Notes: a model not told the origin generated them from the letters alone. Counted from the stretch's first letter, positions 1 to 64,000 are shown. The stretch is DNA of 64,000 nt from Bacteroidales bacterium (GCA_015654795.1 JAATGF010000172.1:1-64000); one strand, 5' to 3'. Program-made: numbers and translations.

Positions 1-600
1 ATACAATGTCATTGAATTAAAAATTACGAATTATGTTTCAGGTCTGAGACTGGCATGCCTTGTCTCCAGGGGTTCAGGCAACGTCCTATGGCCTTCTTTC
101 CTGATACCCTGTAATCTACCCATAAAATGATCACCGGGGGAAGGAGCCCGAATTTGGTACGAGGAAGGTATGAAGTTGGTATGAACCAAATATGACAGAA
201 ACGGGGCGCCTTAATCGATAGGGTAAAAGTAGTGAGGATTGGGATAAGAACTATTCAATCAATGTGAGAGAAGGCCAGAGAAGACGGGAGAAATCGAAAG
301 GTTTAACTGAAATAATCAGACAATTGACTATTAATGATAAATTAAAACCTCTCTCCCAAAAGAGAAGGTCGTTTGTGCTCGTACCCTGAGCGATTTTCAA
401 ATCCGGAATTATTTTTACCGATGGCGCATTCGTGTTGATTTTGCTTACAGTAGCACGAGGCAATATATTGAGAATTGTATTCCACATACGGAAAACACGG
501 TAAACATACAGAGATGTTGGTTGTTACCTTGACATACCACCGCTTAACCAAACAGATCGACATTTGATGACCAGCAGAAAACAATTTTTAACTTTGCAAC

Positions 601-1128
601 ATGATGGCTCATATCAATCACATTTATCATTTAACAAATAGTACAGTGAAGCTAATACACTTCCTTTTCGTCTTAACATTCATCATTTCGGGCTGTTCCG
701 GTAAAAAAGACAATACTTCGGAAAATATTGACCTTGTAAAGAGTTTTGTCAACAAAGTAATCAATGATGGAAACATTGATTTGGTAGATGAAATTTGGGC
801 AGAAGATATGCAATGGCATAGTGCCGGTATGCCTGACACAAAAGGACGGAAAGCGTATAAACAACAATTAACAGATGCCATGAATGGAGCATTTACCGAT
901 ATGCACCTTGATATTATAGACGTTATTGCCAATAAGGACAAAGTCGTTTTATATTTTACCAATTCGGGGACTAACACAGGTGATTTCGGGGAATACAAAG
1001 CCGCAGGAAAATATGCTAAATGGTATGGTATGGGAATCTACCGTATAGAAAAAGGAAAAATTGCTGAAGCATGGTTTGTTGAAGACCATTACGGAATGTA
1101 TAAACAGCTTGAATTTATTAACAATTAG
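601..1128 (+). CDS. SnoaL/NTF2-like lipoprotein
   Basis: Signal peptide with lipobox-like FIISGCSG; body resembles SnoaL-like ester cyclases (VKSFVNKVINDGNIDLVDEIWAEDMQWHS...). Confidence 0.7.
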   Translation: MMAHINHIYHLTNSTVKLIHFLFVLTFIISGCSGKKDNTSENIDLVKSFVNKVINDGNIDLVDEIWAEDMQWHSAGMPDTKGRKAYKQQLTDAMNGAFTDMHLDIIDVIANKDKVVLYFTNSGTNTGDFGEYKAAGKYAKWYGMGIYRIEKGKIAEAWFVEDHYGMYKQLEFINN

Positions 1129-1717
1129 GGATGATGTTGTTCCTCCGAACTAACCTCCAAACAGAAAGGCAGCCGTCAACACGCGGTAAGTATAACCGAG
1201 ACCAAGTAAAACAGGTTGACAATAAAAAACAGAACCTTGTAAGGATAGTCCGGGAGTATTTGAATACGGATGCCGGTTTCACGAGGATAAGGAAATACAG
1301 CTTATGAAACATTAAATACCCATGAAATTGTCACCAGCGGAAGGAACCCGATTTCGGTATGGAGTTGGTCAGGACCAGGTACGAAGGAAGTGGAGTGCCT
1401 TTATCTATAGGATAAAGGTAAGGAAAAAACGTATAGTTTGGATTAACTTTTATTGAAATGGACGGAGATGGACGCTGCTTTGCTCTTTTCTTTGCTAACT
1501 TTTATTGGAAAAATTATTACTGCAACAAAAGTAAAGAGGAGAAGAAGATGAATACAAATTGCAAAAACAGAATTGAGGGGATTAAATTAAAAAACCTGTA
1601 AACAAATTTCAGGACAGGTCAAAAATTCATTCTCCAGATATTTGTCTTAATCGCTTAAACATCTTCCGCTATAAGTGTGGCTTGACCTGGAATCAATGTT
1701 GCAGCAGAATTTTTTAA

Positions 1718-1760
1718 AACCCAAAAGCCCTCAAAATAAATGGCTTTAAAGGCTTTTGTT
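1718..1760. terminator. Imperfect hairpin (AAAAGCC...GGCTTTT) next to a tRNA-end-like TTCTTGTGACCC
   Basis: Inverted repeat seen directly; resembles the hairpin at 14063-14095. Confidence 0.45.
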
Positions 1761-2172
1761 TTTCTTGTGACCCAGCTGGTACAAAACCCGAACTATCTTC
1801 TGGAAGATTTAAAACTCTTAAGTGAAGTATTCGCAGCATAACTACTTCTCCAAGTGTTATTTATTTAAGACATTTTATTTACTCTTGTTGATAATAAACA
1901 TCATTTAATGCAATCCAAGAAGCGAACTTCACCTCCCAAGTTTCGAAATTTTTTGAACCAAATTTGCTACTTGCTGAGTTTGACCACTAAGTCCTTGTTG
2001 CATCAACATAACGCTTAGAGCTTAGGTATTTCACTCCAAACAGCCATATTGCCCGCTTCCCAAGCAAACGTAAACGTTACTTGTTCATTATTAACAAAAC
2101 AATTATTGAAAATATTGATTGAGTGAAAGTTAGATATTGAATTAAAATTTCCGTGCTATTTTTTAAATAAAA

Positions 2173-2202
2173 TGTCCCGTTTTTTACGCAATAAACGGGA
2201 CA
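2173..2202. promoter_or_regulatory. Inverted repeat TGTCCCGTTT-N10-AAACGGGACA, candidate AbiEi operator
   Basis: Perfect 10-bp arms just upstream of a TAnnTTTG element and the abiEi start codon. Confidence 0.7.
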
Positions 2203-2209
2203 AATGCAT

Positions 2210-2217
2210 TATATTTG
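2210..2217 (+). promoter_or_regulatory. Bacteroidota-type -7 element TATATTTG upstream of abiEi
   Basis: Matches the TAnnTTTG consensus, about 16 bp before the ORF start. Confidence 0.5.
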
Positions 2218-2232
2218 CAAGAAATCATATGA

Positions 2233-2961
2233 ATGAAAGTATCTGAAACAATTGCAAATACGATAGACAGACTTCCTGCCGACTATGTTTTCACCTATGG
2301 TGATTTTGACATAGAGGTGAGTAGCAAAGATGCAGTTGTAAAAGCATTGAACAGGATGGCTGTCTCAGGGAAAATAAGCAAACTCGCAAAGGGTCGGTTT
2401 TATAAGCCTCGCAAAACCCAATTCGGAGCTTTACGGCCCTCTCCTTATCAGATTGCAAAAGATTTTTTAGAACAAAATGGCGAACTTGTCGGATATATCA
2501 CCGGATATTCTGCCTACAACAGTTTGGGATTGACCACCCAAATCCCCTCAGCACTGCAAATAGGTACAAATAAATATCGAAGAGCAATAAAGCGAGGAAT
2601 GTATAATATTTCTTTTATCGTTCAGCCAAATAAAATAACCAAAAAAAATATTGAACTGCTACGCATTTTAGATGCGATCCGTTTTATAAAAGAAATTCCC
2701 GCGACAACACCTAATGAAGCTTGTAGTCGTTTAATATCCATTATAAGTCAATTACCTGAAGGAAAAAAAATAACTCTTTCAAATCTTGTTTTAAAATATT
2801 CCCCGTCGGTGCAGGCTATTTGCGGAGCAATATTGGAAAAAACGGGGGTAGAAAATAGCACATTAAAAAAAATTAGTGATTCACTAAACCCTGTAACGGA
2901 ATACAATATGCCAATATCGGAATCTGTACTACCCAACAAAAAGAAATGGAGGCTGAAATGA
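2233..2961 (+). CDS. AbiEi-like antitoxin / transcriptional regulator (DUF6088-like)
   Basis: N-terminal winged-helix (VVKALNRMAVSGKISKLAKGRFYKPRKTQFG...); overlaps an AbiEii-like ORF downstream. Confidence 0.8.
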   Translation: MKVSETIANTIDRLPADYVFTYGDFDIEVSSKDAVVKALNRMAVSGKISKLAKGRFYKPRKTQFGALRPSPYQIAKDFLEQNGELVGYITGYSAYNSLGLTTQIPSALQIGTNKYRRAIKRGMYNISFIVQPNKITKKNIELLRILDAIRFIKEIPATTPNEACSRLISIISQLPEGKKITLSNLVLKYSPSVQAICGAILEKTGVENSTLKKISDSLNPVTEYNMPISESVLPNKKKWRLK

Positions 2962-3932
2962 TATTACATATAGATAAAAAACTATTCACAGACACCATAT
3001 TGGCAACAGCGGAATACTTTTCCATTTCTCCTGTCTATATTGAAAAGGACTATTGGATTACTCACGCACTTCGTTTGATGGCTCAAAGCAACGATGCTGC
3101 AAAAGTTGTGTTTAAGGGCGGTACTTCTTTATCCAAAGCATACCAATTAGTGAATCGTTTTTCGGAAGATATTGATGTCGCCGTGATTGATGCAGCTTCA
3201 TTTACAGGGAATCAACTCAAAACGCTTATTAAAAAAGTGGCAAAAGAAATGACTACCGATTTACAGGAAACCTTCATTGACGGTGTTACCAGTAAAGGTT
3301 CACACTTTTACAAAGCTGTTTATGCCTATCCCAATCTGTTAGGACAAACGACTAAATCCGCAGTAAGTTCCGGCAACTTGCTAATAGAAATCAATACATT
3401 CGCCAACCCATACCCATTTGAGATTAGAACAATTACAAGTTTTATTGCCAATTTTCTGACTAAAACCAATAACGAACATTTGATTGAACGATACAACTTA
3501 CAGTCATTTACACTCAATGTATTGGATAAACGCCGCACAATGATTGAAAAACTAGTATCGTTGATACGATTTTCATTTTCTGAAAATCCGACTTTAGCAA
3601 TTGCTTCTAAAATCCGCCACTTCTACGACCTTTATTTTCTTGCCAGCAATACCGAATGTGCTGAATACATTCAATCAACTGAATTCAAAACTGACTTTGC
3701 AGAACTATATGCCCACGACAAACAAACATTCGATACTCCGGCCAATTGGCAAAATAGAATCCTTAAACAATCGCCGCTTTTAACCGATTTCCCTTCGCTG
3801 TGGAATAAATTGCGTGAAACATACCGCAATGAGCTTTCTCAATTGGCATTTACGCAAATACCGGATGAAAAAGAAGTGGCACAGGCATTTATCAATACAA
3901 TCAACACTTTACAAAGAAATATCTCAAAATAA
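2946..3932 (+). CDS. AbiEii-like nucleotidyltransferase toxin
   Basis: YIEKDYWITHALR...VVFKGGTSLSKAYQLVNRFSEDIDVAV matches the AbiEii GG-T-S / D-D nucleotidyltransferase motif. Confidence 0.9.
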   Translation: MEAEMILHIDKKLFTDTILATAEYFSISPVYIEKDYWITHALRLMAQSNDAAKVVFKGGTSLSKAYQLVNRFSEDIDVAVIDAASFTGNQLKTLIKKVAKEMTTDLQETFIDGVTSKGSHFYKAVYAYPNLLGQTTKSAVSSGNLLIEINTFANPYPFEIRTITSFIANFLTKTNNEHLIERYNLQSFTLNVLDKRRTMIEKLVSLIRFSFSENPTLAIASKIRHFYDLYFLASNTECAEYIQSTEFKTDFAELYAHDKQTFDTPANWQNRILKQSPLLTDFPSLWNKLRETYRNELSQLAFTQIPDEKEVAQAFINTINTLQRNISK

Positions 3933-3935
3933 ATA

Positions 3936-6392
3936 ATGGCAATTAAGAAATCGGAATTATACAGCATGCTATGGAAAAGCTGCGATGCACTGCGTGGAGG
4001 GATGGATGCAAGCCAATACAAGGATTATGTATTGGTGGTGCTTTTTGTAAAATATGTAAGCGACAAATTTAAAAATGATCCCGATTCAATTATCGAAATA
4101 CCGAATGGTTGCAGCTTTGACGATTTTGTAAATCTGAAAGGCAACACCCATATTGGAGAAGAAATCAATAAAAAAATGGCAGCCTTGGCAGAAGCCAACA
4201 GTTTACAGGGTGTTATTAATGTAGCGGATTTTTGCGACGAGCAAAAACTTGGAAAGGGCAAAGATTTGGTTGATACCGTAAGTAACCTGGTGGGTATATT
4301 CCAATCTTCAGGTCTTGATTTCGGTAAAAACCGTGCGGCCGATGATGATCTGATGGGTGATGCTTATGAATACCTGATGAAGCATTTTGCTACCGAAAGC
4401 GGCAAAAGCAAAGGACAATTTTATACTCCTGCCGAAGTAAGCCGTGTTATGGCTAAAGTAATTGGTTTGGAAAAAGCTAAAAGCGTATCAACTACCATAT
4501 ACGACCCTGCCTGCGGCTCCGCTTCACTGCTTTTGAGGGCTTTGGCCGAAACACCTCACGGCGCCACGATTTACGGACAAGAGTATGATACCGCCACTGC
4601 CGGTTTAGCTAAAATGAACATGATTCTGCATGGCGTGGTAGATGCAGATATTCGCCAGGGTGATACCATAAATGCTCCACTCCATAAAGAAAGGGATACA
4701 GAAACATTGCAAACCTTCGATTACGTGGTGGCTAATCCTCCATTTTCAACCAAATCATGGTTAAAGAGCGCCAAAGAAGAAGATGTTTATGGCCGGTGGA
4801 ATTCGACCATTGGCGTACCGCCTGAAAAGAACGGCGACTATGCTTTTTTGCTCCACTTAATCCGTTCGATGAATCGTACAGGGCAAGGCGCGTGTATTTT
4901 ACCTCATGGTGTCCTTTTCCGTGGAAACGCCGAATCCAATATTCGTAAATATATTCTGAAGCGAGGCTATATCAAAGGAATAATAGGTTTACCCGCCAAT
5001 CTATTTTTTGGCACCGGTATTCCTGCCTGCATTATTGTGCTCGATAAAACCGAAGCCGCCAACCGTAAAGGTATTTTTATGATCGATGCCAAAGCCGGAT
5101 TTGCGAAGGATGGGCCTAAAAATCGTCTGCGAGAGCAGGATGTTCGCCGCATAACCGATGTATGGGCCGCACAGAAAAACGTGCCCTATTTCGCCCGTTT
5201 TGTTGAAAATGAAGAAATTGACCGTAACGACTATAACCTGAATATTCCCCGCTATATCGAATCGGTTGACTCGGAGATCGTACAGGATATTGAAGCACAT
5301 CTTAAAGGTGGTCTGCCTGTGCACGATGTAGATCAACTGCAAAATTACTGGTCTGCTTGCCCTGCATTGCTCGAAGCCTTGTTTATGCCTCATCCGGCAC
5401 AGAAAAGCTATTTGGCGCTCCGATGTGCTCAAGAAGATATACGTGCAACAGTACAACAACACCTCGCCTTTGTAGCTCAGGACAATAATTTCAAAACACA
5501 TTACCGGCAATGGTGCGATCTGGTTTCACCTTTGCTTTATAGCCTAAGCATTGGAGCAAAACCCAAACAATTGATACAACAATTGGAAGATACCATTCTC
5601 AGCGGCTTTACCAATGATACCTTTCTGGTAGATGCCTACGATGTGTATGAACAATTGCTTACATACTGGAACGAAATCATACAGGATGACGCATATATTA
5701 TTGCTATCGATGGTTGGAAAGCCGAACTCTACACTCCGCAACCGGCTGCCAAGAAGGGCAAAGACGGTACTATCAAAGCTATCAAAGAAAAAAAAGCCGC
5801 TACACCCGACGATGTAGTGTGCGACTTGCTGCCGGTTTCTGTTGTGATCGATGCCTTTTTTATTGAAATAAAAACACTTATACAAGCAGCCGAAGAGCGT
5901 ATTGCCGAAAATGAGGCTCAACTGAACGAATTGTTGGAAGCAGAAGCCGAGAACTACCTTGATGCCGATACTTTTGAAAATAAAACGCTGAGCGATGGCA
6001 ATGTAAAGAAGAAATTGAAAGACCTGAAAGGCAAGGCCAATGACAAAGAAGAGGTGAAAGTATTGGAGCGATACCTCAACCTGAAAGAAGAAATTGCCGA
6101 TGCTAAACGGGTGCAGAAAGTACTGAAATATGAATTGCTTTCCAAGCTGGTCGTTAAATACAAACAACTTACTGAAGCCGAAATCAAAGAATTGGTGATT
6201 GAGAAGAAATGGTTTGCCACACTGGCCGCCCGTTTGGATGGCGAAATGCAACGCATCAGTCAAACGCTTACAACAAGCATTTCCGACCTTGCTGAAAGGT
6301 ACGGACAAACGCTACCTGAAATTGATAAAGAGATTAGTGGCTTTGAAGGCAAAGTAAAAAAACACCTCATAGCAATGGGTTTTAATTGGTAA
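3936..6392 (+). CDS. hsdM: Type I restriction-modification system DNA methyltransferase subunit (HsdM) with long C-terminal extension
   Basis: DPACGSASLLLRAL and NPPF motifs; FYTPAEVSRVMAKVIG; adjacent HsdS and HsdR. Confidence 0.95.
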   Translation: MAIKKSELYSMLWKSCDALRGGMDASQYKDYVLVVLFVKYVSDKFKNDPDSIIEIPNGCSFDDFVNLKGNTHIGEEINKKMAALAEANSLQGVINVADFCDEQKLGKGKDLVDTVSNLVGIFQSSGLDFGKNRAADDDLMGDAYEYLMKHFATESGKSKGQFYTPAEVSRVMAKVIGLEKAKSVSTTIYDPACGSASLLLRALAETPHGATIYGQEYDTATAGLAKMNMILHGVVDADIRQGDTINAPLHKERDTETLQTFDYVVANPPFSTKSWLKSAKEEDVYGRWNSTIGVPPEKNGDYAFLLHLIRSMNRTGQGACILPHGVLFRGNAESNIRKYILKRGYIKGIIGLPANLFFGTGIPACIIVLDKTEAANRKGIFMIDAKAGFAKDGPKNRLREQDVRRITDVWAAQKNVPYFARFVENEEIDRNDYNLNIPRYIESVDSEIVQDIEAHLKGGLPVHDVDQLQNYWSACPALLEALFMPHPAQKSYLALRCAQEDIRATVQQHLAFVAQDNNFKTHYRQWCDLVSPLLYSLSIGAKPKQLIQQLEDTILSGFTNDTFLVDAYDVYEQLLTYWNEIIQDDAYIIAIDGWKAELYTPQPAAKKGKDGTIKAIKEKKAATPDDVVCDLLPVSVVIDAFFIEIKTLIQAAEERIAENEAQLNELLEAEAENYLDADTFENKTLSDGNVKKKLKDLKGKANDKEEVKVLERYLNLKEEIADAKRVQKVLKYELLSKLVVKYKQLTEAEIKELVIEKKWFATLAARLDGEMQRISQTLTTSISDLAERYGQTLPEIDKEISGFEGKVKKHLIAMGFNW

Positions 6393-6396
6393 CGCT

Positions 6397-8352
6397 ATGA
6401 ACGAAATAAAACAAGGATATAAACAAACCGATATTGGCGTAATTCCTGAGGATTGGGAAGTTAAACTAGTTGGTGAAATATATGATCTATTATGTGGCTT
6501 TGCTTTTTCTGGTACTGATATATTAAATTCAGGGGCACATCGTTTATTGAGAGGAATCAACATAACCGAGGGAGAAATTAGACACAATAATGATATCGAT
6601 CGTTTTTTCAACAATGATGTATCTTCTTTAAATAAATATTTCTTAGAAATTGATGATTTGGTTATCGGAATGGATGGTTCCAAAGTAGGTAAGAATTCAG
6701 CCCTGATTACTCAAAAAGATAAGGGTGCATTGTTAGTTCAACGTGTAGCTCGACTTAAGAGCATTGGCAAAAAAGTTTCAACTAGTTACCTTTATCTCTT
6801 TATAAATTATCTGTTCTTCACAAAGTATGTTGATGGATTGAAAACAAATTCTGCAATTCCTCATATCAGTGCTAAGGATATTAAATCGTTCCTCATTCCC
6901 ATTCCTCAAACATGTACGGAACAAACCGCCATAGCAACCGCCCTCAGCGATGTAGATAATTTGATTGCCACTTTGGGTAAGAAAATAACCAAAAAGCAAC
7001 AAATCAAACAAGGAGCTATGCAGCAACTACTTACAGGTAAAAAACGGTTGCCGGGGTTTAGTGGAAGATGTAAATATAAACATACTGAATTTGGACTGAT
7101 TCCAGAGGATTGGGAGGTGAAAAGAGCAGATGAAATTTTTAGATCTCTTTCTACCGCTACTTATACTCGCGCTGAGTTAGGAACTGAGGGAGAAATCCAA
7201 TGTTTACATTATGGTGATATTCACTCACTTTTTAATGAATTTGTTGATTTTTCGTATATCGAATTACCCAAAGTCATTGAGAAAAGAGTAAAAAACTATT
7301 CTCTTTTACAGGATGGGGATATAGTTATGGCCGATGCTTCTGAGGATTATGTGGGTTTGTGCAAAAGTGTTGAAATAAAAAACATAAGAAACAAAAAAGC
7401 GATTTCAGGTTTGCATACAATTCTCCTTCGAGAAAAAAATAGCGTTTATGAGAATGGGTTCAAGGGCTACCTATTTTTAATCCCGGAAGTAAGAAAACAG
7501 TTGATTGAATTAGCAACAGGGATGAAAGTATATGGAGTCTCAAAGAAAAATCTTGGACAGGTATTATTACCTATTCCATCAAAACCGGAACAAATAACCA
7601 TTGCACAAATCCTCACCGATATGGCCAATGAAATAAGTCAATTGGAAGGAGACAGGAATAAATATGAGCGGATAAAAGCGGGAATGATGCAGCAGTTGTT
7701 GACTGGGAAAATAAGATTAACAGGAAGTGGACAAACAACAATAATCCCTGAACAAACAAAAACCGTAGAATTGAACTCAAAAAAACAGACTCATACCGGC
7801 CAAATAAACGAAGCTGTTGTTATCAGTTTCTTGGTTAATAAGTTTAGTTCTGTCCAATATCCACTTTCCAGGTTTAGATATACTAAGTTTACCTATCTTT
7901 TGCACAGGCAATACGAACATGTGGCATGTGGATTTAAAAAACACGCTGCTGGTCCGTATAAACCAGAAAATAGATATAAAGGTCCTGAAAACATTGCGAT
8001 AAAGAATAAATACATTACAAAAGTGGAAAATTCAAAAAGTGGAAAAGATGCCTTTATTACAAATGTCAATATTGCTCAGGCGTTGAATTACTTCAATGAA
8101 TGGTATGGTTCTGAAATCCAGGAATGGATTGAACAATTCCGTTTTTATAAAAATGATGATTTAGAGGTTCTTACTACCGTTGATGAGTCTATATGCGATT
8201 TAAATTGTAAAGGCGCGGATATTTTTGTAACTACCATTAAAAATTATATCGCTTCAATTCCTCAATGGAAACACAAGCTGACAAAAAGTTGCTTCTCAGA
8301 TTTGAATATAGAGAGGATGATTAGAAAAAGTAATGAGTTATTTTCACAATAA
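6397..8352 (+). CDS. hsdS: Type I RM specificity subunit (HsdS), two TRD halves plus about 190-aa C-terminal extension
   Basis: Repeated YKxTxxGxIPEDWEVK and MQQLLTGKxRL modules, one per half; location between hsdM and hsdR. Confidence 0.93.
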   Translation: MNEIKQGYKQTDIGVIPEDWEVKLVGEIYDLLCGFAFSGTDILNSGAHRLLRGINITEGEIRHNNDIDRFFNNDVSSLNKYFLEIDDLVIGMDGSKVGKNSALITQKDKGALLVQRVARLKSIGKKVSTSYLYLFINYLFFTKYVDGLKTNSAIPHISAKDIKSFLIPIPQTCTEQTAIATALSDVDNLIATLGKKITKKQQIKQGAMQQLLTGKKRLPGFSGRCKYKHTEFGLIPEDWEVKRADEIFRSLSTATYTRAELGTEGEIQCLHYGDIHSLFNEFVDFSYIELPKVIEKRVKNYSLLQDGDIVMADASEDYVGLCKSVEIKNIRNKKAISGLHTILLREKNSVYENGFKGYLFLIPEVRKQLIELATGMKVYGVSKKNLGQVLLPIPSKPEQITIAQILTDMANEISQLEGDRNKYERIKAGMMQQLLTGKIRLTGSGQTTIIPEQTKTVELNSKKQTHTGQINEAVVISFLVNKFSSVQYPLSRFRYTKFTYLLHRQYEHVACGFKKHAAGPYKPENRYKGPENIAIKNKYITKVENSKSGKDAFITNVNIAQALNYFNEWYGSEIQEWIEQFRFYKNDDLEVLTTVDESICDLNCKGADIFVTTIKNYIASIPQWKHKLTKSCFSDLNIERMIRKSNELFSQ

Positions 8353-8364
8353 AACATTAATGCT

Positions 8365-9222
8365 ATGCTCTTTAATTTTGGTTTCACTTTATCAGGAGTT
8401 CCTCAAAAAGCAATTACACGAGTTAAACTCGTCGAATTCATCAGTGATGAAGCAACAAAGCGAGTTAATTTTGCTACAAGCCATTCTCATGCTTTGAGAC
8501 GAAATGAGGAAGGTAATGGAGGTAAAATTGTACTACCGTTCAGGGATACCATTGAACCAATTTTGAGAAATAAATTGGGAAAGGATTTATTTTCTTCTCA
8601 ATATGGCGGTTTTTGGCGAGGAATTTATTCAGATGAAGAGTATACAAGTTTTGAGGATTTTGTTAAAGAATATAATCAAATAGTTTTTTTAAGAGATAAT
8701 CTTGACATATCATTGGCACTATCAATGAATTATAATGGCGATGAGCGGACTCCGATTGGGGAATTAGAGTATCAGGCAAAGTTTAATAATAATGAAGAGG
8801 CAGAAGAAGAATTAATTGAAGTTTGCAATGAGTGGATCGAAAAATTACCCTTTTTGAAGGAGGCAGATTATATTTGTGCAATGCCAAGCAGTGATCCCGA
8901 AGAAGGTAGTTTACCGCATAGGATCGTAGCCAGTCTTGAAGCATTTGATTTTGAAGATATTTCAGACTCTATAACTTGGACATCAAAAACAAGGAGTATA
9001 AAAGATGCGAGGAGTCCTGAGGAAAAATTGGAAATTCTTGAAGAATCCGGATTACAAATCTCCGAAGAATTAGACTTAAAAAGAAAAACAATATTGCTGT
9101 TTGATGATTTATATATGTCTGGTATTTCAATGCAATATGTGGCAATGAAACTAAAAGAAGCAGGTGCTCGCAGAGTGTTTGGATTGTGTACTGTAAAATC
9201 AAGAAGTAACACTGCAAGATAA
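8365..9222 (+). CDS. Phosphoribosyltransferase-domain protein (ShosT-like)
   Basis: C-terminal KTILLFDDLYMSGISMQYVAMKLKEAGARRVFGLCTVKS is a PRTase PRPP-loop motif; paired with a DprA-like gene by a TAATG overlap. Confidence 0.75.
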   Translation: MLFNFGFTLSGVPQKAITRVKLVEFISDEATKRVNFATSHSHALRRNEEGNGGKIVLPFRDTIEPILRNKLGKDLFSSQYGGFWRGIYSDEEYTSFEDFVKEYNQIVFLRDNLDISLALSMNYNGDERTPIGELEYQAKFNNNEEAEEELIEVCNEWIEKLPFLKEADYICAMPSSDPEEGSLPHRIVASLEAFDFEDISDSITWTSKTRSIKDARSPEEKLEILEESGLQISEELDLKRKTILLFDDLYMSGISMQYVAMKLKEAGARRVFGLCTVKSRSNTAR

Positions 9223-10124
9223 TGAAAAACAGAGAAATATATGATTCAGTGTATCAATATTTAAGTCTAAAGAATATTGGTCCAGTGCAAACAAATAAGG
9301 TTCTGAATGCTATTATGGAACCATTTGAGCCTTATTACCTAAAGTCCCAGTTAAGATTGTCTTTAAAACCTGATCAATTAACGGAATTTGAAAATGCACC
9401 AAGCGTCCTGGATAATCTTAAAAGCAAATTTGATGTTGGATTTTTATTACTAATAAATCAGAACTATCCCGCTGGACTAAAAAAATGTTTATCGACAAAT
9501 ACGCCGCCAATTTTATCCTATATTGGTAATATTGGATTACTCAAAAAGCGAAAAGTTGGTTTTAGCGGTTCAAGAAAAGTTTCTGAAAAAGGAATAGAAA
9601 TAACCAAAGATTGTGTTGGACAATTAATTAATAATGATGTGATTATAGTGTCTGGTTATGCCAGCGGAGTTGATTTTGAAGCTCATTATGGTGCACTTTC
9701 AAACAGAGGAAGTACTATCATTATCCTTCCGGAAGGAATAAATAGTTTCCGAATTAAAAAGGAAATGAAAGAGATATGGGATTGGAATCGTGTTTTGGTT
9801 ATAAGCGAATTTAAACCGGATGAACCTTGGAAGGCAAGCCGTGCCATGCAGCGCAATAATACAATAATAGGCCTGAGTGATATTATGGTAGTAGTTGAAG
9901 CCGGAGAAACTGGAGGAAGTCTTGATGCTGGCATTAAAACATTGTCAATGGATAAATATCTTTTTGTCCCTCAATATAGTATTGTTCCGGAGTCAGCTTT
10001 AGGGAATAATCTATTAATAAAAAAAGGTGCATTCCCGATAAAGAAGAGTGCCAAAACATTAAAGGCTAACTTAGGAAAAATGTTTGAATTACTTGAGAAA
10101 TCAAACAGATACGAATTGTTCTAA
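9222..10124 (+). CDS. DprA/SMF-like Rossmann protein (ShosA-like)
   Basis: GFSGSRKVSEKGIEI...VIIVSGYASGVDFEAHYGAL...TIIILPEGI...RNNTIIGLSDIMVVVEAGETGGSLDAGI matches DprA/SMF. Confidence 0.85.
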   Translation: MKNREIYDSVYQYLSLKNIGPVQTNKVLNAIMEPFEPYYLKSQLRLSLKPDQLTEFENAPSVLDNLKSKFDVGFLLLINQNYPAGLKKCLSTNTPPILSYIGNIGLLKKRKVGFSGSRKVSEKGIEITKDCVGQLINNDVIIVSGYASGVDFEAHYGALSNRGSTIIILPEGINSFRIKKEMKEIWDWNRVLVISEFKPDEPWKASRAMQRNNTIIGLSDIMVVVEAGETGGSLDAGIKTLSMDKYLFVPQYSIVPESALGNNLLIKKGAFPIKKSAKTLKANLGKMFELLEKSNRYELF

Positions 10125-10158
10125 CTTATACGAACAAATATAAAAACCTAATGAAAAG

Positions 10159-13100
10159 ATGATGGAACAAATCGGCGCGAAAGAAATCATAACCCAAAAG
10201 CGATTGCTGAATCTTTTCAGCAAAAAGCTTGGTTATACCTATCTTGATGACTGGACTGACCGCGAGAACAATAGCAACGTGGAAGAAGAGTTTTTGCGAA
10301 AGTTTCTGACAGCCCGCAAGCTTTATTCTTCGGCTGAAATCAATAGTGCCATTAACCAGTTAAAACGCATTGCTGGCAATATCAGTGCAGGGCTTTATCA
10401 TGCCAACAAAGCGGTGTACAACCTGCTACGCTATGGAGTAAATGTGAGCGCCGAAGCATCCGAAAACAAAAAATATGTCCACTTAATAGATTGGGCGAAT
10501 CCGCTTGCCAATGATTTCTATGTAGCTGAGGAAGTAACGGTAAAAGGAAGAAATACCAAACGCCCCGATATTGTTATTTATGTAAACGGTATCGCGTTGG
10601 GAGCGATTGAATTGAAGCGCAGCACCTTGTCGGTGCACCACGGCATTCGCCAAAACCTCGATAATCAGACCGATGAGTTTATTCCTCAATTCTTTACTAC
10701 CGTTCAACTCCTTTTTGCAGGTAACGACACTGAAGGTCTGCACTATGGCGTGATTGATACCAAAGAAAAATTTTGGCTCCGTTGGAAAGAACAAAATCCG
10801 GAGGTTGCGAATGAACTTGATCGCAGCACCTTGCAGCTATTTGAAAAAAGCCGTCTGCTGGAAATCATTCACGACTTTGTAGTTTTCGATGGAGGCATAA
10901 AAAAAGCCTGTCGTCCCAGCCAGTATTTTGGAATTAAGGCATCACAGCCTCGTGTCCGTAGCAAAGAAAGCGGCATTATATGGCACTCACAAGGTTCAGG
11001 CAAAAGCCTGATGATGATTTGGCTGGCCAAATGGATACGCGAAAACATTCAGGATGCACGAGTGGTGATTATCACCGACCGAGACGAACTTGACAAGCAA
11101 ATAGAGTCGGGTTTCAAAGGAGTGGACGAGCATATAAAACGGGCAAAATCGAGCGCTTCGCTTATTGCTATGCTCAACGAAGCAAATCCCTGGTTGATTA
11201 GCACCCTGATTCATAAATTCGGAAACAGATCGGAGAACGAATTGCCGGAAGTGGGCAACAAAAAAGCGACAAAATCAATAGAGCAATACTTGCTGGAAGT
11301 TCAGGAAAAACTCCCGAAAGACTTTTCTGCCAAAGGCAATATCTATGTTTTTATTGATGAGTGTCACCGTACTCAAGGTGGTATGCTTCACGAAGCGATG
11401 AAAGCCATAATGGGCGAAAACGTGATGATGATAGGTTTTACAGGAACGCCACTGCTGAAAACAGACAAAAAGAAATCAATAGAAGTGTTTGGCAGCATTA
11501 TTCACTCCTACAAATTCGATGAAGCGGTCGAAGATCATGTTATACTCGACCTCCGTTATGATGCGCGCGATGTGGAACAATATCTGGGAAATAAGAATAA
11601 AATCGACGATTGGTTTGAAACAAAAACAAGCGGACTCTCCAATGTCGCCAAGTCCTTGCTGAAAATCCGCTGGGCACGCATGGAGAAACTGTTCAGCAGC
11701 AAAGAAAGGATGCAGCGTATTGTTGCTGATATCTGTCAGGATATGGATACAAAACGTCAGTTGGTTGGAGGTTATGGCAATGCCATGCTGGTGTCCGACA
11801 GTATTTATCAGGCTTGTAGGTATTGGGAATTGTTTCAGGATACCGATTTAAAAGGACATTGCGCCGTGGTGACAAGTTATGAGGCCAATGCAAAAGATAT
11901 AAAAGATGAAGCTACTGGTGCAGGTGACACGGAAGAGAAAGTCAAGTACGAAATAACCAAACGAATGATGGGCGATAAAACGCCCGAACAATTTGAAGCC
12001 TGGGCGAAAGAAGAGTTTATAAAGCATCCGGCAACGATGAAATTATTAATTGTGGTGGATAAGTTGCTTACCGGCTTTGATGCTCCGGCGGCAACCTATC
12101 TCTATATCGACAAACCGATGCAGGATCACAATCTTTTTCAAGCCATTTGCCGTGTAAACAGGGTGGATTCAGAAGAAAAAGATTTTGGATACATTGTTGA
12201 TTATCAGGATTTGTTCGGCTCCATTAAAAACGCCATCGAGGACTATACTTCCGCAGCTTTTGACGGCTACGAAAAAGAGGATGTAGAAAACTTACTGACC
12301 AATCGCCTTGTTGAGGCTCGTAAAGGGTTGGAACAAGCCTTGCAGGCAGTGGTAACGCTTTGTGAAGTGGTAGAACCGCAAACACGTGAAGGTTTCTTTG
12401 GCTACTTTGTATATCAGGAAACAACTCCAGTTGAAGAACAAACTACTGAATGCGAAACCAATGCAGAAAAACGTGAGAAACTGTATAAATTGGTAAATTC
12501 GTTAGTACGTCGCTATATTGACCTTGCCAATGAAATGAAGCAAGCAGGTTACAACAAAGAGGACGCAGCCAACATTAAAAAGCAGGTCGACTTCTACAAC
12601 GATCTGAAAGACGAGATAAAACTGAAAAGCGGCGATGCGCTCGATTTGAAGTTTTACGATCCTGCCATGCGCCAGCTAATCGACAACTATGTGCGTGCTG
12701 AAGATAGCGTGGAAATTTTCAAACTCGAAGATATTTCATTTATTGATTTGATAGTTAAAGAGGGTGAAGGCGCAATTGATAAACTACCCAATGAAATAAA
12801 AAGCAATCAGAAATCGGTAGCAGAGACCTTGGTGGCCAATATGCGCAAAATGATTATTAATGAACGTCCGAACAACCCTGCTTATTTTGATAAAATATCT
12901 GAGCTGCTCAACCAACTCCTACAAGAACAAAAAGAAGGAAAATTGCACTATAAGGAATTGATTGAAAAACTGATTAGTAAAATCAGAGAAGTCAGAGGCA
13001 AAACAAAACCCAATTATCCAACAGGCATAAATACATCTGGGAAACAGGCTCTTTACGATAATCTTGAAAAAGAAGAGGAACTTGCATTAGCCGTTCATGA

Positions 13101-13257
13101 CGCAGTTGTTACTTATGCCAAACATGGATGGAGAGACAATAGTGTACCTGCTAAAATGAAACAGGTGCGTAAAGCTGTTCGATATGCTTTACCAGGTAAA
13201 GATGATGAAAAGATCAGCGAGATAATGAGTATCATTTCAGCGCAAAAAGAATATTAA
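10159..13257 (+). CDS. hsdR: Type I restriction endonuclease subunit R (HsdR)
   Basis: N-terminal nuclease region (RPDIVIYVNGIALGAIELKR), GIIWHSQGSGKSLMMIW Walker A, FIDECHRTQ (DEAH-like), MIGFTGTPL. Confidence 0.96.
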   Translation: MMEQIGAKEIITQKRLLNLFSKKLGYTYLDDWTDRENNSNVEEEFLRKFLTARKLYSSAEINSAINQLKRIAGNISAGLYHANKAVYNLLRYGVNVSAEASENKKYVHLIDWANPLANDFYVAEEVTVKGRNTKRPDIVIYVNGIALGAIELKRSTLSVHHGIRQNLDNQTDEFIPQFFTTVQLLFAGNDTEGLHYGVIDTKEKFWLRWKEQNPEVANELDRSTLQLFEKSRLLEIIHDFVVFDGGIKKACRPSQYFGIKASQPRVRSKESGIIWHSQGSGKSLMMIWLAKWIRENIQDARVVIITDRDELDKQIESGFKGVDEHIKRAKSSASLIAMLNEANPWLISTLIHKFGNRSENELPEVGNKKATKSIEQYLLEVQEKLPKDFSAKGNIYVFIDECHRTQGGMLHEAMKAIMGENVMMIGFTGTPLLKTDKKKSIEVFGSIIHSYKFDEAVEDHVILDLRYDARDVEQYLGNKNKIDDWFETKTSGLSNVAKSLLKIRWARMEKLFSSKERMQRIVADICQDMDTKRQLVGGYGNAMLVSDSIYQACRYWELFQDTDLKGHCAVVTSYEANAKDIKDEATGAGDTEEKVKYEITKRMMGDKTPEQFEAWAKEEFIKHPATMKLLIVVDKLLTGFDAPAATYLYIDKPMQDHNLFQAICRVNRVDSEEKDFGYIVDYQDLFGSIKNAIEDYTSAAFDGYEKEDVENLLTNRLVEARKGLEQALQAVVTLCEVVEPQTREGFFGYFVYQETTPVEEQTTECETNAEKREKLYKLVNSLVRRYIDLANEMKQAGYNKEDAANIKKQVDFYNDLKDEIKLKSGDALDLKFYDPAMRQLIDNYVRAEDSVEIFKLEDISFIDLIVKEGEGAIDKLPNEIKSNQKSVAETLVANMRKMIINERPNNPAYFDKISELLNQLLQEQKEGKLHYKELIEKLISKIREVRGKTKPNYPTGINTSGKQALYDNLEKEEELALAVHDAVVTYAKHGWRDNSVPAKMKQVRKAVRYALPGKDDEKISEIMSIISAQKEY

Positions 13258-13952
13258 TGCAAGTTATCATAGTCAATAAAATTCATGTTGAAGTAGAATG
13301 GAAAGACATTAAGAATATACATCTTACTGTTTATCCCCCGGATGCCCGTGTGCATATATCCGCTCCGTTGGCTATGTCTGCTGATTCTGTACGTCTTTAT
13401 GTTATTACAAAACTCGAATGGATTAATAAACGTATCGAGATGGTTCGCAACCAAGCTCGTCAATCGGAACGCGAATATGTATCGGGCGAAAATCACTATT
13501 ACAAAGGCATTCGCTACCGGCTCAATGTGATTTATCGCAATACTCCACCGGCAGTTGAATTAAAAGGAACACGGAATATCAATATTTATGTACGCGAAGG
13601 TTCTTCTTCAGAAAAGAGAGGAGAGGTACTTCGTGAATGGTATCGTGCTGAATTAAAGGAAGCATTACAGCCTATTGTTGCAAAATGGGAAGAAATACTT
13701 CAGGTTCAGGCCAAACATTGGGAAGTGAAACAAATGAAAACCCTTTGGGGCAGCTGCAACACTCGCTCTCGACATATCATTTTTAATCTGGAACTGATTA
13801 AAAAACCGACACAATGCATTGAATATATTGTGGCACATGAAATGACTCATTTGGTTGAGCGCCTCCATAATTCAAAGTTTACAGCTATTTTAGATCATCA
13901 TATACCTAATTGGAGGCAGTTGAAAGATGAATTGAATGAGTTTATAGTATAA
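13257..13952 (+). CDS. YgjP-like (SprT-type/M48-like) metallopeptidase domain protein
   Basis: MKTLWGSCNTRSRHIIFNLELI...CIEYIVAHEMTHLVERLHNSKF, HExxH motif; overlaps hsdR stop (TAATG). Confidence 0.9.
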   Translation: MQVIIVNKIHVEVEWKDIKNIHLTVYPPDARVHISAPLAMSADSVRLYVITKLEWINKRIEMVRNQARQSEREYVSGENHYYKGIRYRLNVIYRNTPPAVELKGTRNINIYVREGSSSEKRGEVLREWYRAELKEALQPIVAKWEEILQVQAKHWEVKQMKTLWGSCNTRSRHIIFNLELIKKPTQCIEYIVAHEMTHLVERLHNSKFTAILDHHIPNWRQLKDELNEFIV

Positions 13953-14062
13953 TAATATGATGATTTTTAATAATCAAACCTAATTATACTCGAACCAAAC
14001 ACATGCTGTATTTCAATTAGTTATAATTAGTCAATAGCTATTGTCAATTTATTGAACACAAA

Positions 14063-14095
14063 AAAGCCTTCAAAATCAGATGATTTGAAGGCTTT
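14063..14095 (-). terminator. Strong hairpin AAAGCCTTCAAA...TTTGAAGGCTTT, candidate former tRNA-Arg terminator at attL
   Basis: 12-bp perfect stem with T-rich flank on the - strand; lies just beyond the tRNA 3'-end fragment. Confidence 0.65.
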
Positions 14096-14105
14096 ATAAA
14101 ATTCT

Positions 14106-14121
14106 TGTGACCCCACCGGGA
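14106..14121. repeat. attL: 16-bp direct repeat TGTGACCCCACCGGGA of the tRNA-Arg 3' end
   Basis: Identical to 27184-27199 inside/adjacent to tRNA-Arg; integrase gene begins about 170 bp away. Confidence 0.85.
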
Positions 14122-14286
14122 ACATTTTTTCGAATAAATCAATGATAAATACATTTCACAAATATACACTTTTATTCAATAAAACAAATAGTTGCAAATA
14201 AAATTTAAAATTTAAATATATTAGTATACATTTGGTTTCAATGATAACCATATGTATATTTGAGGTCTTACATATGGTTTTTGACT

Positions 14287-15555
14287 ATGAAATACTCTGT
14301 GAAGTTTTACCTGGAGAAGCGCAAAGATAAGAAAACTGGCCTTCCCATTGAAATTAACGTCCCAATATGGTCCTGCGTTTTTTACTCAGGCAACCAGGTA
14401 TTGTATTATACCGGAAAAAGATGTGATTTGAAGCAATGGGACTCAGGCAAGATGCGGTTAGGTAAAGGCTATATCCTACCCAATGGGGATACCTCTACAA
14501 TTTTTAATGCAGGTATCAATAAAGTGGAAACGGCTATTGACGAACTTTTCAAAGCTTACGAAGTTGAAAATATAATTCCAGATCGCGCCCGGCTTCGATC
14601 AGACCTAAATAAACTAATAAAGGCAAAAAAAGCAGTCACCGTTGAAGAGGTGGTGTCTCAAAAAACTTTCTTTGAAAGATTCAAACAGTATGTTGACGAT
14701 GCACCGCTAAGCTATGAACGCAAAAAACACATGCAGACTACGTTAAACAAAATAACAAAATTTAATCAGTACACTACATTTGACATCATAACAACCGAAT
14801 ATCTGACAAAATTTCAAAACTATCTTAAAGATAAATGCAATCTGAGTGAAAACACTACAGCCTCAGAACTAAAACGCCTAAGAGCTTTTTTAAGCTATTG
14901 CGTCAAAAATAAATGGCTTTATACAAATCCATTCTCATCGTTTAGTATTAAGGCTGAATCATACGGTGATCCGGTTTTTATTACAGTTGAAGAAAGAGAC
15001 AAATTATTTTCTGCTGAAATTGATGATCCTAAGTTGGCACGCATCCGGGATCTGTTCGTTTTCCAGTGTTTCATTGGCTGCCGTGTTGGTGATATGATTA
15101 AGCTTAAGAAGTCCAGCATAGTTAATGACAGCATTGAGTATGTCGCTGCAAAAACCAAGGATGAGAAGCCGAGAACAGCACGAATTCCGTTATCAGAAAA
15201 GGCAAAACTAATTCTCTCCAAATATGATTTTGAAAACGGGGATCTATTGCCATATATTACCGACCAAAAATACAATGTTTATTTAAAAGAGCTTTTCAAA
15301 CACAAAAATGTGGATATAACCAGAATTGTAACTATTGCAGACCCCAAAACGCGCGAAAGCAAACAAATATCTATTGCTGACATAGCAAGCTCACATATGG
15401 CTCGACGCGTGTTCGTCGGAGGGTTACACCATTTAGGGGTTAAAAATGAAATAATAGCCTCTATGAGCGGACATACTGCAAATTCAAAAGCCTTTAGCCG
15501 GTATTACTCCATTAACGATGAAGATCGACAAAAAGCAATTGATTTGATCAAGTAA
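14287..15555 (+). CDS. Tyrosine-type site-specific integrase (SAM-like N-terminal domain, Bacteroidota type)
   Basis: FQCFIGCRVGDMIKLKKSS...HMARRVFVGGLHHLGVKNEIIASMSGHTANSKAFSRYYSI (R-H-x-x-R/H-Y catalytic pattern); ORF track start at 14260 is TTG, ATG at 14287 preferred. Confidence 0.93.
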   Translation: MKYSVKFYLEKRKDKKTGLPIEINVPIWSCVFYSGNQVLYYTGKRCDLKQWDSGKMRLGKGYILPNGDTSTIFNAGINKVETAIDELFKAYEVENIIPDRARLRSDLNKLIKAKKAVTVEEVVSQKTFFERFKQYVDDAPLSYERKKHMQTTLNKITKFNQYTTFDIITTEYLTKFQNYLKDKCNLSENTTASELKRLRAFLSYCVKNKWLYTNPFSSFSIKAESYGDPVFITVEERDKLFSAEIDDPKLARIRDLFVFQCFIGCRVGDMIKLKKSSIVNDSIEYVAAKTKDEKPRTARIPLSEKAKLILSKYDFENGDLLPYITDQKYNVYLKELFKHKNVDITRIVTIADPKTRESKQISIADIASSHMARRVFVGGLHHLGVKNEIIASMSGHTANSKAFSRYYSINDEDRQKAIDLIK

Positions 15556-15577
15556 TTAAATAAATCATTGATCAGGA

Positions 15578-15605
15578 AAGCCGGTAAACTATACCGGCTT
15601 TTTTA
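15578..15605 (+). terminator. Rho-independent terminator after integrase
   Basis: AAAGCCGGTA-aacta-TACCGGCTTTTTT. Confidence 0.85.
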
Positions 15606-15906
15606 TGCTCTAAAGAATCGCATATTCACTCAAAAACGGATTTTCACGCGTTTTCACGCGTTTTCAGAGCTACAAATCAAAATTTACAAACATAATATAA
15701 TTTAATTTGGTTCAAATAAATACCTAATATTTGGTTTTATTTGGTATGTCTATAATGCTGTTGATAACTTGTTTATATTAAGCAACTAAATGATACATAA
15801 ACATATATAAACAAATATTCTGGTTCATTTCATATCAAAATGTATTATCTGAGATTTTTTCATATAAATGTAATTAACTTCGGATGTATAAATAATCATT
15901 AATAAA

Positions 15907-16116
15907 ATGACAGATAAATCAATCAAAAATTCAATTCCTAAGAGTAAGAAATTTATATACTCTACGAAGGAGCTTGCAGAGCTGTTGAATTGTACGGTTA
16001 TCACCGCCAATCGAATTAGAAATTCCGGTCAAATACCATACTTTCAGGCGGGGAAAAGAAAGTATATATTTGACGTTGAGAAGGTTATGAAAGCGATCAA
16101 AAGAGGACCAAAGTAA
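15907..16116 (+). CDS. Small HTH (excisionase/DUF3853-like) DNA-binding protein
   Basis: STKELAELLNCTVITANRIRNSGQIPYFQAGKRKYIFDVEKVMKAI, MerR/excisionase-type HTH. Confidence 0.75.
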   Translation: MTDKSIKNSIPKSKKFIYSTKELAELLNCTVITANRIRNSGQIPYFQAGKRKYIFDVEKVMKAIKRGPK

Positions 16117-16121
16117 ACGCT

Positions 16122-16487
16122 ATGAAAAAAACAGAAATGAATCAACCAACAAAACAAGTTATGACTCCGGTGCCCAGGGTTTTAAGTTTTGAACAAATGC
16201 CAGCCGCTTTGGCGCACTTGATTGACGAAGTGAGCTGTTTGAAACTTATGCTGGAAAATCGGGATACAAAGCCACAGGAAGAACCTGAATCTAAATACAT
16301 TTATTCTATTCGCGGGTTGGCTAAATTTCTGAATTGTTCCCAGGTGACGGCTCAGAAGCTCAAAAATGAAGGACAAATAAAATACCGGCAAATCGGTCGT
16401 AAAGTAATTTTCGAAAGACAGGAAGTCCTTAAAGCGATGGAAAATCATATTCCGGGTAACAGAAGCCGGAATTATCAGAGATCTTAA
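16122..16487 (+). CDS. HTH (excisionase/DUF3853-like) DNA-binding protein, paralogue of the preceding gene
   Basis: KYIYSIRGLAKFLNCSQVTAQKLKNEGQIKYRQIGRKVIFERQEVLKAM. Confidence 0.75.
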   Translation: MKKTEMNQPTKQVMTPVPRVLSFEQMPAALAHLIDEVSCLKLMLENRDTKPQEEPESKYIYSIRGLAKFLNCSQVTAQKLKNEGQIKYRQIGRKVIFERQEVLKAMENHIPGNRSRNYQRS

Positions 16488-16500
16488 ATATTCGTTAGTC

Positions 16501-16695
16501 ATGAGTCCAAAAAACAATATAGCCAGGGAACCCGTCCAAGATTCACAGGACAAATCCGAAGTGATTGATATAATGCTTCAATCTGAAATTACTGCAATTA
16601 AAAATTGGATCGATGATTTACGCGCTTTAAAATCAACTGTGGCGATTTATAATGATCCAAAATGTAGTCGAGAACGTACGAAAACGTTGCAGTAA
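16501..16695 (+). CDS. Small hypothetical protein
   Basis: 64-aa ORF in the operon; its stop is close to the next start. Confidence 0.5.
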   Translation: MSPKNNIAREPVQDSQDKSEVIDIMLQSEITAIKNWIDDLRALKSTVAIYNDPKCSRERTKTLQ

Positions 16696-17417
16696 TGAAA
16701 GAGAGTTTTTTGATTTACAAATCACTTTATGAGCCATTAAAATCTCTTAGTTTTGAAGAGAAAGGGATGCTTTTTGATGCTATTTTCAAATATCAAATAG
16801 AAGGTATTGTCCCAGAATTGCCGCCGCTGCCTAATATGGCATTTCAATTTGTGAAAGGTCAATTCGATCGAGATATTATTAAATATGAGAACGTTGTAGA
16901 ACGAAATAAAAATAACGGTGCAAAAGGCGGACGGCCTAAAACCCAAAAGAACCCACTGGGTTTATTGAAAACCCAAAAGAACCCAAAGAAACCCAAAAAA
17001 GCCGATACTGGTACTGATACTGATACTGATACTGATATTATTTCTGTCTCTTTCGAGACTTTTAGAAAGTCTTTCCCTGGAACCAAAAGGGGGTTGAAAA
17101 CTGAATTAGAAAATTTTCTGAAAAAGAATAATTCTGAAAGTATCAAGTTGCTTTTACCCGCACTTGAAAAGGAAATTCAATACCGCTTAAAACTTGTAGA
17201 ACAAAACGAGTTTATTCCTTCATGGAAAAATCTTTCAACATGGATAAATCAAAAATGTTGGGAACAAGAATTTCGAGAAATTAATACAATCAAACAGGTA
17301 AACGGGAAGATTGCTGCATCTCAAACCGTAACAGTACCATTGATAGATCCCGAAATTATAAGGCGTTCAAATGAAGAAAATCTCAAAACCATCAAACAAC
17401 ATGAACTCCAAAATTAA
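16695..17417 (+). CDS. DUF6291-like phage replication-associated protein
   Basis: FLIYKSLYEPLKSLSFEEKGMLFDAIFKYQIEG...MAFQFVKGQFDRDIIKYENVVERNKNNGAKGGRPK. Confidence 0.75.
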   Translation: MKESFLIYKSLYEPLKSLSFEEKGMLFDAIFKYQIEGIVPELPPLPNMAFQFVKGQFDRDIIKYENVVERNKNNGAKGGRPKTQKNPLGLLKTQKNPKKPKKADTGTDTDTDTDIISVSFETFRKSFPGTKRGLKTELENFLKKNNSESIKLLLPALEKEIQYRLKLVEQNEFIPSWKNLSTWINQKCWEQEFREINTIKQVNGKIAASQTVTVPLIDPEIIRRSNEENLKTIKQHELQN

Positions 17418-18789
17418 AAACGAATTAGGTTTAATACCTCCTCAGGCATTAGAAGTTGAAGCGGCGGTTCTGGGAGCTTTAATGTTGGAAGCGGATGCTT
17501 TTCGTAAAATATCAGGAATAATTAAAGCCGAAAGTTTTTACCTGGACACTCACAGGATAATATTTGAGGTCATCAAATCACTTTCAGATTTAAATAGGCC
17601 GATTGATCTAATAACTGTAACTCAATCGCTTCACGATAAAAACCAATTAGATAAAATTGGCGGTCCACTAGTTATTACTCAACTTACATCACATGTTGCA
17701 TCAGCGGCACATATTGAATATCATGCCTATATCATTGCTCAGCTCTCAATGAGGAGACAATTGATTCGGGAATCTTCACATTTTATTGCCTCACTGTGTG
17801 ACAATGACGCTGAATTAGATGAGGTTGTCGATATAATGAAATATTCCATCGATGGAATTATGAATGGATCAGGGGCCATAATTGGAAAACTGCAACCTCA
17901 AATATTAAGTGAAGCATTGACAGAAATAAAAGAGGCTTGCAGAATTCATAAATCAGGAGGTTTGCCAGGCATATCAACAGGCTTTAAAATGTTAGATTTT
18001 TCTATTGGCGGCTGGCGTAGGGGTACTTTGGCAATTGTAGCTGCCAGAACAGGCATTGGCAAAACGTCACTGGCTATGCACTTTTTAAAAGAAGCGGTAA
18101 AGCTTGATAAACACGTGGTATTATATTCGTTTGAAATGACAGCTTCAAAGCTAGGGCAATTCATGTTAAGCGCTCTTTCGGGCGTAAATAGAACCGTGTT
18201 ACGTGATGGTTGGACAAGTCCGGAGGAGTTAGATTTGATAAATAAAGCTGTTAAGGCATTAGAAAACCAGAAAATTAGAATAGTTGATTCCGGATTATCA
18301 ACAATTGACCAAATTTCCAGGGATGTGGCCAGATCGTCAATGAAAGGTGAATGTGATCTTGTTATCGTTGATTATATCGGACTTGTAAAAACATCTTCAT
18401 CAAATATATATATGAGTAATGCTGATCGTATTGCAGAAATATCAGGCACACTCAAACAAATATCTATGAGTAATAATATTCCCGTTCTTTGCTTAGCTCA
18501 ATTGAACAGAGAAGCCGAAAAGTTTGAAGAGCCCCAGCTACACCATTTAAGAGATAGTGGTGCCATTGAACAGGATGCCGATATTGTTCTGATGCCATTT
18601 TATGACGAAAAAACAGGGACTAAGCAATTCAAACTTAAAATTGCTAAGAATCGGGATGGTGGATCCGGGAGCTCAATTGATATTTTTCCAAATGATCAGT
18701 TTAACGTATTCTCCGATAAACCGGATAATATTCAGGTAAATTACAATCCAAATAGAAATATTGAACCGGGTGAGGATAACGCATTTTAG
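17401..18789 (+). CDS. Replicative DNA helicase, DnaB-like
   Basis: PPQALEVEAAVLGALMLE...GISTGFKMLDFSIGGWRRGTLAIVAARTGIGKTSLAMHFLKEA...LVIVDYIGLVKT; alternative start at 17371. Confidence 0.95.
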   Translation: MNSKIKNELGLIPPQALEVEAAVLGALMLEADAFRKISGIIKAESFYLDTHRIIFEVIKSLSDLNRPIDLITVTQSLHDKNQLDKIGGPLVITQLTSHVASAAHIEYHAYIIAQLSMRRQLIRESSHFIASLCDNDAELDEVVDIMKYSIDGIMNGSGAIIGKLQPQILSEALTEIKEACRIHKSGGLPGISTGFKMLDFSIGGWRRGTLAIVAARTGIGKTSLAMHFLKEAVKLDKHVVLYSFEMTASKLGQFMLSALSGVNRTVLRDGWTSPEELDLINKAVKALENQKIRIVDSGLSTIDQISRDVARSSMKGECDLVIVDYIGLVKTSSSNIYMSNADRIAEISGTLKQISMSNNIPVLCLAQLNREAEKFEEPQLHHLRDSGAIEQDADIVLMPFYDEKTGTKQFKLKIAKNRDGGSGSSIDIFPNDQFNVFSDKPDNIQVNYNPNRNIEPGEDNAF

Positions 18790-18825
18790 CTATTAATCCA
18801 TTTAATCATAACAAAAGCAAATCAA

Positions 18826-19176
18826 ATGAAAAAGGATCTTACAGAAAGACTTTTGTCACCGAAATTAAGGACTGCTTGGATTATTGCGCCACAGCGGTCA
18901 ACCGTTTTCAATCCTGAATTAGAAGAGTTGGAAAATGTATTTAAAATGTTATCCAGAGATAAAGCGATTGATCTGGCTGAATTTACTGTTAAGCATTTCA
19001 AACTACCGCATCATATCTCAAAAGTTTTTCCTCCTCCGTCAACTAGTCAGAAAATGGCCGCGGAGATCCTTTGTGATGAGCTTAAAATTTACCTTAATCG
19101 ATATCGTTCAATTACAATTTTCCGCAAGATGGTTGTTTTCAAAAATCATTATACAAGTTTAATCAGTTACCAATAA
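18826..19176 (+). CDS. Hypothetical protein
   Basis: 116-aa ORF co-directional with the phage module. Confidence 0.5.
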   Translation: MKKDLTERLLSPKLRTAWIIAPQRSTVFNPELEELENVFKMLSRDKAIDLAEFTVKHFKLPHHISKVFPPPSTSQKMAAEILCDELKIYLNRYRSITIFRKMVVFKNHYTSLISYQ

Positions 19177-19187
19177 ATAATTTCAAA

Positions 19188-19460
19188 ATGGCAAAGAATA
19201 TATATAAAACAGAAATTGCAATAATCAAAACGACAATGCTCCAAAGCCCAAATCCTATGTTTATGCCATGGACGGTAGACTTTTGCAATGAGCGGTTTAA
19301 TTTTAAAACTCCATTTCGCAGCAAAATGCCAAGTGAGTCAAAATCCGAATATGTTAATCAATTTATTGATTTTCTGACTGCTTTTCTCATAAAAAAAGAT
19401 AGTGATAGGTCTGAAAATGAAACCATTTTAGCAATTTATATAAAAAACTTTCTTTCTTAA
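19188..19460 (+). CDS. Hypothetical protein
   Basis: 90-aa ORF in the phage operon. Confidence 0.5.
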   Translation: MAKNIYKTEIAIIKTTMLQSPNPMFMPWTVDFCNERFNFKTPFRSKMPSESKSEYVNQFIDFLTAFLIKKDSDRSENETILAIYIKNFLS

Positions 19461-19496
19461 TAAACATCAAATTCTTAAAATTTTAAAACATTAATT

Positions 19497-19820
19497 ATGA
19501 ATGCAAATAATAAAGCTCAAATTCCTATTCTTGCTAGTTTATCCGATGATCTTTTGATTTCTGCCGTTGCAGAAATAGGAAGTATGCTCGATACAGATTT
19601 GCCTAAATTCAAGCCTGGCATGGACAAAACAAAGTATGCAACCAGGGTCATGGAAAAGGTTGAAGCTTCAGCAGCAAGATTCACGGAACCCGAAGCCAAA
19701 AAATGTGCGGATAAAATCGTTAATCGAATAAAAAATGAAAGCCCTGATCTTTGGTCTATTATTACAGGAAAATTTAAAATGCTTCGTTCAATCTTAAATT
19801 TCAATTACCGTAAAAATTAA
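19497..19820 (+). CDS. Hypothetical protein
   Basis: 107-aa ORF in the phage operon. Confidence 0.5.
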   Translation: MNANNKAQIPILASLSDDLLISAVAEIGSMLDTDLPKFKPGMDKTKYATRVMEKVEASAARFTEPEAKKCADKIVNRIKNESPDLWSIITGKFKMLRSILNFNYRKN

Positions 19821-19824
19821 TGCA

Positions 19825-20097
19825 ATGGATGCACAAAACTATATTTCACCTGAAAATAAAAGACAGATTGAGAAGGAAATGAAAGCTCTTAAAGGAGATT
19901 TTATTTGGTACACCACTGAAATTATTAACGAATGGTTTAACATGACTTATCCCAATATGGAAAAGGTCAATAAGAAACGGCATGAATATATTCGCCTTTT
20001 ATGCCAATATCTGTGGAGACACATAGCAGATTCGAAAGGGATTACTGATTACTCGGAATCTATTGCAAAGCTTAAAAATATGTTCAAAATAGAATAG
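19825..20097 (+). CDS. Hypothetical protein
   Basis: 90-aa ORF, one base from the next gene's start. Confidence 0.5.
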   Translation: MDAQNYISPENKRQIEKEMKALKGDFIWYTTEIINEWFNMTYPNMEKVNKKRHEYIRLLCQYLWRHIADSKGITDYSESIAKLKNMFKIE

Positions 20098-20098
20098 A

Positions 20099-21025
20099 AT
20101 GAATACTTCAAAACCTATTAACGTCCTGATCGAAGAATTCCTAAGCGAAGCTGATTGTATTGCCAGCTCAAAACGGACCTATCGCATTTCGTTGAATCTC
20201 TGGGTTAAGTATATGGTTCAACATGCAGATATAATAAATCCTACGAAAGCAAATCTGTTAACCTATCGTGAGTACCTAAGAGCTCAAGGCAAATCCGTTT
20301 CTACAATCTCACTATATTTTGCAGCAATAAAACTATTCTTTAAATGGTTAAGTATTAAAGATATATTTAATGATATTAGTGCGGGCCTCCAATGGCGTAA
20401 CAAATCTATTTCACACAAAAGGGACTCCCTTTCGATCGAACAGGTATCGCAATTACTGTCCAGAATGGATAATGTCACGTTAATTGAGGCTCGTAATTAT
20501 GCAATAGTTAATCTGATGGCACGGTGTGCATTACGATGTACTGAAGTGTCTAAACTTGATGTTTGTGATTTGATAAAAAAAGGTGACAGGTTTTCACTTA
20601 GATTACAACGTAAAGGCCATAAGGATAAGGATGAATCTATCCATATAACTGACAGTATAATCAATCCAATTAATAAGTATCTGAATCTTAGAGGTGCCTA
20701 TCTTCCGAGTGATCCCATGTTTGCCCGGTGTGGTCAGTGTCCGGGATATCGTTTATCAACCATAACCATAGGCCATATAGTTGTTAACGCTTATTCGTTA
20801 ATTGATACTGAAGGGAAAAGATTGTCCGCTCACTCACTGCGCCATACTGCCGCTGAACTTGCAAAGGATAGTGGTTCGACAGTCTATGAGATTCAGCAGT
20901 TACTTGGTCATCGTGACATAAATACAACCATGATCTATTTAAGCGGTTTTGACCGCAAAGGCAGAGAGGCAGACAACGCTATCAATGCAATCGATGAAGT
21001 GTACAGAAACGCATTAAAAGGATAA
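20099..21025 (+). CDS. Second tyrosine recombinase, XerC/D-like
   Basis: LMARCALRCTEVSKLDVCDL...LSAHSLRHTAAELAKDSGSTVYEIQQLLGHRDINTTMIYLS. Confidence 0.93.
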   Translation: MNTSKPINVLIEEFLSEADCIASSKRTYRISLNLWVKYMVQHADIINPTKANLLTYREYLRAQGKSVSTISLYFAAIKLFFKWLSIKDIFNDISAGLQWRNKSISHKRDSLSIEQVSQLLSRMDNVTLIEARNYAIVNLMARCALRCTEVSKLDVCDLIKKGDRFSLRLQRKGHKDKDESIHITDSIINPINKYLNLRGAYLPSDPMFARCGQCPGYRLSTITIGHIVVNAYSLIDTEGKRLSAHSLRHTAAELAKDSGSTVYEIQQLLGHRDINTTMIYLSGFDRKGREADNAINAIDEVYRNALKG

Positions 21026-21174
21026 AGAACCTGTATAAATTCAAACATTCAAGACATGACATGTGGTTAACACGGAATTTATTGCACATCGAACTATGTT
21101 AAATTGATGTATGAGGGTCACTATAAGTTAGCTAGTCTTAGACATAAGCTAATAGATTGAAAAATAATAGTATA

Positions 21175-21240
21175 GGGGGGCGGGTAAAATCTCTACAGGG
21201 TGACATCCCCGCGACCGCATCCAAAGTAAATTTCTCCGCG
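21175..21240. promoter_or_regulatory. Candidate cos-like/packaging region (GC-rich tract)
   Basis: GGGGGGCGGGTAAAATCTCTACAGGGTGACATCCCCGCGACCGC stands out in AT-rich non-coding DNA upstream of the capsid gene. Confidence 0.45.
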
Positions 21241-21674
21241 TGCTAAATTGGGGAAAATGGGTTTAGCTTTTAGGTTTGAATTGATGCATTACTTAGAAAT
21301 CATTGCTACCTCGTTCTTTTGATTATAAAATTGCGTTGGGTGTCGGAAAAGTAAATTTTGTACACACCTTTTGTGATTCCCAGTTGTTGCGCTCGCTTAT
21401 TCCTTTGATCAATGCTTAAACTTTATTAGCAATTTAACAATAATGATAATCATAAGTATTGTGAATTATGATTTCGGCTAATAATTGAGCTTTTAGCGAG
21501 TTATTTCACTACCGTATTTTTTTTTCTATTCTGATATTTATTTATGTATGCTTTGTAAGTAATAGATATATAGTTGTTTATACTTTAAAATATTTTTTTT
21601 TGATTTTTTTTTGATCCGCTATCAATGTCGGTAGATTTGATCTCATTAAGTATCAAAATCTAATATTATTCAAC

Positions 21675-22940
21675 ATGTCAAAGTTCGATGATTTGAAAGT
21701 AAAGCATAGTGAGCTTACAACTGAATATTTCCGATTAATGGACCAAGGACCAACAAATGAAAACAATAAAAAGTTGGATGAACTTGAAGTTGCAATGGAC
21801 CATATCAATCGGGAAATTGAATTTGAAAATAAAAAATTTCGTTTTAGTGCAAATTATTTTAATAATTTAACAATGGGAGAATCACGTGAATTGCAGAAAT
21901 TTAGCTTTGCAAAGTTCCTGCGCGAAGCTTCAACTGGTGTCCTTACCGGACTAGAAATGGAGTCGCATCAAGAAGGTGTAAAAGAAATGCGTCATATAGG
22001 GGGTGAAGATGCAAAGGGTTTTTGCATCAGTGAAAAGGTGTTACTTGCTACAAATGTTCGTGCAAGTACCGGCCAAAATATTACAAATCCCGCCGATGGT
22101 GGTAATTTGGCACATACAATGCCCGTGATGTATTTTGAAGCGCTGTCAAATGCTCTTGTATTACCCAGCTTGGGAGCTACGTTTTTACCTGGACTTAATG
22201 GCTATTTGCCAATTGTCCGAGGATCGTTGTTTGATGCTGAGTGGTTACCTGAAGGAACTGGTTCAACAACTGTTAAAGCGCAATATGGTAAAATTTTAAT
22301 GCAAGCGAAACGCGTATGTGCTGCCGGTGTATTCTCAAAACAGTTACTTATTCAGACTTCTTTAGGTGTTGAAAACATGATCTTAAACGGTCTGGTAAAT
22401 GCCAATGCGCAAGCTATCCAAACTGCTATAATCAACGGTTTAGCTGCCAATGACCAACCAGTCGGAATATTAACCACCGAGGGTATAGCGATTGTACCGG
22501 GTGGAGATAATGGCATAGCTATAGATTGGTCTCATATTGTTGCTTTAGAAACAGCCGTTGCCCTGGTAAATGCTGATATTGGTTCACTTGGTTACCTTAC
22601 CAATGCAAAGGTTCGAGGCAAATTAAAAAATACTTTGAAATCAGCCGGTGCACCGGCGTATTGTTGGGAAGGGGCTGAGGTCAATGGCTATAAAGCTGCG
22701 GTCACCAATGCAGTACCTTCAAACCTAAGCAAAGGCACAAGCGTTGAAAACTGTTCGGCCATTATTTTTGGTAATTGGAAAGACTTATTGATTGGAAGTT
22801 GGGGAGGTCTTGACGTTGTAGTTGATCCTTACACTTTAGCTGATAAAAGCGAATTGCGTATTATCGTTAATAGCTTTGCCGATGCCGCGATTTCGAATCC
22901 TGCATCATTTTCAATGATGAAAGACGTGCTTACCATTTAA
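21675..22940 (+). CDS. Phage major capsid protein (HK97-fold type)
   Basis: N-terminal coiled-coil scaffold-like region then GGNLAHTMPVMYFEALSNALVLPSLGATFLPGLNGYLPIVRG...WKDLLIGSWGGLDVVVDPYT, typical of HK97-like MCPs. Confidence 0.85.
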   Translation: MSKFDDLKVKHSELTTEYFRLMDQGPTNENNKKLDELEVAMDHINREIEFENKKFRFSANYFNNLTMGESRELQKFSFAKFLREASTGVLTGLEMESHQEGVKEMRHIGGEDAKGFCISEKVLLATNVRASTGQNITNPADGGNLAHTMPVMYFEALSNALVLPSLGATFLPGLNGYLPIVRGSLFDAEWLPEGTGSTTVKAQYGKILMQAKRVCAAGVFSKQLLIQTSLGVENMILNGLVNANAQAIQTAIINGLAANDQPVGILTTEGIAIVPGGDNGIAIDWSHIVALETAVALVNADIGSLGYLTNAKVRGKLKNTLKSAGAPAYCWEGAEVNGYKAAVTNAVPSNLSKGTSVENCSAIIFGNWKDLLIGSWGGLDVVVDPYTLADKSELRIIVNSFADAAISNPASFSMMKDVLTI

Positions 22941-22956
22941 TATGGATTTTTTCATG

Positions 22957-22997
22957 AAAACCCTGCCTTCCAGTTAACCAGACTGGGGTAGGGTTTT
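22957..22997 (+). terminator. Hairpin after the capsid gene
   Basis: AAAACCCTGCC...GGGTAGGGTTTT. Confidence 0.7.
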
Positions 22998-23012
22998 ACT
23001 TTTAAAATCTCA

Positions 23013-23105
23013 ATGGCAACTAAAAATCTTAAGGTCCTGATATCGGTTGATACAAAGCCGTATCGCGCTGAAATTGATCAGGCTGATGTAGTAAATATCA
23101 AATAA
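23013..23105 (+). pseudogene. Truncated duplicate of the tape-measure N-terminus (30 codons)
   Basis: MATKNLKVLISVDTKPYRAEIDQADVVNIK* versus MATKNLKVLMSGDTKPYRAEIDQAGAATTK at 23800. Confidence 0.8.
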
Positions 23106-23106
23106 A

Positions 23107-23565
23107 ATGAAAAAAGACTTTATCACAATCAACGATCAGGAATACCGTGTTGAAATAAACATGAATACGGTTGAAAACTGGGAACGACTTTCAGGCAAAA
23201 GACTTGGACAATTCGAAGTCGAGGCTGCCCAGTCGGCTAAAAAAGGAGGTGTATCAACGCGAGCTATGCTACTCTGGTTTTTTTGCGGTATCACAGAAGG
23301 TGAAGATATCGAAGGTCGCAAGTTTGAAACCAGTTTTCTTGATTTTAAACGCATGCTGAAACCTTCTGTTATGTCTGAATTTGCTGTTATTTTCCTTCGT
23401 CAGTACCTGAAAGAAAAATCAGATTCAGGAACTCATGATGATGTAAAAAAAAAGAAACTGAACCGGTCGCGCTTTGCCAGCTTCGTCAGATTGCGCTGGG
23501 TGAAATGGGTTGGCGCCCTGTTGATTTTGAGTTTTGCCGGCCTGCTTATTTTTTTGATGCATTAA
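23107..23565 (+). CDS. Phage tail assembly chaperone, zero-frame product (gpG-like)
   Basis: Immediately upstream of tape measure; MKKDFITINDQEYRVEINMNTVENWERLSGKRLGQFE...; A9G slippery run at 23445-23454. Confidence 0.65.
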   Translation: MKKDFITINDQEYRVEINMNTVENWERLSGKRLGQFEVEAAQSAKKGGVSTRAMLLWFFCGITEGEDIEGRKFETSFLDFKRMLKPSVMSEFAVIFLRQYLKEKSDSGTHDDVKKKKLNRSRFASFVRLRWVKWVGALLILSFAGLLIFLMH

Positions 23566-23795
23566 CGGGTCATTATGCTGCAAAAAATGAGCGTTTTGAG
23601 TTTGCTTATAACATAGCGCGCATATCCGTTTGCACGCTTCGAAATGTTCAGTTAACACCCGAAACGCAGGTTTTACCGTCTGCGATGTGGCCGGACTGGA
23701 ATTCAAAAGAGGAAAACAACGGAAATGAAACTATCGATCCGCAAAAACTAAATGAAAATATACGATCTGCAATTGATTTTCTGAATAAAAGATAA
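23454..23795 (+). CDS. Tail assembly chaperone, -1 frame extension (gpT-like part of gpGT)
   Basis: The -1 frame is open from the slippery site: ETEPVALCQLRQIALGEMGWRPVDFEFCRPAYFFDALTGHYAAK...; A_AAA_AAG heptamer 23448-23454. Confidence 0.7.
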   Translation, partial: ETEPVALCQLRQIALGEMGWRPVDFEFCRPAYFFDALTGHYAAKNERFEFAYNIARISVCTLRNVQLTPETQVLPSAMWPDWNSKEENNGNETIDPQKLNENIRSAIDFLNKR

Positions 23796-23799
23796 AATT

Positions 23800-25434
23800 A
23801 TGGCAACAAAAAATCTAAAAGTATTAATGTCAGGCGATACAAAGCCGTATCGCGCTGAAATCGATCAGGCCGGCGCTGCAACTACTAAGTTTCAGAAATC
23901 GGCGGGTGATTCGTTTAATGAGTTGGCTCAGGTTTTTGGCGTTCAAATTGGTGATATCAAAGAAAAGTTACAGTCGTTTGCGGGCGGTTTTAAGACGCTG
24001 CTTACTTCTATGAAGGCATCATCCGAAGGCGCTTCGTTTTTTGCCGGTGGAATGAAAATTGTCAAGATTGCACTTGCATCAACAGGCATCGGATTATTAA
24101 TCGTTGCCCTTGCTTCCCTGGTATCATATTTCACACAGACCGAACGCGGAGCCGAATTTGTTGAACGTGCTATGGCCGGATTAAAGGCTGCCTTTAAAGT
24201 TCTGATCGATCATGCTTCCGCTTTTGGAGAGGGTTTATTAAAGATATTTAAGGGTGATTTTCAGGGTGGATGGGACGCTTTAAAGAATTCGGTTAAAGGC
24301 GTTGGTACCGAAATGGCTGAAGAGGCGAAAGAGGCAAGTGCACTTGAGCGCAGATTTCAGGCGCTTGAAGATGCAGAAAAAGAATTGGAATTAGTCAATT
24401 CGGAGCGTAGGGCTAATGCCCGTGAATTGTTTGCACAGTCCAAGGCTGAGAATGTAGATGCCGAAACTAAACAGAAACTCATTCGCCAGGCTATGGCACT
24501 TGAAAAACTTGCCTTTAATGACGAAAAAACATTAGCTGCTGAACGGCTTGCTATTCATAAGGGGCAAGTAGAACAGGGTGAGGCGCGCGACGAACAGAAT
24601 TATAAAACCCTTGAATTACAGGGTGCAATTAACAACCTGAATCGTGACGCCGCAAATGTGGAAATGAGTTATTCTAAAGCCCTGAAAGCCGCAAATAAAG
24701 AGATTGAGGCTCAAACGGCAGCAACTATTAAAGCTGCTGAAGCTGTACGCATCTACGAAGATAATATCAAGAATAGCAAACTAATGGAAGGAAAATTAAC
24801 TGGGACCACTGTTAAATCCAATATTGAAGTATCTACGACATCAAAAGATGGGGGTTTTATGGATAACATCAAAAAATCACAGGCGCTTTCAGATGCGAGA
24901 TGGAGGAAAGAGCAGGAAAATATAGTAAAAACAAAAGATGTTTATATGGATTTATCCGACTCTATTGCAAGTGGATTAAGCGAAATGGCAAATGGTACTG
25001 GTGAATTTTTGGGGAAACTGATTAATGGTGAAGGAAGTCTTAAGAGTTTTGGAGAAATGATTGCAGGGGTTTTTGCGGATATGGCTATCAATGTAGGGAA
25101 AGGAGCCATTTTGACGGGCACGGCTATGTTAGCTCTAAAAACTGCATTAAAATTTGGCAACCCTTATGTTGCTATCGCTGCCGGCATTGCATTGGTTGCT
25201 TTTGGTACTGCTTTGAAAGGGGCTTTATCAAACTCTGCTTCTGGTGGTGCAACCGGATCAATGGAGGGTGGTCAAAAATATAACTACGATTACGATACAC
25301 GTGGAACTATCGGTACCAATCAGGCTGCTACACAAAAGGTTGTCGTTGAAGTAAACGGCACACTTAATGCTTCACCGAAAGGGTTAACGACAACTTTAAG
25401 CAAGGAGAATACAAGGGTTTATTATTCGACGTAG
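23800..25434 (+). CDS. Phage tail tape measure protein (short, 544 aa)
   Basis: Ala/Lys-rich helical protein with hydrophobic segments (IVKIALASTGIGLLIVALASLVSYF; GNPYVAIAAGIALVAFGTALKGALSN), downstream of the chaperone pair. Confidence 0.85.
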   Translation: MATKNLKVLMSGDTKPYRAEIDQAGAATTKFQKSAGDSFNELAQVFGVQIGDIKEKLQSFAGGFKTLLTSMKASSEGASFFAGGMKIVKIALASTGIGLLIVALASLVSYFTQTERGAEFVERAMAGLKAAFKVLIDHASAFGEGLLKIFKGDFQGGWDALKNSVKGVGTEMAEEAKEASALERRFQALEDAEKELELVNSERRANARELFAQSKAENVDAETKQKLIRQAMALEKLAFNDEKTLAAERLAIHKGQVEQGEARDEQNYKTLELQGAINNLNRDAANVEMSYSKALKAANKEIEAQTAATIKAAEAVRIYEDNIKNSKLMEGKLTGTTVKSNIEVSTTSKDGGFMDNIKKSQALSDARWRKEQENIVKTKDVYMDLSDSIASGLSEMANGTGEFLGKLINGEGSLKSFGEMIAGVFADMAINVGKGAILTGTAMLALKTALKFGNPYVAIAAGIALVAFGTALKGALSNSASGGATGSMEGGQKYNYDYDTRGTIGTNQAATQKVVVEVNGTLNASPKGLTTTLSKENTRVYYST

Positions 25435-25513
25435 AATCCTAATGTTGATATAAAATATTAGAAAATACAACTGGTCTCCGAATTGCAGTTGGATAAATCT
25501 GGATTTTTTCATA

Positions 25514-25554
25514 TAAACACCGACGCCAGGGGAAAGCCTTGATCGGTGTTTTTT
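25514..25554 (+). terminator. Terminator after tape measure gene
   Basis: AACACCGA...TCGGTGTTTTTT. Confidence 0.8.
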
Positions 25555-25600
25555 ACTAAATAATGGAGCAGACATCTTTTGATTCACATTACTTATATGT

Positions 25601-25891
25601 TTAATTCAGTTTTTCAATTTGATTATCTGAAGGTAATAATGAGTTTCTGAAATATTTAAAATTCCTATACTTAGGTTTACCTGTAAGCCTTTGAAATTCG
25701 TTATTACAAATTTCAAAGGCTTGCTTTTGGGACAATTCGAAACCTTCTTTGTTTATGCCTTTGATTGTTTCTATAATGACATTCGTGAATCCGTATGGTG
25801 AGATCATTCGAAATAGGCATGATGGATCAGCTAATTTTAGCGTGGCACCTTTAATACATTCTCTTTCTCGTTTTTCAATTACATTTTTCAT
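25601..25891 (-). CDS. Hypothetical protein (element cargo)
   Basis: 96-aa ORF antisense to the phage module. Confidence 0.5.
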   Translation of the reverse strand: MKNVIEKRERECIKGATLKLADPSCLFRMISPYGFTNVIIETIKGINKEGFELSQKQAFEICNNEFQRLTGKPKYRNFKYFRNSLLPSDNQIEKLN

Positions 25892-25987
25892 TTTACGGTT
25901 ATTTGAGGATTTTGAAATTTATGTTTTTAATTTACAAAGCACAATTTTGATAATAAAACAATGTTGTTATTGAGAATCATTAGAGTA

Positions 25988-26455
25988 TTAACGAACAATT
26001 TTTAATGAAGGGTTGAAATTATTCTGATAAGGTGGGTGTTTGTGAATGGCATGTGCTGAATTAGTATACTTCATAATTGCACAATCTGTATACGCTTCAT
26101 CTAGTTCGTTTTTGTGCTTTTCCTTTTGCTTTGACAAAGTATCCCTGTAATATTCGATACCAATCCGGTAATGTTCCATCATTTCGAACATTTTTTCTTC
26201 AGTATCTTTACGATGACATAACATCTGTTTTATCAGATTAAAACTCTGAATCGTATTTAATTTGATTTCATCTGTTAAATGTCCTTCGCAGGATTCGAAG
26301 AGTTGATTTTGAAAATTAGCTAACCTCTTTTCATCCGCTCCGGACCAAAGATATTTGATCGATTTCTTGAGGTGGAATAAATCAGTTTCATCTTTACTCA
26401 TTTCTCGTACTGGTAATTTTTCTGATTTTTTCATTTTTTCATTTTTTGAAGGCAA
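25988..26455 (-). CDS. Hypothetical protein (element cargo)
   Basis: 155-aa charged, coiled-coil-like ORF. Confidence 0.55.
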   Translation of the reverse strand: MPSKNEKMKKSEKLPVREMSKDETDLFHLKKSIKYLWSGADEKRLANFQNQLFESCEGHLTDEIKLNTIQSFNLIKQMLCHRKDTEEKMFEMMEHYRIGIEYYRDTLSKQKEKHKNELDEAYTDCAIMKYTNSAHAIHKHPPYQNNFNPSLKIVR

Positions 26456-26540
26456 TGTAAATCATGAATATTTTGTAATTTACTATTAATTAAGAGGTTG
26501 CTTAGTTTTTTCATATTCAACTTGAATTTCGTTCATGGTT

Positions 26541-27077
26541 TTATAAATTTCCTGCGTGCTTTTGTAAATATGTGCTCTTTGCTATGCTTACTTTGTTTTC
26601 CAATGCCAATAATATTTTATCAAAATCCTCAAGATTTGCGAAGATGTTTGATAAATTCGTCAGAAGTCTAAGCGAATCGTAGAATTCAGAGCTACCCAAT
26701 TGCTTAAGCATGAAGGCAGTTTGTTGGCTGCCTGAAATTAGCGCAAGTAAAGTATTAATTCCAAACGAATATTTAGTAAGATTTTTAGCTAATTCTGAAG
26801 GAGATACAGATTCAAACATTTTCTCTAAGCCTACCACATCACTAGGAGTTTTCATATCTGAAAATATTCTGGCCAATAAATGTATATTTGCTGCATAATC
26901 CGCCATTTCGACACCAATATAGTTGTGCACTTTATCGGTTGTCTCTTCCCCTTCACATGCAACCATGTATAAAATTGATGAGAATTCGATCAAATTATCA
27001 AGAGAATGAGCACATTCTCTTGAATCAATTTCATTTTCGAAAAATCCTTGAAGCTGTTTAAAATTTAAAGTTTTCAT
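26541..27077 (-). CDS. Hypothetical helical protein (element cargo)
   Basis: ORF track start 27134; internal start MKTLNFKQLQGFF at 27077 preferred. Confidence 0.55.
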   Translation of the reverse strand: MKTLNFKQLQGFFENEIDSRECAHSLDNLIEFSSILYMVACEGEETTDKVHNYIGVEMADYAANIHLLARIFSDMKTPSDVVGLEKMFESVSPSELAKNLTKYSFGINTLLALISGSQQTAFMLKQLGSSEFYDSLRLLTNLSNIFANLEDFDKILLALENKVSIAKSTYLQKHAGNL

Positions 27078-27149
27078 TTTGAGTTTTGATTTTAAAGATG
27101 TTTTTTTAATTATGTTAATAATATGTTTAAGCATATGTGTTAAATAAAA

Positions 27150-27180
27150 AAACGCTGTAAATACATGATTTACAGCGTTT
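27150..27180 (-). terminator. Terminator downstream of tRNA-Arg
   Basis: Perfect 13-bp stem AAACGCTGTAAAT-acatg-ATTTACAGCGTTT followed by a T-run on the - strand. Confidence 0.85.
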
Positions 27181-27183
27181 TAA

Positions 27184-27199
27184 TGTGACCCCACCGGGA
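27184..27199. repeat. attR: 16-bp repeat TGTGACCCCACCGGGA at the tRNA-Arg 3' end
   Basis: Identical to 14106-14121. Confidence 0.85.
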
Positions 27200-27257
27200 T
27201 TCGAACCTGGATCAAAGGAACCGGAATCCTCCATTCTATCCATTAAACTATGGGGCC
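27186..27257 (-). tRNA. tRNA-Arg (anticodon CCG)
   Basis: GGCCCCATAGTTTAATGGATAGAATGGAGGATTCCGGTTCCTTTGATCCAGGTTCGAATCCCGGTGGGGTCA folds as cloverleaf; anticodon stem GAGGA/TCCTT with CCG; T-loop TTCGAAT; no encoded CCA. Confidence 0.92.
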
Positions 27258-27447
27258 GTTTCTGAAAGCGGTTACAAAAGTAGTATTATTCTTTGAACAG
27301 AAAATCTTCTGCAAATATTTACATGCAAAATTACCGGTTTTGATCTTCAATGTTAAGTTTTTCTATTCTGTTACGAAATTCTTTCACTTGTTCCAAATTT
27401 TGAGTCTAAAATATTACCTTTGTAACAAACCCTAAATCTAAGATCAT

Positions 27448-28224
27448 ATGGTTCCCGGTGAATTGATTTCCACATTACGTACAGCATTTGAGGATTATAT
27501 AACTCCCTTAAAATATGTTCCTTATAATACTGACCCTACTATTGAAAAAACGATACTCCATACCAAAAGAGTTGTCGAGAATATACTGATTTTGGCTGAT
27601 TCGCTTGAACTTAGCGAGAATGAGAAACATGTGGCCGAAATTGCTGCACAATTCCACGATATTGGCAGATTTTGGTTACTTCTTCCAGAGAATGCGGAGA
27701 GTAAAATTACCGATCATGCCGACGCAAGTATTGAATATTTGAAAGCAAGTCCTGTTTTTGGACAACTTGACGAAGCAACTCAGAATATTATTATCCAGGT
27801 CATTAAAAGTCACAATAAACCGGAGCTGCCAAAGAAAGACGGAGAAGCTATTCTTTTCTATGTCAAACTTTTGCGTGATGCTGACAAATTAGACTCCTGG
27901 CGATCAACCTCTGAATATATTACACGTAAAGGAGGTAAACCCAATATGGCGATAGAACTTGCCCTTTCGGAGAAACCAGTTGTTACACCTTCATTCTCTA
28001 AAACAATCATAGAGGGTGGCATTCCAAACAAAGCTGATATCGTGACTTTCAACGACTTCCTTATTTTCCAGATGTCGTGGATTTTCGATCTTCATTTTAA
28101 GAAGAGTTTTCAGATTGTGAACCAAAAACAATACATTCGTCATCTTTACGATGCGCTTCCCAAAAACGACAGCGTTATTGAGATCTACCGCATGATAAGA
28201 ATTCACGTTGAAAATCAAATTTAA
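27448..28224 (+). CDS. HD-domain phosphohydrolase
   Basis: HTKRVVENILILADSL...AAQFHDIGRFWLL...ITDHADASIEYL, HD motif. Confidence 0.85.
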   Translation: MVPGELISTLRTAFEDYITPLKYVPYNTDPTIEKTILHTKRVVENILILADSLELSENEKHVAEIAAQFHDIGRFWLLLPENAESKITDHADASIEYLKASPVFGQLDEATQNIIIQVIKSHNKPELPKKDGEAILFYVKLLRDADKLDSWRSTSEYITRKGGKPNMAIELALSEKPVVTPSFSKTIIEGGIPNKADIVTFNDFLIFQMSWIFDLHFKKSFQIVNQKQYIRHLYDALPKNDSVIEIYRMIRIHVENQI

Positions 28225-28333
28225 TACTGATTTAAAAAGCAATCAGATATTTGAGCTGTAATAGATTTCTTTGAATCACATTCAAAGAAAAAGGCTTAAC
28301 GGCTTCTGTTCATTTTGGAGCAGGGTATATAAT

Positions 28334-28382
28334 AATGTGATTTATTGTAGATCAGTTGATCACTATTCCAATAAATCACATT
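28334..28382. repeat. Long inverted repeat (14-bp perfect outer arms)
   Basis: AATGTGATTTATTG ... CAATAAATCACATT with nested GATCA/TGATC. Confidence 0.75.
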
Positions 28383-28798
28383 GCAACCTGCCGCCTCGCC
28401 AATAGCATGGCCGGCACCAATATTTCATTCCATCGATAAGAGAGTCGGCAGGAACTTCAGCAAACACATTCTTACTGAACTTCCCCGGATACAAATTTCA
28501 GCATTCCCTCCCCTCTTCAAAAACAACTTCGAAATAGATAATTAATTGCCAATGCAGAATGCCGTGCACTTCCCCGATTATTGCGATGGAGCTGTATTAC
28601 AGACGCTTGCTGCTTTTGTAAAGCGCCGGTCACAATCATGCAATGAATTTTCCTTATGCGGGCAATTCATCATCTTCATTTTAACTTCCTTTTACTTTAA
28701 ACTAAATTTTGCAGTATCTGATTGCAATTTATCGGTGGCCTTTGTTTTTGTAAACAGGGCATCTGATTGTTTTAATTACTTCATTAACTTTGCAGATC

Positions 28799-30154
28799 AT
28801 GTATGCGATTATCGACGTAGAAACAACCGGGAACGGCGCCTCATATGGAAAAATCACAGAGATTGCCATCGTTTTACACAATGGTGAAGCGGTGACGGAT
28901 ACGTATACCACACTGATTAATCCGGAATGTAATATTCCATGGAGTATTACCCGACTTACCGGAATCACGAACGATATGGTCGCCAGTGCACCGAAATTTT
29001 ACGAAGTAGCCAAAAAGATTGTTGAACTGACTGCGGGAAGATTTTTCGTGGCACATAACGCTCAGTTCGATTATTCATTTGTAAAAGAAGAGTTTAAGCG
29101 ACTTGGGTATGATTTTAAACGAAAAACGATCTGTACTGTAAAGCTTGGACGGAAACTCTTGCCGGGACATCGCTCCTACTCGCTGGGGAATATTTGTGCC
29201 GACCTGGGAATCCGGATTACTGACCGGCACAGGGCAATTGGCGATGCATTGGCTACTGCAAAACTCTTCGATATTTTACTTGGTCAGAATAATCTCCTCG
29301 AATCGTCACTTTTTGTTCATCAGACGTATCCCCTTTCAACGGAGAAAATAGCTGCAATTCCTGGTAGAACTGGTGTTTACTATTTTTACGACGCACAAGG
29401 AAATATCATTTATGTTGGTAAAAGTAAAGATATTCATCAGCGTGTGTTGACGCATTTCAGTAATTCGCAGACCAAAAAAGCAATTGAGATGCGTGATAAA
29501 ATTGCCGATGTATCATGGGAAGAGACAGGCAGTGAACTTGTTGCACTTTTGCTCGAATCAGCTGAAATCAAAAAACATAAACCTTTATATAACCGAAGTT
29601 TGCGCAGGTCGGCGTACAACTTTGGATTGTTTTCATTCGAAGATTCGGATGGATACCTTCATTTAAAAATCAATCCGATTGGGGAGGAAGATATTCCATT
29701 GACTACTTTTCACTTTCAACAGGAAGGATTTGATTATCTGCATAATCTGGCCGAAAAATACGCTCTTTGCAAAAAATTGTGCCATCTCGACAGCAGTTCC
29801 GGTGAATGTTTCGAAGCCCAAATTCATCATTGCCAGGGAGCATGCACCGGACTTGAAAGTGCAGCCAATTATAATTTGCGCGTTAATAAATCAATCCATC
29901 CCCTTCAATACCGGTCACCAAACTTTTTTATAATTGATCAGGGTCGTACGAATGACGAAAACGCAATTATCAAAATCGCAGATGGACGTTTCGTTGGATT
30001 TGGTTATGCATCAACCGATTACGCCAGTAATAATTTAGAGTTTCTTCACGATTGTATCCAAAAATACAATGATAACCGCGATATCCGGGCAATTATCAAA
30101 GGATACCTTAATCGGAGTAAAAACCTTAAAATCATTGAATTAAATTCGGAATAA
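28799..30154 (+). CDS. DnaQ-like 3'-5' exonuclease fused to GIY-YIG (UvrC/Cho-type) endonuclease
   Basis: MYAIIDVETTGNGASYGKITEIAIVLH (exonuclease) and PGRTGVYYFYDAQGNIIYVGKSKDIHQRVLTHF (GIY-YIG). Confidence 0.93.
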   Translation: MYAIIDVETTGNGASYGKITEIAIVLHNGEAVTDTYTTLINPECNIPWSITRLTGITNDMVASAPKFYEVAKKIVELTAGRFFVAHNAQFDYSFVKEEFKRLGYDFKRKTICTVKLGRKLLPGHRSYSLGNICADLGIRITDRHRAIGDALATAKLFDILLGQNNLLESSLFVHQTYPLSTEKIAAIPGRTGVYYFYDAQGNIIYVGKSKDIHQRVLTHFSNSQTKKAIEMRDKIADVSWEETGSELVALLLESAEIKKHKPLYNRSLRRSAYNFGLFSFEDSDGYLHLKINPIGEEDIPLTTFHFQQEGFDYLHNLAEKYALCKKLCHLDSSSGECFEAQIHHCQGACTGLESAANYNLRVNKSIHPLQYRSPNFFIIDQGRTNDENAIIKIADGRFVGFGYASTDYASNNLEFLHDCIQKYNDNRDIRAIIKGYLNRSKNLKIIELNSE

Positions 30155-30157
30155 ATT

Positions 30158-31483
30158 CTACTCATCCGCTAAATTCATTCCCTGTGCATACCTCTTCAAC
30201 GCCCTTTCGCGGGCAAAACGATGTTCGATAATTGGTTGCGGATAGGCTGATGTCCCATATTCAGGAACCCATTTCCTGATATACTCAGCCTCCGGATCAA
30301 ATTTCTTAGCCTGTAACTCCGGATTGAAAATTCGAAAATAAGGGGCTGCATCACAGCCTGATCCCGCTGCCCATTGCCACCCTCCGTTGTTCGAAGCAAG
30401 TTCGTAATCATTCAGTTTACCGGCAAAATAAGTCTCTCCCCAACGCCAGTCTATTAACAGATGTTTACATAAGAAGCTGGCAGTCACCATCCTTAATCGA
30501 TTGTGCATAAATCCTGTCTGATTAAGTTCGCGCATTCCGGCATCAACCATCGGATATCCCGTTTTTCCCTGACACCATGCATTAAAATGGTCAAGGTTAT
30601 TTTCCCAGCGAATATTATCGTAGATCGGTTTAAATGCTCTTGTTGCCACATGAGGAAAATACCAAAGAATCTGACTGTAAAAATTACGCCAGATTAGCTC
30701 AGACAGGAAGGCCTCAGAATGTAAAAACGCCAATGCCGTAACCTTTCGTATGCTGATTGTTCCAAATCTCAGGTGAACACTCAACTTTGAGGTACCATTT
30801 CGCGCAGGAAAATCCCTGTTGACCGCATATCCTTCCAATAAAGTCTGCGACAGCGACTTAGATGGAAAAATAACACTAACGGGTTCGAAACCAATCATTT
30901 CGATACTCATCATCGGCAGAGGTTTAATCCGTATAAAATTATGGAAGTACTGTGCTGTATTCAAAGGGCGAACCATCGACTTGTTAAACTTCTCGAGAAA
31001 CCTGGTCTTGTAAGGCGTAAAAACCGTGTAAGGCGTTCCATCATCTTTAACGAGTTCGTCTTTCTCGAAAAGAACATGATCCTTATAGGAATGATATTCT
31101 ATCTTATTGATTTTCAGAAGTCTTTCGACATTTAGATCGCGTAAAGCGGAATAAGGTTCGTAATCGCGGTTTGTGTAAACACTGCAAATATGAAACTCTT
31201 CAGCCATCTTTATGAAAACATCCTGAGGTTTTCCGTGTGCGATATAAATGCTTGATCCTATTTTTTCGAGAGACTCCTTAATTCCAACCAGTGTTTTGTA
31301 AATAAAATTCACCCTGAAATCGGGACGTATTTCAAGTTGTTCCAGAATATCAGGATTAAAAATAAACAGCGGTAAAACATTTTCACGTGTTTTTAAAGCA
31401 TGAAAAAGAGCAGTATTATCCTCGAGTCTGAGATCACGGCGCATCCAGAAAATATTAACGACAATTTTATCCTTTTTTGTCAT
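30158..31483 (-). CDS. Deoxyribodipyrimidine photolyase / cryptochrome family
   Basis: VNIFWMRRDLRLEDNTALFHAL...GYPMVDAGMRELNQTGFMHNRLRMVTASFLCKHLLIDWRWGE. Confidence 0.97.
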   Translation of the reverse strand: MTKKDKIVVNIFWMRRDLRLEDNTALFHALKTRENVLPLFIFNPDILEQLEIRPDFRVNFIYKTLVGIKESLEKIGSSIYIAHGKPQDVFIKMAEEFHICSVYTNRDYEPYSALRDLNVERLLKINKIEYHSYKDHVLFEKDELVKDDGTPYTVFTPYKTRFLEKFNKSMVRPLNTAQYFHNFIRIKPLPMMSIEMIGFEPVSVIFPSKSLSQTLLEGYAVNRDFPARNGTSKLSVHLRFGTISIRKVTALAFLHSEAFLSELIWRNFYSQILWYFPHVATRAFKPIYDNIRWENNLDHFNAWCQGKTGYPMVDAGMRELNQTGFMHNRLRMVTASFLCKHLLIDWRWGETYFAGKLNDYELASNNGGWQWAAGSGCDAAPYFRIFNPELQAKKFDPEAEYIRKWVPEYGTSAYPQPIIEHRFARERALKRYAQGMNLADE

Positions 31484-31614
31484 GCTAAAATGAATTAGTT
31501 AATGCAAATATAAAATACAAATTCAACGCAGGTAATGTACTAAAAAGCCGAAAACAAAACATATTTTTACACGAAAATATTTTGCCATTCAAACTTATAT
31601 TACATTCAACAAAT

Positions 31615-32646
31615 ATGCATCAAAGAGGTTTTGCAAGCGACAATAATTCAGGAATTCATCCCGAAATCTTAAAAGCAATAGAAGCGGCGAATAGTGGACA
31701 TTCGACAGGATATGGCGACGACAAATGGACAAATGAAGCCATCTGTTTGTTTAAAAAAGAATTTGGTGATGATACTGAGGTATTTATTGTATTGACCGGA
31801 ACAGGGGCCAATATTCTCGGATTACAATCGGCGATTCAATCGTTTCATACGGTATTGTGTGCTGAAACAGCACATATCCAGACAGATGAATGTGGCGCGC
31901 CGGAAAAATTTACGGGCAGCAAACTAATTCCTATCACCACCCAAAATGGAAAGATCACTCCTGAACAAATTGAAAAAGATTTGCATGGATTTGGTTTTGA
32001 GCATCATTCTCAACCAGGATTGATTAGTATTACTCAAGTATCGGAACTGGGAACGATTTACACAGTTGACGAAATTACAGCACTGGCAGATTTGGCCCAC
32101 AGTCATGGCATGTTTCTTCATATGGACGGCGCCAGAATTGCAAATGCGTCAGTTTCGCTTGGACTTCCTTTCAGAACCTTCACAAAAGATGCAGGGGTTG
32201 ATATTCTCTCATTTGGCGGAACAAAAAATGGGATGATGATTGGCGAAGCGGTGCTTTTTTTCAATCCTGCATTGGCGACGCACAGCAAATATTACCGAAA
32301 ACAGGCAGCTCAGCTATATTCAAAGATGCGATTCGTTGGCGCTCAATTTGTTCCATATTTGCGTGACGGGATTTGGAAAACGAACGCCACACATTCGAAC
32401 CGTATGGCTAAAATACTTGAAACAGAAATCAGAAAACTAAAAGGAGTTGAAATTACTCAACCGGTGGAAGGCAACGGAATTTTTGCGATTGTTCCTCAGG
32501 AATTGATACCGCAATTACAGAATGAGTATTTCTTTTATACATGGGACGAGAATCGTGGAGAAGTCAGGTGGATGACATCATTCGACACCACAGAGGAGGA
32601 TATTCTTAACTTTGCAAAGTTGCTTCGGAAATTACTAAACGAATAA
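31615..32646 (+). CDS. Low-specificity threonine aldolase / aromatic amino acid lyase-like PLP enzyme
   Basis: FASDNNSGIHPEILKAIEAAN...LHMDGARIANASVSLG...VDILSFGGTKNGMM. Confidence 0.93.
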   Translation: MHQRGFASDNNSGIHPEILKAIEAANSGHSTGYGDDKWTNEAICLFKKEFGDDTEVFIVLTGTGANILGLQSAIQSFHTVLCAETAHIQTDECGAPEKFTGSKLIPITTQNGKITPEQIEKDLHGFGFEHHSQPGLISITQVSELGTIYTVDEITALADLAHSHGMFLHMDGARIANASVSLGLPFRTFTKDAGVDILSFGGTKNGMMIGEAVLFFNPALATHSKYYRKQAAQLYSKMRFVGAQFVPYLRDGIWKTNATHSNRMAKILETEIRKLKGVEITQPVEGNGIFAIVPQELIPQLQNEYFFYTWDENRGEVRWMTSFDTTEEDILNFAKLLRKLLNE

Positions 32647-32787
32647 GTATTCGTTCGTATGTTTTATAAAGATTTTGAGCGTATTATTTTCTTTATACAG
32701 CATACCGTAAGTTTCAGATTGTGATATGCTTTCAACTATTTATTATATATCAAGATATACGCATATAACTAATTATAAGCAATATAA

Positions 32788-33498
32788 ATGCCGTTACTTT
32801 CGCGATATCACCCCGGGAGCTATTCCGAAGAGCAATACAATCTGGAAAAACGTATTGTAAGGCATTCGCTTTTTGTATCCGGTTCCTTTGTCGTTGTTTT
32901 GTGGCTCGTTAAGCTTTTTGAGTATGAATTTGATCTTGACTTTTCAGCATGGGGTGTTCTTCCGCACGATGTAACGGGATTGCGCGGCATTATTTTCTCG
33001 CCGCTTATTCATGCTAATTTTAAACATCTCATAGCCAATACGATTCCATTGTTCATTCTCACTTTTTCATTGTTCTTCTTTTACAGGAAATCCTCTTACA
33101 CCATTTTTGTTTTGATTTATCTGTTTTCGGGTGTTTTTGTTTGGTTGGGAGGGCGCGAGGCTTTGCATATCGGAGCTAGCGGACTTATTTATGGACTTGC
33201 AGCCTTTTTATTTTTAAGCGGAATTATAAGCTTTAATATCAGACTATTGACAATTTCAATGATCGTTGCTTTAGTATATGGCGGGTTGTTCTGGGGAATT
33301 TTTCCGATTAAACCTGAAATTTCATGGGAATCTCACTTATGGGGTGGTATTTCAGGATTTGGACTGGCATTCCTCTACCGGAATTCTATTCCGGTTGATC
33401 CCCGGGAAAATGAAGTTGAAGAAGATGAAGAGATTGAGGATATTACACCGGAAAACGAGATTGAACCTGAGGAAGATTCGACCAAAGAAAACAATTGA
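32788..33498 (+). CDS. Rhomboid family intramembrane serine protease
   Basis: IFSPLIHANFKHLIANTIPLF, HIGASGLIYGLAAFLF (GxSG). Confidence 0.93.
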   Translation: MPLLSRYHPGSYSEEQYNLEKRIVRHSLFVSGSFVVVLWLVKLFEYEFDLDFSAWGVLPHDVTGLRGIIFSPLIHANFKHLIANTIPLFILTFSLFFFYRKSSYTIFVLIYLFSGVFVWLGGREALHIGASGLIYGLAAFLFLSGIISFNIRLLTISMIVALVYGGLFWGIFPIKPEISWESHLWGGISGFGLAFLYRNSIPVDPRENEVEEDEEIEDITPENEIEPEEDSTKENN

Positions 33499-33564
33499 GC
33501 AACTCAGATATTTGTTGTATTTTTGTAACCTTGAAATTTAATAGAAACCAGTTCTGTATAAAAC

Positions 33565-34512
33565 ATGATTAGTCGAAGGATTATCCGCACCAAGGTACTG
33601 CAAATATTATACGCTCACGTATCATCCCCCGAAAAAACAATGACTCAATCTGAATCTGAGCTCCATTTCAGTATCAGAAAAACTTACGATTTGTATCACC
33701 TGCTTTTTGCCATTCTTGGCGAAATCAGCGATTTTGCGAACGAGCGGATTGAATCGAGGAGGATGAAGAATCTCCCTACCAAAGATGATCTTAATCCCAA
33801 TCTCAGGTTCATAAACAACAGGCTGATTACCAGGCTAAAAGAAGATAAGAGTCTGAATGATTATCTTACGCGCAATAAGCTTAACTGGTCGAATTATCCC
33901 GATCTCATTCGTGGTATCTATGTCTCAATGATTGAGTCAGATCTGTATGCCAATTATATCAATTCGGAAACCGATGATTTTCAAAACGATCGTCGCTTTT
34001 GTGAAGATTTCTTTAGCAATATATTGGTAAACAGCGATATAATGCTTACTGAACTCGAAGAGCAAAGTATATATTGGAACGATGATCTTGACTTCGCAAT
34101 TTCGATGGTCATTAAAACGATCAAGAAATTCAAAAGCGAAAATGATCGCAATGAATACCTGATGTCACTTTACAAAGATGAGGAGGATCAGGAATTTACA
34201 ACTAAATTATTCAGAAAAGCGATCAGCAACGAATCGGAAAACCGAAAGATCATCGAAAATTACACTAAGAACTGGGATGTTGACAGAGTTGCAGTTATGG
34301 ATGTGCTAATCATGCAGTTGGCTCTGACCGAGCTTATGGAATTTCCATCAATTCCCGTAAAGGTGACACTGAACGAATACATTGAGCTTGCTAAATATTA
34401 TAGTACAAACCGGAGCAGTACCTTTATTAACGGAGTTCTTGACCGTATTACCAAGGATTTCCGCGAGGAGGGTAAAATAGTGAAAGCTGGTCGAGGATTG
34501 CTGGAAGGATGA
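33565..34512 (+). CDS. nusB: Transcription antitermination factor NusB
   Basis: MISRRIIRTKVLQILYA...NWDVDRVAVMDVLIMQLALTELMEFPSIPVKVTLNEYIELAKYYSTNRSSTFINGVLDRI. Confidence 0.95.
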   Translation: MISRRIIRTKVLQILYAHVSSPEKTMTQSESELHFSIRKTYDLYHLLFAILGEISDFANERIESRRMKNLPTKDDLNPNLRFINNRLITRLKEDKSLNDYLTRNKLNWSNYPDLIRGIYVSMIESDLYANYINSETDDFQNDRRFCEDFFSNILVNSDIMLTELEEQSIYWNDDLDFAISMVIKTIKKFKSENDRNEYLMSLYKDEEDQEFTTKLFRKAISNESENRKIIENYTKNWDVDRVAVMDVLIMQLALTELMEFPSIPVKVTLNEYIELAKYYSTNRSSTFINGVLDRITKDFREEGKIVKAGRGLLEG

Positions 34513-34976
34513 GAACTACTATCTTTAATGCTTTAATATTCACCTGTTTATTCCTGTTTTTCTCGTCATGCGCTAACAACAGGAGTCAGGGAAATGGGGG
34601 TTCGGACGAGAATAAATCGTTGAAAAAAAAGGCTCCCGGAAAGATTGTATTTGACAAAGAAATTCATAATTTTGGTACACTGAAAGATGGAGAAATTGTC
34701 TCATTTTCTTTTATATTTCGAAATATGGGAGGATCTCCGTTTGTAATTAATAAAGTGGAGAAAACATGCGGTTGTATCGATATCAGATATAATTCTAATG
34801 CTGTCAAGCCAGGAGAGACTTCATCTATTGAATTAATTTTTAATACTGCGGGTGAATGGGGAAACCAGATTAAAGGCGTCGTCGTCGAAACTTCTGATGG
34901 TGAACGAAAAGATTTACAGATTGGTGCTTTTATAGAAAATAAACAGTTTAATAACCTTTTAAATACAGAAAAATGA
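34509..34976 (+). CDS. DUF1573 domain lipoprotein
   Basis: IVFDKEIHNFGTLKDGEIVSFSFIFRNMGGSPFVINKVEKTCGCIDIRY. Confidence 0.93.
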   Translation: MRTTIFNALIFTCLFLFFSSCANNRSQGNGGSDENKSLKKKAPGKIVFDKEIHNFGTLKDGEIVSFSFIFRNMGGSPFVINKVEKTCGCIDIRYNSNAVKPGETSSIELIFNTAGEWGNQIKGVVVETSDGERKDLQIGAFIENKQFNNLLNTEK

Positions 34977-35296
34977 GTTCTATTTTATTTATTATTGCTC
35001 AGGCACCGGCCGGAGGAGGAGCATCATCGATAAATATGCTTTTGATGATGGGTCTTATGATCGTTGTGTTTTACTTTTTCATGATTCGTCCTCAAATGAA
35101 ACGTCAAAAAGAGATGACTAAATTCCGGTCAGCACTCCAAAAAGGTGATAAAATTGTAACAACAGGCGGAATTTATGGTAAAATCGATGAGATTAAAGAT
35201 AATATCATTATTCTCGAAGTTGCTCAAAACGTAAAACTTAAAGTTGACAAAAGTGTTGTCTTGAAAGATATGTCGGATGCACCGGTTCAGAAATAA
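34973..35296 (+). CDS. yajC: Preprotein translocase subunit YajC
   Basis: MGLMIVVFYFFMIRPQMKRQKEMTKFRSALQKGDKIVTTGGIYGKI. Confidence 0.97.
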   Translation: MSSILFIIAQAPAGGGASSINMLLMMGLMIVVFYFFMIRPQMKRQKEMTKFRSALQKGDKIVTTGGIYGKIDEIKDNIIILEVAQNVKLKVDKSVVLKDMSDAPVQK

Positions 35297-35315
35297 TTGG
35301 AATATTTAATCTAAT

Positions 35316-35344
35316 TCTGAAAGGCTGGGTAACCGGCCTTTTTG
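35316..35344 (+). terminator. Hairpin AAAGGCTGGGTAACCGGCCTTTTT after yajC
   Basis: Stem plus T-run. Confidence 0.7.
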
Positions 35345-35367
35345 CTTAACAAATACATCCTAAATTC

Positions 35368-36360
35368 ATGCTTAGACGAGTGCTTGAATATTTTAAAACC
35401 GAAATTACTGCAATTCGAAACGGAAAAGCATTTGTCTTTTTAGTTTGCCTTGCATTAGCTTCGTTTTTGTGGTTTCTCAATGCACTCGAAAAACATTACA
35501 CCGATCATATCACGGTGCCGGTAAAATATATAAATCTACCTAAAAATAAGGAACTTACGGGTAAACTGCCCAATAAATTAGACCTTGCAGTAGATGCTTT
35601 TGGTTATACTTTACTTCAACACAAATTAAGCCTTGCGTTTTCCCCTGTATCCTTAGATGTAAACGAATTGACAAATAATTATTTAGAAGGTAAGTTTATG
35701 TCGAAATATGCCATTTCGATGAATGGACACAAAGAGGAAATTGCCAAGCAAATAAGCAGCGAAATACAGATTATAAGTATCAGGCCAGATTCAATCTCAT
35801 TCAATGTGAGTAATATAATTGAAAAATTGGTTGAAGTTCATCCGGTTGTCGATTTCACTTTTGCGAGAGAATTTATTTTGCAGAAGCCACCTGTTGTTAA
35901 ACCCGAATTTATTTTAGTGCGTGGACCTCAGGATATTTTAGATACCCTGAAATTTATCTATACGAAGCCGATAGAACTGAAAAGATTATCCCACACGGTA
36001 AAACGCGACGTTGGGTTGGTTATTTTACCTGAATTGAAGTCTGAACTCAGTGAGGTTACCGTACAAATCGACGTAGAACAATACACCGAGGCAAAATTTG
36101 ATATTCCCATTTTAATTATCAATCAGCCGGACTCATTAATTATCAAAACCTTTCCGTCAAAGGTCAAAGTTACTTGCCGGGTAGGATTAAGTAAATATAA
36201 TAAATTGAATAACAGTAGTTTCAGAGCTGTTGCCGATTACTCGCATCGTTCCGGCGCAATTTCAAAGTTGCGGGTAGTTCTCGACAAAGTCCCCGAGACT
36301 GTTCTTTCTGTAGATCATTTTCCAAAAGATGTGGAATATATTATTGAGCATAAAGAATAG
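35368..36360 (+). CDS. YbbR-like/CdaR family protein
   Basis: AFVFLVCLALASFLWFLNALEKHYTDHITVPVKYINLPKN; repeated YbbR-like beta domains. Confidence 0.85.
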   Translation: MLRRVLEYFKTEITAIRNGKAFVFLVCLALASFLWFLNALEKHYTDHITVPVKYINLPKNKELTGKLPNKLDLAVDAFGYTLLQHKLSLAFSPVSLDVNELTNNYLEGKFMSKYAISMNGHKEEIAKQISSEIQIISIRPDSISFNVSNIIEKLVEVHPVVDFTFAREFILQKPPVVKPEFILVRGPQDILDTLKFIYTKPIELKRLSHTVKRDVGLVILPELKSELSEVTVQIDVEQYTEAKFDIPILIINQPDSLIIKTFPSKVKVTCRVGLSKYNKLNNSSFRAVADYSHRSGAISKLRVVLDKVPETVLSVDHFPKDVEYIIEHKE

Positions 36361-36365
36361 ATGCA

Positions 36366-36965
36366 ATGAAAAAGATCGGAATTACAGGTGGAATAGGCAG
36401 CGGTAAAACAACCGTCTGTGAAATCTTTAAATTACTGGGGGTTCCTGTTTTTCATGCTGATATAGAAGCCAAAAATCTGCAGAACAACGATTTGCAGATA
36501 AGAGAAAAACTCACTAAACTTTTTGGTGAGCACATCTATTCGTCTGACGGAATACTCGACCGGAAAAAATTGGCCGGACTAATTTTTAATGATTCAACCG
36601 CTTTGGCAAATGTGAATTCTATTATTCATCCTGCGGTCAGGCAAAACTTCCTCGAATGGGCTGATAATCATCACGATGCTTCCTACATTCTTTACGAAGC
36701 GGCTGTTCTTCTCGAAAGCGGATATGCTTCCGATTTCGCTCGCAATATATTAGTTTTAGCCGACGAAAAAGTAAGGATCGAGCGGACAATCAGGCGTGAT
36801 CATACTTCGGCAGAGCTTGTAAAACAACGAATTAATAATCAAATGCCTGATGCTCAAAAAATCAAAATGGCGGATTTCATTATTGAAAATAACAACGAAA
36901 AATTATTGTTTCCTCAGATTATTGAATTGAATAAATTGATCATTTCAGATGGTAAAAATTGGTAA
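36366..36965 (+). CDS. coaE: Dephospho-CoA kinase
   Basis: KKIGITGGIGSGKTTVCEIFKLLGVPVFHADIEAK. Confidence 0.97.
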   Translation: MKKIGITGGIGSGKTTVCEIFKLLGVPVFHADIEAKNLQNNDLQIREKLTKLFGEHIYSSDGILDRKKLAGLIFNDSTALANVNSIIHPAVRQNFLEWADNHHDASYILYEAAVLLESGYASDFARNILVLADEKVRIERTIRRDHTSAELVKQRINNQMPDAQKIKMADFIIENNNEKLLFPQIIELNKLIISDGKNW

Positions 36966-37683
36966 ATGGATTGGTGGAGGATTGGGTTTTACACTTGGTG
37001 GACCACTTGGAGCGCTGGCTGGTTTTGTGTTGGGTTCGGTTTTTGACGAAGCCGAGGTTATACTTCAAAATCCAGAGAATATAACTGGTAAGAAGGTACA
37101 GATCACACAAGGTGACTACATGTTTAGTCTACTCGTACTTGTTACGGCAGTTTTAAAAGCCGATGGTCGGATTCTGCGCTCTGAACTCAATTACGTGAAA
37201 GGATTTCTTAAACAAAATTTTGGAACCGAAGGAGCAAAACAAGCGTTGGTTATTTTGAAAGACCTTACGCAGCAGAATATTCCGGTTACCGATGTTTGTA
37301 TTCAGATCCGAAAATATGTCGATCATTCCTCGCGATTGCAACTGGTTCATTTCCTCTTTGGAATTGCAAATGCCGATGGAGTCTTACATCCCGAAGAGCT
37401 TAAACTGATTCGTCATATTTCGGCAACACTTGGCATTTCGGATGCTGACTACAACTCGATTGAAGCGATGTTTGTTCCCAAGACGGATTGGGCTTACCAT
37501 ATTCTTGAAATTCAGGAACAAGCGACTAATGAAGAGATAAAAAAAGCATATCGTAAGATGGCGTTAAAATATCATCCTGACAAAGTGAGTTATTTAGGCG
37601 AAGATGTTCAAAAGGCAGCCAACGAAAAATTTCAAAAACTGAATGAAGCCTATCAGGCAATTTGCAAGGAACGAGGAATATAA
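36949..37683 (+). CDS. TerB-like / DnaJ-domain protein (DjlA-like)
   Basis: C-terminal HILEIQEQATNEEIKKAYRKMALKYHPDKVSYLGEDVQKAANEKFQKLNEAYQAIC J-domain. Confidence 0.93.
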   Translation: MVKIGKWIGGGLGFTLGGPLGALAGFVLGSVFDEAEVILQNPENITGKKVQITQGDYMFSLLVLVTAVLKADGRILRSELNYVKGFLKQNFGTEGAKQALVILKDLTQQNIPVTDVCIQIRKYVDHSSRLQLVHFLFGIANADGVLHPEELKLIRHISATLGISDADYNSIEAMFVPKTDWAYHILEIQEQATNEEIKKAYRKMALKYHPDKVSYLGEDVQKAANEKFQKLNEAYQAICKERGI

Positions 37684-37786
37684 GTAATGAGAATAAATAA
37701 ATATCGTCTTTTACCAATGCGGAATTTGCGGACTCTCAAAGCACAGTGCACTTTTAATGCACATTTATCATCGTTGAAATAAGCAG

Positions 37787-38260
37787 TCCGGATGGGTTTC
37801 TCCATATTTCCCTCGTACCTGCTCTATGTTTGCTCTATGTCTGCTCTATGTTTGGTTCTTGTTTGATTCTTGCTTGGTCCATATTGAGTCTTGGTATCAG
37901 GACCTATATCAACATCGGCTCCTCAAACGACGATTTTTAATGACTCTTTTTAATGACGGCGAAGCCAATGAACTTTTCAATGACTATTTTAATGACCCCA
38001 TCGCCTTTTCGCCCATTCTCCCCTTCTCCCCATCATTCCATTTTCTGCTCTATGTTTGGTTCTTGTTTGGTCCATATTGAGTCTGGTATCAGGTTCTCTA
38101 TATCACCATCGGAGCCTCAAACGAAGATTTTTAATGACCTTTTCAATGACGGCGAAGCCAATGAACTATTTTGATGACCTTTTCTCCCCATCGCCCCCTC
38201 CCGCAGTCTCACCATCTCCTTTTCCCGCTTTTGCAAATACGACATTATTTTATTCCCGGT
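37787..38260 (+). repeat. Dispersed intergenic repeat, copies A and B (A from 37787, partial B from about 38047)
   Basis: TCCGGATGGGTTT...GCTCTATGTTTGGTTCTTGTTTG...TCCATATTGAGTCTTGGTATCAG...TTTTTAATGACGGCGAAGCCAATGA. Confidence 0.85.
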
Positions 38261-38474
38261 ACTTAACTTTGTTAAATATGTTTAATATATCTCATTTTCC
38301 AATTTAAATACTTAAATTTGAGTTGAGTTTACTGAATGAATCAATTTATAGTTTATAAATTCGGGTATATTAGGTCATACTGATCGTCAGTTTTTATATG
38401 CTGCTATTGTTTTTCTTCGGTATTTGTTAACCCTAAAATGTAAGTCTTATTAGTTTAAACGTAAAATTAAGAAC

Positions 38475-39098
38475 ATGAAAAAAACAATTTTGACATTTAC
38501 CTTATTAACATTTGTCTTGTCGACATTTGCAATCGGGCCTTTCACCCTTGGTATAAAAGGGGGAATTAACTCAAGTAAAATTACTACGGATAACTATTCA
38601 GGTACAGGTGTCACTTTCAATGATTTCAAATCAGATGCCAAATCGGGATATAATCTTGGTGCTTTTGCCCGGTTTGGTACCAAAGTCTATCTGCAACCTG
38701 AATTATTGTATTCTGTAAAAAAGAATCAATCTAATAGTGGAGCACTAAATCAAAAAATTGATTTAAAGACAATACAAGTTCCGGTATTACTTGGATTTAA
38801 ACTCATCGACCTGAAACTCGCTTCTATACGCGCTTTTACAGGGCCTGCCATGTCAATTGTAATGGATAACAGTCGTGTCAGTTATGACGGCGTTACTGAA
38901 AGTCTTTATGACACAAAAAATTATAAAAATAATATTTGGGATTGGCAGTTGGGAGCAGGAGTCGATGTGGGTATGATTACTTTGGATTGTCGTTATGAAT
39001 GGGGACTTTCAAATACTTCAGATGCTAATGTGAGCAAAATCGGTTTCGTCAACAAAGGCAATACTTTAACATTTTCGATTGGATTCAAATTTATCTGA
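38475..39098 (+). CDS. Outer-membrane beta-barrel (porin-family/PorT-like) protein
   Basis: Signal peptide; GIKGGINSSKIT...GYNLGAFARFGTKVYLQPELLYS...FSIGFKFI. Confidence 0.85.
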   Translation: MKKTILTFTLLTFVLSTFAIGPFTLGIKGGINSSKITTDNYSGTGVTFNDFKSDAKSGYNLGAFARFGTKVYLQPELLYSVKKNQSNSGALNQKIDLKTIQVPVLLGFKLIDLKLASIRAFTGPAMSIVMDNSRVSYDGVTESLYDTKNYKNNIWDWQLGAGVDVGMITLDCRYEWGLSNTSDANVSKIGFVNKGNTLTFSIGFKFI

Positions 39099-39122
39099 GA
39101 AAACTACGTAATAAGTTAATCT

Positions 39123-39156
39123 AAAGGGGTATCTCGAAAATGAGGTACCCCTTTTA
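39123..39156 (+). terminator. Hairpin AAAGGGGTA...TACCCCTTTT
   Basis: Perfect arms and T-run following the OMP gene. Confidence 0.85.
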
Positions 39157-39282
39157 TTGTTGAAAATGTCTGATTTTAAGTCTGGAATCTAAAATTGCAA
39201 TGCAATTAAGAAAATCGCCTCGTTGACTGTTTCGAAAATAACGATTCCAATTAATCACGCTGTTCGCCAATCTTTCATCGGA

Positions 39283-39425
39283 TCCACAAACGAAGATTTT
39301 TAATGTACTAATGAACCTTTTCAATGACGGCGAAGCCAATGACCTTTCAATGACAGCGAAGCCAATCACTTTTTAATGACGACGAAGCCAAATGACCTTT
39401 TCAATGACTATTTTAATGACCTTTT
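39283..39425 (+). repeat. Dispersed intergenic repeat, copy C (partial)
   Basis: CACAAACGAAGATTTTTAATG...AATGACGGCGAAGCCAATGACC units. Confidence 0.8.
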
Positions 39426-39475
39426 CTCTAAACAAAGCACAGATCTATTCGTTGTAAAGTAAAAAACAATTCAAA

Positions 39476-39988
39476 ATGAGAACGATCATTTTTCTGTTTA
39501 TTTTGCTTACATTCAATCTTCACACAATGGCACAAGATGATATCCGGTCAAAAAAATTAAAAGAGCAGCATTTCACACCGAAAGTCGCAAAATCGGCTGA
39601 TGAATGGAAGGCAAAATTATCGCCAATCCAGTATGAGGTTACACGAAATAAAGGCACAGAAAGGCCGTTTACGGGTCAATATTACGATTTTTACGAAAAG
39701 GGGAATTACTACTGTGTAAATTGCGGAGCGCTCCTGTTTAATTCTGAATCCAAATTCAAATCAGGATGCGGATGGCCAAGTTTTAGCGACGTGGCCAATA
39801 TAAAGTCAATTAATATAGTGACTGATAAAAGTTTTGGTATGATTCGTACCGAAATTACATGTGCGAATTGTGAAGCCCATTTAGGTCATGTTTTCGAGGA
39901 TGGTCCCCCTCCGACAGGACTTCGGTATTGTATTAATTCAGTATCACTAAAGTTTGTCCCTGATACGGAGTCATCGGGCAAACCTTAA
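39476..39988 (+). CDS. msrB: Peptide-methionine (R)-S-oxide reductase MsrB with signal peptide
   Basis: [29 protein letters not shown]...[36 protein letters not shown]. Confidence 0.96.
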
Positions 39989-40048
39989 CTACAGCATGTT
40001 TTCCTTAGAAACAAGATGCAGATTAGTCTTACCCGGCATTTGGTTTAC

Positions 40049-40525
40049 CTAAACATTAAGATTTCGTGTCATATAAGAGGAATAATCCTTAATAATTGGC
40101 TTATAATCAACATGAAATAATGATGATGAAATAATAAAATCCGCTGTCGACCTGTTCGATGCGGTTGGAATATTGTATAAAACAGCAATTCTTAGTAACG
40201 CCTTAACATCGACATCATGAGGTTGTGGTTGCATTGGATCCCAGAAAAATATCAAAACATTGATATTACCTTCGCATATCATCGCACCAAGCTGCTGATC
40301 GCCACCTAACGGACCTGACTTTAAAATAACAACCTGGGGTGGCATCGCATCATTCTCTTTACATTTCAGACTGATTGTATCTTCGACAAGTTTTCCCGTA
40401 GTACCGGTGCAAACAAGTGTGTGGTGGGCCAATTCTTTCCAGTTAAATGCAACCCATTCCGCAATATCCTTTTTACGGTTATCATGAGCTACAATGGCAA
40501 TTGTTTTCTTAATTTTCATTCTCAT
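40049..40525 (-). CDS. mgsA: Methylglyoxal synthase
   Basis: IAIVAHDNRKKDIAEWV...VCTGTTGKLVEDT...LKSGPLGGDQQLGAMICEGNINVLIFFWDPMQPQPHDVDVKALLRIA. Confidence 0.96.
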   Translation of the reverse strand: MRMKIKKTIAIVAHDNRKKDIAEWVAFNWKELAHHTLVCTGTTGKLVEDTISLKCKENDAMPPQVVILKSGPLGGDQQLGAMICEGNINVLIFFWDPMQPQPHDVDVKALLRIAVLYNIPTASNRSTADFIISSSLFHVDYKPIIKDYSSYMTRNLNV

Positions 40526-40594
40526 ATTTTATTAATATTGGGCAAAGATAAGTCAATGAAGGTTTCCGCTATAATATATTTGATTATCAAAATA

Positions 40595-41461
40595 TTAATA
40601 TTTCATTAAAAATGACTTAAGTGTTAATATTTTCTTGTATTCCGGATCAATTGCAAAGTTGTCGTATCGTTCCAGATTGTTACTTACAATGATAGATTGT
40701 GCCATTTCGGCATATTGATTTGATTCATGATAACTGCCCATAAGATGTAATAAATCAGTCGAACTTCCTCCCTCCCAACGTTTTTGTCTGAATCTTTTAT
40801 ACGACGACAATTTCGAAATTAACAGATAATAGTGTTCTACTGACTCAATTACAGAGTTATAAGTTCTAAGATACCGCTCATCATCACCGACCTGGAATTG
40901 TATAAGCGATCGCGAATCATCACTCGAAAAAGACATTATTCCAAAGATATTGTTGCCATTCCTGAAAATATTCGATGTACCCCATCCCGATTCGAGTACA
41001 GCCTGGGTGAGCGCAAGACTAACCGGATGCGGATAAATTCTTTTTTCCAGTTCAACAATTGAATCGGTCTCATATTTCAGCTTCATCGCAACTATAAAAA
41101 TAGAATCAGAATCCGAAATTGACTTTTTTCTGGTAATTCGATCTTCAATAAATTCAACATGATGTAAATCATCTAATAAACGTTCCCGGGTAATTACAAT
41201 TGCGGGTAAAAGATGCTGAACAAACAAATCTTTGCGCTTATCAGGATCCACAGAACGAAAGTCAAGCGAGCCAATGTAATTTAGGGGAATAAGCGCAGAG
41301 TCTGACTGATAAATAATTGAATCAACCTTAGTCATTTTAACATCCCTGATCTTGATTTCAACCGGCCAGTATTGCGAATTGAATTTTTCGGTCTTTGCAA
41401 ATAAATAAATGGCGAGAATGATAAGAGCAAAATAAAATAAATCGCGAATTATTCTTAGCAT
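40595..41461 (-). CDS. Bax-like glucosaminidase-domain protein
   Basis: PVSLALTQAVLESGWGTSNIFRNGNNIFGIMSF, N-terminal TM segment. Confidence 0.88.
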   Translation of the reverse strand: MLRIIRDLFYFALIILAIYLFAKTEKFNSQYWPVEIKIRDVKMTKVDSIIYQSDSALIPLNYIGSLDFRSVDPDKRKDLFVQHLLPAIVITRERLLDDLHHVEFIEDRITRKKSISDSDSIFIVAMKLKYETDSIVELEKRIYPHPVSLALTQAVLESGWGTSNIFRNGNNIFGIMSFSSDDSRSLIQFQVGDDERYLRTYNSVIESVEHYYLLISKLSSYKRFRQKRWEGGSSTDLLHLMGSYHESNQYAEMAQSIIVSNNLERYDNFAIDPEYKKILTLKSFLMKY

Positions 41462-41546
41462 AAAAACGATTAATTAGCTTGCCGACAAAAGTACAAAATA
41501 TCACTTATTAAAAAAACTGTTGCAATTCGACATATAATACTGCAAA

Positions 41547-42053
41547 TCAAATAAATTCCTTTTTTAAGTTTCCTACCCAATACTCTATTCGTCCGTTAGT
41601 CAACCTTGCCTGGTTTTCCTGATCAAGTGGTAAACCTACAAATTGCCCGTCCCTGACAGCTTTAGATCCTTCAAAAGTATAACCTTCCACCGCAGTTTTA
41701 CCCACAATCAAGGCTCCTCTCTCTTCTAAAAATGTGGCCATAATTCCGATCGCATCACAGAAATTTTCTGTATACCCTTTTTGATCCCCCAGTCCAAAAA
41801 TGGCTACCCGCTTATTCGAAAAATCGATCTCCTCAAGGGCCGGAAGTAATTCATCCCAATAATTTGGTAATTCCCCGTCAAACCACGTAGGAACACCGAC
41901 AATCAGATTGTCAAATTCAAGAAATTTTTCCTTTTTAACTTCATCAACATTAATAAGTTGAACATCATCACCCGAAAATGAATTGTAAACAATTCCGGCA
42001 ATCTTTGCCGTTTTTTTTGATCCGAAACTATAAAACAAACCTATTTTTTTCAT
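41547..42053 (-). CDS. Flavodoxin
   Basis: KIGLFYSFGSKKTAKIAGIVYN...LIVGVPTWFDGELPNYWDELLPAL...VAIFGLGDQKGYTENFCDAIG. Confidence 0.93.
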   Translation of the reverse strand: MKKIGLFYSFGSKKTAKIAGIVYNSFSGDDVQLINVDEVKKEKFLEFDNLIVGVPTWFDGELPNYWDELLPALEEIDFSNKRVAIFGLGDQKGYTENFCDAIGIMATFLEERGALIVGKTAVEGYTFEGSKAVRDGQFVGLPLDQENQARLTNGRIEYWVGNLKKEFI

Positions 42054-42055
42054 AA

Positions 42056-44113
42056 TTAGTATTTTAAAAGCGCCAGTGCCGCAGCATAAATCTTCTCTTC
42101 ATTGATCAAAATGGCTGCTTCAAGAATTCTGTTAAAACCAACCGGTGTAAAGGCCGAACCAACCCTGCGAACAGGCGCATCCAGAAATTCAAAGGCCTCT
42201 TCGCCAATCATTCCAGCCAATTCGCCGCCAAAACCGCCAAATACTTTATCCTCATGAACGACTAAAACCCGTCCTGTCTTTTTAACCGAATTGATGATTG
42301 TTTCTTTATCAAGCGGAATCAGTGAACGAATATCAATAACTTCGAGATTAAAACCTTCACCTGAAAGACGTTCTGCTACCTTAAGTGAAAGATGTGTTGT
42401 ATTTCCGTAAGTTATTATACTTAAATCAGTTCCTTCACGCCGGATTCTTGCTTTTCCAAACGGCACTTCAAAATCATCAGGAATAGGTGTTGCAGCCGCG
42501 GGCGAATTATAGAGTGCTTTGGGTTCCAGAAAAAGTGTTGGTCCCTCCGATCTTAATGAAGTCCTCAGTAGTCCGGCTGCATCGTCTGCGAAAGACGGAT
42601 ATACGACTCTGATACCCGGGAAAGTTGCCAATGCCCCTTCTGTCGATTGCGAATGGTACAACCCACCACCAATATACCCTCCTGACGCTAAGCGAATAGT
42701 GACATTCGGACTGAATTTACCGTTCGTTCGCCAGTATTCGTGGGTCATTTCAACATATTGCTCCATAGCAGGCCAGAAATAATCTGCGAACTCAGCTCCT
42801 TCAACTACTATCCTGATTTTCTTACTGTAACGCGACATACCATTAGCGGTTCCTGTAATAAAATCTTCAGCAATAGGCCCGTTAAATACCCTTGCAGTAC
42901 CAAATTCCTTCTGCAGTCCTTTGGATACGTTGAATATGCCGCCTTTATCCTTATTGGCGATATCCTGTCCCCAAATAAAAGTATCTGGATTAAGACGAAA
43001 CTCTGCTTTGAGCGTTTCATTTAACCCTTCAATCAATTTCTTCTTCTCTCCGCTAAAGTTATGCAGTCCTTCAGGATATTTCGATGCAGGATATGGCTCC
43101 GGAATTACAAAATCATATATTGAAGCAGGATCAGGATCGGGAGATGCCAGGGCATTTCGGTGTGCCACTTTAAGTTCCTCTTTAGCCTTCGCCTCAATAG
43201 CCAGAATTTCTTCATCGGTAAACCTTTCGTAACGCAACAGCATCCGCTTAAACTTTAGCAATGGATCAGACTCCTGTACATAGCCCAACTCAGCATCATT
43301 ACGATATAAATCATGCCTGTCAGAATTTGAATGGGCATGGATCCGAATACAATTTGCCTGAACGATACAGGGTTGCTGATTTTCCAAAGACCATTTTTTA
43401 GCCTCTGTCATTGCATTGATTGAATCAAAAACGTCTTTCCCGTTACAATGAATAATCCTGAGATTTTTAAATCCCGAAAAGTTATTGGCAACCTTCCGAT
43501 TGGCAGTCTGATCTTTTTTGGGAACTGAAATTCCATATCCGTTATCCTGGAAAACAAAAATCACGGGCAGTTCTTCTGTCGAAGCGCCATTTATTGCCTC
43601 ATAAACATAGCCCTCCGAAACCGATGATTCTCCTTGCGAACTGATTGCAACTCCTTTCCCTTTGTAATACTTTATTGCACGTGCCACGCCAACAGCATGT
43701 AAGGTATGATTTCCTGTGGCTGAAGATACGTTGTGGATATTCCACTCCGGTTTACCAATATGATTCGACATATGCCTTCCTCCTGAGGTCACATCGGCCG
43801 CTTTGGATATTCCGTTCAAGATGATCTCCTCCCCGGTAAGTCCTGCTGATATGTTGGTCAGCATATCCCGATAATATGGAAAAAGATGATCAGTCTCCCT
43901 GTTAAATATTTGTCCTATTGCCAGTTGTATTCCATCATGACCCGCATATGGTGCATGATACGACCATCCTATCGCTTGTTTCAGATAATTCGGAGCCTTC
44001 TCATCGATCATACGTCCCAGCGTCATCATGTAAAACCACTTTTCGAGGATCACTTTATCTGTATTCTTAATCGTAAAGGTTTTTGGCACCGGTATATCTT
44101 GTAAAACTTTCAT
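42056..44113 (-). CDS. 2-oxo acid dehydrogenase E1 component, fused alpha and beta subunits
   Basis: N-terminal thiamine-dehydrogenase alpha region (GRHMSNHIG..., FVFQDNGYGISVPK) and C-terminal transketolase-like beta region (GPIAEDFITGTANGMS..., VVHEDKVFGGFGGELAGMI). Confidence 0.94.
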   Translation of the reverse strand: MKVLQDIPVPKTFTIKNTDKVILEKWFYMMTLGRMIDEKAPNYLKQAIGWSYHAPYAGHDGIQLAIGQIFNRETDHLFPYYRDMLTNISAGLTGEEIILNGISKAADVTSGGRHMSNHIGKPEWNIHNVSSATGNHTLHAVGVARAIKYYKGKGVAISSQGESSVSEGYVYEAINGASTEELPVIFVFQDNGYGISVPKKDQTANRKVANNFSGFKNLRIIHCNGKDVFDSINAMTEAKKWSLENQQPCIVQANCIRIHAHSNSDRHDLYRNDAELGYVQESDPLLKFKRMLLRYERFTDEEILAIEAKAKEELKVAHRNALASPDPDPASIYDFVIPEPYPASKYPEGLHNFSGEKKKLIEGLNETLKAEFRLNPDTFIWGQDIANKDKGGIFNVSKGLQKEFGTARVFNGPIAEDFITGTANGMSRYSKKIRIVVEGAEFADYFWPAMEQYVEMTHEYWRTNGKFSPNVTIRLASGGYIGGGLYHSQSTEGALATFPGIRVVYPSFADDAAGLLRTSLRSEGPTLFLEPKALYNSPAAATPIPDDFEVPFGKARIRREGTDLSIITYGNTTHLSLKVAERLSGEGFNLEVIDIRSLIPLDKETIINSVKKTGRVLVVHEDKVFGGFGGELAGMIGEEAFEFLDAPVRRVGSAFTPVGFNRILEAAILINEEKIYAAALALLKY

Positions 44114-44133
44114 ATTCTATAGTTTAAGTCTGA

Positions 44134-45462
44134 TCAAATATTTGTATTTTGTTCAAATTGTTCCAATAAGTCGGCTATTCGACGGAGAAATCTTCCTCCC
44201 AGCATTCCGTCAACAACCCGGTGATCGTACGAAAGCGATAAAAACATTTTATGCCTGACAACAATCGCATCTCCGGTAGATGTCTCCATTACGGCAGGTT
44301 TCTTTTCGATGATTCCTACTGCGAGAATAGCAACCTGCGGCTGATTGATAATAGGTGTTCCAATTAGTCCGCCAAAAGATCCGAAATTAGTGATTGTAAA
44401 TGTTCCACCCTGAAGATCATCCGGACTAAGTTTATTCTCACGCCCCGCCTTGGCAAAGCTGTTGATTTCGCGCGTAAGACCTATAAGATTCTTTGAATCA
44501 GCATCTTTAATTACAGGAACCACAAGATTACCGTCATTGGTCGCTACTGCGATAGCAATATTGATGTGTTTGCGCAAAATAATATTATCCTCATCCACTG
44601 ATGAATTTACCTGACGAAATTCTGAGAGCGCTTTTGCAGTTGCCTCCGCGAACAGTGGCATGAACGTTAATTTCTCTCCATATTTCTTTTCAAATTCAGT
44701 TTTAACAGCATTACGCCAAAGAACAAGGTTTGTTACATCGGCTTCTACAACTGTAGTAACATGGGGAGAAACCTGTTTCGACATCACCATATGATTGGCG
44801 ATTAACTTGCGGATGCGATCCATTTTAAGGATAGTATCTTCAGCGCCAATCGAAACAGATACTTTGGGTCTTTCCAATTGGACAGCCGGTGAATTTTGAG
44901 GTGATTTGGATTGTATAACCTGCGAAGAGGGTTTATTTGCCCCGGCAACACGCTGTTCGATGTAATTGACAATGTCATTTTTCTGGACTCTTCCCCCTAA
45001 ACCACTGCCTGTTATCGATTCGAGTTCAGGCAACGTTACCCCTTCTTTTGTGGCTATGCTTTTTACAAGTGGTGAATAAAAACGATCTGTATTTTTTAAA
45101 TCATTTTTACTGATTTCCGGGGCTGATTGTTTAACTTCGACTGGTTTATTCTCTTTATTCTCTTGAATTTCTTCCTTGGGTGGAATAACTTCCGGTTCTG
45201 TTACCGCTGCCGCTTCTTCTGCATCAAGCGCGATAACAATTACAATCTGGCCAACTGGAATCAAATCATTCTCTGCACATCGAATCTCCTTAATGGTTCC
45301 TGCCACAGGTGAAGGAATTTCTGAATCAACTTTATCCGTTGCTACTTCAAACAGAATATCATCCTCGGCTACCTTATCTCCTTGTTTTACAAATATTTTA
45401 GTTATAGTAGCCTCCTGTATGCTCTCGCCAAGCTTTGGTATAAGTACATTAAAATCTGACAT
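44134..45462 (-). CDS. Dihydrolipoamide acyltransferase (E2) of a 2-oxo acid dehydrogenase complex
   Basis: Lipoyl domain DILFEVATDKVDSEIPSPVAG, E3-binding region, catalytic LSLSYDHRVVDGMLGGRFL. Confidence 0.96.
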   Translation of the reverse strand: MSDFNVLIPKLGESIQEATITKIFVKQGDKVAEDDILFEVATDKVDSEIPSPVAGTIKEIRCAENDLIPVGQIVIVIALDAEEAAAVTEPEVIPPKEEIQENKENKPVEVKQSAPEISKNDLKNTDRFYSPLVKSIATKEGVTLPELESITGSGLGGRVQKNDIVNYIEQRVAGANKPSSQVIQSKSPQNSPAVQLERPKVSVSIGAEDTILKMDRIRKLIANHMVMSKQVSPHVTTVVEADVTNLVLWRNAVKTEFEKKYGEKLTFMPLFAEATAKALSEFRQVNSSVDEDNIILRKHINIAIAVATNDGNLVVPVIKDADSKNLIGLTREINSFAKAGRENKLSPDDLQGGTFTITNFGSFGGLIGTPIINQPQVAILAVGIIEKKPAVMETSTGDAIVVRHKMFLSLSYDHRVVDGMLGGRFLRRIADLLEQFEQNTNI

Positions 45463-45572
45463 CGCTTATTGTTTCCTTTAAATTAGTATTCATAAATAAA
45501 TGCAAGTTTATGCATTGATTATACCAACTAACAAAAAACAATAAGATTTAGTTTAAAAAAACTTCGGATTGT

Positions 45573-46865
45573 TCAATTGTGCAGAAACGAAAAAAGGTCA
45601 TAATTGGGCCAATGGTCGATCTTCAATAATACATGCGACATAACGCGATCCATTTCAATTGCAAGATGCGGACCTTTATAATTACTTGTGTTAGAAAGAA
45701 TTACCCACGAATATCCATCTGGTTGTCGCTTCACAAGTGCCGAAGTTCCTGGCAAGGTCCCTGTCCGCCACCAGTCGCCATTTTTATCAGTTGCCCGCCA
45801 TCCTAAAGGGTCTAATCCGCTAATATCTACATTGGTCATTTGCTGGATGCTTTCGGGGGAAAGAATATCTTTGACACCCGGTTCATTATCAATAACAACG
45901 ATTAACTTCATTAAGTCGATTGCAGAGGAAAGCCATCCGCCAGCAGAACTCAACAGATGAATATCATTTCCACCATAAATCTTCGACGCCATACGACCGC
46001 TCCCATCAAACGATTCTATGGGCTGCCCATCTTCGGGTTGATAATACCTGACTTCATTGGGGAGTGCGTCTTCCAAAAAGCTTCTTCCAAGTCGCATATC
46101 AGCTATTCCGGCAGGCTCGAGTACTTCTTTTCGCACAAATGATTCATAATCGGTTCCTGAAACTTTTGCAATTACCTTACCCAAAATAACATATCCCAGG
46201 TTGGAATAGACACTATTTGATCCAGGTTCGAAGTGAACGTTGTGAGTTGTAACAAATTTAATGTATGAATCAATATTTACAGGCAACGATTCTCCTGTAC
46301 CTTTTGCAACAGCTTTTGGAAGAAATGCGAGATCACCATAATGTTGTGTCCAGCCACCGGAATGATTAAGGAGGTTACGCACGGTAATTTTTTCAAGTCG
46401 CCTGTCTTTAATATGAAGAAATTGATCATCGTTGAGAATCCCGTATTTGCCGAACACTTTTGATTCAAGTGAAATTTTTGAATTCTCAACGAGTTTCATA
46501 ATTGCTACAGCTGTGATCAATTTTGAAACACTCGCAATACGAAAAAGGTGATTTGGGTTAACCTGAATCTGCGCCTCTTCATTGGCATAACCGTAACCTT
46601 TGGTGAAAATCAGTTTTTCGTTCTTCACAATGGCAACTGTAATACCCTTTAATCCATTTTGCTGTCTGAATTTCTCCATAATAGCATCAATAACTGAAGC
46701 GTTCTGATCTTCAATTAATTTATTGGCCACTAATCTGTTAATTGATTCTTTTTGTACTGACAAAAGTGCATTTTTACTTGAAATAGCTCCTTGTTTATAT
46801 GGTATTAAAAGAAACACGACCAATAAGCCGGCAATTAAAAGAAATCGATACTTAGACATAAGCAA
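45573..46865 (-). CDS. Serine hydrolase, beta-lactamase/PBP4*-like
   Basis: LFRIASVSKLITAVAIMKLVE (SxxK), VYSNLGYVILGKVI (YxN). Confidence 0.92.
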   Translation of the reverse strand: MLMSKYRFLLIAGLLVVFLLIPYKQGAISSKNALLSVQKESINRLVANKLIEDQNASVIDAIMEKFRQQNGLKGITVAIVKNEKLIFTKGYGYANEEAQIQVNPNHLFRIASVSKLITAVAIMKLVENSKISLESKVFGKYGILNDDQFLHIKDRRLEKITVRNLLNHSGGWTQHYGDLAFLPKAVAKGTGESLPVNIDSYIKFVTTHNVHFEPGSNSVYSNLGYVILGKVIAKVSGTDYESFVRKEVLEPAGIADMRLGRSFLEDALPNEVRYYQPEDGQPIESFDGSGRMASKIYGGNDIHLLSSAGGWLSSAIDLMKLIVVIDNEPGVKDILSPESIQQMTNVDISGLDPLGWRATDKNGDWWRTGTLPGTSALVKRQPDGYSWVILSNTSNYKGPHLAIEMDRVMSHVLLKIDHWPNYDLFSFLHN

Positions 46866-46912
46866 TTAAATAATTAAAACATCTCAATAGGAAAAATAAC
46901 CTGCAAAATATA

Positions 46913-46941
46913 GTTTACAAATGTAATTTACATTTGTAAAC
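46913..46941. promoter_or_regulatory. 29-bp perfect palindrome of two TTACA-N2-TGTAA dyads overlapping the pyrD stop codon
   Basis: GTTTACAAATGTAA-T-TTACATTTGTAAAC. Confidence 0.8.
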
Positions 46942-47839
46942 ATCCAATAATATCATTTATTGAGCTGAATTTATGACGATTAAGATAATTATCGATTCCA
47001 CTAATGATCTTCACTATCGATAATGGATCGATAAAATTAGCCGTACCCACCTGTATGGCAGAGGCACCCGCAAGAAAAAATTCTATGGCATCAGTGGCAT
47101 TCATGATTCCTCCCAATCCAATAATCGGGATTTTAACTGCCTGAGCAACTTGCCAGACCATTCTAAGCGCAATTGGCTTTACTGCCGGACCCGATAACCC
47201 ACCGGTAATAGTGGAAAGAACTGGTTTACGGGTTTCAGCATTAATTGCCATTCCCAACAACGTATTTATCAGCGATAAACCGTCAGCCCCAGCACCTTCA
47301 ACCGCCACAGCGATCTCGGCAATATCTGTTACATTTGGCGAAAGTTTTACAATCATTGTCTTCTTATAAACCTTTCTCACTGCGCTTACAACAGCCGCTG
47401 CGGAAGGACAACTGGTACCGAATGCCATTCCGCCCTCTTTGACATTTGGACACGAAATATTCAGCTCTATGCCCGCTATACGATCAAGTTCATTGATAAT
47501 TTCTGCGCAGGCTACATATTCTTCGACTGTGGACCCGGAGACATTAACTAAAACATTAGTTTCGTATTTTGTAAGCTTTGGATAGATTTCAGTTGCAAAA
47601 TATCTGGCACCGCCATTTTGGAGACCAACCGCATTAAGCATCCCCGAAGCAGTTTCTGCCATTCTTGGGTATGCATTTCCTTGTCGGGGATGAATCGTCG
47701 TCCCCTTTACTATAAAACCGCCGAGGAGATTGACATCAAGAAAATCATCAAATTCAACTCCGTATCCAAATGTACCTGAAGCAGTTAGTACCGGATTTTT
47801 AAGTTTAATATTGTGAATTATAGTGCTTAAATCTGCCAT
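46928..47839 (-). CDS. pyrD: Dihydroorotate dehydrogenase
   Basis: [18 protein letters not shown]...[13 protein letters not shown]...[33 protein letters not shown]. Confidence 0.97.
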
Positions 47840-48612
47840 TTGAGTTGATTTATATTAAAAACAGGACCATCCGTGCATACACATTTGTGACCCTGAATAG
47901 TTTCGGTAACACAACATAAACATACACCAAAACCACATGCCATTGTATTCTCGAGCGATACTTCGCACCACACTGAATTTGCTTTGGCCTTCGAAGCCAC
48001 AGCTTTCATCATTGGTTCAGGTCCGCAGCAGTAAATCTTTGAAAACGAATCCAATTTAACGCTAAAAATTGAATGATTTGTAACGAAACCTTTCTCACCA
48101 TGCGATCCATCCTCCGTCGTCGTAAAAACGTTTCCATAGGAGGCGTATTGGTCAAGTTCTACCAAGTCAACTGACGACCTGGCTCCGAGCAGGATATTTA
48201 CGTCATTTTTATTTCCGCTAAGTACTTGAGCCAAATGTAATAATGGTGCAACGCCACAACCGCCACCTACCAGAAGAACTTTTTCTTTCGAAACCGGGAG
48301 GGTAAACCCTTTTCCAAGTGGAAAAATAACATTCAGATAGCTGTCAGCAGGAGTATGCGCAAGAGATCTTGTCCCTTCACCAACTTCCTTAATCAGAATT
48401 GAAATAATATTTTTCTGATAATCAACAGCATGAATAGAGAATGGGCGCCGCAAAAAAATACTTTGCGACTGATCAACAAGTATATTGGCAAACTGTCCCG
48501 GAAAAATATTTTCGAGGTCATCCGGAACATATAATTGTAATAAATGGTGATCATCATTAAGTCTAAGGTTTGCAATAACCTTCAGATTTTGAACAGATTT
48601 CCTCATCTGCAT
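47827..48612 (-). CDS. pyrK: Dihydroorotate dehydrogenase electron transfer subunit
   Basis: [12 protein letters not shown]...[20 protein letters not shown]...[10 protein letters not shown]...[27 protein letters not shown]. Confidence 0.96.
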
Positions 48613-48714
48613 GAAATTTAAGCAATGATTTATAACAGTTTATATGAGTTTGTAACAGTATTCCGACAAACCCGCATCTAAACCTCATTATTTCATGCAA
48701 AGATAGGGCAATTT

Positions 48715-49224
48715 CTATTTTGAAGGAGTATAAGCAGTGAAAGTTTTGTCAGTAAAGAAGAGCACAATCCGTTCAACCTCCTTATTGTCAACCGAAGCAC
48801 TCACTAATTCCGACATTGATTGCGCCAAATTTAATTCAGCCGGCCGATTTGAATCAGCCACGGTCGTATGTTTATCAGTTGGATTATCAGATGGTTGACT
48901 GTAAACTTCTTTTACGGGCTGATCTTCATCTTTAACGCTTTCTCTGGGTATTTTAGGGGCTTCCGGCTCGGCTGGAAATTGAAATAAGGTAGGTGATTTA
49001 GCCGATGTGGGTTTAATGTCTGACATCGTTCCTTCGCCTAAGAGCAACCATCGCGGATTTAATGTATTGTACGATCCAAGCATCTTTTGTATAAAGGAAG
49101 CGCTTGGATAATTACGACCATTTAGTACATGGGAAACGCTTGATCGCTGAACACCTATTTTATCAGCAAATTCGGCAGGTGAAATACCTTCACTTGACAG
49201 AAACTGTGTAATCCGATCTTTCAT
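48715..49224 (-). CDS. XRE-family HTH regulator
   Basis: ISPAEFADKIGVQRSSVSHVLNGRNYPSASFIQKMLGSYNTLNPRWLLLGEG. Confidence 0.9.
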   Translation of the reverse strand: MKDRITQFLSSEGISPAEFADKIGVQRSSVSHVLNGRNYPSASFIQKMLGSYNTLNPRWLLLGEGTMSDIKPTSAKSPTLFQFPAEPEAPKIPRESVKDEDQPVKEVYSQPSDNPTDKHTTVADSNRPAELNLAQSMSELVSASVDNKEVERIVLFFTDKTFTAYTPSK

Positions 49225-49266
49225 CAGCAGTTAATTTGATTTTTATATACATATCGATGCTCTGTA

Positions 49267-49850
49267 TCAAATGTAATTTAACGCATTACAAATGTACAAA
49301 ACAAATCAATAACAATTGTAATATAATAGGACAATAATTTCAGTTTACATTATTGAATCCTATAAATTAAATTACATATATGAATTACAATAGTAAATTA
49401 ACAATAAGCTGCCCGTTTTGCTTTATTTCGTTTAATTTGTTATTTAAATTGATGTTTATTAGATATTTATAAATAATAAATACCGATTTGACAGATTCAT
49501 CCCTAAATATCATTAATTATAAAGTAATTATTGAAATAAAACATATAAAACATTGATAAATATGATATTATGAATTTTATTTTATAAAATATAGTTTGTT
49601 TAATCCTGTAAATTACAAATGTAATTACATATTTTAAACTGTTAATTTAGTAAAAGTATATAATATACTGAAAATGTGAACAATAATTGGACATTAAGGC
49701 ATCATTTATAGATGTTCAAATTTTGTTTGTTTATACTGCAAATAACCCAATTTTAAGGAAAATTTAGTGAAGTACAAATGTGATTAGGGTTATATTATCA
49801 TCGGTTAAACTACAAATGTTATCTGATTTATAATGTTTACATTTGTGTAC
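49267..49850. promoter_or_regulatory. Cluster of TTACAAATGTAA-like dyads upstream of the XRE regulator
   Basis: TTACAAATGTAC 49287, TTACAAATGTAA 49613, GTACAAATGTGA 49772, CTACAAATGTTA 49810, TTACATTTGTGT 49837. Confidence 0.6.
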
Positions 49851-50125
49851 GGTTGATTATTTGTGAATTTAAGCAGGATAGATACTAAAATTGAATACGA
49901 AAAATATTCAATTCTTAAATAGGCCAGGTTTAACAATGGGAATCCGACTTTGGAGAAGAGTTGGATTAGCCAGCTTCAATTAAAAATGCAAAATGATGTC
50001 TTTTGATTTATTTGAACCATTTTTAAGAAGTAAACGATTTGAATGTTTAGAGTAGCTAATTGATTCTGATTTAAGTTTTTTACATTGTTCCGTTAACGAT
50101 TATTCCCCGTTGAGAATTGTCTAAA

Positions 50126-50157
50126 AAAAAATTCCCCGATAATGGCAGGGAAATTTT
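50126..50157. terminator. Hairpin AAAAATTCCC...GGGAAATTTTT
   Basis: Inverted repeat with T-run; no adjacent ORF on the + strand. Confidence 0.5.
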
Positions 50158-50408
50158 TCATTCTGAACCGAATAATTGTCCTTCAAAATTTGGCGCGTAT
50201 ATGAAATGCCGTAAAAAATACCGATTAAGAGCTTTTCACTAAAAATCTTTCTTTGATCAAAAAATCTTTGAAACACGATTTCAAATTTCGAACAGCATTA
50301 CGATGGTAAATCATCAGAATGGTGGATGCCGATGAATAACCATCTAAAATTATTCAGTCTTACATTTTGTCTGCAAAAGAACTTCCGATTTTACAGTTTA
50401 AACAACAA

Positions 50409-50710
50409 TCCGGATGGGTTTGCTCCATATTTCCCTCGTATTTGCTCTATATCCGCTCTATGCCTGCTCTATGTTTGATTCTTGTTTGATTCTTGTTTGG
50501 TTCTTGTTTGATTCTTGTTTGGTCCATATTGAGTCTTGGTATCAGTACCTATATCAACATCGGCTTCTCAAACGACGATTTTTAATGACGGCGAAGCCAA
50601 TGACCTTCTCCAATGACGACGAAGCCAATGACCTTTTCAATGACTATTTTAATGACCTAATCGCCATTTCTCCCCATCGCCTTTTCGCCCATTCTTCCCT
50701 TCTCCCTATT
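50409..50710 (+). repeat. Dispersed intergenic repeat, copy D
   Basis: Same order of modules as 37787-38037: TCCGGATGGGTTT, GCTCTAT repeats, TTTGATTCTTG repeats, AATGACGGCGAAGCC units. Confidence 0.85.
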
Positions 50711-50737
50711 TTAAATGGCAAAAACATAGAAAAGTGT

Positions 50738-53620
50738 CTACAGTGCACTGAAATTTACCGAAAACAGAAACTCAAAATTGAAATTTTTTTGATCAGTCAG
50801 ATAGGATGTTCGGACTCCAATTTTAGCAGGAACAAGCAGTCTGAGAATATTACAATCGGATGTCAATTCACCGCCTGCCGATGCAAAAGAAATTTGGTAT
50901 TCGCTTGTATTATTTTGTATAGGAACCATTGCCCAAGCCTGATCGTAAAATATCCTCAATGATATTCTTTTAAAATAACTTAACTTACCCAAACTCCAGT
51001 CCGGATAAAAAAGAGGTAAAACATAGTCAGACCTTAAACAAAATAATTGATTATTATCAATGTTAGAATAACCCCGCGGGTAAGAAATCAGGTCGGAAAA
51101 ATAACCTGTCGATGCCTTTCTTTGCTGAAAACCACCATAAAACTTCAAGCCATGATGTTTTACCAAACCTGGAAAATAAAGGGTTCCTTCGGCTGACCAG
51201 ATTGTGCCATAATCTCGGTCTCCAAATGGCGAATGACGATAGTATACATCAAGTATTTGCCCGATCGCAGGTTGAATGTCACGTGTACTCTGTTGTAAAA
51301 TATTGTTTGCATATAACCTGTAAGTCAGCGGAATAATGATTCCTCTGAAGAAGTTTTTTGGTGTAGATGCGTCCTGCCGGATTTTTGTATAACCAATCTG
51401 GAACTCTGGCTGAACCAATCGGTACATTTTTCCATGCGAAAGGTTAAAAGGAATGTTTACTCCTCCATTTAAATTAAGCACTTTGTACGAATAACTGATT
51501 AACTGCGTATCTTTATTTATAATTTGTCCGGCAGGGTTAACATGATTAATAATTTCATAATACTGCGATTTTTCACGGCCATAATCGGCGTCCAATTTTA
51601 ACACAGGAAACAGACCTGTGTAGTCAAATTTAGCCACCAGTTTGCCTGTTTTATTCGTTGTAGAATAGTCGTATCCCAATTGAGTTATTGCAGTACTCAG
51701 TTTATTCTGCGACATAAGCGATACTCCTGGTCTGATCTCTTCATTTTCCGAATCGATATGAACAGGGGCCCAGCTGTGAAAATTGAACAAATTGGCAAGT
51801 TTTGAATACCGTTTTGATTTATAATTAGTTGTATCCAACGTCGAAAAATCGGGTATTCCTTTTTCCTGCGACGAAAGCCTTTCCGCCAATTCGTAATCGT
51901 AGGATGTTGCGGGATCGGAAACCTTGAATTGCGCTGTATTTAGCCCCATCTTAACGACTTTAAAGCCATCTGAGGTATAGTTACTATAAACCAAAAAGTT
52001 TCCATCTGGCGTCACCAGAACATCTCTAACGCCAAATCTCGACCTGGTAACACTGTAATTTGTTTTTTCGTTCAGATTAAAAGCATTAATTTCGGATGAA
52101 CCGTCAATTGTATTTGTGTAATAGACAAAATTTCCATGTTGAACCGGACGCATAAGTTCATTATAGGTGAAGGGTAACAGATAGCTGATTACACCATTAA
52201 ATGGATTTACTTTCGCCAGCGATTTACCATCACTGCCAAGAACTATCGCGAATAGTTCTTTATTATTCTCCGCCCATGAGGGAGTGATAATAAATAAATC
52301 CTTTGATATAGGTGTTTCTTTTACAATCTCGCCGGATTGGGGTGATAATAGCACGATGGAACAATGATTATTATTATCAACTTTAGTTGCAGCAATATTC
52401 TGTCCATCAGCCGATAAACAAGGAGCGTAAATTTTTTCGGAGTATTTCTTTTCAGTTACCGTACCGGTAATTAGGTCCAGAATTCGCAGTTGCGAAAATT
52501 CGCGATGCGTCCAGCGAATATCTGATTTAGATTCAATCCAATAGACTTTTCCATGTCCGTAAGTGAGCGATTCCTCAAACAAATTTCCGGGTGTAAAAAT
52601 TCTCTTCTCCTCACCTTTTGGCCCGATTAAAACGAAATGCGTAAGATCATCAAGTGAATATTTAACAGCAAAATAGGTTGAATCATTAACCTGATGAGGG
52701 TATCTGTAACTGATGTATCCAGGTTTATACTTTGTAATTGTTTCAAATTCAGTCTTTCCAAGCGCTTTATCCCTTAATGTCCAGGATTCCTTAAGTTCAG
52801 TAAAAATTGTATTGTAAAGCTCCGACTGATTTTTTCCGGTGACCTTTTTTAATCCACTGGAAAACGCATTAATTGATAATGGATTACGAGCCACATGATT
52901 TAAAACATTTGACCAGCTTTCAGCACCGTACTTTTTACGTATACCAGCAACCATCTGATAACCTAACTGATAATAGTTGGGAATATAATCCTTGTAAGAA
53001 CCAAGGTAAGCTTTATCGTAACTAAATATCCCCTTTTCAACACTTTGAGCCTTCAATTCCATTTCAAAGGAGGGAACTCTTCCTCTCCCTGAATGGCTCA
53101 GCGCCGTTTCCGTAACTACGGCATCACCTTCGAGAAACCAGAAAGGCAGATAAGCCCCAATTGCGATTGCTGCAGCCTGTTCTCCGAGTATTATTTTAAA
53201 TATTCCGGGTAGTTCCGCTCCGATTTTATCAATCTGAACAACATGTCTGAACTCATGAATCGCCAGCTGTTCAAGCCAGTCCTGAGCATAAATCTCCTGA
53301 GACGGTGTAGTGAAAAGCTCAACTCTTGCAGGCGCCCAGGCCGCAAATCCGTTTGAACGAACAGTACCTGTATGAAGAATAACCGATATCTTTCGGGGCT
53401 GATGTTGAAGTGAAGATCCTGCGTAGTTGTATACTTTTTCAAGAATAGAAGCCATTCGCTGAGCCTTTTTTTCAAAATCAGTTGGATATATGATCTGAAA
53501 ATTGGTTGTATTAATCTGCCGCCAGCGAATACTTGCCGGGTCCTCTCCTACCGAATAATATTGAGCTGCAAGTAGATAAGGTAATAATGTAAGAAAAAAT
53601 ATCAGTAAATATCGCTTCAT
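50738..53620 (-). CDS. Secreted protein with HExxH metallopeptidase-like region, TolB-like propeller and probable C-terminal outer-membrane barrel
   Basis: Signal peptide; QLAIHEFRHVVQIDKIG; repeated propeller blades (LVYSNYTSDGFKVVKMG, APCLSADGQNIAATKVD); terminal aromatic beta strands. Confidence 0.75.
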   Translation of the reverse strand: MKRYLLIFFLTLLPYLLAAQYYSVGEDPASIRWRQINTTNFQIIYPTDFEKKAQRMASILEKVYNYAGSSLQHQPRKISVILHTGTVRSNGFAAWAPARVELFTTPSQEIYAQDWLEQLAIHEFRHVVQIDKIGAELPGIFKIILGEQAAAIAIGAYLPFWFLEGDAVVTETALSHSGRGRVPSFEMELKAQSVEKGIFSYDKAYLGSYKDYIPNYYQLGYQMVAGIRKKYGAESWSNVLNHVARNPLSINAFSSGLKKVTGKNQSELYNTIFTELKESWTLRDKALGKTEFETITKYKPGYISYRYPHQVNDSTYFAVKYSLDDLTHFVLIGPKGEEKRIFTPGNLFEESLTYGHGKVYWIESKSDIRWTHREFSQLRILDLITGTVTEKKYSEKIYAPCLSADGQNIAATKVDNNNHCSIVLLSPQSGEIVKETPISKDLFIITPSWAENNKELFAIVLGSDGKSLAKVNPFNGVISYLLPFTYNELMRPVQHGNFVYYTNTIDGSSEINAFNLNEKTNYSVTRSRFGVRDVLVTPDGNFLVYSNYTSDGFKVVKMGLNTAQFKVSDPATSYDYELAERLSSQEKGIPDFSTLDTTNYKSKRYSKLANLFNFHSWAPVHIDSENEEIRPGVSLMSQNKLSTAITQLGYDYSTTNKTGKLVAKFDYTGLFPVLKLDADYGREKSQYYEIINHVNPAGQIINKDTQLISYSYKVLNLNGGVNIPFNLSHGKMYRLVQPEFQIGYTKIRQDASTPKNFFRGIIIPLTYRLYANNILQQSTRDIQPAIGQILDVYYRHSPFGDRDYGTIWSAEGTLYFPGLVKHHGLKFYGGFQQRKASTGYFSDLISYPRGYSNIDNNQLFCLRSDYVLPLFYPDWSLGKLSYFKRISLRIFYDQAWAMVPIQNNTSEYQISFASAGGELTSDCNILRLLVPAKIGVRTSYLTDQKNFNFEFLFSVNFSAL

Positions 53621-53631
53621 CTGGTATTGGC

Positions 53632-55407
53632 TTAAATCGGTTCACATTGCGCCTTCAGCCATTTCAGTACTTCCGGATTTAATCGTGATCCCAACTCAGA
53701 CAAAACTTTTGAATGATAAGAATTTAGCCACGTAATTTCATCATCATCCAATAGTTGTCGGTTCACAAGTTTTCTGTCGATTGGACACATTGTTATTGTA
53801 TCGAATGAAAGAAAGCCGCCGAATTCAGATTTAAGCTCATTTTTGCAAACCAGCACGTTTTCGATACGGATGCCATATTCTCCTTCGCGATAAATCCCCG
53901 GTTCATTGGTAATAATTTGCCCTGCACGAATGGGTTCACTGTTATATTCGGGACGAATAGACATCGGACCCTCATGAACACATAAATGATGACCTACGCC
54001 GTGCCCTGTTCCGTGTCCGTAATTCAATCCATTACTCCACAATGCTTTGCGTGCAAGCGTATCGAGCGAATACCCCTTTGTATTTTCAGGAAATATTGCC
54101 TTCGCAAGCTGAATATTTCCCTTAAGCACCAATGTGAAGTCTGATTGCTGCTTTGAAGTAATTTTCCCTGTTGCGATGGTTCGGGTAATATCTGTTGTAC
54201 CATCGAGATATTGACCACCGGTATCAAAGAGAAGAATTCCATCCGGCTGTACTTCAATTTCAGTCTCTTTGGTGGCGCTGTAATGAACAATTGCACCGTG
54301 GTACCCAAAGCTTACGATCGGGCTAAAACCTTCGCCTCTAAAATTTGCCTGTTCAGAACGAAATTCTTTAAGCTTCTCTCCCACTGTTAGTTCAGTGATT
54401 CTTTCTTTACCAAAATGGTTTTCAAACCAATAGAGAAAATTGACCATAGCAACCCCATCACGCACATGCGCTTCACGCATCCCGGCAATCTCTACTTCAT
54501 TTTTTATTGATTTTAATAACGTAGGAATCGAAAGCCCGTCAATTATCTTGTTGTTTTTTGCTATTAATCTGTAGATAAGCGAATTTGTTCTGTCAGAATC
54601 GAGATAAAAAGAAACAGAATTTAATTGTTCGAGAAACGAAAATACTGATTCATAATCTTTTACCTGAACTCCTTCCCTTTCCAAAATTTCGATAAGCGTT
54701 TGTGGAACTTTTCCTTTGCTTATAAATAGCACAGCTTGTTGCTGATCTACATAACCATATCCGGTGAAAAGGGGATTATAATTGATTTCGCTTCCTCTGA
54801 GATTAAGACTCCATGCCAGATCATCCAATTGACAGATTATTGTGGCTTCGGCTCCATTTTCGGTCAAACGATTTCTGATGCTTGTCAGTTTTTCTGTACG
54901 ACTACGACCTGCAAATCGAACTGGAAAGTCGGAAACTAATGTTTTGGGAAATGCTGGTCTGTCTTCCCAAACAGGTGATACCAGATCAATGTTTAGTTCC
55001 AAAGTGATGCCCTTCGCACCTAATTTTTGTTCAAGAACATTCGCATCCGCGGCTGAAATGGTCAAACCATCAATGGCAACGGTGCTCCCCTGATTAAGTT
55101 CATTCTCCAACCAGCGATCTGCTGAAATTGTATCTGCCTGGCGATCCTTTATCATTTCGATTCCCGTACCTGACAACTGCGATTCAGCCTGAATAAAATA
55201 CCTGGAATCCGTCCAGAGCACAGCCCGATCACGGGTGATTGCCACTTTCCCGTATGAACCGGTAAAACCACTGATCCACTCGCGAGTCCGCCATGCATCG
55301 GGAACATATTCGCTTAAATGGGGATCCGTACCATAAATCAAATATCCATCAATACCCCTTTCCTGCATTAAAGCACAAAACGAAGTAATACGCTCTATAA
55401 CGTTCAT
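53632..55407 (-). CDS. Xaa-Pro aminopeptidase P family (M24)
   Basis: LLFDTGGQYLDGTTDITRTIATG...GLNYGHGTGHGVGHHLCVHEGPMSIR...ITNEPGIYREGEYGIRIENVLV. Confidence 0.97.
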   Translation of the reverse strand: MNVIERITSFCALMQERGIDGYLIYGTDPHLSEYVPDAWRTREWISGFTGSYGKVAITRDRAVLWTDSRYFIQAESQLSGTGIEMIKDRQADTISADRWLENELNQGSTVAIDGLTISAADANVLEQKLGAKGITLELNIDLVSPVWEDRPAFPKTLVSDFPVRFAGRSRTEKLTSIRNRLTENGAEATIICQLDDLAWSLNLRGSEINYNPLFTGYGYVDQQQAVLFISKGKVPQTLIEILEREGVQVKDYESVFSFLEQLNSVSFYLDSDRTNSLIYRLIAKNNKIIDGLSIPTLLKSIKNEVEIAGMREAHVRDGVAMVNFLYWFENHFGKERITELTVGEKLKEFRSEQANFRGEGFSPIVSFGYHGAIVHYSATKETEIEVQPDGILLFDTGGQYLDGTTDITRTIATGKITSKQQSDFTLVLKGNIQLAKAIFPENTKGYSLDTLARKALWSNGLNYGHGTGHGVGHHLCVHEGPMSIRPEYNSEPIRAGQIITNEPGIYREGEYGIRIENVLVCKNELKSEFGGFLSFDTITMCPIDRKLVNRQLLDDDEITWLNSYHSKVLSELGSRLNPEVLKWLKAQCEPI

Positions 55408-55426
55408 TTTATATTTTTTAAGTAAG

Positions 55427-55966
55427 TCAACTTTGATATTTAATTATATACTGATTAATAATATTCGCCATACTTTCAGAACACAAATCTTTCTTCTTAA
55501 TATCTTTCGGAAAGATAAACTCAACTTCCGAAACATCGTCTGCGGGAACAATTGCCGCAAGATCATCAACTTTACAGATAAAAGCAAGATCAACTGTAAA
55601 AACCGAAAAACCTGAGAAAATATATTCATTGGGAAATGATGTCAAATAGGCTGCATTTGTAACCAGAACGCCCAGTTCTTCCTTTATTTCTCGCACAACC
55701 GCCGCTTCTGCACTTTCCATTGGTTCCACAAATCCTCCCGGAAGATCGAGCATTCCTTTGGCTGGTTCAATCGCACGCCGCGCAAGCAACAGTTTTCCTT
55801 CCGCATTAAAAATCAAACAGGCAACAGCTGCCGAATTATTGATGTAATAATTAAAATGACACTCTTCGCAGTTGAAGGATCGACCATTATCATTGGTTAT
55901 GAATGCATTGCATCCACACTTGGGACAGTGCTTTATAACATCCCTCGGATGGGTATTTACAACCAT
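55427..55966 (-). CDS. NUDIX hydrolase with N-terminal zinc ribbon
   Basis: CPKCGCNAF...CEECHF; GMLDLPGGFVEPMESAEAAVVREIKEELGV Nudix box. Confidence 0.95.
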   Translation of the reverse strand: MVVNTHPRDVIKHCPKCGCNAFITNDNGRSFNCEECHFNYYINNSAAVACLIFNAEGKLLLARRAIEPAKGMLDLPGGFVEPMESAEAAVVREIKEELGVLVTNAAYLTSFPNEYIFSGFSVFTVDLAFICKVDDLAAIVPADDVSEVEFIFPKDIKKKDLCSESMANIINQYIIKYQS

Positions 55967-55991
55967 TTTTTAGTATTTTAACTGGAATTGA

Positions 55992-56894
55992 CTACTTCAA
56001 AATCTTCTCTGCTTTCATCCAGTCAATTAATAACTGCGGCCATTGGTCATGAGGTTTACCTTTTTTCGTCATACCAAAACCATGTCCGCCTTCACGAAAG
56101 ATGTGAAGCTCGGCTGGAACACCATTCGCTTTTAACGCACTGTAAAACTCGATGCTGTTTCTGGGGGGTACGGTTTGATCATCATCTGCCAGAACCAGAA
56201 AAGTGGGTGGTGTTTCGGGAGTTACCTGTAACTCGTTTGAATAGTAGTTAATCAATTTGAGATCGTGATTTTTACCAATCAGATTCTCACGTGACCCCAT
56301 ATGGCCCCATCCTTCATTAAACGTGATGACAGGGTAAACCAACACGGCAAAATCGGGACGACAACTCACCTTTTCAATAGGATTATCACTGCCTGTTTTT
56401 CCCTTGTCAAAATGAGTTGCCGCAGTCGAAGCAAGATGACCTCCTGCAGAAAAACCTGAGATTCCAATTTTCCCGGGATTTATTCCCCACGCGCTTGCAT
56501 TATAACGTACTGTGCGTAAGGCATGTTGTGTGTCGATAAGCGGAATCTCGTGATGTCCATATGGAAGTCTGTATTTGAGAACGATCCCTGCAACTCCTTT
56601 GCTTTGCAAATATTCAGCATAAGCATACCCTTCGTGATCCATTGCCTCAATCCAATAACCACCGCCAGGACAGATAACAACTGCTACACCTGTATTTTTT
56701 TCTTTATCAGGCAAATAGACGGTCAGTGTTGGTTCTGATACAAACCGGACCATTTTTCCCTCAAAAGTTTCTTCAGGTTGCGGACACTCATTATTGCCGG
56801 GAACACCATTTGGCCATAATTTAATAACATTCTGGGCTACTGCCAATTGCATAGCAATCGTAGTGAAAAGCATAAGAAAGATTTTTCGTTTCAT
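55992..56894 (-). CDS. Alpha/beta hydrolase (secreted esterase-like)
   Basis: Signal peptide; VVICPGGGYW, GISGFSAGGHLAS (GxSxG), LADDDQTVPPRNSIEFYSAL, REGGHGFGM. Confidence 0.93.
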   Translation of the reverse strand: MKRKIFLMLFTTIAMQLAVAQNVIKLWPNGVPGNNECPQPEETFEGKMVRFVSEPTLTVYLPDKEKNTGVAVVICPGGGYWIEAMDHEGYAYAEYLQSKGVAGIVLKYRLPYGHHEIPLIDTQHALRTVRYNASAWGINPGKIGISGFSAGGHLASTAATHFDKGKTGSDNPIEKVSCRPDFAVLVYPVITFNEGWGHMGSRENLIGKNHDLKLINYYSNELQVTPETPPTFLVLADDDQTVPPRNSIEFYSALKANGVPAELHIFREGGHGFGMTKKGKPHDQWPQLLIDWMKAEKILK

Positions 56895-57010
56895 TTTTCT
56901 GAATATTGTAAAAACTTCGAATGATAAAAATAGAAAATATCGTGGCTAATTTTACCTTTGCCTTTTTATTTTGAGTCGTTAAGAATAATTTTTCAGCTAT
57001 TTTTGCTGCT

Positions 57011-57643
57011 ATGAGTTTGAGTCTGCTTTGGGAAGGTTTTATAATTGGCATTGCTGTATCGGTTCCGCTCGGTCCCCTCGGTATGCTTTGTATTAAACGG
57101 ACAGTCAATAAAAACTGGAAATCAGGATTTTTATCAGGATTGGGAATTGCTGCTTCCGATGTCATTTATGCGATTGTCGCCGGATTCAGTCTCACCATCA
57201 TTATCAATTTCATCACAACTTACGAAATCTATTTCAAAATACTCGGCGCCAGTATGGTTGTACTGCTTGGGCTTTATATCTTTCTGTCGAATCCTGCGAA
57301 GGACATTCAAAAATTTCAAAGAAAGGGTACTTCGTACATACAGGATTTTCTGACGGCTTTTCTTCTGACCGTCACTAATCCGCTCTCCGTCTTTGTATTT
57401 ATCGCCATATTTACAAGCTATAGTCTTGTTTTTAAGCCCTCTCAACTCCCTGAAGCACTTTTAATTATCGGAGGTATCTTTGTAGGAGGTGCTACATGGT
57501 GGTTTATTCTCACCGGTATGGCCCATCTTTTCAGACATAAGTTGACAATTAATACATTGTGGTGGGCCAACAAAATTATTGGTCTGAGTGTAATCCTGAT
57601 AGCGGTCGTCTTATTTATTCTTCTGTTATTTAACGAGATTTAA
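57011..57643 (+). CDS. LysE-family translocator
   Basis: GFIIGIAVSVPLGPLGMLCIKRTVNKNWKSGFLSGLGIAASDVIYAIVAGF. Confidence 0.9.
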   Translation: MSLSLLWEGFIIGIAVSVPLGPLGMLCIKRTVNKNWKSGFLSGLGIAASDVIYAIVAGFSLTIIINFITTYEIYFKILGASMVVLLGLYIFLSNPAKDIQKFQRKGTSYIQDFLTAFLLTVTNPLSVFVFIAIFTSYSLVFKPSQLPEALLIIGGIFVGGATWWFILTGMAHLFRHKLTINTLWWANKIIGLSVILIAVVLFILLLFNEI

Positions 57644-58047
57644 ACCATCTTTTCGAGCAGAATCTGCGTAAATTCCTCGGGCGCACGTCGCGGTTTTCCC
57701 GTCGAAGAATCAATAAATCCAAGCACGACCTCCCCTTCGTTAATCAACTCCCCTTTTTCATTGTAGATTTCAGAGAACAATTTGAACTTAACTTTGGGAA
57801 CTTCTTTGATGATTGTCCTGATAGTAAGCACTTCGTCATAAATGGCAGGTTTGTGATAAATAGCATTTAACGACCTGACAGGGAGAATAATTCCACTTTC
57901 TTCGACCTCACGGTATGATTTCCAGATTCCCCTGATCAGATCAGTCCGTCCTATTTCATATAATCGCGGATAATTTCCATAGTACATAACTCCCATTCGA
58001 TCTGTATCGCCATAACATACACGGTATTCTGTATCGTAACTTAGCAT
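57640..58047 (-). CDS. Acyl-CoA thioesterase (YbgC/hotdog-fold)
   Basis: MLSYDTEYRVCYGDTDRMGVMYYGNYPRLYEIGRTDLIR; internal ATG at 58047 preferred over the ORF-track start. Confidence 0.93.
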   Translation of the reverse strand: MLSYDTEYRVCYGDTDRMGVMYYGNYPRLYEIGRTDLIRGIWKSYREVEESGIILPVRSLNAIYHKPAIYDEVLTIRTIIKEVPKVKFKLFSEIYNEKGELINEGEVVLGFIDSSTGKPRRAPEEFTQILLEKMV

Positions 58048-58623
58048 AAAATAAAAAAATAAATGGTTTATAGTTAATCGTTGCAAAGTTAATCGAAAAT
58101 AAGACAATATGATAATTTGATCTGTCAATGGGGTCAATTGTTCCGCCAATATTCGCAAAGGTGTTACAACAATGGGCAGATCATCCGGTTTCCCCCAAAA
58201 AGGATTCTATGACGTTTGGTATGGGTAATTGAATTTTGTAATGACTGCTGCTGGCTATTATTGATTGACAGACTCGTCCCCTAAAAAGATAAGGAGGTAT
58301 CTTAATTTTAAAAGAATTATTTTCAAATAGTTAACACAATCATGCCAGCTGCATATTGCCAAAAGCCAGCTGCTTATTACATGGACCATTTGAAGGCAGT
58401 TTGCAAAATTCACCCACACGTCCTGTGCCAATATGCGATTTGTGGGCTTTCGTAGCACAGTTCAACTTCAATATATCATAATTAAAATAAATAAATCAGA
58501 TGGCGTCGTGTTGGGTTCGGACCTGATTTTGACTCGCCCTGTTGCCCCATCGCCTTTTCCTGCATTTTTAAATACCATATTTTTTCATTTACAGACACTT
58601 ATAATATTTAAGTTCTCCGATTA

Positions 58624-59018
58624 TTATACATATTTTAACCAAGCAGTTGCATGACAATCGGTATCAGTCACAGATCTAATCCATCTGGATTGAAAACTAT
58701 CAGAGAAAACAAAATTGAATGACTCACCTGGGGCAACAGTTACCTTCTTGTAATTCATCCATGGACCATGACCAATTGGTTCAACCTGAATGATAAAGCC
58801 AACAGCTTTTTTTAGCATTCGGTGTGATTGATAATTTGCGATGATTGTAGAAACCAATTAAATAAGGATCTGAAACTTCGCCTGCTTTTACCTCCGAATT
58901 TTTCCAAGGACCACCTTCACCAATCGGTTTTCCAATCTTCCATAAATCATCAATTGTTCCAGCATTGCCTGCCAGAACTCCCAACTGTCTTTAGGAAATT
59001 TCTTCTGTTTGCTTCCAT
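58624..59018 (-). pseudogene. Internally deleted, frameshifted gene remnant: Tat-like N-terminus plus sialidase/glycosyl-hydrolase-type C-terminus
   Basis: MEANRRNFLKTVGSSG start in one frame, DDLWKIGKPIGEGGPWKNSEVKAGEVSDPYLIGFYNHRKLSITPNAKK in a second, AVGFIIQVEPIGHGPWMNYKKV...FQSRWIRSVTDTDCHATAWLKYV in a third reading segment. Confidence 0.7.
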
Positions 59019-59123
59019 GGTTTTAAATATACTACATTTTTAGCGATGGAGTTTGTGACAATAATTATTGTGTTTTACATAGTAATAGCAGTCTTTGGTT
59101 ACGAAAAATCACTATACAAATAA

Positions 59124-59150
59124 AGAAGGTGAAGAAATTCTTCACCTTCT
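59124..59150 (-). terminator. Terminator hairpin downstream of susD
   Basis: Perfect 13-bp arms AGAAGGTGAAGAA-A-TTCTTCACCTTCT. Confidence 0.8.
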
Positions 59151-59172
59151 CTTTCTCTGGTAAAAACATATG

Positions 59173-60699
59173 CTAATAACCCGGATTCTGAGTTAAGCCA
59201 GGATTTAAAGATATTTCACTGTCAGGCAGCGGCAGCAAGTTATCTTTATCTAATTTATAGCCATTGGCAAATTTTGTTTGTATAAACTCCCCTTGGCCAC
59301 CAATCACATTACAAGGATATATATCCGGTCCAATTTTCCAACGTTTGATATCGTCCCAGTATTGTCCTTCGAGAGCTAATTCAATACGTCGCTCTTTCCG
59401 TAACACTTTACGGGCATCATCCTGACTAAGTTCCTGATTTATTGCTGTTAGCTTTACATCATTGCGCCCAGTCCGAATACTATTTATAATATCAATTGCG
59501 GAACTAATTTGTTGATTCAGTTCAATCATAGCTTCTGCTTTGCATAATAATACATCACCATAACGAAGTATCATGAAATCCAGCGGAGATTGCGTCCCAA
59601 CCACCTGCATGGTTTCAATTGTATATTTACGAATTGCAAAACCCACCTTTTGACCTGTATGATTTTTGATTTCCACAGGATAAAGTTGCCCCTGGAAATA
59701 CGCACCCGGACGAAGAATTGTAAAATCAAGACGCGGGTCACGATTCTCGTATGGATTAAGAGGATCAATTGGTGAGCCATCAACAGTTTCATACGCATCA
59801 ACTAACAATTGTGTCGGAGCTGTAGAGTTTGAACCGTCAATTCCATATTTTAGATTTTGGGGCTGCCAATAACGATCAAAGATACTTCCCTGACTAAAAT
59901 CACCCGCCATGAAACTTAAAGCAAACAGCGTTTCGCTATTGCCTTCATTTTCATATTGAAACAGTCCATAATAAGAAGGATATAATGAATATTTCTTCAA
60001 TTCATCGATTTTGTTACAATACTCAAGCACTTTATCCCATTGAGAATTATACAAATAGGCTTTCATCTTCATTCCTAAAGCTGCACCCAATGTTGCACGT
60101 CCGGCTTCAGCGTCCTGAGGCAGATTGGCGATCGCTTCGTCGTAATCGGCATGTACTTGAGCCCAAATTTCTTCAATAGATGCTCGTTTCAATTCTCTTG
60201 CTTCTCCTGATGTAATTGTTTTTGTAACCAAAGGAACACCTCCGTAACTTTTTGCCAGAAGATCATAGAAAACAGCTCTCAAAAAATGTGCTTCTCCTTT
60301 CATTACCTTTTTCTCTGAATCGCTAAGAGATGCTATTCGGTCTACATTCTCCAGAAAATAATTGGCTCTGTAGATACCCTGGTAACAATATTCCCAGCGA
60401 TATAATACAATATATTCATCTGTAGAAGTAATTGTTCCGGCTCCAACCTGCATTTGTTTTCCTTCCCAATATGCCCATTGATAAGCATTCGGGGTACACG
60501 CGTCATATCCTCCCCCGTAACCATATGTATAATTGTTCCTTAGAACATTGTAAACTCCATTTATTGCCATTTTTGCATCACTGGGTGAAGTCCAGAATGT
60601 CTCGCTTGTAATCTGGTCATCGGGAAGAATATCTAAGTAGCTTTCACAGGAACTAAACCCTAAGGTTAATGAAAGCGCTAAAATTGTCAATCTTTTCAT
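59173..60699 (-). CDS. SusD/RagB-family nutrient-binding outer membrane lipoprotein
   Basis: Lipobox FSSCESYLDILPDDQITSETFWTSPSDAKMAINGVYN; C-terminal RKERRIELALEGQYWDDIKRW. Confidence 0.97.
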   Translation of the reverse strand: MKRLTILALSLTLGFSSCESYLDILPDDQITSETFWTSPSDAKMAINGVYNVLRNNYTYGYGGGYDACTPNAYQWAYWEGKQMQVGAGTITSTDEYIVLYRWEYCYQGIYRANYFLENVDRIASLSDSEKKVMKGEAHFLRAVFYDLLAKSYGGVPLVTKTITSGEARELKRASIEEIWAQVHADYDEAIANLPQDAEAGRATLGAALGMKMKAYLYNSQWDKVLEYCNKIDELKKYSLYPSYYGLFQYENEGNSETLFALSFMAGDFSQGSIFDRYWQPQNLKYGIDGSNSTAPTQLLVDAYETVDGSPIDPLNPYENRDPRLDFTILRPGAYFQGQLYPVEIKNHTGQKVGFAIRKYTIETMQVVGTQSPLDFMILRYGDVLLCKAEAMIELNQQISSAIDIINSIRTGRNDVKLTAINQELSQDDARKVLRKERRIELALEGQYWDDIKRWKIGPDIYPCNVIGGQGEFIQTKFANGYKLDKDNLLPLPDSEISLNPGLTQNPGY

Positions 60700-60737
60700 A
60701 TACGCTTGTATTTATGAATTTTAAATCGAATGATTTA

Positions 60738-63700
60738 TTAAAACGTTACATTTAATCCAATTGTATACACGCGGGGTGTTGGATACTGATCATATCCTTC
60801 CGAAAATGTATCTCTTTCAGGATCAAAGCCTTCATATTTACTGCTTACTAATGTAAATAAGTCAGTTCCGCTCACATAGACATATAGCTTTTGGAGAGCT
60901 ATTTTATTAGCTAGTTTGGTTGGAATAGTATATCCTAACTGGATATTCTTCAACTTAAACCATGACATATTGCATGACCAAAAAGATGATTGATAACGAT
61001 TCCAAGTATCATTTACTAAAATTCGAGGTAATTCATTAGATGGTTTGTCAACGGTCCATGCATTTCTCCATCTTTCAGTTATCGTCCCTCCGGAAATACC
61101 TAAAGGTTCAGTCCATGCATTCTGAAAATATCCATTCACCCCTGCGATACCAGTGAATAAAAAATTCATATCGAAACTTTTCCATGTTACATTCCCATTT
61201 ATGCCGTAAGTGAATTTTGGAATTGTATTTCCAATTTCCTGCTTGTCCTGAAAATCTAATTTGCCATCACCATTTACATCCTTATATTTCAAATCGCCGG
61301 CAGCAGGTGTATAAGAATTAGCATACATATGTTGTTTTGCCTCTGCATCAGTTTGATACACTCCCTCTGAAATATATCCATACAATGTTTTGTAGGAATA
61401 TCCCTCACGAATTAAATACAGTTGGTCAGGTGATGCCGCCTCGAATTTGGTTACTTTATTTACAACATAGGTAAAGTTGGCTCCGATGCTATAAGTAAAA
61501 TCAGATGCAGGTATTTTATCCTGCCAGTTTACATTTAGCTCAAACCCTGTATTCTTCATCTCCCCTTTATTTTCATAAGGAGCCGTTAAACCGCCCATAA
61601 CACTTGAGATCGGCATCTGAACTATAATGTCGGTAGTTTTACGTTGAAAATAATCGGTTTCTATCGATAAACGATTTTCAAGGAACCCAAGATCTAAACC
61701 GATATCTGTTGTTGCAGTGGTTTCCCATGTTATTGAAGGATCTACCAATCCTGCAACAGCTGCACCCGGCGCCAATTTATTATTAAAGTTGTAACTGGTA
61801 CTGTAACTTTGAGATATAACAGTTAAATATGGAAAGTAATCATTGTTTGACGAACTTCCAATAGATTGATTACCTAATTTACCATAGGAAGCTCTTAATT
61901 TTAGATTATCAAAAATGCCTAAATTCTTAATAAATGATTCTTCTCCTAAGCGCCAACCAGTTGAAAAAGAAGGGAAATATCCCCACCGGTTTCCTTTGGC
62001 AAAACGAGATGAAGCATCTGTACGAAGATTTACTTCAGCGAGATATTTACCATTAAATGCATAATTCACACGACCGAAATAGGAGAGCATACGCCATCTA
62101 TATTTATTCCCATCATTTGTGGGATTAGAAGTTCCTGAACTTACCTGATGCAAATCGTCTTTGGGTGGATCTGTTCGTTGAGCAGCTGTTGAACGATTGT
62201 TCAGATCTTCTTTTTGCATGCCCAATAATGCAGTCACTTCATGCTTGTCTGCAAACGTGCGGTTAAAATTCAAGTTTGCGAAAACGGTAGAGTAATATTC
62301 ATCTGTTATTCCTCTGTATAAATATAATGTTGAAGGATAATCGAGAGCCTTTGTTTGGTTGCTCCCTTCTAAATCTGTATAGCAATAGTTTAGTTGGTTG
62401 TATTTGTCCTGGTTATTATTATTGTACTGCCCACTATATTGTGCTGTCAAACTAAGTCCTTTCATAAAATCAATGGTGGCATATACATTTCCTTTCATAA
62501 AAGTATTAATATATTCGCTCTTCCCGTTGTACAAATCAGGAAATGGGTTTCGGGTATCAACTATTGGTTGTCCGGCTTTGCTTCCTGAAAGATATAATGC
62601 TTGTGTTCCTCCAAAAGTTTTTCCATCCTGCAAATATGGGATAGAGAAAGGATGCCCATTTGCCATCATATATATAACACGTCCAATACCATCAAAAGGT
62701 TCGGTGGTAACCTTACGCATCATATTTGCGCGTGCACCTACTTTTAACCATTCGTTTACTTTGGTTTCATTGTTTAATGTCAAACTGTAGCGCTCGGAGT
62801 CTGTATTTTTTACAATCCCATTGTTTTGCAGATACCCTATTGACATGTACGTGCTGGACTTTTTACTTCCCATGGTTGCTGACAGGTTATGTTGAGTGGA
62901 AACCGAGTTACGGAATACTTCATCAAAATAATTAGTATTTGGGTATTTATAAGGATCAGTCCCATTTTTAAAAGCAGTAATTACTTCCTCTGGAAACAAT
63001 GGATCACTACCGGTATTCGTAAACGCATCATTCCATAAACTCATATATTCAGCGCTATTTGAAATGATATTGTATCGGCGACCTAATTGTTGCATTCCAA
63101 CATAGCCGTTGTAATTAAGCACAATTTTTTCTCCACTACCTTTTTTTGTTTCTACTAGTACAACTCCGTTTGCAGCTCTTGAACCATAAATAGCTGCGGA
63201 AGCAGCATCTTTGAGTACTGTGATAGAACCGATATCATTAGGGTTCATTTCAGACAATCTACCTTCAACTCCATCGATGAGAACCAATGGATTAGTATTA
63301 TTTAAAGTCCCATAACCACGTACGCGAATGGTAGCACCATCAGATCCCGGAGAACCTGAATTTTGACTAACATAAACTCCTGAAATTTTACCAGACAAAG
63401 CTTGTGATGCATCAGTAATAGGGCGGTTTTCCAAAGCTTGTCCATATTTAACTGTAGAAACTGCACCTGTAAGATTTACTTTCTTTTGTGTGCCATATCC
63501 AACTGCCACCACCTCTTCAATCCCGATGGTCTCTTCCTCCATTTCCACGTTTATGATTGTTTTATTGCCAATGGCAATTTCCTGCGACCTCATTCCCACA
63601 AAAGAAAAGACAAGCATTTTGGCATCCGTAGGTAATGATAATGAGAAATTACCATCATTGTCAGACGTGATGCCAATTGTAGTGCCTTTTACGATAATAG

Positions 63701-63995
63701 CTACTCCGGGAATTGGAGCACCGGATTGGTCGGTTACTTTACCAGAGATAGGTTTTTGTTGCTGGTTGACTGCTTTATCACCAATTTTAGCCATCATATG
63801 ACTATTGATCAGTAAAATCTGACGATCCTTGATTGAATAAGTAATATCTGTATTCTCGAATATCTTATCCAATACTTCATTGACATTTTTTTCCTTAATT
63901 TTTATGTCAACTTTCCGATCAATATCAATCATATTTTTGTTATACATAAAAAAGAACTCTGAATTCTTCTCTATTTTATCGATGACATCTTCCAC
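60738..63995 (-). CDS. SusC/RagA-family TonB-dependent receptor (5' end beyond or at window edge)
   Basis: STN-like N-terminus, CarboxypepD-like GKVTDQSGAPIPGVAIIVKGT, plug VVAVGYGTQKKVNLTGAVSTV, GVVLVETKKGSG. Confidence 0.96.
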   Translation of the reverse strand: MEDVIDKIEKNSEFFFMYNKNMIDIDRKVDIKIKEKNVNEVLDKIFENTDITYSIKDRQILLINSHMMAKIGDKAVNQQQKPISGKVTDQSGAPIPGVAIIVKGTTIGITSDNDGNFSLSLPTDAKMLVFSFVGMRSQEIAIGNKTIINVEMEEETIGIEEVVAVGYGTQKKVNLTGAVSTVKYGQALENRPITDASQALSGKISGVYVSQNSGSPGSDGATIRVRGYGTLNNTNPLVLIDGVEGRLSEMNPNDIGSITVLKDAASAAIYGSRAANGVVLVETKKGSGEKIVLNYNGYVGMQQLGRRYNIISNSAEYMSLWNDAFTNTGSDPLFPEEVITAFKNGTDPYKYPNTNYFDEVFRNSVSTQHNLSATMGSKKSSTYMSIGYLQNNGIVKNTDSERYSLTLNNETKVNEWLKVGARANMMRKVTTEPFDGIGRVIYMMANGHPFSIPYLQDGKTFGGTQALYLSGSKAGQPIVDTRNPFPDLYNGKSEYINTFMKGNVYATIDFMKGLSLTAQYSGQYNNNNQDKYNQLNYCYTDLEGSNQTKALDYPSTLYLYRGITDEYYSTVFANLNFNRTFADKHEVTALLGMQKEDLNNRSTAAQRTDPPKDDLHQVSSGTSNPTNDGNKYRWRMLSYFGRVNYAFNGKYLAEVNLRTDASSRFAKGNRWGYFPSFSTGWRLGEESFIKNLGIFDNLKLRASYGKLGNQSIGSSSNNDYFPYLTVISQSYSTSYNFNNKLAPGAAVAGLVDPSITWETTATTDIGLDLGFLENRLSIETDYFQRKTTDIIVQMPISSVMGGLTAPYENKGEMKNTGFELNVNWQDKIPASDFTYSIGANFTYVVNKVTKFEAASPDQLYLIREGYSYKTLYGYISEGVYQTDAEAKQHMYANSYTPAAGDLKYKDVNGDGKLDFQDKQEIGNTIPKFTYGINGNVTWKSFDMNFLFTGIAGVNGYFQNAWTEPLGISGGTITERWRNAWTVDKPSNELPRILVNDTWNRYQSSFWSCNMSWFKLKNIQLGYTIPTKLANKIALQKLYVYVSGTDLFTLVSSKYEGFDPERDTFSEGYDQYPTPRVYTIGLNVTF

Positions 63996-64000
63996 TCTTG

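Follow-up and report, generated by a model that had tools for sequence, protein, structure and literature searches.

The question raised by this locus is whether a 13.1-kb element carrying capsid and tail genes beside an integrase and replication genes is a phage satellite or a decayed prophage. The element lies at positions 14106–27199 of the window, that is, of the whole 64-kb stretch of DNA that was analysed, and is bounded by 16-bp direct repeats at a tRNA-Arg gene. The sequence TGTGACCCCACCGGGA is found as an exact copy both at 14106–14121 (attL, plus strand) and at 27184–27199 (attR); the latter forms, with the 3' end of the tRNA-Arg(ccg) gene called at 27185–27257, a feature at 27184–27257 on the minus strand. 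The borders and att sites proposed in the original prediction were therefore confirmed, and the element has its own integrase and att sites, as a satellite with site-specific integration does. The homology of the right flank to genomes of the same genus ends at about 27137–27185, close to the 3' end of the tRNA, and the sequence beyond it differs. Across the genus, what lies 3' of this tRNA-Arg varies, and in G469 (L153) a recombinase-like ORF is present there. Directly to the left of attL (window 9222–13952), a DprA-like protein is encoded, together with two products that resemble, by eye, the type I restriction subunit HsdR and an SprT-like metallopeptidase.

The plus strand encodes a tyrosine integrase (int1) at 14260–15555 (Phage_int_SAM_5 and Phage_integrase in Pfam; phrog_1), two HTH_17/DUF3853 proteins that are excisionase- or regulator-like (15907–16487; Pfam, PHROGs), a primosomal/initiator-like DUF6291 protein (16695–17417; Pfam E = 1.5e-26, weaker PHROG primosomal matches), a DnaB-type replicative helicase (17371–18789; Pfam E = 1e-56, PHROG E = 6e-90), four small ORFs with no matches (18826–20097) and a second tyrosine recombinase (int2, 20099–21025; Pfam, homology to relatives). 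Pfam and PHROGs thus recovered all of the integrase, HTH proteins, DnaB-type replication and second recombinase that had been claimed, and the predicted DnaB and DUF6291 proteins give the element the replication genes of its own that are looked for in a phage satellite. On the minus strand, a 96-aa protein (25601–25891) is followed by two genes of 155 and 197 aa without significant matches (25988–27134). The 96-aa protein is a homologue of a small gene located beside TerL in the full relatives; members of this family were observed at L016:3183–3494, L091:14825–15043, L021:5937–6176 and L120:8963–9172, and the protein is retained in the reduced elements of the window, of G063 and, by profile, of G896. 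It is a candidate packaging accessory, as judged from its genomic neighbourhood.

The recognisable virion genes of the element are three, encoding the major capsid protein (MCP), the tail assembly chaperone (TAC) and the tape measure protein (TMP). Terminase, portal, protease, connector and tail-tube genes were not found in the element with Pfam, PHROGs and our own profiles, so that the claimed combination of capsid, chaperone and tape measure with no terminase, portal or protease was upheld by these searches and by homology. The intact set of an HK97-type prophage comprises TerL, portal, protease, MCP, connectors, the tail-tube gene (MTP), TAC and TMP, of which the element has MCP, TAC and TMP only. 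The gene order in the full relatives is int2 - cos - TerS - TerL - (small gene) - portal - protease - MCP - connectors - MTP - TAC - TMP, whereas that in the window element is int2 - cos - MCP - TAC - TMP. TerL of this phage family was also absent from the whole 69%-complete host assembly as searched with one profile (A7), and an unrelated terminase could be missed because a single TerL profile was used. A helper prophage with a terminase in the same genome, which had been suggested as a check, was accordingly not found within this scope.

The MCP, of the HK97 family, is encoded at 21675–22940 on the plus strand (PF05065, E = 5e-24; phrog_617, E = 3e-57) and is 57% identical to the MCP of G476, a full prophage of the same genus. 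An N-terminal delta-like region is present in the window MCP and mostly missing from the MCPs of G063, G678 and G356. The chaperone consists of a G-like ORF (23107–23565, plus strand), identified by homology to full prophages and containing a slippery A9G at 23445–23454, and a T-like extension in the -1 frame (23442–23795, plus strand), the trans-frame peptide of which is also conserved in G476 and G336; full phages share both this peptide and the -1 frameshift layout with the window. The TMP of 544 aa is encoded at 23800–25434 on the plus strand. Neither TAC nor TMP has a strong family match itself, and both were assigned by comparing sequence and gene position with full prophages, with TAC 55% and TMP 36–50% identical to those of G476. 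The TMP of G336, a homologue of the window TMP (E = 6e-46), matches a PHROG tape-measure family, as does the TMP of G063. The structure of the chaperone predicted without an alignment had a pLDDT of 55, which was too poor to use. As a separate candidate, a 138-aa protein adjoining TMP in L122 could not be established as a chaperone.

The original prediction also included a short tail, and this was rejected. The window TMP is only slightly shorter than the 552–606 aa of its nearest relatives, so the sequence gives no sign of an unusually short tail. Another feature of the tail region is a 30-aa ORF at 23013–23105 (plus strand) that resembles the start of TMP. It contains a 71-bp duplicate, located 73 bp past MCP and 85% identical to 23800–23870, which differs from the TMP start by nine synonymous and two nonsynonymous changes in 23 codons. 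Because the differences are mainly at synonymous sites, the duplicate probably originated in a diverged, functional tape-measure gene. The ORF may be what remains of a former MCP-TMP junction, or it may encode a peptide that is expressed. The simplest reading of this short sequence is that MCP was directly followed by TMP in an ancestor and that the present TAC-TMP pair was gained later.

Between int2 and MCP lies a noncoding tract of approximately 75 bp (21175–21250, plus strand) that is, by motif, alignment and position, a putative cos (packaging) site. Its motif, with the pattern GGGTNAAATC-N(35-65)-CGTGCNAAATT, matches the 64-kb window just once, at 21182–21249, and the G063 region once; shuffled sequences, 100 of them for the window, gave no match. 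When a looser pattern was applied to 1.8 Mb of loci, it matched nothing but four full phages and the elements of the window and G063. In the full phages of G476, G104, L027 and L033, the cos-like motif is a noncoding two-block motif of 65–67 bp located upstream of the TerS gene, and in G336 a related sequence is found at the equivalent place upstream of TerS. The site directly follows int2 in the window, and int2 adjoins cos in the G063 element and the full phages as well. The alignment of the noncoding tract of the window with that of G476 scores 51, compared with a shuffle maximum of 28 (0 of 1000 shuffles reach the score). Aligned over the whole region, the G063 site by itself does not reach significance against the window, and its match consists of the two blocks and their spacing. 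The suspected cos-like tract is thus real as a conserved site, and its conservation with full phages, together with its position, points to a cos site of the type from which a helper would package. An order-wide search with the cos pattern gave five further matches without phage genes nearby, which were judged to be due to chance.

Six further elements with an MCP and with no TerL or portal detected were found in related bacteria, in G063, G131, G678, G356, G896 and G537 by whole-genome MCP searches and by a search with the cos pattern alone. The MCP-based searches are biased to MCP-bearing elements, and only G131, which was discovered through the cos pattern and not through MCP, escapes this bias. 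TMP is also present in three of the seven reduced elements (window, G063 and G678). The G063 element, of about 12.6 kb, has a similar cos, TAC, TMP, a protease and MCP, with repeats at L134:5774–5809 and inside a tRNA-Arg(tct) at 18329–18403. That of G131 has cos and MCP between 18-bp repeats about 9.5 kb apart; that of G678 has MCP and TMP, with att in a tRNA-Arg(acg), in about 14.9 kb; and that of G537 has TerS and MCP, with att in a tRNA-Asp, in about 9.7 kb. In G356 and G896, MCP is present with no TerL or portal nearby, and no att repeats were found when they were looked for. TerL of this family is absent from the genomes of G063, G131, G678, G356 and G537 by profile A7. Since the order in G063 is TAC-TMP-protease-MCP and that in the window is MCP-TAC-TMP, what recurs is a gene set, not a single conserved operon. 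The expectation of a recurring reduced set was therefore borne out and that of a shared order was not, and the refuting outcome, a unique copy with homologues always in full-length prophages, is contradicted by the six other elements. The MCP and cos searches of genomes turned up no near relative of this particular element; the evidence on the age of the reduced state is therefore indirect, and the genes could have been deleted recently.

Other searches gave few additions. A class-wide MCP search yielded few new matches, and a single-sequence scan of genome contigs yielded none. An alignment-based scan gave 50 loci by one motif. Where a Bacteroidota locus had sufficient flanking sequence, it proved to be a full or degenerate phage; about 20 loci from Proteobacteria were left unclassified, the profiles not covering their terminases. 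G336 gave a second MCP match (L020), a lone fragment with transposase-like genes close by. The cargo of the G131 element (L146:5655–7999) encodes a trypsin-like protein, with PADLOC matches to RT-Protease_XI and LmuA, beside a 360-aa neighbour without Pfam or PADLOC matches and a small ORF that is RelE-like by eye.

In the MCP tree, the window is sister to G476 (support 100/99), and the neighbour of G063 is a Parabacteroides phage. The reduced label has to change four times or more; several of the remaining reduced MCPs are on long branches and their placement is unsure. With outgroups as reference, private changes in the MCP, TAC, TMP and int2 of the window are no more numerous than in their G476 counterparts; the comparison is an average over the entire post-split branch and gives no date for the reduction. 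The interrupted ORFs and relaxed evolution expected of a decayed prophage were not observed: the retained ORFs are uninterrupted, as had been claimed, and the relative rates are equal, with one partial TMP duplicate. In the nearest full prophage, G476, the MCP (L091:9926–11194) is broken by one TAG, and structural genes of the prophages at L049, L054, L055, L056, L068 and L098 are split by stops, which may reflect decay, sequencing error or stop read-through.

The element is best read as a cos-type phage satellite, with a probability of roughly 0.74, because cos is retained, reduced elements recur, and MCP, TAC, TMP and int2 have not evolved faster than in the full phage. These same observations favour the satellite over the decayed prophage, the two alternatives offered in the original prediction. 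The decay of a prophage, in which the terminase, portal, protease, connector, tail-tube and lysis genes were deleted and MCP, TAC, TMP and cos were left by chance, is unlikely. It agrees with the position of the nearest MCP in a full prophage of the same genus, with the failure to see a helper in the genome and with the recombination scar left by the duplicated TMP start. However, several separate deletions would be needed, all sparing MCP, TAC, TMP, cos, the integrase and the replication genes, and the intact ORFs, the rates equal to those of the full phage and the recurrence of reduced MCP elements, two of which share the same cos type, argue against it.

A fragmented source assembly (180 contigs, 69% complete) could in principle make a partly assembled or misassembled prophage appear to lack genes. 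Such an artefact is highly improbable, since a single contig carries both att repeats together with the host sequence flanking them, similarity to the relatives picks up again at the tRNA, no terminase was found elsewhere in the assembly with profile A7, and G063, G678 and G131 are similarly reduced in other assemblies. It is nearly as doubtful that MCP, TAC and TMP are expressed to poison the assembly of related phages, with the element spreading mainly with its host. Satellites and prophages are known to encode proteins that block the assembly of virions or tails (PMC12987554, PMC10884400, PMC11364771), and the intact conserved ORFs are compatible with such a role, but it leaves the conserved cos and the integration and replication genes unexplained. 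Satellites often do both, so interference is not exclusive of the satellite model.

If the element is a satellite, infection by or induction of a related siphophage (e.g. of the G476 type) would lead to its excision and replication, and the helper terminase would cut it at its own cos. The MCP of the element would join or replace that of the helper, operating with the helper portal and protease, and the resulting head would be suited to a 13-kb genome. Its TAC and TMP would enter a chimeric tail, the tube, tip and fibres of which would come from the helper, and the lysis genes would likewise be borrowed. More speculatively, the 96-aa protein may adapt the helper packaging motor. The chances are about even for the broader proposal that Bacteroidota harbour a class of cos-type satellites, evolved repeatedly, that supply a head subunit with or without TAC and TMP, giving a chimeric head and tail with packaging machinery entirely from the helper.

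Literature searches returned no described Bacteroidota satellite with this gene set. The combination of cos, MCP, TAC and TMP, with several independent similar reductions, suggests a possible general route from phage to satellite, in which a phage may keep its head subunit and tail-length genes, and the genes and cos motif described here are now usable for finding more such elements. The 11.2-kb plasmid pSR11 of Salinibacter ruber M8 (NC_014026.1, L148), which encodes at 575–9018 a P4-family primase, a large terminase apparently split across two ORFs and a tape-measure-like protein, may be an extrachromosomal phage satellite.

The full HK97-type siphoprophages of the same order (G476, G336 and G104) share homologous int2, cos, MCP, TAC and TMP with the element, but possess the TerS, TerL, portal, protease, connectors and tail tube that it is without. 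The capsid-forming PICIs (cf-PICIs) also have their own HK97-type MCP, and some carry a putative tmp gene (PMC12987554 Extended Data Fig. 10). The element is not a cf-PICI, since cf-PICIs encode a whole head and packaging set, with portal, protease, connectors and both terminase subunits (PMC10690885), none of which it has. In SaPIbov5, a cos-type SaPI, capsid geometry is altered by Ccm, a capsid-protein homologue that loses its N-terminal delta domain in the particle (PMC8569155). Like SaPIbov5, the element combines a putative helper-type cos with a single capsid-protein homologue and no terminase; it differs in belonging to another phylum, in adding TAC and TMP, and in having an MCP from the full-phage lineage of its own host group. 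The PLEs (phage-inducible chromosomal island-like elements) of Vibrio cholerae were described in 2026 as the first known case of satellites building chimeric tails; they do so with their own TMP, and tmp deletion lowered the transduction of PLE1 and PLE4 by 96% and 99%, respectively (PMC12987554). PLEs, too, encode TMP and TAC and no tail tube of their own, and chimeric tails are proven for them, but they parasitise the contractile-tailed ICP1, whereas the relatives of the element carry genes of the non-contractile siphophage type and the element adds an MCP. These similarities support a mode of action like that of the cos-SaPI/Ccm type and, in the carriage of TMP and TAC, like that of PLEs, as likeness of function rather than descent. 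Each half of the proposed mechanism thus has an experimental precedent, the capsid in SaPIbov5 Ccm and the chimeric tail in the TMP and TAC of PLEs.
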